Source: Nematopogon swammerdamellus (Eukaryota; Arthropoda; Insecta; Lepidoptera; Adelidae). From it: DNA of 64,000 nt. Below the pieces are notes generated by a model. It made no database searches. It was not told where the DNA came from and was given only the letters and a program-made list of their open reading frames with translations. The stretch spans positions 16,415,596-16,479,595 of the forward strand of contig OX336343.1 in assembly GCA_946902875.1 (NCBI GenBank), read 5' to 3'. Within the stretch, counting starts at the first letter, position 1. Every line of letters starts with the position of its first letter. Both the position numbers and the translations under genes were made by a program. This document shows, in pieces, positions 1 through 64,000 of the stretch.

Positions 1-1758
1 AGCTTTCTCAGCGGTTGGACGTGCGGATTTGATTGCGTGAATTTAGCTGCACCAGTGAAATAAAAATTACTGAAAATATATTCATTAGGTATATAAAAAA
101 ATAATATTCCGATTACCAACTAAGCAAAAACAAGCATAACATCCCTGAATTAACCCTGAATAAAAATTGTAGGTACTCATAAAGTTATAAGAAATATATA
201 TGAATATTTTGTTAAAATACAGAAGGCACATGGACATCATATGTCTACAGCCTGAAAGAAAATAAAAACACTTAAAACCCACTTACGCCACAACTTATCT
301 AACAAGGGGGAAAAAGGATCGAAAAAGGGCGGTTTCGAGCAAAAGACCCACCCATACGTACGAACTATACCGTGCGGTAAAGGCCTCGTTGTGGTAAGGA
401 GATATTTTTGCAAGAAAATGCGTAGTAGGAGCAAATGGAAGCACATATGTACATATGTAGGTGTGTAAGTAAATATTTACAATATGCAGGTAAGCACATG
501 ATCAGCTAGTGTGCTTAGAAGTGCTAGAAGCGCCAGAACTGAGTGGAAACATGTGGCCAAAGCTTGCAAGGCCACGAAGGCGTAAAAATATGAAAATGAT
601 TTAAAAATAGATGTCTGGGATTTGCTCTTCTATTAGCGTGATTATGCAATAACCGGCCTGAATTGAAACATCGTTGATTTATAAATTACAAAGTTAAATT
701 ACAAATTTAAAATATCCCCGACACCTTAAATCGTCATCATAATTTAACTCTTATTTCAAGCTTTTTAAGAGACGTAATTTTTTGATTCCTACTTATTCTA
801 ATATCCAAATCGGTTCATCCGTTTGGGAGCTACGATGCCACAGCACAGGCAGACGCACAGACGCACATACAGACAGACCGAAGCGTCAAACTTATATATA
901 ACACCTCTCCTTTTGCGTTGGGGTTAAAAATATATTATAATATAATCCCGAGTATAATCCACATGCAACAGCAAAGACTAGATTTTAAATTTTAGGGCGA
1001 ACTTTAATAGTGTATCCTGAAAAGGTAGGTGGGTATTTTTTCGATATAGGTAATCACCAGAGTCCTTGTAGCACAACACCGATTACTTTGCTTATCCCGA
1101 TTGTCGGGATACAGCGTGTGGTATGTATGCATGTATATATGATGTACATACATAATAGGCATCTGACCTAAATAGCTGAGTAAGCCGTTCTTTAAAATTC
1201 CACTTGTGCTTTATTATGTAGATTTTTGATGACAAATGAGTTTCACTTTTTAATGAAGAGTCGCCCACCTAAACCAACTAATGAAAAGTGATTCCAGTCA
1301 ATCGAACGTGACAAATTGCCAATGTGGTCGCATAGTGAATCCAATTTTTTAAAACGTCATGCGCTGGGTTTCGCATATTCTTAGTTGATTTTCTCAAATC
1401 CTCAAGTCCTTATAGTTTTTACATTTAAATTATAGCAGTCTACTGTAACAATAGCATTGTGCGATTGCGTACGCAGTCTTTTCGAGACTCAATCTTCTGG
1501 AAAAAGGGCAAATTGAAAGCGTCATATTGAGATGAGAGGATCTGTAAAAAAAAATCTGTAATCTAAAATCAAATTTGAATTTTGAAATAGACAGATTGAA
1601 CAAGATTTGATTAGAAGGATCAAACACTCTAAACTCAAAAAATAACACGAAAAACCTGCATTGAAGAAGACGCAGAAGAAATTCAAACCGTTAACGAAGC
1701 ACCACAATCACATTATTATAAATAGTAGATGGAAGAATAGGAACCCTACAATACAAAC
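1..1758. other. Non-coding, intron 4 side of the transporter gene
   Basis: This stretch lies past the donor of the last visible transporter exon, so it is presumably intron; no continuation exon could be recognised on the minus strand. It is AT-rich. At about 760-935 there is a LINE/SINE-type tail (poly-CAGA tract, then TTGCGTTGGGGTTAAAAA) that recurs in the opposite orientation at 4798-5040. A piece around 1060-1140 (ACAACACCGATTAC, TTGTCGGGATACAGCGTG) recurs at 3360-3430. Confidence 0.6.
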
Positions 1759-1979
1759 CCTCAAAAGCAGCAGGAGCAAGATGCACGACAGACCAAGCAC
1801 TGTGTCCCAGAGCCTCGTCTCGCCGATGTGCTCGTACAGGCCGGTCCACACCTGCAGGAACTTGCCTCCGGGGAAGCTGAGCCCCAGGATGTCCTTCACC
1901 TGCGTCGTCGCGATGATGATGGCGGCTGCTGACGTGAAACCAACCGATACTGGTCCGCTGATGAAGTCTATGAGGAAAC
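1759..1979 (-). CDS. SLC26 (SLC26A11-like) anion transporter, exon 4 (last visible)
   Basis: This exon encodes about 74 residues of the transmembrane core, including GPVSVGFTSAAAIIIATTQV and a long leucine run (CILLLLLLR). SLC26 proteins are multipass membrane exchangers of sulfate and other anions. The acceptor CCCTCAG ends at 1980 and the donor AGG/GTTTGT starts at 1758. It enters in phase 1, completing a Gly codon with exon 3, and leaves in phase 0. The GPVSVGFTSA segment matches the SLC26/SulP membrane region that follows the PQAIAYA signature. The next exon must lie beyond the left edge, so the rest of the membrane domain and the STAS domain are not seen. A 160-codon plus-strand reading frame over this exon (1661-2143) is an antisense shadow. 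Confidence 0.85.
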
Positions 1980-2531
1980 CTGAGGGAATTACAAAGAAGT
2001 TATCACTTTCGTGGGTGGAGGTAGAAATGACTGAGTGTTATGTTGTCAAAAGCATCGATGATCAAAAGAGCTCCGAAAGTATGTTGCAGCCAGGTGGATT
2101 AATTTGGTTGCAAAGATGTAAAAAAATGCCAAAACCCAATTGAAAAGAATAAGAAAATTCAGAGTTTGAATAGCACGTGGCCAATTGGCAAAGATCTTAC
2201 CTCTGTTACGAAAGACAATGAGTTCGATACTCATGAATAGGCAGCGCTTTCTTTCTCATTCGGAGGATATGCAAATTTCCGTCAAGAACACGAGTTGCTC
2301 CATGGTTCGAATTCTTGCAAAACTGTAGTTACGTCGGTCTTCCTTTACTGGCTCTACTTTACCAGGGGTACATTTCGACTTGATTTGTACGCGCCGAAAC
2401 AAGGCCGACTGAAACGGCTAGTTTGATTCTAATTGGAAATCGTAATTGGATGGATCTAGCTGGCTAAGAATATAAACGAGAACGACACTGAAATTAAACT
2501 AGAATGAACCACGAAATAATAAGGGACTCAC

Positions 2532-2798
2532 CAAGTTGAAGGACCCCCATCAGCAGCTCGACACATCCAGACAGAAAGCACAGCAGCACTGCAAACTCTG
2601 GGCCCAGCCCGTGCAGGTTTTCTCTTGTCAATATTGCGGCTATGGCCGTCGGTCCGATGGGCGAGTCCTTACACGATCCGAATATCGTGTACACGAAGCA
2701 CGCCATGAAGGAAGAATAAAGACCGTATTGAGGAGGAAGACCGGCCACGTTCGCGTAGGCTATGGCTTGAGGTATGACAGTCAAGCCCACTGTGAGAC
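2532..2798 (-). CDS. SLC26 (SLC26A11-like) anion transporter, exon 3, with sulfate transporter signature
   Basis: This is an 89-codon exon, phase 1 to phase 1. It carries the family hallmark: IPQAIAYANVAGLPPQYGLY, then FGSCKDSPIGPTAIAAILT, then a hydrophobic helix ending ELLMGVLQLG. These correspond to the first transmembrane helices of SulP/SLC26 transporters, including the conserved PQ-x-x-AYA stretch and the SxGPTA loop. The acceptor is TTCCAG/GTCTC and the donor CTTG/GTGAGT. Intron 3 is only 552 bp, whereas the upstream intron 2 is 12.5 kb. The closest named group by eye is the SLC26A11-type sodium-independent sulfate transporters, which form a large paralogous set in insects, so exact orthology is not claimed. 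Confidence 0.93.
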
Positions 2799-2919
2799 CT
2801 GGAAGACAATATGTTGAACAGTGTTATGTATTGCTGCGCCACTTGTGTCAAAGTGGTGAAGGTTTCTGTGTAACTATAAAACTGTAGATTCCTTAATTTG
2901 TTTTTGAATTTTATGGATA

Positions 2920-3290
2920 CTGACACGGTGTGTAGCCAACACAGAACACCGAAATAAAATATGATCTGTGGTTGGCTACATCACCTAAAACATCCGTGAT
3001 GTCAGGTGCCATGTCCGTCCTTCCCTTTGGTCATGCTTCAAGCTAGTTGGTGGGATAAAACCATATACTTAACATACAAATAATATTAAAAAAATGTTTA
3101 AAAAATATTATTAGGTATGACGACCAGTGTAACCAAATTACCATTTCGGTACTTAAAAAGAATAGCCCCACTGCATATCTCCCCGTGCGTGTCGAAAAAG
3201 GCGACCAAGAGATAAGTACAAGGTGCCGTGCTAAAGGGCGCCAGGCTGGCCACCTTGGCACGGTCCTTCCACCGAGTCATGCAGCAAGTG
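2920..3290. repeat. Degenerate SINE-like fragment (GACACGGTTGGCTACATCACC family)
   Basis: This is a truncated, rearranged copy of the dispersed repeat seen best at 14340-14705. It keeps the GGCTACATCACCTA and CATCCGTGATGTCAG blocks at about 2965-3005. The distal block follows at about 3160-3215 (AAAGAATAGCCCCACTGCAT, then a GTCGAAAAAGGCGAC-like stretch). It lies in intron 2. Confidence 0.55.
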
Positions 3291-4331
3291 TCTGACTAGT
3301 GCTTGATCTAGTACATTGCTAAACGTGGTTGTCGGTGTTGTGCTGTTATTTACAAGAGTCCTTGCACAACACCGATTACGCTGCTAGCCCCGATTGTCGG
3401 GATACAGCGTGTGGTATGTATGTATGTACAAACATGTGTTCTTTGAACTGCTATCATGTTTGCTAACACAACTCAAAAAGGCATTTACGATGTTTTTAGC
3501 TCGATGGTTTCCGTGATAGCAATGGCAGGCTACTGATGTGGGCGGAGATCATGTGTGCGCGGAGCTACGCTCACTTGCGGTGCATATTACCGTCTACGTC
3601 TATATGATAGATAACCGTGTAACCGTCTATATGACAACCGTGTAGTGTAACCGTCTATATGACAACCTTGTAGGTTAGTTTAAACTTTAGACGGAAGTGA
3701 CCACAGAACTCCTAAGTAATAGCTAATACTTCTCTCTCTCTCTGATCTGTGGAAGTGACTGAACTTTCACACAATTTTTTTGCATACCTACTTACTTGTT
3801 TGTTTTGTTTTAGTTAGCAATTTAATTTAAATGATTGCTGATTTAAAGGGATTGTTAAATATATAAAAATTCTACCTTGTAAGTAGAGGCTTTAATAATT
3901 TCCTTTTATAATTGTATGTGATCGTTAAATTTTGAATACATTTTTCATAATAAATAATAAATTAAGTTCATAAGTTCACACAACCCCGACCACAAAACAT
4001 TCACTCTTCACTCAATTAATAAAATAAATAAATTACAAAATTACAAAAACAAAATTGGTGTCATTATAACCATACTTAACAGAGTTTCGTGCGTGCACCA
4101 AACAAATAAGGTCTTCTCAATAATGCTGTTGAATATTAATCGAATTAAGTCTAACTAGATGTTCTTCATTCTGTTGATAATCCAGGTCTGTCGTTAATGC
4201 GATCGGATCACGAGATAACTCATTTGCAAGTAAAACGATAATGATGCAATTGCAGATTGAATTACCTACTACAACATTTCGTGACTAAGCTGATACTGAA
4301 TGCTATTATGATTGAAGTAGAACTGCTGTAA

Positions 4332-4617
4332 GACGGAGGTTACACGCTAGGTTTGGCATCAGTTTCAGTCCATCAGTCTGGTTAAACCATGGTCCAGCCA
4401 GACTGACCGTTTAATCTAAAATTGATGGATGGATGGATTGGACTGATGGGCCAGACTGATGGATTTTAAAATATTTTGATACTATAGGCTGATGGCAGAC
4501 TAATAGTGCGAATGCATTTTACGTCTGGCGTCAGTCTGGCGTCAATCTGGTCGTGACCAAGGCAACGACCAAGGTCACGGACTGAACTGATGCCAAACCT
4601 AGCGTGTAACCTCCGTC
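4332..4617. mobile_element. Harbinger-like MITE with TAA target duplication
   Basis: The ends are inverted repeats of about 40 bp that begin GACGGAGGTTACACGC. The flanks are TAA at 4329-4331 and 4618-4620, the 3-bp TWA duplication typical of PIF/Harbinger elements. The 286-bp interior has several GTCTGG/CCAGAC inverted words and no coding potential. Confidence 0.75.
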
Positions 4618-4797
4618 TAAGTAAGCAACTAGTTATTTTAGGGATCCGTAGCCAGCGATAAAATCGGTCAGGTAGGTAGTTGTCGATACAATTTCATCGC
4701 CAGCATGGGGTGCCAGGGGGTGCCAGTTGGTGCCACTTGCACTTGCACCAGTTGGGAATCCTGGGATTAATATAATACCTATTAAAATGAAAACTGA

Positions 4798-5040
4798 AAA
4801 CTCTTTTTTAATCCCCGACGAAAAAAGAGGGGTGCTAAAAGTTTGACGCCTGTCCGTCTGTCTTTGAGTGATAAGTCCGCCTTTGCCCCTCATGTAAATT
4901 ACTTATCGTTTGTTACTGTTAAATGTTTTGGAGCAATAAAGTATTTCTATCTATCTATCTATCTATCTATCTGTCTCTGTGTCTGTGGCATCGTAGCTCC
5001 CAAACGAATGGGCCGATTAGGATGTGGTTTTTTTATTAGA
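4798..5040 (-). repeat. LINE/SINE tail with TATC microsatellite
   Basis: Read on the minus strand, this ends in the same TTGCGTTGGGGTTAAAAA-type tail as 760-935 (here with variants around CCCCGACGAAAAAAG). It is interrupted at 4865-4975 by another repeat (GTAATTTACATGAGG / GGCAAAGGCGGAC, recurring at about 39890-40010) and by a short (TATC)n array at 4947-4972. It is non-coding. Confidence 0.6.
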
Positions 5041-6949
5041 ACCCTAGTTTAAACCGGGCTGGCTCTTAGATGTGTTAGAAATCAAGTAATTATGAAGTAA
5101 TCAAAAAATGACGTCACACGAATAAACCGACTTGGATGCGGTTTTTTTTAAACCTTGAAATATAAAAATCCACGATCCCTTAAAAATTCTAAAATAACTT
5201 CCGTTTAGTTAATTAAAGGAGTTTCGGGACCGCTAAGTAAATAAAATATAAAAACTCGGCAGCGCGGGTATTTATTTAGGATTACTTTTTACTTCTTAAG
5301 GGGCCGGGGGGTTTATTAAATTTGTAATTTAATTGGGAATTTATAATTTTCATTGACAATATTTATAGGGATTGATTGGTAACAAATATCAACTGTCAAT
5401 GTTGACACTAATTTACAACGAAAAATATAAGGCTGCACACCCCTTAGCATTTTTTTCTGCCAGCGTCCATGCCTACGTACCTACATAACAGTACAATGTG
5501 ATGTGGCGAGTCAACTATGTAGTGTAGAGATTCGATTCACATGATCGAAGTTGAGCCAGTAGGTACAACTATGTCTGTGTCTGCTGCATTGGATGGAATG
5601 AACTGAATGGAACTGAATGCTGCAACTGTCTAGTGTTGTGTGCAGCGAGCTGTGAGACAATAAGATACGTGATGTAGGTACGTGACACCGAACAACATAT
5701 TCGCGTTAGTGATAGATATCGGATTCACTGTCGATTGAATGTAGGTACTAATTCCATACCATTCATAATGATGCCTGGTATGGAGGCACAGATCGCCGAA
5801 AAAAATTATGGTAGGAGAATAACGAAATAGAATAGATTGGAAGACCCGGGAAAGTTTGCCCTAGCTAGAAGCACGTCACGTACATAGACCTGCTGGTTTT
5901 GGAATAATCGCCTCGGACAGAGCAAAGACATATTTCTTATTACTTTTAGTACAACTGTAAATATTAAAAAAATCCTGAGAAGTTGAACTTTGTCAAGACA
6001 TTTCCATATAAAACTCGACCTATTAGAAAAAAAAAACATTATATTTTTTATTTAATCGAAGTAACTTATTCTTAATGAGACAAATGTATAACCTTGATAA
6101 AATTAACCTAATAAATAAATAAAAAACTAAATACTAACATTTAAGATTACTGTAAGTAAAATACTTCGTCCAATTCCTCCGACTCCGCCACAGTACCCAA
6201 TACGCTGGCTGCGTTGCCCCGTTGAATGGCTAAGCCTATTTGCTGAAAAACATTTGTATAATTTCCCCCATATTAGATCATTACAGTTTAAGACCCATAA
6301 AATTGTTGACCATGTTGTTGCCTCTCCAGAACCTTCAAGTTCAAAGAGATCGCTCGAACAGTTTAGAACCTACAGGCTGTGACATACGAACGGATGGACG
6401 GACACACACCTGACCAATTTTATAAGGGTCCCTGTCAGCGCCGATGGCTACGAAAACCTAAAAATAAACCTAAAAACCGATATCATATCGTAGGCACTAT
6501 TAAATATAGTTCAAAGAATTTTGCCCAAACAGTAGTTCCTCCGACGTAACCCCCGAAATGTTCTAAGTCCCTTATCAATTAATTACTCTCAATAAAGATC
6601 AATCACACTGATAAGGCGAATTGCTCTGGTTCTAAAACCAATTACACTGATAAGGGACTCAGAAAAATTTGGGGGAGGCGTCGGCGCCCCATAAGCCCTC
6701 CTACTCCAAATTATGTTCAAAGCTGACATTGTCTCTTGCTGGGACTGCGGAAAAAATCGGGGTGTGGCTGTGTCGTGGACACGGCCGTGTGTTTTACGTG
6801 AATACGTGTACGTAACGGGTAATATTTTCCTAGAGCGTATTACGTAACGAATTCTTTGATAATTTAGCTATCGAGTGGTGTAATTAAATTTTGGATGTAG
6901 ATGATAGATATGAAGCTGCAACACCAAACTGTATCCCCCGATTTTGTCG
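5041..6949. other. Non-coding intron sequence, nothing recognised
   Basis: AT-rich intron 2 sequence with no open frame of any recognisable family. The frames present are short and lack domain motifs. A CAGAAAAATTTGGGGG / TTATCAATTAATTACTC region near 6560-6680 repeats the word ACTGATAAGG twice. Confidence 0.5.
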
Positions 6950-6954
6950 CCTGT

Positions 6955-7100
6955 TCCATCTATCCATACCAAGTCATCCATACTAGTATGGAAAAAAGGA
7001 ATATTTTTCCACTTATCCATACTAGTATGGATATATGGAAATTATACATCCATTTATCCATACTAGTATGGATATGTGGAAATTATACATCCAAGGGATC
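6955..7100. repeat. Cluster of CCATACTAGTATGG palindromes
   Basis: The self-complementary 14-mer CCATACTAGTATGG occurs three times, at about 40-nt spacing, each followed by a GGAAATTATACATCC-type segment. A second cluster with the same palindrome, partly decayed, is at 15000-15185. Confidence 0.8.
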
Positions 7101-7242
7101 GTTAAGCCGCCCCCAAAATAAATAACGTGACATTTATGAAATATTATTTTCTGGTATTAAACATACCCATTTGCACACTTTGTCTCACTTCTACAATTTA
7201 AATTGTGAAAATTTTTGTATTGTGTGCAATAATTGTAGTGCG

Positions 7243-7437
7243 CTGGAATTTAGACTGCTAAGCGCGTCTTGCACCAACACGAGTTTAAAGTTAAGTAGCG
7301 AGTTATGGATTTAAACGCGGTTCACACATACAACGGGTGCTAGTTTAACGAGTTGAACTGGTTTATATATTGAACTTGTGTTGGTGCAAGTGGGCCTTAG
7401 TTCAGAATTATTCTGAACTAAGCAGTCTAAATTACAG
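7243..7437. mobile_element. Palindromic MITE interrupted by a Harbinger-like MITE (copy A)
   Basis: The outer inverted ends are GCTGGAATTTAGACTGCTAAG at 7243-7263 and its complement near 7413-7437. Between them, at about 7261-7396, sits copy A of the family with ends GGCCCACTTGCACCAACAC. Its left tip is altered to AGCGCGTCTTGC, and TTA follows its right end. The inner element was therefore inserted into an existing foldback element. Neither is coding. Confidence 0.65.
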
Positions 7438-7640
7438 CGCTGAAGGTTGAAGAAGGAAGAGCATGAAAAGCCCAACATAGAGGTTAAGCATATAAAAAAC
7501 TATTGCATACATAAAAGTAATGTGCGCGGGAATTTTATGGTAAAAGCTGAACCCTTCCCCCTCCCCCCCCCCCCCCCCCCCAACCCCCCTAAAACAGTCA
7601 AGTGGTTTATGAACACTCCCCAATTATCACTAATGAGTTA

Positions 7641-7785
7641 GGCCCACTTGCACCAACACGAATTTAACTATAAACCAGTTTAACTCGTTAAACTAGCACC
7701 CGTTGTATGTGGGAACCGCGTTTGAACCGCGTTTAAATCCATAACTCGCTATTTAACTCTAAACTCGTGTTGGTGCAAGTGGGCA
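7641..7785. mobile_element. Harbinger-like MITE, GGCCCACTTGCACC family, copy B
   Basis: This is a 145-bp foldback with ends GGCCCACTTGCACCAACACG. TTA lies on each side (7638-7640 and 7786-7788), fitting a PIF/Harbinger target duplication. It is inverted relative to copy A 240 bp away; a third copy (C) is at 41064-41208. A C-homopolymer lies between copies A and B at about 7560-7580. Confidence 0.8.
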
Positions 7786-7788
7786 TTA

Positions 7789-8549
7789 ATGTACTATGGT
7801 TAAGATAAATGCCCATTATAATAAAATTTATATTTATTAAGAAAATAATCTATTTTGAAACTAAAAATAAGATCATCTCTACGTATACATCACTATGACG
7901 ACAATTTTTTTTTTCTATTTTCAACAGTTGAAAATAGTTAAATATCTGCGATCAGTCTTCAGACTATAAGCAGGTGTGTGGCGTGGCGTGGACCGTGGTT
8001 TAGACTTGTTGGCTGTACTCTCCATCGAAGATGCCTCAATTATTCAGTTGGAGTGTTGGACTTCACATCAAAACTCCAGGATGTCTTGTCGCTTGAGCCT
8101 TTTTGCATACGGGAGTGTAGTAAGGTGTCCTGATAGCTGGTTGGGGTGTTTTATGAGCCTTTGCCTTGGTGACAGGAGCTATTTCTTCGCAGACGGTCGG
8201 AATTTCGATGAGCTGATGTATTTCCGTTGTGGTTATGAACCACAAAGCGTTGGCAAGGCAAACTTTGATGACAAAAATAAGAAAAAAAAAAATCTAAAGG
8301 TTTAGCTCCATACCGCAAAATCACGCTAAAATTATCTTAACATATCAAGAAAATGTCCAGTAGTAATTTCTCGTGTTACTAATTGTAGTTGTGCATTTTG
8401 AATAACATAATCCCGGTTTATATATTTTTGTTCTCGCTTTTTCGGCAGCTTTATGTTATTTGATATTGACATGTAGCGTTTTTTCTCCACTATAGAATTA
8501 TTGTATAAAAGTTTTAACAGTCCATATAAACTATTTTTTCTGTTATTTT
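7789..8549. other. Non-coding intron sequence
   Basis: AT-rich sequence with poly-T and poly-A runs. Both strands carry short open frames near 7976-8305 with no recognisable domain. I do not call a gene here. Confidence 0.5.
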
Positions 8550-9689
8550 TGTGATTTACCTCTAAGTTGGTTCCGGTCTTACCTCACAAACCGTCAACAA
8601 GCAATTAAACATAAAGAAGACACGGATATATCTGATTTCTTACCCATCTCTTACGGTGTTCCCCAGGGCAGTGTTCTCGGTCCAGTCCTTTTCCTAATTT
8701 ACATCGATGGGCTATGTCGGACTAGTTTAGAACATGGCAATATAGTTACGTTTGCTGATGATACTGTTATTCTATTTAAAGATAAATCTTGGAAGGGTGT
8801 CACAGAAAAAGCCCAAACTGGACTAAACGCAACATTAACATGGCTACAAAATAATGTCCTATCAGTGAACTGTACCAAAACAAAATATGTAACGTTCTCA
8901 ATTACTTTTCGAAATCAACCATCCATAGATTTGAAGCTAACAGCTCACAGCGTTGCCTGCAAAGGCCAGAATTTATGTGACTGTTTGCCTCTGGAGCGTG
9001 TGGATAGGATTAAATATCTTGGCCTAATTATTGACAACCGCCTCAATTGGAAGGCACAGATTGAAGGTCTTACTAGTAGAGTCAGAAAACTAATTTATTT
9101 CTTTAGTCAAATTCGTGAAATAGCTGACTCTTCTCTCCTCAAACAGGTTTACCATGGCATCTGCGGTTCCCTTCTAAACTATGGAATCCTGGCTTGGGGA
9201 GGAGCAGCTAAGACCTTCATTCTTCAAATAGAGAGAGCTCAACGTTCCATTTTGAAGGTTATGTACTCCAAACCATATAGATACCCAACTACGGACCTGT
9301 ACAATGAGTGTGAACTACTGAACGTTCGCCAAATTTTTATGTCAAACCTCTGCACCTATTTTCATTCCCACAAAATCCTACACCAGCGTACTTCACACGG
9401 ATTCAGCACTAGGGCTAACCTTATGGAAAAACTTGTAAGAGAAAAACATAAAACCACATTCTTTCGACACACTATTTACTTTCTAGGGCCTAACCTTTAT
9501 AATAAAATCCCAAAAGAACTCAAACAAATACAACATACTAAATTGTTCAAATCTAAAATAAAATTATGGCTATTATCTTTCACTACGACTGAATGTGAAA
9601 GTATGCTGTGTAATGTAATGTCACATACTGACTATATAATATTTATGTGTTTTTATGAATTTGTACATTTTAATTTTTGTTTTGTTTAA
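8550..9689 (+). pseudogene. 5'-truncated Jockey/CR1-like LINE reverse transcriptase
   Basis: An open frame runs from about 8553 to the stop at 9687-9689 (about 375 codons) but has no start, so the element is 5'-truncated, as is usual for LINEs. Visible motifs in order are WFRSYLTNRQQ, YGVPQGSVLGPVLFL (RT block), TFADDT (catalytic Asp pair, codons near 8752-8763), RIKYLGLIIDNRLNWKAQI, GILAWGGAA and IERAQRSILKVMY. The thumb and C-terminal tail of Jockey-clade ORF2 follow. An AT-rich tail with AATAAATAAC near 9775 comes after. The frame is uninterrupted, so the insertion is fairly young. It sits antisense to the host gene in intron 2. Confidence 0.9.
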
Positions 9690-10005
9690 TTTTTTCGGTC
9701 TTTTTTATTTACAATGCAAACGTATTTATTTTTAGTAATTTCATAAGCATTCGATGTTTATATATCCTATAATTAATAAATAACTTATATTATATATGTA
9801 TACTTATTATTAGTACTTATATGTTTAAAAATGAAATCGCACAGAATTTTCATAATATTTTTTTTTTTCTCTTTTCTTTGCACTTTTGTCACACCAATGG
9901 GGGCGGAGCAAGGCGTCACAGGCGAGAGTCTAGTGTCTTGCTCGAGCATAGATAGAAAGTGATACATATAATACATCTTTAGTGCTCAATATTAAAATAT
10001 TTTTA
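9690..10005. other. LINE 3' tail and AT-rich spacer
   Basis: This holds the untranslated tail of the LINE and then a short GC-richer stretch around 9890-9960. No gene is seen. Confidence 0.5.
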
Positions 10006-10652
10006 TTATGTATTTGGAAATACCGATGTTACGGCCTTCGTAATGGCCTCCTCATAATCGGCCATTATGTAAGCCGGAGCCCACTGCTTCATTTGAGATT
10101 TAATGAGTGAAAACATTGTGATATATGTTTCTGTCTTTTTGTTTGGAAGAAGGGCATGCAAAACAGGTATTATATTGGTGTATTGCATCGTGCTACCAAT
10201 ATCACAGTGTAAACTGACTAACTGAGTAAAAGGTTCGGGGCAAACTTTAAAAGTACCATCTATGAAAACATTATTACTTTTTATTAATAATTATCAAATA
10301 TTAAAATGCGTGTATCCTGAAAATTATAATCTGCAACTAAAAAAAATAGAAATTTGGGAGGAATTTCTACCTCTTCACTATTTATTTTATAAAACATTTT
10401 GCTTGTGCCGGCCTCTTTATTTCGGTGGTTATACAGAGCCGACTTCACATTTACAAAATCTGGTGTTGAGGTTACCATATCCAAACCGTCATCTTCAATC
10501 CCCTTTACGATCTCATTAAAAATTTGTGGTATTGGAGTAGTAATGTTTGCAATAATATCTTGTTTACAGTTATTTAATCGTATGTCCACTTCATTCTTGG
10601 CTACGTTACGTAGGCATGTCAAGGAATGAACCACCTTTTTCTCAACAGTCAT
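10006..10652 (-). pseudogene. Broken MULE-type transposase (two segments, frame break between)
   Basis: The upstream segment (10284-10652) reads TPIPQIFNEIVKGIEDDG, then FVNVKSALYNHRNKEAG and DTRILIFDN. The downstream segment, from about 10257 to 10006, reads FIDGTFKVCPEPFTQL, IIPVLHALLPNKKTETY and MADYEEAITKAV. The order (P-x-I-x-N, ILIF, F-x-DGTFK-x-x-P, LLPNKK, DYE) is that of MULE transposases linked to FLYWCH domains in insects. The DGTFK and DYE positions supply catalytic aspartates in that family. Stops and a frame shift near 10258-10284 separate the halves, and a TAG directly precedes the first ATG. The element is dead. It may once have joined the FLYWCH segment at 13700-13861, which is upstream on the same strand. 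Confidence 0.8.
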
Positions 10653-10782
10653 CTAATCCTGTAAAGAATGCAGCGCCTATAGGTAAGTACAATGAATAGC
10701 AATAGTATACAGTACAATAGTACACTTACTCTGTGAAGAAAAAAAAAAAACAAAGTTAATTAATAATTTTTTTTATATTTTC

Positions 10783-11190
10783 CGATATAGGTCACTGAGT
10801 TGGAGGGGCCAGAGCACATGCTCCGACCAGCCAATATCACCTCCGAGAAGGTAGGTGCCATACCGGAGACTTCCCTTTAGATTGCTGGCTACACTGGACT
10901 AGAGAACACAGCCGAGGCTGCTATGCGGCCATCTTACGCCCAGTATGGTGGTACCAACCCAGTCAGCTACAATTAGAGCCTAGCACCTAGTAAGGGGCAA
11001 GGGAAGGGACCTACAGTTTCACACCGGTTCCGAACGGCGAAGCAGCAGGTGTAGGTAGGTATGAACGTACATTTTTTGGTCAGAAAAACTCATTGATACA
11101 TGCCGAGCGGATTCGAACCTCGGACCTTTCGCATGAGAAGCCGACGCCCGCCCGCTGGATCGATATCTAGACATACCTATATCTTTCAAA
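10783..11190 (-). repeat. tRNA-derived SINE (same family as 16105-16494)
   Basis: On the minus strand a Pol III B box, GGTTCGAATCC, is visible at 11109-11119. The tRNA-like head upstream is partly replaced. The body (ACTCAGTGACC-type end near 10790) closely matches 16105-16494. Confidence 0.75.
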
Positions 11191-11504
11191 AATACTTACT
11201 TTAATTGTTACGGATCCGACCAAAGAGATTTTATGTATAGAGTGAGCACTACGAAGAAAGAATACAGAGAAATGACGGCCAATAACTGAGGTATGAGGTA
11301 AGGTAGCGGGGTGGCGGAACGCTGAGCCGCGCGGGGCGGGAAGCGAGCGGGAGAGGGGCTAGCTAGCGAGCGACTAGCGGCTAGCGGCCCGGCCGGCCCG
11401 GCCGGTCAGTCAACACGTGCATTGGAATACGTAGGGTTGTCACTTAGTCTACCAAAAATATATTTTTCGATTTATTATTTTACGAGTAGGTATTATGGTT
11501 AATT
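11191..11504. other. GC-rich non-coding stretch
   Basis: Between 11290 and 11410 there is a strongly GC-rich block (GCTAGCGAGCG, GGCCGGCCCGGCCGG) in AT-rich surroundings. No coding frame is recognised. Confidence 0.5.
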
Positions 11505-11567
11505 GTGCCCGTAGTCTAGTGGTAACGCTTCTCAATGCAGAAGTTGCGGGTTCAAATCCCGGGCACT
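11505..11567 (+). tRNA. tRNA-like sequence, too short; probably tRNA fossil or SINE head
   Basis: A perfect 7-bp acceptor-like helix (GTGCCCG / CGGGCAC) encloses an A-box-like TAGTCTAGTGG, a CTTCT/AGAAG hairpin and the B box GGGTTCAAATCCC. The span is only about 62 nt and the anticodon loop is one base short with no U33. A functional tRNA is therefore unlikely. No anticodon is assigned. Confidence 0.4.
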
Positions 11568-12042
11568 AACTAATGTACTTATTTATTTCCTTGATAAAGA
11601 TTGATATACATGCATTTCATAACGAATAGGTACGATCGCTCCGGTGAAGAAAAATAAAGTTAGGTAACTAGTGCACACTGGTCTATGAAAGGTATTTTTG
11701 TGTAAACTGCTTCTGATTTCCACTGGTCACCATGTACGAGTAATCGAACCGGATATAACAAATTGTGACAAGTTCGAGTGCAATATGACTGCCATAAGAA
11801 TACTCAATAAACAATAAAACAACAACAATAAAAACAATACCTCCTATGTCAGTGAGCAGAGTCCGTGCCTAGCAGTGGGACGTTTTAAAGGATTATAGAA
11901 GAAAACAGATAGTGAATTTCATCGAAAAAAACGTTTTTATGTATTTAAACTTAAAATACAGAACTATAATAACTTGAAATACATACCTAAACTTATATGG
12001 GTTTTTAAATTACCGTGGTTATTTGACATTTTAAGAAGTAAC
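11568..12042. other. Non-coding intron sequence
   Basis: AT-rich. Near 11855-11885 it carries a decayed LINE-tail phrase (CCTAGCAGTGGGACG). Nothing else is recognised. Confidence 0.5.
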
Positions 12043-12178
12043 AACGGCTTTACTCACTATCGAAATACGAGCTGTGTGGCTCGACATTTCGGCCAGAGTG
12101 CTCATGATGATGGGCCATACGTTTGGCCCGAAACGTCGAGCCACACAGCTCATATTTCGACCGCGAGTAAAGCCGTTT
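12043..12178. mobile_element. Foldback MITE (GAGCTGTGTGGCTCGAC hairpin)
   Basis: The arms are AACGGCTTTACTC ... CGAAATACGAGCTGTGTGGC and their near-complement, meeting in a short spacer around 12095-12115. The whole 135 bp folds into one hairpin. A (TA)n tract follows at about 12335-12355. Confidence 0.8.
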
Positions 12179-12910
12179 TGTATTCTTATAATACCTACAC
12201 TTAATAACTAGAATAATATCTAAAAAACTAAACTTAATAATAAAGAATTCATAACTGCGGTCTTGGCCTTGGACTAAACTTAAAATCTCCAAACCAAACA
12301 TACATAAAATAAAGAGTGCAGCATTTATAAAAAAATATATATATATATATATATAACTAAAAAAACCATTAGGTATACTTTGGACTACACACACAAACAC
12401 AACTAAAATAACTCTTCCTCCGTACTTAAACAAAATAATTTAAATTTCACTTTACACAAATTTAAATTTTCACTTTCCTTTAAACAATGTATCATCTTGG
12501 ACTATTTTTATCCATCTTTCTCGTATTGATCCCTTAGAAGGATGTGGAAACCTTGTAAAAAGATTTTTTTCTTGAAAATTTCTCAATTACTTACTAATTT
12601 AAAAAAAATAAAAGAATAGCGACAACCCTAATTAGCGGTCAATTCACTCTCATATTTTAACGTGGTTTAATACATATTTATTTACTTTCATACATGATAT
12701 CCCAGAACTCTATTTCTAATCATTCATATGTGGCAGCCCTAATGAGCGCGTTTAATTTATTTGTTTAATTAAATAATGCTTATGTTATTGCAATGCTAGG
12801 TCAATACATAAAATGTACAAAATTTTCTAATTGAAGTAGCGTTGTGACAGCCCTAATTGGCCAGTTGAACCAAATATTTCTAAGCACATGGAAAACAAGA
12901 TATTATATAT

Positions 12911-13409
12911 AAGGTCTTTCAAAATTAGTTAATAGTACGCTAAGGGGGGGTTCTGTATCGTAAATAAATCACTTTTGAGGAAGAAAGATTTTTTTTTACA
13001 AAAAAAAAAAATTTATAATAATGCAAAAATGTAAAATGTAAAAAAAAATTCTTTTCTTAATCGTTTCAGTTTCATGCCAGGAACAAAAGTCTTCCAACAC
13101 ATAGATCTCTTTCTTTCAGAAATTGTGAAAACCACAATTTTAGTTTTATTAGTATGGAATAGAAAGAATTTGATTTTTTTTACCAACTTACACGTGTTAC
13201 ATCAAAATGGTAATGAAGACTTTTTTGTTACTGTTATGAAAATGAATCGATTAGGCTATAAAAATCAACCACATATTTTTTTATTTAAATACATACAAAA
13301 CATTTTACATAAAAAAAGCCCAAGGTCCAAAAAAATTTATATAGGTTTTACTCCCTATAGGATGCAGAACCCACCCTTAGCGTACTATTAACTAATTTTG
13401 AAAGACCTT
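12911..13409. mobile_element. TIR element, AAGGTCTTTCAAAATTAG family, copy 1
   Basis: Inverted ends of about 45 bp begin AAGGTCTTTCAAAATTAGTT. They sit between TATATA-rich flanks, compatible with a TA target duplication (Tc1/mariner-like). The interior open frame (13074-13391) is not a recognised protein, and a second copy at 57269-57745 does not preserve it, so I regard it as non-coding. Confidence 0.75.
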
Positions 13410-13699
13410 ATATATTAAGATCACAATGAAGTGATACTTACCTATGAAATGAGATGCCATCAGTTTTCCCAATATTTTTGGTATGATTTTTGCAATATCG
13501 CAATTCGCAACACACAACCGGGCATAATGAATGACTGGCGCGATGCGAGCCGCAGACGGACGGCAGCGAGCGCGCGGACGGCGCGTCCGCCGCGTTCGGT
13601 CGCTCGCGAGCTACTAGTCTCAAGAGGGTCCTTCCGCGTAATGGTTACTCCACCGCGGTGGAGCGAAGGCTGTTGCCCGGGTAAGAGGTCTAGTAGAAT
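13410..13699. other. Spacer with GC-rich block
   Basis: AT-rich at first, then a GC-rich stretch at 13535-13680 (GCGAGCGCGCGGACGGCGCG). It reads open on the minus strand in continuation of the FLYWCH segment, but no domain is visible. Confidence 0.45.
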
Positions 13700-13861
13700 A
13701 CATGATACGTCATTGGATCCGACACATTTTGTAGTTTTTGTCATAGCACACCTCCAATACACATTACCGTTTGCGTATTTTTTTTTATAATTATATTGAT
13801 AGCCATCGTTAAGCAATACAACTGCACGACCCCTCTTTAAAAAAACTAGCTCATCACACAT
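13700..13861 (-). pseudogene. FLYWCH zinc-finger segment
   Basis: The minus strand encodes LVFLKRGRAVVLLNDGYQYN, then VYWRCAMTKTTKC. This is the FLYWCH pattern (F...RG...L..DGY.Y......W.C......C) up to the second Cys; the closing His pair is not evident. A possible donor (GAC/GTATCA) follows the CVGSND stretch. FLYWCH domains bind DNA and accompany MULE transposases and mod(mdg4)-type proteins in insects. The broken MULE transposase lies 3 kb downstream on the same strand, so this is more likely its N-terminal part than a host exon. Confidence 0.6.
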
Positions 13862-14339
13862 TTTATATACAATTATGTATTATTTGGCGATTTATATTTT
13901 CTTGTGATTAAATCACAGAAATATTGACAAGTGACATATCCATTTAAATAAATGAAATATTAATAATAGTATCTATGAGTATGTAATATCAGCCAGTAAT
14001 TTAACTGTGTATACAGGTTTCCTTATTTATCACTAACTGTTGCCCGCGGCTCCGCTCGCGGCATGAGAATGAATATAACTCTAAAGACGGGACTCTGGCA
14101 TAAATACGTTATTTTACTTGATTGCCAAAAAAAATAAAATAATAATAATAATTTGTAATTAGGTGGTGGCCTACGTGTCTAGTACCACCACCTATCGCTC
14201 GAAGCTAGTCTCGCGTCGTCTCGGAGAGCTCCGTGGTCAGTTGGCCACGGCCTGCACCCGCGCCGGTGGCGCGGTAATGCCTTTTTTTGTTTTTGGTTAT
14301 GTAAATATTAATTTTGTATATTTTTAGTATGTAGGTCAC
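13862..14339. other. Non-coding intron sequence
   Basis: AT-rich sequence with the common repeat phrase TTGCCCGCGGCTCCGCTCGC at about 14040-14060 (a variant recurs at 16810). A short GC-rich patch lies at 14160-14280. No gene is seen. Confidence 0.5.
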
Positions 14340-14705
14340 ATATATAAAATTAATATGTGTTTTTTTTTTTTTTTTTTTTTATTGAAACTGACACGGTTGG
14401 CTACATCACCTACAACATCCGTGATGTCAGCCCATAACACCGGGTGAACTTGTTGCCACGTCAGTGCTTCCCTTCGGTCGTGCCGGCTACACTGAACTGG
14501 ACGGAAAACACAAACTATTTACATAGCCGTTTCGACCGACCTTTCATTCAGTGCGGTGGTACCAACCCGGGCGGGTTAAACCCTACCACCTAGTGATATA
14601 AGAAGGGAGTCATATCCCTTAGTCGCCTTTTACGACATACACGGGGAGAGATGCAGTGGGGCTATTCTTTTAAAGTACCGGCCCCACACGGTACAAATTA
14701 TCACG
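14340..14705 (+). repeat. SINE-like repeat (GACACGGTTGGCTACATCACC family), left of exon 2
   Basis: After a T-run come GACACGGTTGGCTACATCAC, CTGAACTGGACGGAAAACAC, ACCAACCCGGGCGGG, then a GTCGCCTTTTACGACATACA block ending ACCGGCCCCACACGGTAC. An almost complete inverted copy lies at 15588-15905, on the other side of exon 2. Confidence 0.85.
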
Positions 14706-14999
14706 GTACACAGCGGTGTATGCTGTACAAATTACGTGAAAATAAAGCTATAAAATAATTTGTAATACTAAATCCTAAAAAGAAAACAGTTAAACGTAAT
14801 ATGCACTGAAAACGACAAACCTTCTCAAAGAAAGTAATAATAGATATATAGATTACCCATTTTGAGTCGCCCTGGGTGGTTTTTCGATTATATTCAATAC
14901 AGTACAGAATTTTTCCACTCCATGAGTTTATTATATGTAGGTAGGTATACTTGAAAAACACTTTAAACATTTTCAATTTGATTATACTTACATTTCGAT

Positions 15000-15185
15000 A
15001 GGAGGTTGAAAAGTATCCCTAGTAACTAGGTAGTATGTATAAGTGGAAAAATATTCCATTCTTCCATACTAGTATGGATGAATTTCGATAGGAGGGATAT
15101 GTGGAAAAGTATCCCTACTAGTATGTATAAGTGGAAAAATATTCCATTCTTCCATACTACATAGTATGGATGACCTGATATGGAT
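15000..15185. repeat. Second CCATACTAGTATGG palindrome cluster
   Basis: Two roughly 100-nt units contain GTATAAGTGGAAAAATATTC followed by CCATACTAGTATGG (the second decayed by insertion of CATA). It is related to the cluster at 6955-7100 and lies just upstream of exon 2 on the plus strand. Confidence 0.7.
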
Positions 15186-15315
15186 ACATGGAACAGCCGG
15201 ATTTTGTTATCATCAGTTTTCTGGATTGGCTCCCACTATGGAAGCAAATTTAAAGACGTATTCACGTCAAAAATTAACTACCTATTCTAGATATAGGTTT
15301 TGTTTCAAATCATAC

Positions 15316-15507
15316 CTGCGATCATATCAGAGAGACCGGCTTTGAAGGTGTAGTGTGGTATCCAGGCCAGGATGGGTACCCGCTTGAGCAGCGTCTTCGT
15401 GGAACAAAGAGCGCGCGCGCGGCGCGCCGCCCGCCTCCCGAGCGTCTCCTTGTGTTGCGGGGGAAGCTTGGACTGTAGAGCCGCGGCGGCGTGGAAGGAG
15501 CCATTCT
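15316..15507 (-). CDS. SLC26 (SLC26A11-like) anion transporter, exon 2
   Basis: This is a 64-codon exon, phase 1 to phase 1. It starts with a basic, alanine-rich cytosolic stretch (GRRAARRARALCSTKTLLKR). It ends VPILAWIPHYTFKAGLSDMI, the segment that always precedes the first membrane helix in SLC26 proteins (P-I-x-x-W-x-P-x-Y). The acceptor is ATTACAG at 15508-15510 and the donor GCAG/GTATGA. Joining exon 3 makes the expected AGLTVGLTVIPQ sequence, which confirms the splice. An inverted pair of SINE-like repeats flanks the exon. Confidence 0.9.
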
Positions 15508-15587
15508 CTGTAATCAGTTCAATATTTCTTTCTTATAGACGTTTGTTCCAGTAAAGAAACAATAGAGGCTTTTTAGAGGCTCTTTTT

Positions 15588-15905
15588 AGGTTTGTACCGT
15601 GTGGGGCCGGTACTTTAAAAGAATAGCCTCACTGCATCTCTCCCCGTGTAAGTGTATGTCGTAAAAGGCGACTAAGGGATATGACTCCCTTCTTATATTA
15701 CTAGGTGGTAAGGTTTAACCCGCCCGGGTTTGCACCACCGCACTGAATGATAGGTCGGTCGGAACGGCTATGTAAATAGTTTGTGTTTTCCGTCCAGTTC
15801 AGTGTAGCCGGCACGACCGAAGGGAAGCACTAGTTCACACGGTGTTATGGGCTGACATCACGGATGTTGTAGGTGATGTAGCCAACCGTGTCAGTTACCA
15901 TAAAA
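15588..15905 (-). repeat. SINE-like repeat, inverted partner of 14340-14705
   Basis: Starting from the GTACCGTGTGGGGCCGGTAC end, this is the reverse complement of the copy at 14340-14705, with small differences. The two copies are about 880 bp apart with exon 2 between them. Confidence 0.85.
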
Positions 15906-16104
15906 AAAGAGGCGGGTTAGAGTATTAACATTTGTCCCAGGAAAGTGTTACCTTCATACGCCTCTGTTTTCGTGAGACAAAGTGAATAATCAGTGCCTGT
16001 TTTAATTTTTTCCTAGAATATAGGCTCTTTTAGGTCTGATTGACAGGAAATGTATATCTGAAAAGAAAGAGTGAGATGAAACTAATATGTATTTTTTTAT
16101 GTAA

Positions 16105-16494
16105 TCCGGTATGGGTGGCTGAGTTGGAGAGGCTAAAGCGCATGCATCGACCAGCCAATATCACCTCCGAGAAGGTAGGTGCCATACCGGAGACTTCCCT
16201 GGATTGCTGGCTATACTGAATTAGAGGAGAACACAGCCGAGGCTGGTATGCGGCCATCTTACATCCAGTACGGTGGTACCAACCCAGTCGGCTACAATTT
16301 GAGCCTACCACCTAGTAAGGGGCAAGGGAAGGGACCTACAGTTTTACACCGGTTCCGAACGGTGAAGCAGCAGGTGTAGGTATGCACGTAAATTTTTTCG
16401 TCAGAAAAAACTCATGGTACACGCCGACGGGATTCGAACCGCGGACCTCTCGCATGAGAAGCCGATGCCCAAAACCACTCGGCCACCCGCCGCT
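16105..16494 (-). repeat. tRNA-derived SINE with intact Pol III boxes
   Basis: On the minus strand the head is tRNA-like: A box TGGCCGAGTGG (16475-16485) and B box GGTTCGAATCC (16430-16440) at normal tRNA spacing. The body continues to about 16105 (CTCAGCCACCCATACCGG). Copies are at 10783-11190 (partial head) and 19198-19290 (tail, opposite orientation). Confidence 0.85.
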
Positions 16495-16523
16495 TTAATA
16501 CTGATACACTTTATGCCGCTTAA

Positions 16524-17764
16524 GCCTAGTTGACATTAGTAGAGTTAGCGGTAGAGTTAATAGGGCAAGTACTAAACAGCCCCCTCACTCTACCAATGTA
16601 GACGCAATCGGTAGAGTATATACTAGAATTTGGTATAGTAGAGTGGACATTTGGTAGGTGGACAAAGGACAGGTGGTACAGTAGCTCTACTACTTTTTTC
16701 CCCCGCCACCCACCTACTCTACTCTACCGGCCACTCGCCCGCGTGTGGACATGTTTTGACTAAATAGTGCTATTTAATTTGTTTCGGGAACCCACCTACC
16801 TTATTAATTTACTAGCTTTTGCCCGCGGCTTCGCTCGCGTGAAATTCGTATTTCAAAGAAGAAAGTAAGTAACTGAGGGCGAGGCCGAAGGCCGAGCTGC
16901 ATTCAGGAAGACTATACACCCAGTAGCGACTCCTGGTGCTGAGTATCGGGTTGGCTCTGGCTAAGGATTTTTTTTTCTTAATTTCCATACCTACAAAACG
17001 GAATATAATGCAGCTATCAACTCGCGAGATATTGTTTACAAAGCAGTCATGCATACGCTGCCGCAGCAGCGTGCACGCACACACACGCACACTCAACTCA
17101 CCTAGCCTAGCTTCCTAGTCGCTAAATGCGCTGTCCGCTGCGCCAACTCGAAACGCTTATGAGCGGGTGCGCGCGGGACGGGGACATCGGCCGCTTGTAT
17201 GGAATACGATGGCGCTTCAAATGTAGCCAACCGGCCAATGAATGCCTTGATGTGTGGTCATTCGTCGCCCGCGTGTGACGCGCGCGAAATTTCAAATTGT
17301 GTAAAGGGATTGACGTTTTAGCTTATTCATCGTGGGTTATATAATAAAAATAATATAAACCCGATATTTTTTACATTTGTTTTTGCTTAATACTTCGATA
17401 TTAATGCTGGCATTCATTTTATTTGGTTTGGCGGCGCCAACCTAGCCAACTTAAAGGAATCGCCGCTGTATACACCTCTCAAAGAAAGTAAGTTACTGAG
17501 GGCGAGGCCGGAACATTACTAGCGTTCGAGAGCCACAAGTAATTTCCCCCAGCAAAAGACCAGAAAGATTTATTAAAGAGGTTCTAACTGCAGAACGACA
17601 CGGCGGGCGATGTTCATTGTAGTGCTTTTATCTTACACTGGCTACTCTACTCTACCACCATACTTTTGCGTGTGGACGGCTACTTTACGGAAAACAGTAG
17701 AGTTAGTAGAGTAAAATAGTAGGTAGTCCACTCTACCGCTAACTCTACTAATGTGAAATAAGCG
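16524..17764. mobile_element. 1.24 kb DNA transposon remnant between TTAA sites
   Basis: TTAA stands at 16520-16523 and 17765-17768. About 10 nt inside each end is a perfect inverted repeat beginning ACATTAGTAGAGTTAGCGGT (25 bp). TTAA would fit a piggyBac-type duplication, although the outermost bases are poorly matched. The interior holds TAGAGTAGAGT-rich subterminal repeats and a GC-rich core (about 17040-17280) with two direct copies of AAGTAAGT(A/T)ACTGAGGGCG (16862, 17486). There is no transposase. Confidence 0.6.
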
Positions 17765-17768
17765 TTAA

Positions 17769-18649
17769 TGTGTGGCAAGGGCGGGCTTATTGCCTTAGGC
17801 AGTTTCCTCCAGTCAACCCGGGGGGACCTAGATTTTTACAAGGAATCCGAACCATGGAGCAGTGGGTATGCACGTAATTTTAGGTATGTATCTCGTGTGA
17901 AATATTTAATGACCTACCTATGTTATTTATTAATGAATAAGCTATTAATAAATAAATAAAAATTTATGATAAACCAAATAACCCATATAAATAGGTATAA
18001 ACTTTAATTATTTTATATTTATTTTATTTTATTATGATAAAGATATTAAAACAAATTAGCTACTTTCCCCGATTATTATCTAATCGCTTACACTTCGAAA
18101 TTCGAAATGCGCGCACTTGCATAGAACATCGAACGGCGCGGCGCGGACGCCGCGACGGCGGCGCTGCTGCGCGAATTACTGCTACAGAGTTGTATACTAT
18201 CTCGCTGAAGGCCTTTCGCGTTTCTTGCGTTGCTTTGTGAATGATATTTGCCCGACTACGGCGAAGCCAAAAGAAGGGTTATTATTTTGGCAGCGTTTGT
18301 GTGTTGGGACTAGCGGAAGACCAGTGCTGCAGCGCTCTCATCGCGAGGGAGCTCTAGCACATTAGCTGAGCTGGCGCCCTTTCTCTCCATAATTCTATTC
18401 TGTATTTATTGTTCTATGTTTATCTTATTATGTAAATGAGGAAATAAACTATATTCTATTTTATGTATTTTTACCTGACTGCGCGAAGCAAAAAGGAGGG
18501 GTTTTCGAGTGTACGTATGTATGTATATTTCATGTCAGGCGCTGCGCTGTAGCCTAAACGGCTTGATTGATTTTAACATATGAGGTATCGTTGAATTCGT
18601 CTCACTTAGGAATCGATATTGTAATTCCATGAATCATAGGGTGGGTACA
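17769..18649. other. Non-coding, repeat-derived
   Basis: At 17775-17900 is a relic of the GGCGGACTTATT / TCCTCCAGTCAACC repeat also seen at 39965 and 54390. At 18105-18365 there is a GC-richer stretch with open frames but no domain. A second diverged repeat (GACTGCGCGAAGC) follows near 18475. No gene is supported. Confidence 0.5.
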
Positions 18650-19060
18650 CATTTTTTCTGTCGGTGTTGTCCAAAGGTTGAAAGTTGCCCAGCGAGCAAT
18701 GGAGCGAGCCATGCTGGGAATATCGCTACGTGATATGGTGACGCACCATTGGTGCGTAACGAGGAAATCCGCCGACGCACCAAAGTAGTCGATATTGGAT
18801 ACCGGGTGCTAAGCTCAAGTGGCAGTGGGCTGGACACGTCAGAAGAAACGACGACCGCTGGAGTAACCGTGTCCTGCACTGGCAGCCGTGGATAGGAAAA
18901 CGGAGTGTGGGAAGGTTACCCGCTAGGTGGGACGACGACATCAAGTGCGTCGGCGGAAAGCTGTGGTTCCGTACCGCTGAGGCCGGGAGGACTGGAGGAA
19001 AATTGGAGAGGCGTATGTCTAGCAGTGGACGCTTACTCGCTGACTGACTGACTCACTGAT
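18650..19060 (+). pseudogene. RTE-like LINE, C-terminal RT remnant
   Basis: Split over frames, the plus strand reads KVAQRAMERAMLGISLRD, then WQWAGHVRRNDDRWSNRVL, RWDDDIKCVGG and GEAYVQQWT-like EAYV. This is the C-terminal signature (W-x-W-A-G-H-V-x-R, R-W-x-D-D-I-K, W) of lepidopteran RTE-type ORFs. Several frame breaks make it dead. A related 3' end, in the other orientation, is at 50390-50575. Confidence 0.8.
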
Positions 19061-19197
19061 TTGGATTTTCAAGAATTTCCACATTGACAAACTTTGAAAA
19101 TATTTTTTCTTCAAATCACATCGAGTGGAGTATTATTGTCAAGTGCGATTCAAAAATATGAAACACTAAATGGTTTGGAACTAAGGAAAATAGGATC

Positions 19198-19290
19198 TCA
19201 CTACACATAAAACCTAGAAGTGATATTGACTGGTCGGAGCACGTGCTTTGGCCCCTCCGACTTAGCCACTCATACCGGATTACATAAAAA
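19198..19290 (+). repeat. SINE tail fragment
   Basis: A short piece of the SINE family of 16105-16494, opposite orientation (GGTCGGAGCACGTGCTTTGG, CACTCATACCGG). Confidence 0.6.
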
Positions 19291-19344
19291 AGTGAATTAA
19301 ATAAAAAAAATATATAAAAATGATTTAAAACGCCAATAGCTAAC

Positions 19345-19462
19345 AATTAAGGAAACAAGGTCAAGATCAGCAGAAAATGCTGTAGTCGGGCGTTTAGTTG
19401 GATAAGAATAGAGAGATAGCCCGTCTACAGCATTTTCTACTGTTATTTCCTTGTTCCTTAAT
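19345..19462. repeat. Small foldback (CAGAAAATGCTGTAG hairpin)
   Basis: The inverted words TTAAGGAAACAAGG, CAGAAAATGCTGTAG and CGGGC on the left are matched by GCCCG, CTACAGCATTTTCT and CCTTGTTCCTTAA on the right. It is probably a tiny MITE. Confidence 0.6.
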
Positions 19463-19924
19463 TTTTTTACAGTTTGACTTCATAATTGTTTTATTTTATT
19501 TTATATAAATTAATCTTAGGAACCTTCTGAATGAAGTTATGTATGATAGTAACATTACTGGACCGTTAGCGAACTAATACGGAGCGGGGCCGCACACGAC
19601 ACATAGGCCATGCGGCCGTGCGGTCCACAAACGGAAGGAAGATACTTGTAGGTTGAAGCTCGTGCGTAAGCTATAAATGGATAGTCACGGCACAGCATAT
19701 ATATGGCTAAAGCAGTATGGAAACTAGGCCTATTTGTTAAAATAAGTACCTACGCTCCATTGGAGCGTTAGGGATGTCAATCAAATTTTTTTGTAAAATT
19801 GTAAAATTATTATTCATTAAAACATTTATTTAGGTTCTGTAATGTAATGATCAAATAATCAATATAATCAATCATCAATAATAAGTTCAAAACGTGGTTG
19901 CTATAAATATGAATTGATATAACT

Positions 19925-20995
19925 TTTCTCGACATTTGTCAACTTTTATTAACTTTTGTAAATTGTTTACAACTTTTGTCAGCTCTTGTCAACCATTGTA
20001 AATGTTTGTCAACTTTTCTCATCTTTTGCCAATTTCAGTCATCTTTTGTCAACTTTTATCGACTGTTGTCAAGTCTTGTCAATGTTTGTCAACCTTGGTA
20101 AACTTTTGTCAGCTTTCGTCAACATTTGTCAACTTTTGTCAACTTTCATCGACTGTTGTCAACTCTTGTCAATGTTTGTCAACCTTGGTCAACTTTTGTC
20201 AACTTTCGTCAACATTTGTCATCTTTTGTCATCATTTGTCAACTTTTATCGACTGTTGTCAACTCTTGTCAACCTTGGTCAACTTTTGTCAACTTTCGTC
20301 AACATTTGTCGACTTTTGTCATCTTTTGTCAACGTTTGTCAACTTTTGTCTATTTTTCTCGATTTTTGTGAAATTATAGCCACTTTCGTCATCTTTTATC
20401 AACTTTTCTCATCTTTTATCAACTTTTCTCATCTTTTGCCAACTTCTGTCACCTTTTGTCAACTTTTATCGACTGTTGTCAACTCTTGTCAAGTTTTGTA
20501 AACTTTTGAGAACTTTTATCAACTCTCGGTAACTTATGTCAACTCTTGTCAACTTTTGTCAACATTTGTCAACTTTTGTCAACTTTCGTCCACTTTTGTC
20601 AACTTTTGTCAACTTTTGTCAACTTTTGTCAACTTTTGTCAACTTTCGTCAACGTTTGTCTACTTTTATGGCTTTTGTCGACTTTTGTTAACTTATAGCC
20701 ACTTTCGTCATCTTTTGTCAATTTTTGCCAAGTTCTGTCACTTTTATGAACTTTTGTCAGCTTTCGTGAACTTTTGTCAACTCTTGTCAACGTTTGTCAA
20801 CTTTCGTCAACTATTGTTAATTAATGTCAACTAAGTATTGTCAACTTTTTTCAAATTTTGTAAACGTTTGTCAACTTATGTCAGCTGTTTGTCAACTTTC
20901 GTCAACTTTTCCCATCTTTTGTCCAGTTTGTCAACTTTCGTTAACTCTTGTCAACTTTAGTCAACTTATGTAAACTCTTGTCAACTTTTGTCAAA
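19925..20995 (+). repeat. Satellite array, unit TCAACTTTTG, forward arm
   Basis: About 107 imperfect copies of the 10-mer TCAACTTTTG. Common variants are GTCAACTTTCG, TCGACTGTTG, TCAACCTTGG and TCATCTTTTG. Since 10 is not a multiple of 3, all three frames translate to the same kind of repeat (LLSTFVNFCQ), so long open frames here are artefacts. Confidence 0.9.
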
Positions 20996-22915
20996 ACGAA
21001 AGCTAACAAAAGTTCATAAAAGTGACAAAAGTTGACAACAGTGGTTAAAATATGATAAAAGCCGACAAAAGCTGAGAGAAGTTTGCAAAAGTTGACAAAA
21101 GTTGACCAAGGTTGACAAACATTGACAAGAGTTGACAACAGTCGATAAAAGTTGACACAGGTCGATAAAAGTTGACAAAAGATGACGAAAGTTGACAAAA
21201 GTTGACCAAGGTTGACAAACATTGACAAGAGTGGACAACAGTCGATAAAAGTTGACAAAAGATGACAAAAGTTGACAAATATTGACGAAAGTTGACAAAA
21301 GTTGACCAAGGTTGACAAACATTGACAAGAGTTGACAACAGTCGATAAGAGTTGACAAAAGTTGACAAATATTGATAAAAGTTGACAAAAGTTGACAAAC
21401 ATTAACAAGAGTTGACAACAGTCGATAAAAGTTGACAAAAGGTGACAGAAGTGGGCAAAGATAAGAAAAGTTGACAAAAGTTGACCAGAGTTGACATAAG
21501 TTACCGAGAGTTGGCAAAAGTGCTCAAAAGTTTACAAACTTGACAAGAGTTGACAACAGTTGATAAAAGTTGACAAAATATGACAAAAGTTGACAAATGT
21601 TGACGAAAGTTGACAAAAGTTGACCAAGGTTGACAAACATTGACAAGAGTTGACAAAAGTCGATAAAAGTTGACAAAAGATGACAAAAGTTGACAAATAT
21701 TGACGAAAGTTGGCAAAAGTTGACCAAGGTTGACAAACATTGACAAGAGTTGACAACAGTCGATAAAAGTTGACAAAAGGTGACAGAAGTGGGCAAAGAT
21801 AAGAAAAGTTGACAAAAGTTGACAAGAGTTGACATAAGTTACCGAGAGTTGGCAAAAATTCTCAAAAGTTTACAAAACTTGACAAGAGTTGACAACAGTC
21901 GATAAAAGTTGACAAAAGGTGACAGAAGTGGGCAAAGATAAGAAAAGTTGACAAAAGTTGACCAGAGTTGACATAAGTTACCGAGAGTTGGCAAAAGTGC
22001 TCAAAAGTTTACAAACTTGACAAGAGTTGACAACAGTTGATAAAAGTTGACAAAATATGACAAAAGTTGACAAATGTTGACGAAAGTTGACAAAAGTTGA
22101 CCAAGGTTGACAAACATTGACAAGAGTTGACAAAAGTCGATAAAAGTTGACAAAAGATGACAAAAGTTGACAAATATTGACGAAAGTTGACAAAAGTTGA
22201 CCAAGGTTGACAAACATTGACAAGAGTTGACAACAGTCGATAAAAGTTGACAAAAGATGACAAAAGTTGACAAATATTGACGAAAGTTGGCAAAAGTTGA
22301 CCAAGGTTGACAAACATTGACAAGAGTTGACAACAGTCGATAAAAGTTGACAAAAGGTGACAGAAGTGGGCAAAGATAAGAAAAGTTGACAAAAGTTGAC
22401 AAGAGTTGACATAAGTTACCGAGAGTTGGCAAAAATTCTCAAAAGTTTACAAAACTTGACAACAGTCGATAAAAGTTGACAAAAGGTGACAGAAGTTGGC
22501 AAAAGATGAGAAAAGTTGACAATAGTTGACAAGAGTTGACATAAGTTACCGACAGTTGACAAAAGTTCTCAAAAGTTTACAAACTTGACAAGAGTTGACA
22601 ACAGTCGATAAAAGTTGACAAAAGGTGACAGAAGTTGGCAAAAGATAAGAAAAGTTGACAAAAGTTGACAAGAGTTGACATAAGTTACCGAGAGTTGGCA
22701 AAAGTTCTCAAAAGTTTACAAAACTTGACAAGAGTTGACAACAGTCGATGAAAGTTGACAAAAGGTGACAGAAGTTGGCAAAAGATGAGAAAAGTTGACA
22801 AGAGTTGACAACAGTCGATAAAAGTTGACAAAATGTGACAGAAGTTGGCAAAAGTTGACAAAAGTTGTCAACATTTGTCAAAAGTTAATATAAAGTGACA
22901 ACAGTCGAAAATCGT
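20996..22915 (-). repeat. Satellite array, unit CAAAAGTTGA, reverse arm with higher-order repeats
   Basis: About 190 copies of the same 10-mer in the opposite orientation. Higher-order structure is visible: a block around 21480-21900 (with GACATAAGTTACCGAGAG and GTGCTCAAAAGTTTAC) returns almost unchanged about 477 bp later at 21957-22470. Shorter versions follow to 22850. This arm is nearly twice as long as the forward arm. Confidence 0.9.
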
Positions 22916-23131
22916 TTGTAAACATTTTTTTGCATTCTAAAAGATTGCGGACTGTCCGTGGCGTATGCAACAAAAACAAACACGACCACTCGGACGCGGC
23001 ACCCGCGACTGATTGTTTGCGACATTCGCTTCGGGGCCTTGTTGAGGCGTGCGTGTGTGTGAGTGCGTCGTTTCGATCGTTTTGTACGTAGTTTCCATAC
23101 TGCTTTAGCCATATATATGCTGTGGTCACGG

Positions 23132-25921
23132 CGAGCACCTACTGGACTAAGGATTATCTGTTATTGTGTATGTACATATGTACTGTAGAATTATTTTACT
23201 TGAATTTCACCTTGTGGTAATGCGGGCGAAAGAGAAAGGAAAAAATCATTCGAGTTAATACAGGCTGTTTCAGGATAGGCTTGAGAAACTTCAGGAATAA
23301 GAAGTACTCATTATTAGAAGAAAAAGATCCTTATCACTCAAATCGAAATTCCGTACTTTTTTTTCATACAAAAATTGAAAATTGTAATAAAAACTCGATG
23401 GACAGTGAGTACGCAGATATTTGTCTAGATCTAGGGAGTGCAATGACCTAGTCCAGTCCCCTTTTTCTTTTGATGTCATTCAAATTTAAGTGTTTGGAAT
23501 TTACCTACATGCAGTTAAATTCTACTAGTTAAGCATGTAAGTTAGTCATTACCAAATCTCGTTGAAACGATTTTCACTAAAAAGTAATATAAAATGACCG
23601 AATCTGGAAAAAAGTTTCAGAGCTTTTCCTCTTCAAATATGAATACCTTTCGAATCCTGAAGTTACGAAACACTATCTTGAAACACACTGTATATATTAC
23701 TCTAACGAAAGGACATGCCCATACGAACTCAATAAATGTCCTCACTAAAGTGCGGGTCAAATCATAGTAAGAACTCCTAAAACGAGGAAACTGAATATAG
23801 TGTAATAAATAAAATAACACATATTCTGTGAAAATTTCAACGGGCTACTTATTACGGTTCAAGTGATACAGCCTAGGACAGACAGACGAACAGACAGACA
23901 GACAGACAGACAGACAGCGTAGGCTTAGTAATAGGGTCCTGTACGACGGATGCGGAACCATAAAAATACGACGAGAAAACATATACACGCGCGGCGGCGA
24001 GAGGGGCAGACCTTTGTTGTAAGTTCATGTAAAACTGTTGTTACATAAACCTGTAGAAATTCTACGCCCTCAAAAATTCCGCGAAAGGCCGAAGAATAAA
24101 CTCTATTATTTTGTTCTCTGGTATTTTTGATTTGCTATAAGATATTTTACAATCACGTTAAACTGAACTCGATACTGGACTTTATTATATAGTAGCCATA
24201 AAGACGAATATTATTACCGGTAACAATGAGCTTTTAAAGCTTTTAGCTTGATTTCGTGGACGAATACTATACCTAAAGCTTTTAGCTTGATTTCGTGGAC
24301 GAAAACTATACCTTCCCTTTACGTGGTAGAACCATAGGCGTGCCGAGGTAGTAGTGCCGACGTAGGTTGGTGGTTCCAACCCCCCGAAACTTGATTTTTT
24401 GCACATTAACTAGAGATCAAATGGTTCGACCACCTAGAGTATTGGAATTTCTTTTGATCTAATCTGATATCCTGGGCACGCCGCGCCGGTGGGTATAACA
24501 ATCTCCATCAGAATAAATACTTAGGAAGACGAAATCACAAAATAAGTATTTGTCACTCTCAGTGAGTCTCAGAGTAAGTCTGGCTTATCTCTGTCACACT
24601 TGTTGTAATATCAATGCACTTGTACGTAGTAGGTATATTGATTAGGTTTGTTTGTTACATCCATGATGCCAGACCATAACACCTTGGTGAAGTGCTTCCC
24701 TGCGGTCGTGCCGGCTACACTGAACTGGACGGAAAACACGAACTATTTTAAATATGTAGCCGTTTCGACCAACTGTTCATTCAGTGCCGTGCCGTGGTAG
24801 GTACCAACCACTTTTTTTTATGGAAACTGACATGTTTGGCTACATCACCTACAACATCCATGATGTCAGCCCATAACACCGAGTGAACTTGGTTCCACGT
24901 CAGTGCTTCCCTTCGGTCGTGCCGGCTACACTGGCACGACCGAAGGACGAACGAACCGAACTGGACGGAAAACACGAACTATTTACATAGCCGTTTCGAC
25001 CGACGTTTCTTTCAGTGCGGTGGTACCAACCCGGGCGGGTTGAACCCTACCACCTAGTAAGGTAAGAAGGGAAGGGACCTACAGTTTAACGTGGAATCCG
25101 AACCACGGTCAGCCTTCAACGGTCGAGTGGTCACCCATCCAAGTACTGACCGCCCCAGCGTTGCTTAACAATCAATAGCGACAGTTGAAAATTTATTATT
25201 ATTTGCTGCGATTGAAGTGTAAAGTGCAAATAATGGTAACAAGTAAATGTAGGTAGATACACAATCATCAGAATCTTGAGTGTAGTTATAACCAGGAATG
25301 GCAACACTTAGCGTTGTCAAAACGAAAACTAGTTTTTCAAAATCGCAGTAGGTACGTAACTATTGCCTACTTCGGAATGTTATGCGATAGACGAAGTACT
25401 TATTCGGAATGTCAAAGAAAGCGAGAAAGTAGAAAGTGCACGTTGTGTGGAAGGCTCGCTCTCTTGTCGGTAATTAATTGCAAACAAAAACGAGGCGTCC
25501 GTCACACACAAGCGCGTTTTGACAGTAGGTAAGGAAGTAGGCACTTGGGTGTTCATACCTCGAGCTGTAAAAGTAGTTATATATACTGACCTGAATAGTA
25601 TTATAATTTTATTTGATAGGTAGTTATAGTTTATGATTGAAATTATATTTGTTTTTAATTAATAAATATTATATTAAAATAAAATAAAACAAAAACCGGC
25701 CACGAGCGAGTCAGGCTCGCAAAAATTATGGTTCCGTACTAAAACAAAAATATCTTTTTTCCTCGCAAATGTTGCATTGTCGGAAAAAATTCAGTTTTCC
25801 TGTAATCTATGACTTACACTATACAAATCAAAATTTTAGCTTTAGAAACCTAGAAGAAAACGGGGGAGGGGGGGGGGGGGGGGGGGGCGGTAATTTTTAT
25901 ATTACATTTTTAGCTACATCA
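23132..25921. other. Non-coding intron 1 sequence with repeat fragments
   Basis: At 23820-23960 is a repeat with a (GACA)n tract and TAGTAATAGGGTCC / GTACGACGGA (related pieces at 39060-39130, 42740-42870 and 57180). At 24232-24312 there is a two-copy tandem of AGCTTTTAGCTTGATTTCGT. At 24660-25190 lie two tandem, partly deleted copies of the GACACGGTTGGCTACATCACC SINE-like family. A G-homopolymer lies at about 25866-25887. The reading frames present (for example 24185-24406 minus) show no domains. Confidence 0.6.
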
Positions 25922-25925
25922 TTAA

Positions 25926-26538
25926 CCCTAGATCACTAACCAGTCGTAAAAATTACGTCGCTTACTGTGCGCATTTAATGTTTCGGTAAGATCCCAACCC
26001 CCGTCACCCCACCCGTTCCTAATACCTTCCTAATTAGCATCATTAATGACTCAGAAGCACTCATTATGGATGCACGTTTATTAGATTGGGATATATCATG
26101 TTATCGTCGTAAAATTTACGAATGGTTAGTAACTACGTAACTTTTTTTTTCCACAGAAAATTACTATGGTGTCATAGTAACCGAAGTCAAATAAGGTTGT
26201 TTACCTTCTAGAAGGAAGCATCTAGTCGAGACTATCTCAGAACTCTCAAAACTTGCAGCTACTGCCTGCAAAAAAACGTCGTATGACCACGACATTCTGC
26301 TAGGGCTGAAAAAAAGCAATTTGCAGGAAGTATATTGTTTCTATGTGCAATCAGAGTTGCGTGTTGGTTATTTCTAAAACAGATTATGTTATTTGATTAA
26401 GTGCAAATCAAGGTTTCTAATTAAGTAGTTTTGTGTTATAAATAAATTTGTTTAAATAATAATTGATGTTTTAATACGTCGTAAAATTTACGAATGGTTA
26501 GTGATAGTGATAACGAACTTAAGCTTAGTGATCTAGGG
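25926..26538. mobile_element. piggyBac-like MITE
   Basis: Ends CCCTAGATCACTAACCA and its complement (TCTAGGG at the right) lie directly between TTAA at 25922-25925 and TTAA at 26539-26542. The TTAA site with C-C-C-T-A-G tips is the piggyBac signature. The word GTCGTAAAATTTACGAATGG occurs at 26107 and again at 26477. No transposase is present. Confidence 0.8.
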
Positions 26539-26759
26539 TTAAGACCACTGAACTTAAAATTGCAAAAAAAAAAAAATATTTTAAGAATATATTCCTTCCG
26601 GCCTTCGGCGGTACGGAACCACTGATTGCCTCCGACACGATCTATTTAATGTCGTCGCTGTCAGATAATAATGTGCTACGGATCAGTAAGTAGGTGAGCT
26701 ATGCCGCTACGACGCCACTTTCAAACTTCAAAATTTTCTAAGTCCCGGGAATCGGGGGG

Positions 26760-27140
26760 CGTGGCCTAATTTGGGGTGTACGTAGGGCTTCGGAGTCAGG
26801 GTTCAGCTCCAGGGTGCCAGGTCAGGGTGCTGCGCCCCATCAATTTGGTGTGTACGTAGGCCTTCGGAGTCAGGGTTCAGACCTTCGGATTCAGGATTCA
26901 GGCCTTAGGATTCAGGATTCAGGGTTCCAGATTCAGGGTTCAGGTCCAGGGTGCTAGGTCAGGGTGCTGCGCCCCATCCATTTGAGGCGTACGTAGGCCT
27001 TCGGAGTCATGGTTCAGCTCCAGGGTGCTGCACCCCACCAGCATGGTTCCACATGCACCGAGGCTTCGCCCCTGCCCCCTACCCCGCCCCGCCCCTGCCA
27101 CACCCTTCGCCCCAGCCTTCACCCCTCCACAGTACCCCTG
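26760..27140. repeat. GC-rich iterated block (left arm)
   Basis: The phrases CTTCGGAGTCAGGGTTCAG, CCAGGGTGC, GGTCAGGGTGCTGCGCCCCA and GTACGTAGG are reused three or more times. They end in a C-rich segment (CCCCGCCCCGCCCCTGCCAC). The same C-rich module returns at 28850-28945 and, inverted, at 32075-32275. The mirror image in the right arm is 38340-38730. It is non-coding and compositionally unlike the rest of the arm. Confidence 0.8.
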
Positions 27141-27546
27141 CCGACCGAGCGCAGGTAAATAGAGGTAGATAAACTAAGAGTGGTGCGTATTGTCTACCTG
27201 ATAAGGGGTAGTTGATTCACCTCTATTGTCGGGAGGCAGGTTTAAACCTGTAGCAACCTGTAGGAACGACTGACTCCGCTTACGCATTGAATAGAAATAT
27301 AACATTAACAATTGTTCTGTGAAATGTATTCATACTCAGCATGACTAAGGCATCGTCAGTCAGGTAGGTTGGAGCCTAATGGTGTAGGAATGCAGACATG
27401 GCGCCGTCGCCGTCGGGCTTTGGCGGCGGGGAAGTTTGGCTGGTGCATTTAAAAATTCCGACACGCTCACTGTGACCGCAGTCGACAACGATGAACAGTC
27501 AGCCGCCAACATTACGCCGAGCTGCACGCCTGCGCCCACCGCTACA

Positions 27547-27930
27547 ATGTCGCTAACGACTATCCACGTGCACACCTCGGGGCCGAGGCACGAGCGCTAT
27601 TCGTCCGAGTCGGCACGTCTTCAAACATTCAACGATTAGCCACGCGCCCTCCGGCAGAAGCCTGAAGAAATGGTTAAGGCTGGGTTTTTCTACACTGGTT
27701 TTGGTGACAAAGTGGCGTGCTTTTACTGCGGAGGAACACTCAACCAGTGGCGACCGGAAAACACACCGTGGGAGGAGCACACGAGGCTAGACCGCTGCGC
27801 TTTCGTCTACATAATGAAGGGAGCTGACTTCGTCACAGTCAAAGCAAAAGGATTGGACGAGATCGACATTCCGAGCTATTCGCCATACTTGTATGCGCCA
27901 TCAGACGATGGAGCCTTTAACTTGAAATGA
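27547..27930 (+). pseudogene. BIR-domain (IAP-like) gene, left arm, with in-frame TAG
   Basis: From the first in-frame ATG the frame encodes a short Ser/Thr-rich leader, then a BIR domain: ARLQTFND, a TAG at 27637-27639 where BIR domains have Trp, then KPEEMVKAGFFYTGFGDKV, CFYCGGTLNQW, PWEEHTRLDRCAFV. The zinc ligands C-x2-C...H...C and the GFFYTG/GD/W core are present. BIR proteins block caspases or regulate cell division, and IAP genes are common in insect DNA viruses. No RING domain follows; the frame ends at 27930 with AATAAA at 27940. The same TAG occurs in the right-arm copy, so the break predates or was spread by the duplication. A first ATG downstream of the TAG (27670) would give only a partial BIR. 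Confidence 0.88.
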
Positions 27931-28355
27931 TTAATTTTCAATAAATATTTTTACATTTAAACAGTGAATACATTTATTTCAACCCACCCACACCCATAAA
28001 TGAAACAAAAGTTAGCAGAAATGTTTATTTATTTTCACAAATCTTAATACTAAAGTGTACATGATATATGTTTTAGAAAAGTCACTTAAACCCATTATTT
28101 ACATAAATGGGGCAACCTAAGTTTCGTCAGCAAATATTTATTTCTTGGTCAGGTCTATGATGGTTGTTTTAAAGATGATGATGATGGCGTGGTAGATAGG
28201 TTAGAAATCAGCTTGCTGTCGCGCTGGTTAATGGTGATATGTATGATGGCCCATTACCTCTGAGAAAAAATTGTATTGGATGTTGTCAGAATATTTTAAT
28301 TTTTCATGACATATTTTATTATTTAATTTACGTACAAAGTGGAAATCTTATACTC

Positions 28356-28772
28356 TTAATCTATTTGTATAACATTTTGCTGCGCATCTAAAATTTGCGT
28401 AACGATATTGGCTATAGCGGAGATTATCCTTCGCTCATATTGGTTTGGCTCTGGGGTCTGCTGCACAATGCCTAACGTTGGCGATTGATGCTGCTGAGTG
28501 ATCCAATCTGAAGACTGCAATGTGCCCACGTTTGATGTTGGATCTTGCTTGTGCGATGTCAGCGGTGATGGCGGCTGCTGTTGATGTGTAGGCGAATAGT
28601 ATGCAGATGAGTATCGCGGTGGAGATGTCGCTGGTAGAGGTGGCGATGGTGAATAATTCATCAGGGTATACGTAGGTGAGCCGTAGGTGGGTGAGTATCG
28701 CGTTGGATATATCGTTGGTGGAGATGTAGGTGGTGAATTAAGCAGCGGTGAGTCTTGCGCAAGCGAACCCAC
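28356..28772 (-). CDS. Pro/Ser/Tyr-rich ORF, unknown function, left arm
   Basis: About 139 codons without an ATG near the start (first candidate GTG at 28772; the frame is open a little further upstream to a TAA). The N-terminal two thirds is low-complexity, built on SPP, YSPT and PPRYSS repeats, followed by a Gln-rich section. The end is a more ordered IISAIANIVTQILDAQQNV amphipathic stretch. This composition resembles disordered viral structural or accessory proteins, but I do not recognise the family. It is convergent with the BIR gene. The right-arm copy (36715-37131) has the same length and protein. Conservation between arms says nothing about selection because the arms are recent copies. 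Confidence 0.5.
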   Translation of the reverse strand: MGSLAQDSPLLNSPPTSPPTIYPTRYSPTYGSPTYTLMNYSPSPPLPATSPPRYSSAYYSPTHQQQPPSPLTSHKQDPTSNVGTLQSSDWITQQHQSPTLGIVQQTPEPNQYERRIISAIANIVTQILDAQQNVIQID

Positions 28773-28849
28773 CCAACTTATGAGTGGTGGTGCGGAAATG
28801 TATTAGGACAGTGTTTTTCAAACTGTGGATAGCGAAGCCAGTGCTAGGT

Positions 28850-28945
28850 CAGGGTGCTGCGCCCCACCAGCGTGGTTCCACTGGCACCGAGGCTTCGCCC
28901 CTTCCCCCTACCCCGCCCCGCCCCTGCCACCCCCCCCCCCCCCCT
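28850..28945. repeat. C-rich module with C15 homopolymer
   Basis: Contains CAGGGTGCTGCGCCCCACCA, CCCCGCCCCGCCCCTGCC and a run of 15 C at 28930-28944. The mirror at 36541-36650 has 16 G, one of the few differences between the arms. Confidence 0.8.
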
Positions 28946-29103
28946 TTAGGGATGAACAATTAGAAATTGTGGTGTGAAGGGTGGTTGGTGAAAGCTGCAA
29001 GTTGAAATCAAACTTATTACAATGGCTCAAGGTACATTATTTATGTTTGATTCCTGCCTACGTGCCGGAGTACCTAGCGTGTTAATACTTGCTTACAGTG
29101 TGA

Positions 29104-29600
29104 CTCATTTAGGGATGAACAATTAGAAATTGTGAACTGGGGTTGACAAAAGAGCTCATTAGTGGTAGATACCAAGGGATCGCTCACAGGCAACGCAGAT
29201 TGAGACTTGTTGAAATATACCAATTGTTGTGGAGATATTTTTAAATGTAAAATTTTCTTAGTGCAACTATTGTGAAAGATAACTGATGTCTGGGGTTGAA
29301 CAAAAGAGCTCATTACTGGAAGGTATCAGCGGGTCGCTCACAGGTGACGCAGCGCAGGTTGAGACTTGCAGAAACATGAAAATGTTTGGTGAAATTATTT
29401 AAAAGTAATATCGCGCTGTGATAAAGTGTAGGTAAGTCGACCCTTCCCACAACAGCCATTATTAAAGATAATAGACGTCTTTGGGGGTTGAACAAAAGAG
29501 CTCTGTACTGTAAAAACCAACGGGTCCATCTCGTTCGACGCAGATTGAGACTTGTAGAAACATGAAAATGTTTGACAAATTTTTAAAGTAAAATATTTTT
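29104..29600. repeat. Three imperfect ~178-bp tandem repeats (left arm)
   Basis: Units start near 29104, 29280 and 29459. Each has GGGGTTGAACAAAAGAGCTC, a GGATCGCTCACAGG-like segment, AGATTGAGACTTG and an AT-rich end (ATGAAAATGTTTG). On the minus strand parts read DPLVST and FVQPQ in each unit, so they may be decayed coding repeats or regulatory iterations. The mirror is at 35885-36380. Confidence 0.7.
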
Positions 29601-29796
29601 TAGTATATACTTTTTCCACATCATCATGTGAGGGGGTGGGGGTTATTTATCTATATAGCTCATGTTTATAAGACTGAGCGCACAATTTTAGTAAAACAGT
29701 TCGATCGCAGCAGCACGCCGACTTGTATCTCTACACACCACGGTGAGCTGATTTCTAAATATCGACCACACCAGCATCATCTTCACACCAACCATC

Positions 29797-30102
29797 ATGG
29801 ACCTAACCAAGATCAACTAAGCGGGCAAGCGAGCCTTCCTGGAGACGCGGAAACTCGCCATCTTGGAGATTGGAAAACTCTACCGAGTGACCGACTTGCG
29901 CAAAGTTGCAACCAAATACGGAGATCGCATTGTAGCTGACATCGATGAGACTTTCTGCGTCTTCCTACCCAAGCGGATGATCGACGCCTTCAACAAGGAT
30001 GGGAAGATGTTCGAAGATATGGTTGAAGCTAGCAGAGAAAACATGCTTGGGCTGAAATACCTTGGTGGGACGTATAATGCTATCGAGTTCGATAGTATGT
30101 AA
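29797..30102 (+). pseudogene. Small TKYG/FLPKR-motif protein with early TAA, left arm
   Basis: An ATG at 29797 opens a 101-codon frame with TAA at codon 8 (29818-29820). The rest is uninterrupted: GKRAFLETRKLAILEIGKLY, then VATKYGDRIVADIDETFCVF and FLPKRM, ending NMLGLKYLGGTYNAIEFDSM. The pattern G-x-x-Y-x-V...V-x-T-K-Y-G...F-x-V-F-L-P-K-R recalls small OB-fold-like single-strand-binding proteins of insect mobile or viral DNA, but that is a guess from shape. An internal ATG is lacking near the break; translation from ATT/ATG-less sequence is unlikely, so the gene is probably dead. The right-arm copy (35384-35689) has the same TAA. Confidence 0.65.
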
Positions 30103-30559
30103 GAAGAGGGCGTGGAAATGTATGTGGAATACCAACGTTTTAGCTGTACGATTTTACAGAAATAAAATTTTTTGTCTAATATATGTACTGTGTATTAAGG
30201 AAAATAACCTTATGTAATAAAGCTTATAATTGAACAATATTTTTTAATTTTCATACCCAACCGCACTAGATAATACCAAGGTATATAGTTATTAGTTTCT
30301 TAGTAAGAAACTCTAACAATTTTGTGAATCATCAAAATGTATTTCACTAAGGTTGGAAACAAAAGATTAAAAATTGTGCGAATTCTTTTCATAGCTTCAG
30401 CCCACAACTTTACCTGCGCACATGTAGGTACTTCTGGCATGAGGGGGCTGCTTCTAGATTAGGAAAGGTGGGTTGACGCTTGAGTTTAAATAATATTATT
30501 TCGAGGCATCATTTAAAATTGAAACGTCGTGCAAGCAAGTTCTCAAAGAAATCAACATC

Positions 30560-30709
30560 ATGGGAGTGACCGCTAAATGGCGAATTAACAGCACCGCGCA
30601 AGTGCAGGGGGCCATCGTGCGGCACAACAGTGGAAAATTCAATGATGGCGAGCTGTATCGCTGTATTCAGCTAACCTATTCTTCAGGTGAGATATATTTG
30701 TCATTATAA
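30560..30709 (+). CDS. 49-codon ORF of unknown function, possibly a 5' exon, left arm
   Basis: ATG in ATCATGG context. The predicted product starts MGVTAKWRINSTAQVQGAIV and has a HNSGKFNDGELYRC stretch. A consensus splice donor (TTCAG/GTGAGA) lies at 30686 inside the frame, so it may be a first exon. No family is recognised. The mirror copy is 34776-34925. The third, shorter copy in the centre is cut off just inside this ORF (about 33350-33420). Confidence 0.35.
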   Translation: MGVTAKWRINSTAQVQGAIVRHNSGKFNDGELYRCIQLTYSSGEIYLSL

Positions 30710-30797
30710 TATATATTTTATACATACCACTTTTTTTACAGAATCACAATGTTTACTCGATGTGAGCCTATTATACCTTATCACTATTTGATCATTG

Positions 30798-30970
30798 TCA
30801 GCCTCGGTAGCTCAGTGGTGTGTCAACAGCTGTAAAGCAACCCTGGGTGCGGATAGTGCTGAGATGGGTGATTGATCACTCATCCGTTGGAGGCTGACCG
30901 TGGTTCGGATCCTACGTTAAACTGTAGGATAAACGTATAACTGTAGGTTGTAGTTGATATAGTCAACCGA
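30798..30970 (+). repeat. tRNA-derived SINE inside the palindrome arm
   Basis: A box GGTAGCTCAGTGGTGTG and B box GGTTCGGATCC (30902-30912) are clear. Mirror copies lie in the right arm (about 34515-34690) and in the central segment (about 33060-33250). The insertion therefore predates the duplications. Confidence 0.8.
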
Positions 30971-32060
30971 GCCAGTTTCCCGACCAAGTGCGAATCCAAC
31001 TCGCACACCGAGGGTTCCGTATCACCATATCATGGTCAGCACCACTCACGCCATTAGTTATAATGCTTCATACACTACTATTTTGGCACCTATATTTATT
31101 ATTAAGACCTATACTCAGGGCATTGAGGTGTACCAATGGGTTAAAAAAAAAGCTGAAATCGGCACTTTTGTTAGCACAAAAGGGCTATTGACGATTTAAA
31201 AAAAATTTATGTTTTGTCGTTTTATGTATCTCTTTTCTAATTTTATTTATTGTTGCGTTGTATTTAGTTATATTATTTTATTGTGTTGTTACTTTTTGTA
31301 TTATTCTGTTTTTGCTATCCTTTGTGTTATTATAAGGTATTATTTTAAAGTTGTTATTTATAGTGTTAGTCATTTGTTTGTTTATTGATAGAAAAAGGTT
31401 CTGTGCTTATGTTAGGTTAGCACCATTGTTACATTATCATATCTACCTAAGGGTAGACCGGGCAGGATCTACCTGAGATGGGGCCTGGCGGCGAAGCTTT
31501 ACAAGCGCAATTGTTCAGCCGGAAGCCGGAGCCGGTGGGGTAGCACGTTAAATTTATTAACATTTTATTAGGTAATAATTACTCCAATTAACTACTCTAT
31601 TAAACTGATATGAAACTTAGGCGGTAATATTTCTAAAAATTATTTTGATTGCTCCAATTAAAACAAGAATTACATTTATTGAAGTTTTATTAGGTACCTA
31701 TTAATTATCCCCATTAACCTGATAAGACCCTTAGCCTACAGAAAACGTTCAACGAGCCAACATTTCCGAGAGTTGGTGGATGACTCAAGATTCGGGAAGC
31801 ATGATACCGGATTCGGGAATCATGAATTGGAGCCCAGGAGGTGGCGAGGGTAGCGGAGCGGGGGTAGCGGGGGTGGGGTGGCACGCTAAATTAATAATTT
31901 TTTTTATTAGGTATTAATTACCCCAATTAACTACTCTATTAAACTGATATGAAGCTTAGGCGGTAACATTTTTAAAATTATTTTAATTACTCCAATTAAA
32001 ACGAGAATTACATTTATTGACGTTTTATTAGGTATTAATTACCCCAATTAACTGACAAAT
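30971..32060. other. Inner part of left arm, non-coding
   Basis: This holds a lepidopteran repeat (CGAGGGTTCCGTATCACC at 31008; relatives at 39310, 56310 and 56890). Two tandem versions of an AT-rich module follow (TTATTAGGTA, CTCTATTAAACTGATATGAA, GGCGGTAA) at about 31555-31740 and 31900-32060. Open frames here (30988-31191) are repeat-derived, not genes. Confidence 0.6.
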
Positions 32061-33425
32061 TGATGGGGCGCAGCACCTTGACCTGGCACCCTGGAGCTGA
32101 ACCCTGACTCCGATCGGGCGGCAGGGATACTGCGGAGGGGTGAAGGCTGGGGCGGAGGGGGGGGGGGGGGGTGGCAGGGGCGGGACGGGGTAGGGGGAAG
32201 GGGGCGAAGCCTCGTTGCCAGTGGAACCACGCTGGTGGGGCGCAGCACCCTGACCTAGCACCCTGGACCTGAACCCTGCGGAAATGTTGGCTCGTTGAAC
32301 GTTTTCTGTAGGCTAAGGGTCTTATCAGGTTAATAGGGATAATTAATAGGTACCTAATAAAACTTCAATAAATGTAATTCTTGTTTTAAGTGGCGCAATC
32401 AAAATAATTTTTAGAAATATTACCGCCTAAGTTTCATATCAGTTTAATAGAGTAGGTAATTGGAGTAATTATTACCTAATAAAATGTTAATAAATTTAAC
32501 GTGCTACCCCACCGGCTCCGGCTTCCGGCTGAACAATTGCGCTTGTAAAGCTTCGCCGCCAGGCCCCATCTCAGGTAGATCCTGCCCGGTCTACCCTTAG
32601 GTAGATATGATAAAATAAAAATGGTGCTAACCTAACATAAGCACAGTACCTTTTTCTATCAATAAACAAACAAATGACTAACACTATAAATAACAACTTT
32701 AAAATAATACCTTATAATAACACAAAGGATAGCAAAAACAGAATAATACATAAAGTAACAACACAATAAAATAATATAACTAAATACAACGCAGCAATAA
32801 ATAAAATTTGAAAAGAGATACATAAAACGACAAAACATTAATTTTTTTAAACCGTCAATGACCCTTTTGTGCTAACAAGAGTGCCGATTTCAGATTTTTT
32901 TTTTTAACACATTGGTACACCTCATTGCCCTGAGTATAGGTCTTAATAATAAATATAGGTGCCAAAATAGTAGTGTATGAAGCATTATAACTAATGGCGT
33001 GAGTGGTGCTGACCAAGATATGGTGATACGGAACCCTCGGTGTGCGAGTTGGACTCGCACTTGGTCGGGAAACTGGCTCGGTTGACTATATCAACTACAA
33101 CCTACAGTTATACGTTTATCCTACAGTTTAATGTAGGATCCGAACCACGGTCAGCCTCCAACGGATGAGTGATCAATCACCCATCTCAGCACTATCCGCA
33201 CCCACGGTTGCTTTGCAGCTGTTGGCACACCACTGAGCTACCGAGGCTGACAATGATCAAATAGTGATAAGGTATAATGGGTTCACATCGAGTAAACATT
33301 GTGATTCTGTAAAAAAAGTGGTGTGTATAAAATATATATTATAATGACAAATATATCTCACCTGAAGAATAGGTTAGCTGAATACAGCGATACAGCTCTT
33401 GTGCCGCACGATGGACCCCTGCACT
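32061..33425. repeat. Asymmetric centre of the palindrome with a third, inverted partial copy
   Basis: This is the only part without a mirror partner. 32061-32280 is the GC-rich module (with a G run at 32157). 32281-33420 is a diverged inverted copy of 30640-31760, so that segment exists three times in the element. It differs from the arms at scattered sites (for example ATAAAATAAAAATGG where the arms have ATAATGTAACAATGG). It could form a local hairpin with the left arm or pair in direct orientation with the right arm. Confidence 0.85.
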
Positions 33426-34775
33426 ATTTGTCAGTTAATTGGGGTAATTAATACCTAATAAAACGTCAATAAATGTAATTCTCGTTTTAATTGGAGTAAT
33501 TAAAATAATTTTAAAAATGTTACCGCCTAAGCTTCATATCAGTTTAATAGAGTAGTTAATTGGGGTAATTAATACCTAATAAAAAAAATATTAATTTAGC
33601 GTGCCACCCCACCCCCGCTACCCCCGCTCCGCTACCCTCGCCACCTCCTGGGCTCCAATTCATGATTCCCGAATCCGGTATCATGCTTCCCGAATCTTGA
33701 GTCATCCACCAACTCTCGGAAATGTTGGCTCGTTGAACGTTTTCTGTAGGCTAAGGGTCTTATCAGGTTAATGGGGATAATTAATAGGTACCTAATAAAA
33801 CTTCAATAAATGTAATTCTTGTTTTAATTGGAGCAATCAAAATAATTTTTAGAAATATTACCGCCTAAGTTTCATATCAGTTTAATAGAGTAGTTAATTG
33901 GAGTAATTATTACCTAATAAAATGTTAATAAATTTAACGTGCTACCCCACCGGCTCCGGCTTCCGGCTGAACAATTGCGCTTGTAAAGCTTCGCCGCCAG
34001 GCCCCATCTCAGGTAGATCCTGCCCGGTCTACCCTTAGGTAGATATGATAATGTAACAATGGTGCTAACCTAACATAAGCACAGAACCTTTTTCTATCAA
34101 TAAACAAACAAATGACTAACACTATAAATAACAACTTTAAAATAATACCTTATAATAACACAAAGGATAGCAAAAACAGAATAATACAAAAAGTAACAAC
34201 ACAATAAAATAATATAACTAAATACAACGCAACAATAAATAAAATTAGAAAAGAGATACATAAAACGACAAAACATAAATTTTTTTTAAATCGTCAATAG
34301 CCCTTTTGTGCTAACAAAAGTGCCGATTTCAGCTTTTTTTTTAACCCATTGGTACACCTCAATGCCCTGAGTATAGGTCTTAATAATAAATATAGGTGCC
34401 AAAATAGTAGTGTATGAAGCATTATAACTAATGGCGTGAGTGGTGCTGACCATGATATGGTGATACGGAACCCTCGGTGTGCGAGTTGGATTCGCACTTG
34501 GTCGGGAAACTGGCTCGGTTGACTATATCAACTACAACCTACAGTTATACGTTTATCCTACAGTTTAACGTAGGATCCGAACCACGGTCAGCCTCCAACG
34601 GATGAGTGATCAATCACCCATCTCAGCACTATCCGCACCCAGGGTTGCTTTACAGCTGTTGACACACCACTGAGCTACCGAGGCTGACAATGATCAAATA
34701 GTGATAAGGTATAATAGGCTCACATCGAGTAAACATTGTGATTCTGTAAAAAAAGTGGTATGTATAAAATATATA

Positions 34776-34925
34776 TTATAATGACAAATATATCTCACCT
34801 GAAGAATAGGTTAGCTGAATACAGCGATACAGCTCGCCATCATTGAATTTTCCACTGTTGTGCCGCACGATGGCCCCCTGCACTTGCGCGGTGCTGTTAA
34901 TTCGCCATTTAGCGGTCACTCCCAT
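34776..34925 (-). CDS. 49-codon ORF, right-arm copy
   Basis: Mirror of 30560-30709, same frame, same internal donor-like site. Function unknown. Confidence 0.35.
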   Translation of the reverse strand: MGVTAKWRINSTAQVQGAIVRHNSGKFNDGELYRCIQLTYSSGEIYLSL

Positions 34926-35383
34926 GATGTTGATTTCTTTGAGAACTTGCTTGCACGACGTTTCAATTTTAAATGATGCCTCGAAATAATATTATTTAAA
35001 CTCAAGCGTCAACCCACCTTTCCTAATCTAGAAGCAGCCCCCTCATGCCAGAAGTACCTACATGTGCGCAGGTAAAGTTGTGGGCTGAAGCTATGAAAAG
35101 AATTCGCACAATTTTTAATCTTTTGTTTCCAACCTTAGTGAAATACATTTTGATGATTCACAAAATTGTTAGAGTTTCTTACTAAGAAACTAATAACTAT
35201 ATACCTTGGTATTATCTAGTGCGGTTGGGTATGAAAATTAAAAAATATTGTTCAATTATAAGCTTTATTACATAAGGTTATTTTCCTTAATACACAGTAC
35301 ATATATTAGACAAAAAAAATTTATTTCTGTAAAATCGTACAGCTAAAACGTTGGTATTCCACATACATTTCCACGCCCTCTTC

Positions 35384-35689
35384 TTACATACTATCGAACT
35401 CGATAGCATTATACGTCCCACCAAGGTATTTCAGCCCAAGCATGTTTTCTCTGCTAGCTTCAACCATATCTTCGAACATCTTCCCATCCTTGTTGAAGGC
35501 GTCGATCATCCGCTTGGGTAGGAAGACGCAGAAAGTCTCATCGATGTCAGCTACAATGCGATCTCCGTATTTGGTTGCAACTTTGCGCAAGTCGGTCACT
35601 CGGTAGAGTTTTCCAATCTCCAAGATGGCGAGTTTCCGCGTCTCCAGGAAGGCTCGCTTGCCCGCTTAGTTGATCTTGGTTAGGTCCAT
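35384..35689 (-). pseudogene. Small TKYG/FLPKR-motif protein with early TAA, right arm
   Basis: Mirror of 29797-30102. The premature stop (TAA, forward TTA at 35666-35668) is identical. The encoded protein after it is the same over its whole length. Confidence 0.65.
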
Positions 35690-35884
35690 GATGGTTGGTG
35701 TGAAGATGATGCTGGTGTGGTCGATATTTAGAAATCAGCTCACCGTGGTGTGTAGAGATACAAGTCGGCGTGCTGCTGCGATCGAACTGTTTTACTAAAA
35801 TTGTGCGCTCAGTCTTATAAACATGAGCTATATAGATAAATAACCCCCACCCCCTCACATGATGATGTGGAAAAAGTATATACT

Positions 35885-36380
35885 AAAAAATATTTTACTT
35901 TAAAAATTTGTCAAACATTTTCATGTTTCTACAAGTCTCAATCTGCGTCGAACGAGATGGACCCGTTGGTTTTTACAGTACAGAGCTCTTTTGTTCAACC
36001 CCCAAAGACGTCTATTATCTTTAATAATGGCTGTTGTGGGAAGGGTCGACTTACCTACACTTTATCACAGCGCGATATTACTTTTAAATAATTTCACCAA
36101 ACATTTTCATGTTTCTGCAAGTCTCAACCTGCGCTGCGTCACCTGTGAGCGACCCGCTGATACCTTCCAGTAATGAGCTCTTTTGTTCAACCCCAGACAT
36201 CAGTTATCTTTCACAATAGTTGCACTAAGAAAATTTTACCTTTAAAAATATCTCCACAACAATTGGTATATTTCAACAAGTCTCAATCTGCGTTGCCTGT
36301 GAGCGATCCCTTGGTATCTACCACTAATGAGCTCTTTTGTCAACCCCAGTTCACAATTTCTAATTGTTCATCCCTAAATG
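35885..36380. repeat. Three ~178-bp tandem repeats, right arm
   Basis: Mirror of 29104-29600. One base differs from the left arm near 36239 (ACCTTT versus ACATTT on the same strand). Confidence 0.7.
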
Positions 36381-36714
36381 AGTCACACTGTAAGCAAGTA
36401 TTAACACGCTAGGTACTCCGGCACGTAGGCAGGAATCAAACATAAATAATGTACCTTGAGCCATTGTAATAAGTTTGATTTCAACTTGCAGCTTTCACCA
36501 ACCACCCTTCACACCACAATTTCTAATTGTTCATCCCTAAAGGGGGGGGGGGGGGGGTGGCAGGGGCGGGGCGGGGTAGGGGGAAGGGGCGAAGCCTCGG
36601 TGCCAGTGGAACCACGCTGGTGGGGCGCAGCACCCTGACCTAGCACTGGCTTCGCTATCCACAGTTTGAAAAACACTGTCCTAATACATTTCCGCACCAC
36701 CACTCATAAGTTGG

Positions 36715-37131
36715 GTGGGTTCGCTTGCGCAAGACTCACCGCTGCTTAATTCACCACCTACATCTCCACCAACGATATATCCAACGCGATACTCACCCAC
36801 CTACGGCTCACCTACGTATACCCTGATGAATTATTCACCATCGCCACCTCTACCAGCGACATCTCCACCGCGATACTCATCTGCATACTATTCGCCTACA
36901 CATCAACAGCAGCCGCCATCACCGCTGACATCGCACAAGCAAGATCCAACATCAAACGTGGGCACATTGCAGTCTTCAGATTGGATCACTCAGCAGCATC
37001 AATCGCCAACGTTAGGCATTGTGCAGCAGACCCCAGAGCCAAACCAATATGAGCGAAGGATAATCTCCGCTATAGCCAATATCGTTACGCAAATTTTAGA
37101 TGCGCAGCAAAATGTTATACAAATAGATTAA
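36715..37131 (+). CDS. Pro/Ser/Tyr-rich ORF, right arm
   Basis: Mirror of 28356-28772, predicted to give the same 138-residue protein. It also lacks a good ATG. Confidence 0.5.
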   Translation: MGSLAQDSPLLNSPPTSPPTIYPTRYSPTYGSPTYTLMNYSPSPPLPATSPPRYSSAYYSPTHQQQPPSPLTSHKQDPTSNVGTLQSSDWITQQHQSPTLGIVQQTPEPNQYERRIISAIANIVTQILDAQQNVIQID

Positions 37132-37556
37132 GAGTATAAGATTTCCACTTTGTACGTAAATTAAATAATAAAATATGTCATGAAAAATTAAAATATTCTG
37201 ACAACATCCAATACAATTTTTTCTCAGAGGTAATGGGCCATCATACATATCACCATTAACCAGCGCGACAGCAAGCTGATTTCTAACCTATCTACCACGC
37301 CATCATCATCATCTTTAAAACAACCATCATAGACCTGACCAAGAAATAAATATTTGCTGACGAAACTTAGGTTGCCCCATTTATGTAAATAATGGGTTTA
37401 AGTGACTTTTCTAAAACATATATCATGTACACTTTAGTATTAAGATTTGTGAAAATAAATAAACATTTCTGCTAACTTTTGTTTCATTTATGGGTGTGGG
37501 TGGGTTGAAATAAATGTATTCACTGTTTAAATGTAAAAATATTTATTGAAAATTAA

Positions 37557-37940
37557 TCATTTCAAGTTAAAGGCTCCATCGTCTGATGGCGCATACAAGT
37601 ATGGCGAATAGCTCGGAATGTCGATCTCGTCCAATCCTTTTGCTTTGACTGTGACGAAGTCAGCTCCCTTCATTATGTAGACGAAAGCGCAGCGGTCTAG
37701 CCTCGTGTGCTCCTCCCACGGTGTGTTTTCCGGTCGCCACTGGTTGAGTGTTCCTCCGCAGTAAAAGCACGCCACTTTGTCACCAAAACCAGTGTAGAAA
37801 AACCCAGCCTTAACCATTTCTTCAGGCTTCTGCCGGAGGGCGCGTGGCTAATCGTTGAATGTTTGAAGACGTGCCGACTCGGACGAATAGCGCTCGTGCC
37901 TCGGCCCCGAGGTGTGCACGTGGATAGTCGTTAGCGACAT
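37557..37940 (-). pseudogene. BIR-domain (IAP-like) gene, right arm, with in-frame TAG
   Basis: Mirror of 27547-27930. The TAG at the conserved BIR Trp is present here too (forward CTA at 37848-37850). All zinc-ligand Cys and His codons are conserved. The two copies are convergent toward the outer ends of the element. Confidence 0.88.
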
Positions 37941-38804
37941 TGTAGCGGTGGGCGCAGGCGTGCAGCTCGGCGTAATGTTGGCGGCTGACTGTTCATCGTT
38001 GTCGACTGCGGTCACAGTGAGCGTGTCGGAATTTTTAAATGCACCAGCCAAACTTCCCCGCCGCCAAAGCCCGACGGCGACGGCGCCATGTCTGCATTCC
38101 TACACCATTAGGCTCCAACCTACCTGACTGACGATGCCTTAGTCATGCTGAGTATGAATACATTTCACAGAACAATTGTTAATGTTATATTTCTATTCAA
38201 TGCGTAAGCGGAGTCAGTCGTTCCTACAGGTTGCTACAGGTTTAAACCTGCCTCCCGACAATAGAGGTGAATCAACTACCCCTTATCAGGTAGACAATAC
38301 GCACCACTCTTAGTTTATCTACCTCTATTTACCTGCGCTCGGTCGGCAGGGGTACTGTGGAGGGGTGAAGGCTGGGGCGAAGGGTGTGGCAGGGGCGGGG
38401 CGGGGTAGGGGGCAGGGGCGAAGCCTCGGTGCATGTGGAACCATGCTGGTGGGGTGCAGCACCCTGGAGCTGAACCATGACTCCGAAGGCCTACGTACGC
38501 CTCAAATGGATGGGGCGCAGCACCCTGACCTAGCACCCTGGACCTGAACCCTGAATCTGGAACCCTGAATCCTGAATCCTAAGGCCTGAATCCTGAATCC
38601 GAAGGTCTGAACCCTGACTCCGAAGGCCTACGTACACACCAAATTGATGGGGCGCAGCACCCTGACCTGGCACCCTGGAGCTGAACCCTGACTCCGAAGC
38701 CCTACGTACACCCCAAATTAGGCCACGCCCCCCGATTCCCGGGACTTAGAAAATTTTGAAGTTTGAAAGTGGCGTCGTAGCGGCATAGCTCACCTACTTC
38801 AGTA

Positions 38805-41036
38805 CGACCACTAACTCAATTAAAATAAGTTTGTGGTACCTACTTACTAAAAAAAGAAATCTTCTGAAAATTTTCCAAACATTTCGGGAAAACCTTGACA
38901 CCCCTCCATTTACACTGAAACATCGGCCCCATCAATACATTGACCTTTCAGGCTTCGCCGTTCGAATAGTGCTACGTCCAGGGTCCAGTTTATTTAAAAG
39001 TGTCGCTTAGGGCAAACTTGTATTTTGCGAAGGGCGTATCACGTATGTAACATAGTAATAATCAATTTATGAAACCATTTTTAGGGTTCCGTATCCGTCG
39101 TACGGGACCCTATTACTAAGCCTACGCCGCCGTCTGTCTGTCCGTGCAAAAAATTCACGGGATCCCCATACAAGAAACTAAAAAGTGTATGCTGTATCTA
39201 CCGAAAACAGTATGAAGCATTTTAACTAATCATGAATTTTAACCAATCATGAATTTTAACCAATTTCGTAAAACACGCCATCTATGGCGTGTGGCGCTGA
39301 CCATGACATTGCGATACGGAACCCTCGGTGCGCGAGTTCGACTCGCACTTGGCCGGTTTTTTTAAGCCTTCGTTGTTTGTGCTCTCCTCTAATGTAGCAA
39401 TCCAAATGAAAGTCTAATGGAATGGTATCCCTCGGAGGTGATAGGTATAAGCCGGTTGGAGCATGCATCGCCCGATTTAAGGGTGGGCAACTACCCGGGG
39501 CCTCCACCAGACAACTGCCCGGGCCCTCCACAAGAGAGGGGTCCCCGCATAAATTGTACTTATTAAAAAATATGTTCGGACACAACGAACGAAAGCTCGC
39601 AAGGTACCATTCGTGTGTTAGGCTATAATTTAAAGTTATAATTACTTATCAAATATGTTTGCTGAAAATATTTGATTTATCTCGCAATAAATGATTGAAA
39701 CACTTGCACGAAAAATATTATTTAACCTATTTTAAAAATAATTAGGGGCCTCCTTTGTTGCCCCAGGGCCTCCACACCTCTAAATCCGGCCCTGGGAGCA
39801 TGTGCTCTGGTCCCTCTAACTCACCCACCGCCGCGCCGGCCGTCCGCACCGTATTAATTGCATTAAACAAATTACATTGCATTATAGATACTATACTTAT
39901 TATACTTTATTGCTCCAAAAAACCATTTTACATAAACAAACAATAAGTAATTTACATGAGGTGCAAAGGCGGACTTATTCCTTACAGGGATTTCTCCCAG
40001 TCAACCATTGGATGTTTGAGAGTCGTATGTTGCGAGATATAAGTAGGTAGTAGCAAAAGACTTGAGTGTGGGAATGTAAAATATAATATAAGGAAAATAA
40101 CTATAATATACACTACATATCAGTACGTACTAGTTAGTTAATTAAACCTACAGAAGGAAGGTGTGGATCTAAGCTTGCGATGGCTTCACTGAACATATCC
40201 GGGCTCATCGGCAGTAGAGGAGGGTGTTAATCGAGGTCGGAACTAGCGAGTGGCCACTCTAAATTTCCCGCGCATGCTTCACGTTTCGGCTCGCATCAAG
40301 CTCTCGTCAGCTAGTCTGCGTTGACTAGGAGTAGGACGCGGGGAAACCACCAGTCCCGCTCTCGACCTCCCTCTCTCTACCTATCCATATTCTGTAGGAT
40401 GCTTCCAGTGACGTTTTCGAAGTATTGCATTTTATTTTTCGTAATTAAACGAAACATTGAACAGAGTGCTACAACGGTTCGACGACGCCAACGGCGACGC
40501 TTTGAGTGGCGTCGCGTCTCGTCGTCATAGAGCGTCGGACGAAGCGTCTGAACTGAACCCAGCCGACTAGGTCACGTTCAGAGGGCGACAACCTTTGGAC
40601 GTGTCTGTCGTTTTTATTAGCAGTTCACTGTTATTCAACCAATCACTTCCGCAAACCGTCGTCGGATACCCATAGCTCCAGTGGAGGAAACGTTTTATTT
40701 AGTCGATATTAGACTCGAATAAATAACATTTGTGAATAAGCCCTCCTTGTATAGAGCAAAAAATCCACTCTTATAATGTTCTCCATAGAAGCTCGTCGGT
40801 TTCGGTAATACGCACTTGGCCATTTTTGAGCACATATCCGATCGTGTGTGTTTGTTAACATCTAAATACAACTCGTGAACTTGTAGTTCACAACATTTTT
40901 TTGCTTTAAAATAAAACCTCCGGAAAACCTACATTTTTACGAAAATCCTTCATTCCATTGATTTTATCTTCCTCCAGAAACCCGAAAACGAAATACCTCC
41001 AGTTTTGGAGGAAAACCTCCAGGCCTGGCAACACTG
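38805..41036. other. Non-coding intron 1 sequence with repeats
   Basis: At 39060-39365 is a compound repeat (GGGTTCCGTATCCGTCGTAC, (GTCT)n, GGAACCCTCGGTGCGCGAG) common in this window. At 39750-39830 is a SINE-tail-like phrase. At 39890-40030 is the repeat TTTATTGCTCC / GTAATTTACATGAGG / TTTCTCCCAGTCAACC. A GC-richer stretch at 40240-40680 has an open frame without domains. No gene is called. Confidence 0.55.
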
Positions 41037-41303
41037 CGCTACGCCGCCGTGTTCTCCGTATTAGGCCGACTTGCACCAACACGAGTTTAAAGTTAAGTAG
41101 CGAGTTATGGATTTAAACCATATTTAAACCGGTTCCCACAGTCAGCGGGTGCTAGCTTAACGAGTTAAACTGGTTTATATATTAAATTTGTGTTGGTGCA
41201 AGTGGGCCTTATTTTGTATGGAGAAACGAAGTTCGCAAATCTATCACTAGAGGCGCTGCTCCGTTTCTCCATACAAAATGATGCGGAGAACACGGCGTAG
41301 CGT
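41037..41303. mobile_element. Palindromic element interrupted by Harbinger-like MITE copy C
   Basis: The outer inverted ends are CGCTACGCCG(C)CGTGTTCTCC and its complement near 41283-41303. A second inner hairpin uses TGTATGGAGAAACG / CGTTTCTCCATACA (41217-41277). MITE copy C (41064-41208; ends GGCC...ACTTGCACCAACAC) is inserted in it with TTA at 41061-41063 and 41209-41211. Confidence 0.8.
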
Positions 41304-41835
41304 AGTAGGTTAATCTCGTGATTAGGGTACTGGTCTAGGTACGTGCGTCTAGGGCGACCCTTGCCGACTCTTCCATTCAGATTTGCTCCATAAATTCCTT
41401 TCGTTAGTTAGTCTCCTCTCCTATCATTCATTCTTCCAACATGACGATCTTTTGTCTTTCTAAAATGCAAAACCTAAAAGCCTATGGCGTCATCTATTAT
41501 TCAGTAGCGTGACTAATCTATTCTTAGCATGTTTATTATATGGGGTCCCTCTTATTTTTTAACTTTCATTATTTATTGGCATATCTGCCATAATAACACA
41601 TATTCTGTGGAAAATTCAACCGGCTACCTATTACGGTTCAAAAGTCAGCACTCGATCGGACGCTTAATACTTTTTTTTATGGAAACTGACTCGCTTGTCT
41701 ACATCACCTAGTGCATCCGCGATGTCAATCCATAACACCTTGGTGTAGTAGGTGCCATGTCATTGCTTCCCTTCGGCCGTGAACCGGCTACACTTAACTG
41801 GACGGAAAAAAATTCTATTATTACAATTAATTTAA
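41304..41835. other. Non-coding, with SINE-like fragment
   Basis: 41670-41815 is a shortened GACTCGCTTGTCTACATCACC copy of the dispersed SINE-like family, ending near GGCTACACTTAACTGGACGG. The remainder is AT-rich without a recognised gene. Confidence 0.55.
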
Positions 41836-42006
41836 ATGTCGATGGATATAGCGCGGTTTTCTCAACCGTTCACTTCGAAAGAATGCGGCGCGCACCCTCC
41901 GCTCTCCGCCTCCACCGTACGGACGGGCAATTGCGGTGGGGGCGGAGAGCGGAGGGTGCGCGCCGCATTCTTTCGAAGTGAACGGTTGAGAAAACCGGGC
42001 TATATT
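41836..42006. repeat. GC-rich near-perfect hairpin, ~75-bp arms
   Basis: Starting ATATAGCGCGGTTTTCTCAA, the left arm is repeated in inverse after a short spacer (CGTACGGACGGGCAATTG). Arms include CCGTTCACTTCGAAAGAATG and GCGGCGCGCACCCTCCGCTC with very few mismatches. It gives reading frames on both strands that are mirror artefacts. Confidence 0.85.
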
Positions 42007-42149
42007 TACGAACACAAATATGTTTACAAAATTGTTTTCGTTATGCAAAGGCATCGCTTATCCGCCACACCGCAACCAGATTAGTTAGGGTCCCGCAGAT
42101 AAAACCAGATAAGTTTAGCTTCTGGCTTAGTATTTCTTTCTTGGTAATA

Positions 42150-42570
42150 GTTTAGTTTTGTCTCGAAGTGTCCCGCGATCTACAACCACTGCAACACCGT
42201 AGGGATGTCGGCTCCCTAAGTGTGTTCTATCGCTTATTCCATGGGGAGTACTCGGAGGAGCTTCCCCTTTCCACCTCCGCACCACGCGCACTGGGTAGGG
42301 ATTGCATCCCTACACGCTGAACATACCGCGGATACCTACCAATCGCTTCTGCAGGTCTTTCCTTTACAGAACCGGTAAACTCTGGAACGCTCCCCCTGCT
42401 TATATATTTCCCCCCCAAGTACCGTCTCGGGTCCCTCAAGAGGGGCGTGAATGGGCATCTGTCAGGCCGGCATGGCATTCGAAACCCCCGCATACGACCG
42501 AATGGCCATGGGCGCCGTTAGATACCTCATGGGTGCCTCGGCGCAACATGTCGAGCTTACAATAAAAAAT
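42150..42570 (+). pseudogene. Jockey-like LINE, C-terminal remnant with 3' tail
   Basis: Over shifting frames the plus strand reads LQHRRDVGSLSVFYRLFHGE, then SFTEPVNSGTLPLLIYFPP / RTGKLWNAPPAYIFPP and SLKRGVNGHLSGR. This is the final conserved region of lepidopteran Jockey-type ORF2. A stop and frame breaks occur near 42315. It ends in AATAAAAAATAAATAAA. Confidence 0.8.
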
Positions 42571-43548
42571 AAATAAATTTAGCATTGTTATGAACCGTTG
42601 CTGTGTTCTTCCGTTCATTCACTCGGAAATAAGTTTGATGACATTTTAATCACGCCATTGTCAAAAGAACATCAAAACGGCTTATCGCATCAGTGAATCA
42701 TCGAAACCTCAGATACGTAGCTACCTATCTACGTTGCTTTTTCTTTTCATTGAAAATTTCAACCCGCGCCACCTATTAAGGTTCAAAAGATACAGCCCTG
42801 TGACAGACAGACTGTGCAGGATTAGTAATAGGCTTTGCGTACGGAAGGATACGGAATCCTAAAAATTGTGGTGATGTTATTGACATTTTCTTCAGCGTAA
42901 ATTTTTCTTTTCAAGAATGTGCTCTGTTCTGAGTACATAAACGCATTGTCACAGAATACTTCGAGTACCTACCTCTTTTAAGACCTTACTATATACTTAC
43001 TATAAAATAAATTATCATGTAAATATAATGCAGGTACTGCTTGCTCTATTAAATATAATGATTTTTGGTAACTTAACTATGTATTATTTTGTAAGTAGTA
43101 ATGTATAAAACTATGTAAAATCGTTTAGTGATAATACTGTAATCATCGTAATCATAGGTAATGCCCAGAATACGAGATTATTCTCGTTTCTCTCTGTGTT
43201 TCTCTCTCTGTCAGAAACTTATACCAAGTTTCTGACAGTTGGATAAAATACTCGGTACATCGGTACTCGGTAGGTACAGATTACCATAATTACCATGGTT
43301 GGTAGTCGCGGTCATTTTGGCCGACGCAAATTTACCTATTAGATATTAAGGGGGGGTACTAGGCTAAACATCAAATTCAAATTCCCTATCATCATATTCA
43401 TATTATCCTAACTATAGCCATATTTCAATAGATATAACTATAATTTATATGTTTCTAGTTAGGTAAAGAATCAAGGTAACAGTAATTTAATCTTGTAAAT
43501 TCTCTGAAAAATAAGTGGGTAAAAAGTGGTAACAACGTTCGAAAATAC
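42571..43548. other. Non-coding intron 1 sequence
   Basis: AT-rich; 42740-42870 is a decayed copy of the CAGACAGACTG / TAGTAATAGG repeat. A short (TCTC)n patch is at 43190-43215. The flank of the LTR element is the 4-mer ATAC at 43545-43548. Confidence 0.5.
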
Positions 43549-43865
43549 ATGTAAAGTAAGACAAGCCCTACTTTAAACTAATTCATACTTTGCCGCGCGG
43601 CTACTCGTCAGGTATAATATTATATTCTTTAGACACGGTTACTGGCTGATGGGAAAGTAGATCAATGCCGAACGCGACTTTAAAACACATGAAAGATAAA
43701 TGACATATATATTGGTAATCTGTCAATGAACCTAAAAATAGAATTTACCGTGAGAAAGGAGTGATTGTGAGAAATAAACTTTAAATGTCGTTTCTTTGCT
43801 TACAGAGAAACTCAGATTAGTTTATTTGGGAAAAGATCATTCCTATAAAGAACATCACACATTAT
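43549..43865 (+). repeat. 5' LTR (317 bp)
   Basis: Starts ATGTAAAGTAAGACAAG, ends ACATCACACATTAT. It includes AATAAA at 43773-43778 and, five bases later, AAATGTCGTTT (43783-43793), the complement of the bases just beyond the LTR. It lacks a 43-nt block present in the 3' LTR. Confidence 0.9.
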
Positions 43866-43866
43866 A

Positions 43867-43877
43867 AAACGACATTT
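43867..43877 (+). promoter_or_regulatory. Putative self-primer binding site
   Basis: The bases AAACGACATTT, one base beyond the LTR end, are exactly complementary to AAATGTCGTTT inside the LTR (43783-43793 and 48348-48358). No TGG needed for pairing with a tRNA CCA end is found here. In Tf1 of fission yeast the first 11 nt of the transcript pair with the PBS and prime reverse transcription; the layout here has the same length. Confidence 0.65.
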
Positions 43878-43889
43878 TTAGTCAAAAAC

Positions 43890-44753
43890 ATGGAAAAACT
43901 ACGATTCACATTTATCGTAAAAGAGGCATCAGACAAGAAAAGCAATGTTATATGCTTAACCTCAATTGAAACGCCACAAGCGAAGACGTACAAAATACCA
44001 ACGGAATACGAAAGCGGGGGACACCACACTGAATTACTAACGACCGCAGCTTATAAGAGGATAGCAAAAACAATAAAGACACGCCACCAAACAAGAAGTG
44101 TTTGGATCACACTAACGAAAGAACTGAGTGAATGCTACTTAGATGAAGATGAGAACCCAATATTTGGAGATTACTATCTAGAAGAAACTACAGAAGAACC
44201 TCAAACCACGCAAACACCACAGGCTACAAGTGTAAATACCCAACCCAATAATAAACATAACAATTTACGAAAACTAACAGAAAAATTTGTCATTGAAAAA
44301 TTCACAGGCAAAAATGCTAACGGAATTCAGTGGCTAGGCACTTTCGAGCACGAATGCAGTCGCCTAGACCTAGAAGAAGACTCAGAGAAGATCGAAGTGT
44401 TGAGACTATTTTTAGAAGGCTCCGCCACAGACTGGTACAACTCGATGCTTATAAGGAACACTCTATCATCGGAATGGCAAATCTGGAAGGAAAACTTCTG
44501 TCAAACATATTCAAACAAAGGTTGGTCGATGATCAGGTATGCGATCCTATACAAATACATAAATGGCTCTTTACTAGACTATGCGCTGAAGAAGGAGAGA
44601 ATTTTATTAGAAATGAACAAAACAATCGATAATAGCACTTTGATCAATCTCATCGCAGTGGGGTTACCGGAGTTTGTAGCAGATAGGATCAATAGAGAAA
44701 AATTGAACTCACCCAAAGATCTTTTTCTGAATTGGGAAGCCTGGAACACTTGA
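43890..44753 (+). CDS. gag: Gag, capsid part (frame 1)
   Basis: 287 codons starting ATG 24 nt after the 5' LTR. The N-terminal 90 residues are a basic region of unknown fold, followed by a Thr/Gln/Pro-rich linker. From about residue 135 comes a capsid-like domain: FVIEKFTGKNANGIQWLGTF, LRLFLEGSATDWYNSML, W-x-x-W-x-x-x-F and SLLDYALKKERILLE, the usual Ty3/gypsy retrotransposon-gag motifs. The frame ends NWEAWNT after the run CTTTTTC (about 44721-44727). The homologous reading continues in the -1 frame as ELGSLEHLMKRK. Either a base was lost from the T run or ribosomes slip there. Confidence 0.88.
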   Translation: MEKLRFTFIVKEASDKKSNVICLTSIETPQAKTYKIPTEYESGGHHTELLTTAAYKRIAKTIKTRHQTRSVWITLTKELSECYLDEDENPIFGDYYLEETTEEPQTTQTPQATSVNTQPNNKHNNLRKLTEKFVIEKFTGKNANGIQWLGTFEHECSRLDLEEDSEKIEVLRLFLEGSATDWYNSMLIRNTLSSEWQIWKENFCQTYSNKGWSMIRYAILYKYINGSLLDYALKKERILLEMNKTIDNSTLINLIAVGLPEFVADRINREKLNSPKDLFLNWEAWNT

Positions 44754-44983
44754 TGAAAAGAAAATACATAAACAAAAATATTAAGGAAAACCCGGAGAAA
44801 AAACAAGAGAAACACCCATGCAAAATCTGTGAAAAGAAAGGTAAGATGAACCGTTACCATCCCGAAGCTACATGTTGGTTTAAAGCAAATCAAAAGGCCG
44901 AGGAAAACAAAAACCAAATCAAATTCGTAAACAACACTGAAATAGAATCCGAACTAGTTGAAACAAACCAAAAAAACTTATAA
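44732..44983 (+). CDS. Gag, nucleocapsid part (frame -1)
   Basis: Continues Gag in the -1 frame. It is a Lys-rich stretch with the zinc-knuckle-like HPCKIC, then RYHPEATCWF (C-x2-C-x9-H-x4-C), and ends NQKNL stop. It has no start codon of its own in good context, so it must be reached by frameshifting or marks a 1-nt defect. Its last codons contain the slippery heptamer for Pol. Confidence 0.8.
   Translation: MGSLEHLMKRKYINKNIKENPEKKQEKHPCKICEKKGKMNRYHPEATCWFKANQKAEENKNQIKFVNNTEIESELVETNQKNL
44971..44977 (+). promoter_or_regulatory. -1 frameshift site A AAA AAC (Gag to Pol)
   Basis: In the gag frame the codons are CAA AAA AAC TTA TAA. The heptamer A AAA AAC is a canonical simultaneous-slippage site, and the gag stop follows one codon later. 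After a -1 slip reading continues CTT ATA ACT CCA straight into protease without a stop. A downstream pseudoknot was not evaluated. Confidence 0.85.
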
Positions 44984-47900
44984 CTCCACCATTAATCAAA
45001 CTCAAATTACTACTGCAGGACACAGTAGAAATAATCGGAATATATGACTCAGGCGCAAACGTGTCATTGATAAATTCTAAAATATTGAGGTTGAAAAATA
45101 AAAATATGGATAACGCGAGAGGCGCACATTTATCAACGATTAATGGTGTAAAGGAGACAAAAGGAATGATAAACATAAAAATAAAGATATTCAACATAGA
45201 GAAAGTCACGAATGTTTTCGTGATAGATAAAGATCATTTTCAATATGATTTTCTAATCGGATTGGACATAATAAAAGAATTCCAACTTATCCAAGACGAA
45301 AACTTAGAGATTAGACAGAAAGAAAATAGAAACATTTTGGAGAGAGATAGAGATATAAAAGAACAATATATCATAGACAGATACTCTATAAATTTCAATG
45401 AACATGTAAATGCATCAGACTTTGAAATATCCATAAATCACTTAGATTACCAAAGGAAAACTGAGATAAATAGATTGATAGAAAAATATACTACGACTTT
45501 TGCCAAAGATAAATACGATGTAGGTACAGTAAAAGACTATGAAGCACGTATTGATCTACTAATCGACAGATACTGCAGTAAAAGACCATATAAATGCAAT
45601 ATGGAAGATAAGAAAGAAATAGAGGAACAAGTTGCCAAGCTACTGGAAAAGAACCTCATAGAAGAGTCCTATAGCCCATTTGCGGCGCCAGTAACCCTGG
45701 CATATAAAAGAGAAGAAAACAGGAAAACAAGATTATGCATTGATTTTAGAGATCTAAATAAAATCGTCATACCACAGTCACAGCCTTTTCCATTGATAGG
45801 AGACTTGATGGTAAAAACAAGAAATTGCAAATATTTCTCGGCACTGGATATAAACTCGGCATTCTGGGCAATCCCATTAAGAATAGAGGATAGAAAAAAA
45901 ACGGCATTCGTGGCACAAGAAGGCCACTTCCAATGGACCTGTCTACCGTTTGGGTTGAAAACTTCTCCAGCAATTTTTCAGAGAATTTTAAGCAATATCA
46001 TCAGGAAGTATAAACTATCGGATTTCGCAGTGAACTACATAGACGACATATTAATATTTTCGAAATCGTTCAAGGAACACATCGAACACTTAACAGCATT
46101 ACTAGAAGCAATACGAAAAGAAGGTTTCAGATTAAAATTTAGCAAATGCAAATTTGCAGAAAACTCAGTGAAATATCTAGGTCACATGATAAGCAATAAC
46201 TCAATACGCCCGATAAAAGATAACTTGGTTTCAATCAGGAACTTTCCAACACCAAGAACACAAAAAAATGTTAGACAGTTCTTGGGAAAGATAAACTTTT
46301 ACAACAAATATATACCGAACATAGCTATAACCCTAGATCCACTACATAATTTATTAAGAAAGGGGCAGCAATTCCTTTGGACAAAGGAATGCCAAGACTC
46401 ATTTGAAAAGATGAAACAATTACTGTGCTCCCAGCCTGTGTTAGAAATATACGACCCAGAACTACCAACGTATATCTATACGGATGCAAGCCTACAGGGC
46501 ATAGGAGCTGTAATGAAACAAAAACAGGCAAACGACGAAGAAAAACCAGTAGGATATTTTTCAAAAAAATTAAATAACAGCCAAAAGAAGAAAAAAGCGA
46601 TATACTTAGAATGCCTAGCCATAAAAGAGGCAATACAATACTGGCAATACTGGCTTATGGGAAAAAGATTCATAGTTTTTTCAGACCACAAACCATTAGA
46701 GAAACTCAATATAAAATCAAGGACAGACGAGGAACTGGGTGATTTAACTTACTATTTGTCGCAATACGACTTCACAGTAAAATACTCCCCAGGAAAAGAT
46801 AACTTAGAAGCTGATTGCCTAAGCAGAAACCCAGTTCTAGAAGCTCATGAAAACAAAGACGAACAATTAAAGCTTGTAAATGTAGTAAAACTTGATAGGA
46901 TCATTGAAGACCAACAAAACAATCAAAATTTACAAGACATAAAAATCAAAACAATACTAAGAAACAATGTATACTATAAAAAAATTAAAACCAAAGAAAA
47001 AATTATCCTATCAGAAGACTTCAGCATAGAACTGATTAAACAAATACATAAAGAATATTGTCACATAGGAGTAAGACAATTAGAAAACAAAATAAACCCA
47101 TTCTATACAGCGAACAACCTAACACAGAATATAAAAAATATATGCAAGAATTGTGCAATATGCATAAAGAACAAAACAAGAGGACAAGGAAAATTTGGAC
47201 TAATGTCACATTTAGGACCGGCGAAAGAACCGTTCGAAATAATGTCACTTGACACAATAGGAGGATTTGGCGGCACCAGATCAACAAAAAGATATCTGCA
47301 CCTCCTAGTTGACCACTTCACAAGATACGCATTCATTCTAACATCGAAAACACAAAATGCAACCGATTTTATAAAATTAGTCGAACAGGCAACAGACATC
47401 AATACAGTTGGCATGATCCTATCGGACCAGTACCCAGGAATCAATTCAAAAGAGTTCAAAAAGTTTCTAGAAGAAAAACAGATCCCCTTAGTGTTCACCG
47501 CAGTAAACGCACCATTTTCCAATGGTCTGAATGAGAGGCTAAATCAGACCATAGTCAACAAAATAAGATGCAAGATTAACGAAAAAATAAAAAAATCAGC
47601 ATGGACAACAATAGCACAGGAATGTACACAAAAATATAACGAAACCGAACACACGGTTACCGGCTTCACACCAATATACCTGTTACATGGAACAAATATC
47701 TCAACCTTACCAAGAGAACTGAAGGGAAAACAAAATATTAGCAACTTATCACAAGATAGAGATTTAGCCCTGAAGAATACAAAAAAATCACACGACTATA
47801 ACAAAGCGCTATATGATAAAAACAGAAAAGAATGTATATTCAACAATGGAGACCTGGTATACGTAGAAAATGGAAACCGACTAAATAGAAAAAAATTGGA

Positions 47901-48081
47901 CGAGATAAAAATAGGTCCCTTCAAAATAATAGAAAAGTTATCTAACTCTATCTATAAAATAGATACAGGACACAAGAAAGCAGAATCGAACTTATTCCAC
48001 ATCACGAAGCTTGTTCCAGCACCAGATACCACGGAAGATAGAGGATTATTTTTTCTTTCCGGGGAGGGAGATGTAAAGTAA
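44978..48081 (+). CDS. pol: Pol polyprotein: protease, reverse transcriptase, RNase H, integrase
   Basis: Open from the frameshift site to a stop inside the 3' LTR (about 1034 codons). Domains in order: aspartic protease with YDSGAN (Asp at 45046); RT with SPFAAPVTL, CIDFRDLN, LPFGLKTSPAIFQ and YIDD (46036-46047); RNase H with YTDAS (Asp at 46483); integrase with a zinc-binding HKEYCH...CKNCAIC, and the catalytic triad Asp 47251, Asp 47425, Glu 47533 (D-35-E). The C-terminal GPFKIIEKLSNSIYKID resembles the GPY/F module. All catalytic residues are present and there is no internal stop, so Pol looks functional. No env frame follows. Family is Ty3/gypsy (Metaviridae); the precise clade is undecided. 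Confidence 0.95.
48061..48070 (+). promoter_or_regulatory. Polypurine tract
   Basis: GGGGAGGGAG directly abuts the 3' LTR, the expected plus-strand primer position. It is within the last Pol codons. Confidence 0.85.
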
Positions 48082-48430
48082 GACAAGCCCTACTTTAAAC
48101 TAATTCATACTTTGCCGCGCGGCTACTCGTCAGGTATAATATTATATTCTTTAGACACGGTTACTGGCTGATGGGAAAGTAGATCAATGCCGAACGCGAC
48201 TTTAAAACACATGAAAGATAAATGACATATATATTGGTAATCTGTCAATGAACCTAAAAATAGAATTTACCGTGAGAAAGGAGCAAAGACATTAAACGCT
48301 GGTTTTTTAATCTCTTTGGAAAGGAGTGATTGTGAGAAATAAACTTTAAATGTCGTTTCTTTGCTTACAGAGAAACTCAGATTAGTTTATTTGGGAAAAG
48401 ATCATTCCTATAAAGAACATCACACATTAT
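48071..48430 (+). repeat. 3' LTR (360 bp)
   Basis: Matches the 5' LTR except for an extra 43 nt at about 48285-48327, bounded by two AAAGGAG copies. AATAAA is at 48338-48343 and AAATGTCGTTT at 48348-48358. Confidence 0.9.
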
Positions 48431-48434
48431 ATAC

Positions 48435-48734
48435 ATTTGCGAGATTCGTTACAAATACGTCCATACAAAAAACGCTCGCGCACGGCAACGGCCCAAAATT
48501 TAAAATGTTCAAAGACCAACCATTTATTCTGTAAGCGTTTGATTTTATTTAGATGATTCTTAGTCTTATTGACTCTAAGCTCAATGAAGCATTTTTAACC
48601 GACTTCCAAAAAAGGAGGAGGTTCTCAATTCGACGGTATGTTTTCTTTTTTTTGGTGTTTGTTACGCGAATACTCCGTCAATTGTGGGCCGATTTTGAAA
48701 ATTCTTTTTTTTGTTTGAAAGGGAATAACCCTGA
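48435..48734. other. Non-coding spacer
   Basis: AT-rich; contains the common phrase CCGACTTCCAAAAAAGGAGG at 48600 and a short open frame with no domain. Confidence 0.5.
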
Positions 48735-49104
48735 GGTTTTTTTTTTATGGAAACTGACACGGTTGGCTACACCACCTACAACGTCTGTGATGTCAGCCCA
48801 TAACACCGGGTGAACTAAGTGCCATGTCAGTGCGTCCCCCTTTGATCGTGCTGACTACACTGAACTGGTCGGAAAACACAAACTATTTACATAGCCGTTT
48901 CGACCGACGTTTCATTCAGTGCGGTGGTACCATGTAAGATTAGGAGGGAAGGGACCTACAGTTTTACGAGGAATCCGAACCTCGGTCAGCCTCCAACGGT
49001 CAGCGGTACTGACATCTGGCATCCAAGTACTGACCGCACCCAACGTTGCTTAACATTCAATAGCGACAGTTGACTGTCTGCACCACTGAGCTATCGAGGC
49101 TGAC
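48735..49104 (-). repeat. Full tRNA-headed SINE (GACACGGTTGGCTACATCACC family)
   Basis: Minus strand: A-box region GTCAGCCTCGATAGCTCAGT (49085-49104), B box GGTTCGGATTCC (48970-48981), then the body that ends in the GGCTACACCACCTAC/GTGTCAG block and an A-run (forward T-run). This copy shows that the dispersed family at 24660, 41670 and 63690 is tRNA-derived. Confidence 0.85.
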
Positions 49105-49224
49105 GTGGTCTGGCTGGATTTTAATTGGGTCAAGATCGGATTGGAAAGCGAGGCCGAAGGCCGAGCGATTCCGCCGAGTACACCGAGTACGATAGCAAAA
49201 AATTACTAAAAAAAACTGTGAAAT

Positions 49225-49591
49225 AAAAAGAAAGTTTAAAAAAATATATAAAACCGACTTCCTAAAAAAAGTAGAACTAAAAAACTATTTAAAATAAAAA
49301 TATAAAAACCGCCTTCATAAATGTATGAAATAAAAACCTAAAAAAAAAAACGAACCCTAGAGTTGATGGCGGTGCTAAAGCAAGCAAAAATGATGCATGA
49401 AAGAAAACATGAGTGGATGATATCCTTTGTGATTTGTGTAGCCTTTTTAGCACCGCCTTCAACTCTAGGGTTCGTTTTTTTTAGGTTTTTATTTCATACA
49501 TTTATGAAGGCGGTTTTTATATTTTTATTTTAAATAGTTTTTTAGTTCTACTTTTTTTAGGAAGTCGGTTTTATGTTTTTTAAAACTTTTT
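49225..49591. mobile_element. Large foldback with ~150-bp arms (AAAACCGACTTCC family)
   Basis: Left arm 49225-49379 (AAAACCGACTTCCTAAAAAA, ACCGCCTTCATAAATG, ACGAACCCTAGAGTTG) returns inverted at about 49440-49591 with few changes, around a 60-bp loop. No TSD is obvious. Confidence 0.85.
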
Positions 49592-50389
49592 TTCGTATTA
49601 CTTAGATGCATTTGTAAAAAATGGCGAGGTAAATAGCAAAGGCCTTTTTGAACGATTTTACCACTTTTAAACCACATATTTTTAAGGGAATTTATAACAT
49701 TAAAAATTATGTATTCACATTATACATTATACCTTGAATCTTTACCTAACTATAGGCATATAAATTATAGTTAAATCACTTGAAATATGGGTATTTTTAG
49801 GGAAATACAAAGTGCTTTTGCCTAGTACCCCCCCTTAACGTTGACGGTAGTAGACTGAAAGTGTTTAGTTTGATAAAATGTTTGTATGTCATGTTGTCGC
49901 ATTAGCTATTGTTAATGCGACATAATGATGGCGACTAACGATGGAGATGTTGATTATTATGCAAATAAATATTGCTAAGTAATGCAAACAAACATATTAT
50001 ATTTGTTAAACTAAGTACAGGATAGCATGCTAATCTTGGGTTTGAAATGTAATTTTTATTATCATACGATATAATGAGATACCTACATACAGTATTTTCG
50101 CTAGTGATAACTCCACGTGAATTGGTTCAGCGATTCTTGGTTTCTAAATAGACTGACAGACATATAGGAACCTACTTACAGTCAGATAAATATTTCGTGA
50201 TGTACACACAGCACACATCACGAAAATATATTAATGAATTCCCCTCTAAGGGGAATATATTTTATTGTTTTGATAGCTTGTATAGTCTCCATCGAATTAA
50301 GACTTTCTACAGAAATTATACTTGTATTTTGGTACCAATACCAATGCTATTATATTGTTTGGTACATACAATGAAATACACCGAAAGGT
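49592..50389. other. Non-coding intron 1 sequence
   Basis: AT-rich; at 49690-49840 it carries an inverted, diverged version of the sequence at 43345-43500 that precedes the LTR element (GTACCCCCCCTTAA, TATAGTTA). No gene is recognised. Confidence 0.5.
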
Positions 50390-50575
50390 AATTTTGTTCC
50401 CATCATCATCATCATCATCATCATCATCAGCCTGTATCGATCCACTGCTGGACATAGGCCTCTCCCAAGGCACGCCACCACACGCGGTCTTCCGCTCTTC
50501 TCATCCATCCACTCCCGGCTATCTTTTTTAGGTCATCTGTCCACCTAGCGGTGTTCCCATAATTAAATAATATTT
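50390..50575 (-). pseudogene. RTE-like LINE 3' end with (GAT)n tail
   Basis: The minus strand reads RWTDDLKKIAGSGWMRRAED, then WWRALGEAYVQQWIDTG and a stop, followed by a (GATGAT)n tail (forward CAT repeats at 50401-50430). It is 5'-truncated. The same protein end is found in decayed form at 18650-19060. Confidence 0.88.
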
Positions 50576-53500
50576 ATATGTTTTTAGAACATTGATGTCT
50601 ACGCAAATAACGGCACAAAACATAGTTCCAGGACTTCCAATCACTACGTAACGTAAACAAACAAACGTGCACAATGCATCATTTGTTAATATTGTTTAGC
50701 TACATTAAACACAATTCAGAAAGGCGCCAAGAAAATATGCATTTTGAAATTCGAAGCCAGGTTAGCTTTTTCCAATTATCGTAGGTAGGCCGATAGCAGA
50801 ATTTCGAAGCCAATCTAACGCTCCGCTGGATGTGAAAATAGCTTCCATTTCAACCGTCTACTTCCGTGGTGAAAAACTGTGCGAGTCTAGCTAGCTAGCG
50901 TGAGCGTTTCGGAATTAACCGACAGGTGGAGCTGCATGGCGGCGCGCAGCGCATCAGCTATCAAAGGAGACGGATACACTTTCATGCAATCTTGGGCCCG
51001 ATTGTAAAAAGATGAAAATAATGGCAATTAATAGCCTAAATAATATGATTAAATCTTCACTGAAAATTCAGCAGATTTTGCCAATCTGAGAGCAGAGTTT
51101 TTAGAGATTTAGTAAAAGTTAGGTTAACTATTATAGACATAACATAGGCGCATCAACCAGACCCACCGCTTATTACCTACCCACTCAAAATTCACCTATA
51201 GATCTTCTGTTGATGTTTGCTTCAAAATAATAAAATAATGCAATATAATATCGAAACTTTTTCAGAATTCTACTTATTTATGTTTTGTAAGTATCAAATG
51301 AAAATACAACTGACAGCTATGACATCTCTTCTTCTTTATAAATTATTTCCTTTTATCACAGACTATATAATATGGATACTAGCGTCCTTTATTGTGAATT
51401 TTTCATTTTTTTTAAATTGTAAAATGTTAATTGTAATGGATTTAATTGCTTTATTAATTAATTAATTAATTAATTTAGTTATTCATTTGGTGATAGCGTT
51501 TTTATTTTTAAATGTTTAAAATCACGTATGTACATTAATAGATATTTAGTTTAATCGTAATCGCTTTTCTTAACACCTTTTTTTTAGATTTCTCGTTTTC
51601 TAGATCAAGAATTGGGTTGATATTTTACAGTTTGATAAAGAAAATATAACCATTTTTTTGAACCATACCTCATTTTATTACAATCGGGCCCAAACATCCC
51701 CGTCTCCTTTATTTTATATTTTTTTTTATTGAACCTAAATGATTGGCTGCGTCGGCCGTCACCTGCGACACCCGCCCGTTACGTCAGCCGGTCAGCCCAT
51801 CATAACTCCTTATGCCTGAATGAACTTAGATGCCATGCCAGTGTTTCCCGTTAGGTAATGAGGACTACTACTACCACAACCTGTGCTAGGTCACGCACGG
51901 CTGTCTGTTGACATTATGGTACACAATATGTATGGTATGGATTATTTGTTATTTATTATATTAGCCTAGGACTATTATTATATTGGACTAATTTCTATAA
52001 TAGTTACCCCATTAGCTTTGCTAATTCTAAAGTAGCAACCCTTCGGAAAGAAACAGGCTGTAAAAACTCTATGCAAATGAGTGTCGAGGAAGTGACACTA
52101 CTGCTATCGTTGGCTGGCTGCCTTGAGTCGAACTAATTAACTAAAAAAATCTTAATTACCCAGCCTTTCCACATCGAGACTCAAGACACTGGAGTTAGGA
52201 AACTCAGACGCTCGAGACCCCGCCCGGTGCATAGGAACATGGAGCTCTTGAATGAAAACTACTGTTTGATTAGCTTAATACAGCTTTTTTAACAGATGCT
52301 GAAAAAACTGCAGTTCGAGGCGAGTCAGCTTGTATATGCATCGTTGATAGTTACCAAGGTAAACATTGCAAGCGTTACGAATTAATTTAAAATATTATGT
52401 TATTCTTGCTCAACTGAGGCATTTCACTGTGAACTGTGTTCCGATGTTGTTCTGTGTTCCGATAATGTGAAACAAACAATACTTTTTTCTAAGCATGCCG
52501 CAGAAAGCGTGTTCTCGAGTTTTGGAAATTGGAGTTTAGAGCCGGGAAGATGTTTGCTACTAAAAATTAAGAAGCCCGAGACCTATTTTCAATTTAAAAA
52601 CTTTACAAAAAAAAAAAAAAAATTCTCGAGTTCAACATTCGAAGCGCATCAAGCAATTTTCAAAACACAAAAATGTAAGAACAGTTCAGCAAATGCTACC
52701 AAAATTGTAAGAGGTGATGCTGCAACTCAAATAACAACTTTGGCCTTTTTATTTTTAGCGCCTACTGCCTTCGATAAAGTAAGACGTGGTGCGAGGGAAG
52801 TGCTTTCCTAAATAGACAAATACACAAGTAGGTACAAATAAAGTGGTAAAAATTCTGTACATAGACTGAAAGCAATGGTTCCGTAAATCTGATGGCTGGG
52901 AGCATTGAAGAGATAGAGAAAATAAAAACGCTGACTCGCCAAAATTTAATATTTTGTGTAGGTACTTACCTAATTTGTATGGTCTTTGGAACCATTAATT
53001 ACAATATAAAGAGTGTCCCAATTGGACCGCATTTGCGAACCACCACAGGATTTATCATAAAAAAAAACTCACGCAACAAAAAGATCTCAGTAGCATTTTT
53101 TTCTAGTAGGTAATAGTATTTTTCATAGTATTAGGTATGTTATTATTAGTTATTAGGTACAACTGTTATTTAAGTGTATGTTGCAAACCTACCTGCCTAC
53201 TTATGAAAAATAAATAAACATTTAATTTAATTTCATTTCATTTATTTTTCAAAATAATCGAGGTTTTGTGCTAACGCACGAAAAGTTCGCCAAAAACATG
53301 TCTAACTCCGGAAACTGACCTTTTAATGACGATTCTCTCGAAAAATACATTTGCATTTTACTGATAAGTATTTTATTAAATCTTATTCAATGAGGAATCC
53401 CGTGGTGGTAAGCAAATTCGTTCGAACTGGGACTCCAGTAAAACGAGTTATGTGGCTATTTGAACGCCAAATAAGATTAGTAAGAACTAGTTATATCTGG

Positions 53501-54933
53501 AAATCTGTGAGCCACCAAATGCGCCTTGGCCTTTACGAGGTTTATCTAAATCATTGTCACCAGTCCGATAATTAATTCCCAGTAATTCGTCGAAACTCGA
53601 GGAGACGTACAGACAGCATTGAGTTAGATATTATGATTACGAACAAAATTATAAAGGGGTAAGTAAGGGCTTAGGCAGGTACGGATTATATATCAAAGAA
53701 AAGTGTAATAACAAAAATAAATTACGAAATGGTAACTATAGGTCTTTAGCACCAAACCAAACATCAAATTTTAAATATAAAATTCATACTATTTGTCTGA
53801 CGTCTTTTAAAAATGTAACAATAGCAATATTGATTAGTACTGATCAAAGTTACGGCGCCCTCATCTGTCTGCTACGCTTGCTGGACAAGCTGTCCATTCA
53901 ACGTTAATTATGGCAAAAATTAATTTGGTAATGTCTGATCCGTCTGCCAACAATCAAATATTTATTTATCTTTTTATGATAATTATGTGCCAATTCGAGG
54001 AAAATTGGATACCTATAGAATTAATGATGCTAATGTCTTGGCTAATTTAATTGCTGCTCGAAACAGATTGAAAAACTACTTTGACGAGCGGTATGACAAG
54101 GCATAATTTTGTCTAATGAATGTCTTACTTATAACTAACCGTCCTTAAAAAAAGAAATCTTGCCACACGAACGCTTGTGGACTGAAAATCAAATACCTCC
54201 TAATATTTTTCGGACTATTTTGTAGGTACTTGATTGAACCGGATTCTAAGGAAAAACGTTTGATCATTCCAAGTGTAGTGAATTTCACAACGAATGTTAA
54301 GAAGAAGGAATAGCACAGTATAAGAATATAAATACCCTATTGCACATTACATAAGTAAAAAAAACAAAAATAAACACAAGAAACAATGCAAAGGCGTACT
54401 TAAAATTGGGAGTGAGTTCTCCCAGTCAACTTTGGAATATTATCGGACCGCCCATCAAGCGGGCGTAGGCACTGAACTCTTGGTAGTAGGTATACTCGTA
54501 TCTACCTAGTTCAGTCAGACTGAAACGACGTATAAATAATCACGCGAGGCGGACGGACAGACAGAAATGGGAGAAGTCAGTTTATACATCGTGCCCGAAA
54601 TTCTACTCAATAAATAATGAATGATTTATCAATAATAAAAAATACTACTTACTCGTAAAAGAAACCTACGGTCTGATTCAAACTTTACACAAGGCCAATT
54701 TTTCATGACGGCGGCGTGGCGGCGGCGCGGCGGAATTATCCAGGATCGGAGGATCCACATAATTGTTGACCAAGCAAGGCCAACATTTTGGTTTCATCTC
54801 ACTTATTACATATTTCCTAAGTTAGATCGGGGTAGATAGAAGCAAAAATATACTTGGCAAACGCATCATGGCTCCTGCTGCCGGCATAGCAGACAGCAGC
54901 AGCTAGCAATCGAATAAAAAGAAATGAACTTAC
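50576..54933. other. Non-coding, proximal part of intron 1
   Basis: Mostly unique AT-rich sequence. 51720-51865 is a diverged SINE-like fragment (TTGGCTGCGTCGGCC / TCAGCCCATCATAAC). 54385-54430 is a relic of the GGCGTACTTAAAATTGGG / TCTCCCAGTCAACTTT repeat. Open frames at 52467-52811, 52892-53113 and 53351-53575 have no recognisable domain. The one at 52467 spans an A14 run, so I do not call genes. Confidence 0.5.
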
Positions 54934-55387
54934 TAGAAAAAGATCCGTGGCATGATCCATTGCAGGAGTTACAGGAATCCAGCTGAAGGTCGATGACGGC
55001 GAGATTGCTTTTGGGACACAGCTGGCAACAGCCGCTCCTGTACTTCTCACACAAACACACAGTTTTGTCCAGTCCCGGCTCCGCATTGAGCTCGCTCACT
55101 CCAAACTTAGCGCCCGGAGTGCGGCAGTCGTTCTTGGTGAAGTTATCCAGCTTATCCTGGGAGAACTGACAGGAGTGTGGACAGCGGCAACCCCGCAAGG
55201 TCGTGTCCAAGTTCCGATTGTCCTCGGAGCTGTTGAAGTTCTTGTCTTGCGGAAGATCAGGGATGCTGTACCGACGATCCTCGCTGGCTCTCAATCGTTC
55301 GTCCGCACGTTCACTTCCTGCCAAGTAGGAGGTCAGTGTGACCTCGCTTGGGGTCCGAATATCGTTGTTAAGCTTGTATTTAGTCAT
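54934..55387 (-). CDS. SLC26 (SLC26A11-like) anion transporter, exon 1 with start codon and Cys-rich N-terminus
   Basis: ATG at 55387 in AAAC-ATG context, 151 codons, donor TCTA/GTAAGT, leaving phase 1. Together with exon 2 this gives an in-frame join (Lys codon split A/AG). The product is hydrophilic and cytosolic. It has a charged first half (SERADERLRASEDRR) and a cysteine-rich second half (CRCPHSCQF, CLCEKYRSGCCQLC, CNSCNGSCHG; about 14 Cys). SLC26 proteins normally have short, Cys-poor N-termini, so this is unusual. The link across a 39-kb intron rests on strand, phase and absence of other candidates. An independent small Cys-rich gene is the alternative, but it would lack a stop before the donor. 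Confidence 0.75.
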
Positions 55388-57268
55388 GTTTAGTTTTTGT
55401 TGATTCAAATACGTAGGCACATCTTACGAAATATCACAGATCGTTGTACTTCAATCACATGGTTAACGGATTAGAAAGTTCGTAATTTAATATTTTATGT
55501 AATTTATTATGATTACATACGTCTAAGGCATATTTATTTATTTATTTTTTTTTCACTTCGAGACGACCGCACAGTGCGTGCGTGTGCGCTTCTCTTCTGA
55601 TAGGGATCGTTCTGTTTATGATGTGTTCGATCAGTTGCTGGCGACCCGACAGCTAGCAAACTGGTTTGTCGCTCCGGCTTCGTTTTTGTCACTTAGTTTT
55701 TATAATTGTCATTAGAATGTTGACTACCTAGAAACTCTAGTTAGTTCTCTGATAGTTTAACTTGATTATTTGCTAAAGTTTTGTGGGTGGGATTAATGTC
55801 AGAGCTTATTAGTATTTAATTTGTTTCATTCTTAATGGTTATTTTATAATTAGCGAAAATAAATTAAACGACAATTTATAACTTTCATCATTTCATCACA
55901 GGATTGAAATGAAAGGGTTCCATGGACCTATTTACCGACTTGTACTATGTTAGGAATCCGTCGTCGCTCCGTCACGAGATCTGCAAAGAACATTCATTGG
56001 AATTAATTCACAGTTGCAATGAAAAAGGGAAAAATGTTAATGTGATTCGCGACGAGCACGCTATGAGCCGTGGATAAAGAGTTTGTTCTTTTGGTTTGTT
56101 GTGAATAATATCCTTTCAAAAATACAAAAATACTTTAGGGTTTAGACTTTAGAGGTCTAAATATGTGGGTGAGTAAATTATTTAAAAATATATACATCAT
56201 GTATACATCTATATTTTAGGGTGGTCGAATGTGCAGAAATAATTAACTTAAATAAACAACTAGGTAGGTAGGTAATTCGTTAAAAAAATTCGGTCAAGTG
56301 CGACCTGTCTAGCGCACCGAGGGTTCCGTAACAATCAATCATATCATAGATATCATACCATACATAATGTAATGTAGTTTTTTATAAATTTTCATTCACT
56401 GTTTCTTATTTTCTTATTTATTAATAATCGAATTTTAACTTTTAACTTTTGACTTGATACTTAGACTTTTAATTTTGTAATTAATTTCAATTTTATTTTA
56501 TTTTATTTTAAATTTATTTAATCTTTTAATTTTGTAATTTTCTATCGTTTTTATTTACCATGTTTTATCAAATGCATGTAAACCGGAGGAATTCTATTCT
56601 TGGCTATTAAGTTTTATATTGTTCATTTTTAAATTTGTTGTATTAATATAAGCTGTGGAATTCTCTAATATATAAATAAATAAATACCATCTATATTTTC
56701 TTCAGCATTCGACCTCGCTTACGTATAGGTACCTACCTACATCGGGAAAACAGATAACGGAGAAAGGTGTTTAGTTTAAATCTTGCTAAGCTCGGCCTTA
56801 TGCCTCGCTCTCAGTGACTTACTTTCTTAAAGAAACCAAGTAGCAAACCAAGCCAGGTTCCTTGCCAGGTTCCATAAATAGAAAAAAAAACCGGCCAAGT
56901 GGGGTTCCGTATCGCCATGTCATGGTCAGTGCCACTCATGCCATCTATAGCGTGTTTCATGAAATGCTTCATATTAGTTAAAATTCATGATTAGTTAAAA
57001 TGCTTAATACTGTTTTCGGTAGATGGCGCGCATAAAAGTTTCTTGTATGGGGACCCCCGTGAATTTTTTACTTTTTATTTTTTAGTAGTTAGCTTAGTTT
57101 TTGCTTAAAACTTAAATTGACTGATGAACCTAAGTGTATCTTGTGTACCTACAGATGATGAAGAAAATAAATAAATAAATAAAAGTCCCGGGTCCCGTAC
57201 GACGCATACGGCACCCTAAAAACCCGGACAACTACATACGCAAGTCAACCTTGTTGTATAGGTACTAT
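55388..57268. other. Upstream region of the transporter gene
   Basis: 5' UTR and promoter are expected around 55400-55700 on the minus strand. There is a GC-richer patch with GTGCGTGCGTGTGCGC at 55570-55592, but no TATA box could be assigned. 56290-56400 and 56880-57215 are copies of the GGCCAAGTGCGA / CGAGGGTTCCGTA repeat. No gene is recognised. Confidence 0.5.
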
Positions 57269-57745
57269 AAGGTCTTTGAAAATTAGTTAATAGTACGCTA
57301 AGGGAGGATTCTGTATCATATAGGGAGTAAAACCTATATAAAATTTTTTGGACCTTGGGTTTTTTTTATGTAAAATATTTTTTTATGTATTTAAATAAAT
57401 AAATAGGTGGTTCATTTTATAGCCTAATCGATTGAGTTTCATAACAGTAACAAAAAAGTCTTCATTACCATTATGATGATTGATGAATGATTGATGATGT
57501 AACACGTGTAAGTTGGTAAAAAAAATCAAATTCTTTCTATTTCATACTAATAAAACTAAAATTGTGGTTTTTCACAATTTCTGAAAGAAAGAGATCTATG
57601 TGTTGGAAGACTTTTTTGTTCCTGGCATGAAAGTGAAAAGATTAAGATTTTTTTTTTACATTAAAAAAATAAATAAATAAATAAATCGATATTCTTCAAA
57701 AGTGATCTATTTCCGATACAGAACCCCCCTTAGCGCACTATTTCA
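57269..57745. mobile_element. TIR element, AAGGTCTTTCAAAATTAG family, copy 2
   Basis: The left end AAGGTCTTTGAAAATTAGTT matches copy 1 (12911-13409). The interior runs in the opposite orientation to copy 1 and the right end is truncated after TTAGCGCACTA. Confidence 0.7.
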
Positions 57746-58041
57746 GTTGCTTTCGCTAATTATCGGCGACAATGACAGCGTTCTATGTATAATGTTTGTT
57801 GTAACAGCAGACAAACATACAAACAGATAAAACAACAAACAGACAAACCGACAAAAATACCAAAATTCCAAAAATTACTTATCCTTAAGCCCCATAGTGA
57901 ATTGTTTTGCAAACATTTTAAATACACACAGTTTGCAGCGTTTTAATGTAGGTAGGTACTTATTAAAAAGGAAATAATAAGTACGGTACTTTTCTATGGA
58001 GTAAAATTATAAATTTTTACATTAATTCTATAATAAAAAAA

Positions 58042-58050
58042 TAAAAAAAG
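58042..58050 (-). terminator. Pol III terminator of tRNA-Lys
   Basis: On the minus strand a T7 run starts 5 nt after the tRNA 3' end, the standard RNA polymerase III stop. Confidence 0.85.
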
Positions 58051-58054
58051 AGAC

Positions 58055-58127
58055 CGCCCGAACAGGGACTTGAACCCTGGACCCTTGGATTAAAAGTCCA
58101 ATGCTCTACCGACTGAGCTATCCGGGC
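58055..58127 (-). tRNA. tRNA-Lys (anticodon UUU)
   Basis: A 73-nt intronless tRNA. Acceptor stem GCCCGGA / TTCGGGC (with a G-T pair), D arm with TAGCTCAGTCGGTAGAGC (A box), anticodon stem TTGGA/TCCAA around CTTTTAA with TTT at 58092-58094, T arm GGGTTCAAGTCCC (B box) and discriminator G. CCA is not encoded, as in eukaryotes. All arms pair well, so it is very likely functional. It decodes AAA/AAG codons. Confidence 0.97.
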
Positions 58128-60239
58128 ACATGTACTTCGCGCTGAATTATGTCCAGTGTAGCTCCGCGCGGCGTCCGCTCCTTCACACACACAGATTTCC
58201 TGTGTATGTGTTAGTAATGGACTAAGTTGAATGGAGACTTTCTTGAGAAGGTGCCAAGAACTTTATCAGTATGTTAGGGTAGGTTTATTTTAAAGATGAT
58301 AAGGTTATACATATTTTGTTATTTTAGTCTTAATGAGAATGATCAATTAGTTGTTATGGAGTATGGTTTCTTGAAAAAAATCCTTGATTGTACTTATATT
58401 GTAACTGACATCTGATTTATTTTCGCAATAGGTTTTTAAATTGGTGCAATTTAAGTTCATTATGCATCGATATCTATTCCATTATGTATGACTGTAGTTT
58501 AGAATCTACCCACTAATAGGGCGCTATTAAGTAAAAGTAGGCAAGCGTGACAGTCAGGTCCATAAGTAAACGTGACTGCGGATCTAGTACGATTGATATC
58601 ACGGTTCGTGACAGTTCGTGTCACGCATACTATTTATTAAGACCATCTGTTTCTACAAAATGTCAATTCTATCTGACTCATACTTAACTCGATTGGCCTT
58701 TGCTATGCGGTATTATGCCCCACGTTATATAACTGTAGAACTTTGTCGAACCTATTTCGACCCAAGTTTGAAGGTACGCGCTCCACGGAACGGGTGTTTC
58801 TACAGGTATTCGTCTGAACCTCGTGTGACAACCTTTTCGACACGACCTTAATTTTGTGGAGCGATACACATGCGGACGGGTTTTAAACCCTTCCACCTAG
58901 GCAGGGAATTGAAGGTTACAGTTTTAAGTGGAATCCGAATCACGGCCAGCCTCGCCCGTCAAAGTTCGACCAGGCCTTTTCTGCTGCCAGGCTTGGAAAG
59001 GTTTTTGAAATTAAATAAACCTACTTAAATCTGCATCTTTTAAGAATTGCCACTGCATAGGCTAGTAAGGTTAGTGATCGTCCAGTTTGGAGGTCAAATA
59101 TATTGGAAGTTCAAGGTTGCCCGGCGAGAGACTGTACTGGAAGCTACGCGGACGTGTCGTCGGGCAAGGCCACGTTCCCGTTTTCTCCAGACCTCTTTCA
59201 TTGAACGATGAGTGTATGAACCTATTATGGTATTATGTATTTTGCTCACGGCTCGGTACAGTAAATTGTAGGGCAATATGGCCCCACCTTCGGGGCCTAC
59301 TTTGTTCTTTGAGAGAGAATGGACTTGTGTGTATGGCATAGATGTTATTTTGCGGGATGGAATAAAGTAAGTACCTACTTAGATACCTATGCTATATTAT
59401 AAATAGGGCAATAGGGGAAAATCTAAGGTGTTCGCGGAGGATGGCTGTGTTGAGAAATGGAACCATTTGGACGAAATATAATTTAAATAATCATGCAGGA
59501 CAGACAGAACCAGTACTCCAGAACAGGATTTGAATGTCAAATGAATGACTAAAGTTGTGATGTTAACAATAGATAATTAGTTAGGTACCTACCTGAGAAT
59601 TTAGAACGTAGAAGCATAAAAGAAAATATAACGACAGAAATGCGCCAGGTATGTGAATCCATGTATGCACCGAAGCAATTAATTTTGAAATCTTGCACTA
59701 TTTCACACAACCTGATTAGCCGTTGACCTTGAATAGTTAGGTACGTTTTAACTTCGTTAAGCGTTTTAACAAATTAGCGACAATTAAAACGAGTCGGTTC
59801 CAAAGAATAATTAATGTTTAATTGACATTTTTAATTAGTGCACCTAATGCGAGTGATGGATGACTCTGCAAATGATATGGGGTTAGACTAGTACGATTCA
59901 TTAAATCCAATGACAATCGTGTCGTGTGTGTGGTCTCGTTCTTTATCTCGTGTTGTGAACTCGTGCGTGACTGAGTGACATCAACTGAAATCTTAAAAAT
60001 TTTCCCTACTCAAATCAAGACATCAGTTACCTATCTATAGTTGGTATCAAATACATATTGTAATTACGAGGGCTTATATCCATATTTGCGAATAAGTATA
60101 TAGGAAGTATAAGATAGGAGTATTTTGTAGCCTCTTCGGTAGCGTGTGTCCAACCATTGAACATTATTGGGATGTGCTCAATTCTCTGCTGGTTGACATA
60201 ACTGTTACCGAATTTACATTTGATACAGAGATTTTTATT
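58128..60239. other. Non-coding intergenic
   Basis: AT-rich, with a diverged SINE-like piece at about 58860-58960 (TTTTAAGTGGAATCCGAATC). Frames on both strands at 58618-58896 and 59087-59341 carry no domain. Confidence 0.5.
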
Positions 60240-60315
60240 ATCTTTGACTTTTATATATCTTTTATTATTAGCTATAAATATAGCTAATAATAAAAGATAT
60301 ATAAAAGTCAAAGAT
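60240..60315. repeat. Perfect AT-rich palindrome, 37-bp arms, 2-nt loop
   Basis: ATCTTTGACTTTTATATATC ... mirrored exactly to 60315. Every one of 37 positions pairs. No flanking duplication is evident. Confidence 0.95.
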
Positions 60316-62879
60316 TGTATTTTGTGTTTGTTTTACTTATTGTAGATTATGCTCTTTTTTACATTGACTACTGCTTTTTTAGGTTTAATAATTAACTTAA
60401 TTTTAAATTTCAATTGTGTTTTTTAAGTGCGACATTATTTGAAATTTGTATTATTTTCCTTGTCAATTACTGTATTTTGTTTTGTTGTTTATAATATTGT
60501 TATGTTTATGGGTGTTATCTATCACAATAAATAAATAAAATAAAAATAAAATAAATAACAATATTACAAATAATGAAACATTACCGATTTCCAATGTCGA
60601 ATTCCGATCGTACCTACACAAATATTAACCGCACAAGTTGCACAACACACACAGCGCATCTAAGATGTCTAGGAATGTCCGTAAATGACACCAGCAGCGC
60701 ACGATACCACAGATGACGATACGGCAAAATGGTCTAAAATTGCCGGTTTCCGTGGACGAGCGCTGCACTTGCTGTTCGTGGGCATATCGGACTGATCGCG
60801 TGGCACGTGCAACGTGCATGACACTTCCAATCCAATGCCAGTACCACGAATAGTACTGGGAGGAGCTGAGGTTCCTTTCACACTTCCGATATGTACGTGG
60901 AGAATAATGGGTGACAATCCTTGAATTATGATATGCACCAGTTCGGTAGGTAACTCGACGCTTGTCTAACAGTAACATTGTGGTATTTCCTGCCTGCCCC
61001 GATCATCAGAGCATTACTGGCTCAATGATGGACATCAGCGGACATAAGTGTCACACACGCATTGTGAAGAATCTGTTTTGGTGGGATATAATACAATAGA
61101 ACACTTTCGCGTAGCTGGAAGTGTATGATCTTCGTCAAGTTCGTCGTGACTCATCATCATGATTCATGATAGTTCCTTCACTAGAGCGGCGGACATTTAA
61201 TCCAATTCAATACTTTTCCTGAATATGAATTATTGATTTACGTAATTTAGAAACACTAATTGGTGTACGTACATTGAGTTGTGAAAACCAGTCTACTTGT
61301 TGCGAGGCCAGCACAATACAATACAATACAATTAGACCACTATAACTTTTGGTCAACATACATTTATACATAACGCCATGCCTGTTTTCCAGTGGGGTAG
61401 GCAGATACAACGGATCTCCACGTGCCACGATCCTGACATACGTCTGACGCGTCTTCCGCACTCATAATATCCTTCATCCATCTCTATACATGTTCGATGC
61501 TCGTCAGTTAGGGCACGAAGAATTCTGTGGTTAGGAGTACTTACTACGCATTTGACCCTATTTGGTCTGGGTGCCTTATTAGGGCGACCATTCCTGATTC
61601 TTCCACTTACATACATTCGCTTCGTAAACTTTCTAGTCCGCTATCATACATTCTTACAACCTGACCGGACCACCGAATCTTTTTATCGAATTCTACCTGT
61701 GCCCGCACGATAAAGGAATTGCTAGATTTTTTTCCGACTGCGTTCACTTCCGGCCGCACTGTTCGGCTCATAGGAAAAATGGCGCGATGCTACATAACCT
61801 ATAACCTGGCGGAGATATGTCGCATTAAATAGAACAAGACTGCAATGGAATAGGTTAAGCCGTTCTTGAGTTATATATAAGCGAATATGCACACAAACGG
61901 CAGATGTTGAATCGTATACTCATCCAATACATATGTAGGATTGTTGATTGTCTAGGCCAGGGTTTTTCAACCTTTCTTATTAACTGGCACACTTTTTAAT
62001 TTACGAAAACTTGAAGGCACACAACAGTTATGTTCGTACAGAAAGCATATGCTATTTAGAAAACTAAAAACTATAGTCGACTTCGTACGTAATGTACGCT
62101 GTATATGTACCTAGACCTACTAATTTATCTGTGAAACTCATTTTATCCGACGATGCCAAATGTTCTCATTACTGCGCGATGGGGACACCGTTGTCTGGTT
62201 TAGCCGATGATGGAGGCTCGGACCGAGACACAATGGGTCGTCCGGCATGGCGACATGCACATAGGAAGTGGTGGAGCGACGCGAGCGAGACGCGACGGAT
62301 GCACGGTGCCAATGCACAAAATCATGTACAATCGATATGACGTAAGAGGCGGATGCTTGTGATAGATCGCTCTAGTGGTTTTCCGTGTTGCTGCAATGGT
62401 TGAAGACTACATAATAGTACCTACTAGGCGTGGCAGTGTGTTTATTGTTGCATGAACAATAGCCGGTGATAATATAATTTCATGCGATTAAGGTTCTGTG
62501 TAATTTTTTTTAGTAATCCTATTAATTGAAGCAAAGTTTCCACGGCCGTGTCGCATACGTCAATATAACTTCGAGAACCATTTTATCAATTTAAATTTGG
62601 TTCACTGCAATGAGCTCACTGTAACACTGTGTCACTTCTGAAGATGGTTTTAGGCTATAAATCATACATAACGCTACGTCATCGGCGGCCTGAGCAGTGA
62701 CCAAAAAATTACGCCAAGCGAAGTCGAAGGCAAACCTAGTTACCTAATATGATCAATACTAATAATAAATCTGTAAGGGATGGTCATGGAGTAAGTTACT
62801 TTGTTTTATGTGATACTGCGTTTGTAGACTCTATGAATGATATTAAAATTATATTGACGATTTTTAGAAATCTTTTGTG
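60316..62879. other. Non-coding intergenic
   Basis: 61375-61690 reads like a dispersed lepidopteran repeat (CAGTGGGGTAGGCAGA, CACGTGCCACGATCCTG). At 61935-62340 there is a hAT-like or LINE-like phrase (CCAGGGTTTTTCAACCTTTC, GGCACACAAC) and a GC-richer open frame (62092-62340) with no domain. An ATACAATACAATACA microsatellite lies at 61315-61332. Confidence 0.45.
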
Positions 62880-62995
62880 TTTTTCGTCCAGTTCAGTGTA
62901 GCCGGCACGGCCGAAGGAAGGCACTGACGTGGCACCAAGTTCACCCGGTGTTATGAGTTATGAGCTGTAGCCAACCAACCGTGTCAGTTTCAGTC
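62880..62995 (-). repeat. SINE-like fragment
   Basis: Reverse-oriented piece of the GACACGGTTGGCTACATCACC family (TTCGTCCAGTTCAGTGTAGC, CGTGTCAGTTTC). Confidence 0.7.
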
Positions 62996-63684
62996 ATACA
63001 TACACACAGATAGGGAAGAGAAGAAGATACAGAGAAGAGATGTAAACTTTTGAACGCAACACGTTCCACCATTTCGCATGGATCCCAAGTATATCTGGAC
63101 ATCACTGTAATTAGCTGTAATCAGCTTGTAATTGGCGACGTCCTCTCCTTAGTCTTCAGATAACGTTGACTTCTTCAGTTTATGGAAATTGCACGTTGGA
63201 GTTTCAACGCATCACCGCACTCGCCCGCGTCATTTCCTAGTTCATCGTGAGACGAGGCTTTGTCTTGATATCTAAACCGACGCTATTTAATCGTCCTAAG
63301 TGAGGTCGATAATCTTACATTTGCATATAATTTGATTTGACTTAAATGACAGCGCGAGGGGTATCATTTTAAGTAAATATTGTTTCTGTTTTTTCTTCAA
63401 AATATAGTAATCTGCGACTTTGAAAATTATTTCAAACGATACACTAAACTTTGATTACTTGAAATGAGACTACGGTGTAGTTAGATGAAGTCAGGGTCCA
63501 CAGAAAACCTTTATAAACCGCAGCACCTGCCTGGCGAGGAGGGATGATCGGTATCATTGTGAACCTTTATAGCCGTTTGCACTACCTCCAGTCCGTCACC
63601 TCAGGTTAAGTCTAGTTAAAAAGTTATTTGACGGTTAAAGTGACATTTTGTAAGTTTCATCGTAATTTGTAAGTCCACGTAAAA
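62996..63684. other. Non-coding intergenic
   Basis: No reading frame or repeat family is recognised in this AT-rich stretch. Confidence 0.5.
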
Positions 63685-63895
63685 TTGTAGGTCCCTTCCC
63701 TTCCTACCTTACACCACCGCACTGAATGAAACTTGGTCGAATGTAAATAGTTTGTGTTTTCCGTTCAGTTCAGTGTAGCCGGCACGATCGAAGGGAAGCA
63801 CTGACATTGTACCTAGTTCACCCGGTTTTATGGGCTGACATCACGGATGTTGTAGGTGATGTAGCCAACCGTGTTAGTTTTCATAAAAAAAGACA
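63685..63895 (-). repeat. SINE-like repeat, last copy
   Basis: Runs from TGTAGGTCCCTTCCCTTCC to the GATGTAGCCAACCGTG end and an A-run, so it has the same orientation as 15588-15905. Confidence 0.8.
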
Positions 63896-64000
63896 TTACT
63901 CATGCATTTGACAGAAGTGAACAGCAGCTAAATTTTAGTGGATGATGGTGAAATAGGAAATAGGCCGCTAATAGCAAAACAAACAGGTCATGCTTCAAAC

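What the first reader, a model, noticed from the sequence alone, without database searches (positions are those of the whole stretch)
26689..38798. 12.1 kb palindromic DNA-virus/Polinton-like element inserted as a unit: a fossil snapback genome?
Seen: two ~5.37 kb arms that are near-identical reverse complements, terminal AG...CT, and an exact 6-bp direct repeat TCAGTA outside both ends. The TSD shows that the palindrome integrated as one molecule rather than arising by later rearrangement. Established: Polintons/Mavericks make 6-bp TSDs and have AG-type tips, and they replicate as linear protein-primed DNA. Inference: one end of such an element was copied head to head, as in snapback or defective genomes of linear DNA viruses, and the product still integrated because both ends carry a good TIR. 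Such an element would bring two BIR genes and no polymerase or integrase, a parasite of the autonomous form.
Basis: partly seen in the sequence, partly recalled or inferred. Interest (0 to 1): 0.88.

Follow-up and report, generated by a model that had tools for sequence, protein, structure and literature searches.

The report
Palindromic parasite family of Polinton viruses
The 12.1 kb palindrome is one of at least 43 mirror-image copies scattered through this animal genome, a stripped-down relative of virus-like Polinton elements that probably spreads with the help of full-length Polintons and whose two halves tend to evolve together.

Summary
It is not a lone fossil. By gene positions the host assembly holds at least 43 such head-to-head elements; 0 of 43 contain a scored capsid, integrase or polymerase hit. 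Matching 6-bp duplications: 9 of 11 copies with this tip, 4 of 4 tested (of 5) with a second tip. The second tip also flanks 15 other elements, 13 of which hold capsid, integrase and polymerase: autonomous Polintons, mostly 14.2 kb. One of these matches 1.4 kb of the arm at 97.7%. Two elements with inverted polymerase ends and one hybrid also exist, with 6-bp duplications. Some derived bases sit in both arms together, while a third copy trapped in the loop is 3% diverged. Best reading: a non-autonomous Polinton family, founded by a snapback-type event, that moves as a palindrome with enzymes supplied in trans.

The parts
26683..26688 (.). left 6-bp target site duplication TCAGTA
38799..38804 (.). 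right 6-bp target site duplication TCAGTA
26689..32060 (+). left arm of the palindrome (5372 bp)
33426..38798 (-). right arm of the palindrome (5373 bp), reverse complement of the left
26689..26733 (+). class-a tip (first 45 bp, AGTAGGTGAGC...); class-b autonomous elements differ here, beginning AGTAGGGTATG
26734..28143 (+). arm positions 46-1455, 97.7% identical to the BIR end of an autonomous Polinton (C20:3943756-3958000)
27388..27927 (+). BIR (IAP-type) gene, interrupted by an in-frame stop; uninterrupted 180-195 aa frames exist in autonomous elements
28359..28802 (-). 148-aa ORF matching the C-terminal part of a second BIR-type protein (253 aa elsewhere)
29821..30099 (+). 93-aa part of a conserved ~101-aa protein of unknown function, frame interrupted near its start in this subfamily
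32061..33425 (.). loop (non-palindromic centre, 1365 bp), entirely made of pieces that match the arm
32061..32271 (.). GC-rich pieces of the outer arm in inverted orientation, also present in the one class-c palindrome centre that was read
32272..33398 (-). third copy of 30650-31774, 97% identical to the arm
35387..35665 (-). right-arm copy of the 93-aa ORF
   Evidence: C11:16450982-16451260
36685..37128 (+). right-arm copy of the 148-aa ORF
   Evidence: C11:16452280-16452723
37560..37847 (-). right-arm copy of the BIR-domain ORF
   Evidence: C11:16453155-16453442

Best explanation
This is a non-autonomous, palindromic Polinton/Maverick: a multicopy family whose unit of movement is the whole mirror-image molecule. 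Proposed working: autonomous Polintons supply pPolB (with terminal protein) and rve integrase in trans. The palindrome carries the same replication/integration tip at both ends, so it is copied as a linear molecule and inserted with a 6-bp duplication. The founding palindrome probably arose as a snapback: a 3' end folded back during strand-displacement synthesis and copied its own strand to the tip, as in defective genomes of linear DNA viruses. Later, one arm is at times recopied from the other, which keeps the arms alike. Shown: family, tips, duplications, absence of scored enzyme genes, autonomous partners, a shared loop piece, changes present in both arms. Inferred: trans-mobilisation, the snapback step, and arm-to-arm copying during replication rather than in the chromosome.
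For: 43 loci with two facing BIR/101-aa arms (hand count, list; 47 convergent pairs of the 101-aa gene among 114 places). 6-bp duplications in 9 of 11 class-a copies, 4 of 4 tested class-b palindromes, 2 of 2 polymerase-end elements, 1 of 1 hybrid. The same 22-bp tip on autonomous elements and on 5 palindromes. Autonomous elements with DJR capsid, rve integrase, PLA2-like protein and PolB. Class-a copies amplified at 99.3-100% identity although their BIR and 93-aa frames are interrupted. One class-c palindrome shares the left loop junction. The loop is wholly element-derived. Derived bases occur in both arms, including 7 private to one element (6 of them checked against classes b and c). The third copy is 3% diverged from the arms in the window and in the ten other copies compared. 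Within-element arm distances are smaller than random pairings: 36 of 20000 as low.
Against: No replication intermediate, transcript or movement is shown. The parent of the whole arm was not found: no asymmetric element with class-a tips, and only arm 46-1455 matches the class-b autonomous element read. Three of 11 class-a copies have arms differing by 11, 12 and 15 substitutions, more than the mean between different elements (8.9), and one class-b palindrome has 17 mismatches in 2743 between its arms, so copying is not perfect in each cycle. C21:16175760 has 12 one-arm changes against 7 private two-arm changes. Two class-a copies lack a matching duplication. The polymerase-end elements are palindromes by tip and gene positions only; their centres were not read. 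Most of the 43 were judged by gene positions, not by reading both arms.
Confidence: 0.66

Rival explanations
1. Inverted-repeat growth in the chromosome, as proposed for Galileo: short Polinton TIRs were lengthened by ectopic recombination and gene conversion among copies until they met near the middle; the result then moved as a long-TIR element.
For: Two copies carry arms of two haplotypes (C19:6712003, C3:23048390) and two copies without matching duplications suggest exchange among copies. The Galileo paper proposes this route and mentions inverted-repeat expansion in Polintons (PMC3573991, passages). A study of Polinton-like viruses of protists allowed TIRs of 100 bp to 8 kb (PMC12220804, passages), so long TIRs may be known there.
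Against: By gene positions no graded series of TIR lengths was seen: apart from the C22 hybrid, partial copies and tandem forms, elements are head-to-head or asymmetric. Class a and one class-c element share a loop piece and left junction, which looks like one founding fold-back.
Confidence: 0.2
2. The founding palindrome formed in the chromosome from two inverted neighbouring insertions by deletion of the DNA between them, and was mobile afterwards because both outer tips were intact.
For: Many near-identical copies in both orientations; nested and tandem arrangements such as C12:12541073-12559533 and C1:2958550-2971230.
Against: Head-to-head forms exist for both the BIR and the polymerase end, which a replication route explains more simply.
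Confidence: 0.08
3. Assembly artefact: inverted duplication of a single arm.
For: The C14 and C2:5416752 copies hold runs of N, so the assembler struggled at some copies; two copies lack matching duplications, which could be misjoins.
Against: 43 loci in different places; exact ends at the tips with matching, different 6-bp duplications in most copies tested; arms differing at a few bases; an asymmetric loop; one hybrid with polymerase in one arm only.
Confidence: 0.03

Closest known systems
Polinton/Maverick elements (adintovirus-like), autonomous
   Same: 6-bp target duplications, AGT-type tips, pPolB/integrase/DJR capsid partners in the same assembly; 6-bp duplications and AGT/AG-repeat end motifs are reported for vertebrate Mavericks (PMC8097293, passages)
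   Different: the palindrome lacks scored polymerase, integrase and capsid genes, has 5.4-kb inverted repeats, and two copies of each small ORF
Snapback (self-complementary) defective genomes of AAV
   Same: one end of a linear DNA genome duplicated head to head, with left-end and right-end versions, dependent on helper functions (PMC8235507, abstract and passages)
   Different: parvovirus hairpin replication, not protein-primed; particles, not an amplified integrated family; the founding snapback is not observed here
Galileo / Foldback long-TIR transposons
   Same: long inverted repeats, recombination among copies, chimeric copies without matching duplications (PMC3573991, passages)
   Different: Galileo belongs to the P-element superfamily with 7-bp duplications (same passages); here tips, 6-bp duplications and partners are Polinton-type

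Membership tests
Polinton/Maverick (as a non-autonomous member) | 6-bp target site duplication | tested here: met
   window copy; 9 of 11 class-a including the window, 4 of 4 tested class-b palindromes, 2 of 2 polymerase-end elements, 1 of 1 hybrid, 6 of 6 tested autonomous
Polinton/Maverick (as a non-autonomous member) | tips shared with an autonomous Polinton in the same genome | tested here: inconclusive
   met for class b: the 22-bp tip flanks autonomous elements and 5 palindromes. For the window's own class-a tip only AGTAGG and everything from position 46 on is shared with class b; no autonomous class-a copy was found
Polinton/Maverick (as an autonomous element) | own pPolB, rve integrase, DJR capsid | tested here: not met
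   0 of 43 palindromes hold a scored hit (searches score only their best candidates); present in the partners
[quoted passage not shown]
   integrase with a chromodomain match below the Pfam cut-off in the autonomous partner; no OTU hit in Pfam for the PolB
Snapback defective genome of a linear DNA virus | head-to-head arms with the same tip at both ends | tested here: met
Snapback defective genome of a linear DNA virus | arises by 3'-end fold-back during replication and is helper-dependent | not testable with these tools
   anatomy only
Foldback/Galileo | 7-bp duplications and a P-superfamily transposase partner | tested here: not met
   6-bp duplications and Polinton-type partners; a P-type transposase was not searched for

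The most novel reading that the evidence does not exclude
The class-a lineage survives only as head-to-head forms: BIR-end palindromes (12.1-13.0 kb), polymerase-end elements (15.0 kb) and a hybrid (16.8 kb) share one tip type, with no asymmetric parent seen. It may be a split, mutually complementing selfish system that replicates by a rolling-hairpin-like mode, re-making one arm from the other, with genome-length dimers kept near the size of the autonomous virus (14.2 kb).
Probability: 0.12. Interest if true: 0.9.

Novelty: new variant of a known kind. Interest (0 to 1): 0.73.

Why it matters
Polintons are thought to replicate as linear, virus-like DNA; I know of no direct observation in animals (recalled). 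A large, recently amplified family of palindromes, with both genome ends represented in head-to-head form and arms that tend to evolve together, is the footprint expected if Polinton DNA replicates by strand displacement with fold-back and feeds defective, helper-dependent genomes. It offers a testable system for defective genomes that are inherited in a germline and could hold the autonomous virus in check.

Tried and rejected
Naming the 93/101-aa protein: no Pfam family, no database homologue (2 candidates, none at E 0.001), PDB best E 0.08, and a single-sequence model of mean pLDDT 42, too poor to use. My working label 'SSB-like' in notes and scripts has no support and is dropped.

A first distance matrix had inflated rows, from a run of N in one locus and from misaligned stretches in another, and took a right-arm window shifted by 194 bases; it was replaced.

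The match of duplication letters between C21:297384 (right) and C19:6712003 (left) was examined as a reciprocal exchange, but the orientation does not fit. C19:6680108/C19:6712003 and C21:297384/C3:11326084 do fit, so exchange or misjoin between copies remains open.

Dating in years was not attempted.
Full report
THE OBSERVATION. Arms 26689-32060 and 33426-38798 are reverse complements with 2 mismatches and 3 one-base gaps. TCAGTA sits directly outside both tips (26683-26688, 38799-38804). The centre (32061-33425) is not symmetric: it holds a third copy (32272-33398, 97%) of 30650-31774, and 211 bp of GC-rich pieces that also occur inverted in the outer arm. All 1365 bases of the centre match some part of the arm.

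A FAMILY, NOT A FOSSIL. The window lies in a 699-Mb assembly of 39 contigs; the species is not given and I did not determine it. A 301-bp end probe hits outward-facing pairs of ends 12.1-13.0 kb apart (40 of 240 candidates scored). A 19-bp tip pattern with up to 2 mismatches gives 33 places (control pattern: 4). Combining positions of the BIR domain, this ORF, polymerase, capsid and tips gives 43 loci with the core BIR> ORF> <ORF <BIR (my hand count from the output; list). Ten other copies with the window's tip ('class a') were read. Aligned pieces of their arms are 99.3-100% identical to the window's; 18 of the 22 class-a arms are about 390 bp longer, by a local duplication near arm position 2257, while both window arms and one arm each of C4:19845554 and C3:23048390 are short. 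Nine of 11 class-a copies including the window have a perfect 6-bp duplication, each different; C21:297384 and C19:6712003 do not.

THE AUTONOMOUS PARTNERS. A DNA_pol_B_2 search gave 72 hits. One asymmetric element, C20:3943756-3958000 (14,245 bp, duplication ACTGAC), carries: a BIR gene of 180 aa; a 410-aa double-jelly-roll capsid protein (PF21738, E 1e-114); a 185-aa ORF that I take to be a penton (position and recall, no Pfam hit); an rve integrase (PF00665, 4e-13) with a chromodomain match below cut-off; a PLA2-like protein (PF08398, 2e-12); an ORF resembling an adenain protease (recalled, no Pfam hit); a 1275-aa PolB frame; and an ATPase fragment with only weak matches. Its tip (AGTAGGGTATG..., 'class b') pairs up at 15 non-palindromic elements, of which 13 hold scored integrase, capsid and polymerase; eight are 14.19-14.26 kb long. 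All 6 tested have 6-bp duplications. Integrase at 98-100% occurs in 28 full-length copies. The window arm matches this element from arm position 46 to 1455 at 97.7%, then stops.

PALINDROMES WITH THE AUTONOMOUS TIP. Five head-to-head elements carry the class-b tip at both ends: C3:26023526, C18:460308, C18:10605581, C21:8271655, C15:15175262. The four tested have 6-bp duplications. None of the 43 contains a scored integrase (131 hits), capsid (103) or polymerase (37) match. Those searches scored only their best candidates (130 of 1264, 102 of 179, 37 of 399), so diverged remnants could be missed. Twenty-five of the 43 have no class-a or class-b tip in my lists; I lump those as class c, and their tips were not read.

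POLYMERASE-END ELEMENTS AND A HYBRID. C20:11166845-11181893 (15,049 bp) has the exact class-a tip at both ends; C4:3003298-3018281 (14,984 bp) has it with one mismatch. Each has an inward-facing 1258-aa PolB frame at both ends, 71% identical to the class-b polymerase; one C20 frame has a stop. Duplications are CAACCG and AATTTC. Their centres were not read, so their symmetry rests on tip and gene positions. C22:20965559-20982375 (16,817 bp, duplication GTAAAT) has polymerase on one side only, between the tip and arm position 46; the 148-aa and 93-aa ORFs then face their mirror copies, though a left BIR hit is missing from the scored list. So both genome ends are found in head-to-head form. C14:15688488 starts like C22 and runs into N.

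WHERE THE ARM COMES FROM. The 148-aa minus-strand ORF (28359-28802) matches at 95-97% the end of 253-aa BIR-type frames, one of them near PolB, integrase and capsid at C3:11.07-11.09 Mb, where an 83% relative of the 93-aa ORF also lies. The arm is thus a mosaic of Polinton gene blocks, and no single parent was found.

ARMS TEND TO EVOLVE TOGETHER. One class-c element (C6) shares with class a the left loop junction and the 211-bp piece; its right junction lies within about 10 bp of the class-a one but is joined to another point of the arm. I read this as one ancestral palindrome with later loop changes. Yet, of 2878 sites compared, 3 separate all class-a arms used (six, from four elements) from the class-c or c-like arms used (five); class b (one or two arms) agrees with class c at all three, and the third copy at two of them (the other lies outside it). 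In all 22 class-a arms, one of these changes is in every arm; a second is absent from both arms of C21:16175760 and present in the other 20; the third, a stop in the 93-aa frame, is in 21 of 22, missing from one arm of that element. C21:16175760 differs from all other class-a arms at 8 sites in both arms: one is the ancestral state, 7 are private, 6 of these checked against classes b and c; 12 sites differ in one arm only. Within-element arm distances sum to 60 against a mean of 95.6 for random pairings; 36 of 20000 pairings are as low. Against this, three elements have arms differing at 11, 12 and 15 substitutions (mean between elements 8.9); two of them carry arms of two haplotypes, pointing to exchange between elements. 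A class-b palindrome has 17 mismatches in 2743 between its arms. The permutation does not correct for relatedness of copies.

MECHANISM. Best supported: helper-dependent movement as a linear palindrome, with the arms at times recopied from each other, and a snapback origin. Class-a copies amplified although their BIR and 93-aa frames are interrupted, which argues that the unit does not live by these proteins. The class-a lengths (12.1-13.0 kb) lie near the 14.2 kb of the autonomous form; a packaging limit is possible (inference).

LITERATURE. Nine paper searches listed no title or abstract start that describes a palindromic Polinton. This is weak evidence of novelty: at most 15 papers per search were listed (15 of 44 for Polinton plus palindrome), few were opened, and the library is open-access only. 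PMC8097293 (passages) gives 6-bp duplications and AGT/AG end motifs for Mavericks, and a 'jumping-back' role of the end repeats. PMC8235507 (abstract and passages) describes left- and right-end snapback genomes of AAV. PMC3573991 (passages) proposes inverted-repeat growth by recombination for Galileo and mentions inverted-repeat expansion in Polintons, with three references that I have not seen. PMC12220804 (passages) filtered Polinton-like viruses for TIRs of 100 bp-8 kb and has no occurrence of 'palindrom'. PMC11071296 (passages) defines adintoviruses. PMC4028283, PMC2836005, PMC6431247 and PMC2871265 were seen in passages, which show nothing on palindromic Polintons.

VERDICT. Real, Polinton-derived, multicopy and recently active: a palindromic kind of non-autonomous Polinton that I have not found described. 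The snapback origin is likely but unproven.

Noticed in passing
window 19921-22905: Two long arrays of the same 10-bp minisatellite unit in opposite orientation (AACTTTTGTC-type, then its complement), 11 bp apart: an inverted tandem-repeat array.
   Followed up: no
window 43549-48283: Retrotransposon-like element with 213-bp 100% identical direct repeats at both ends and a 1006-aa open pol-type frame (45061-48081): probably a recent LTR insertion (class judged by eye, not searched).
   Followed up: no
C12:12541073-12559533 and C1:2958550-2971230: Head-to-tail tandem copies of the palindrome arm (5776-bp spacing) beside inverted arms: concatemer-like forms.
   Followed up: partly
C19:6680108/C19:6712003 and C21:297384/C3:11326084: Duplication letters missing at one copy turn up at another (GAGGTT; AAGGTA and its complement), as after exchange between copies or an assembly misjoin at near-identical palindromes.
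   Followed up: partly
C2:16967574-16993528: Two head-to-head elements side by side, about 15.1 kb apart, perhaps a local duplication.
   Followed up: no
L053:2209-5982 and L039:745-4233: The PolB proteins hold an embedded Endonuclease VII-like domain (PF02945, E 2e-5 and 6e-6).
   Followed up: no
genome: Further Polinton groups in the same assembly (capsid mostly 44-48%, integrase about 50% identical), with many copies, most with open frames.
   Followed up: no
C15:11727724-11745047 and C9:23373400-23392494: Apparently older, partly broken head-to-head elements that keep longer second-BIR frames (up to 253-272 aa), possibly an earlier stage of the palindrome family.
   Followed up: no
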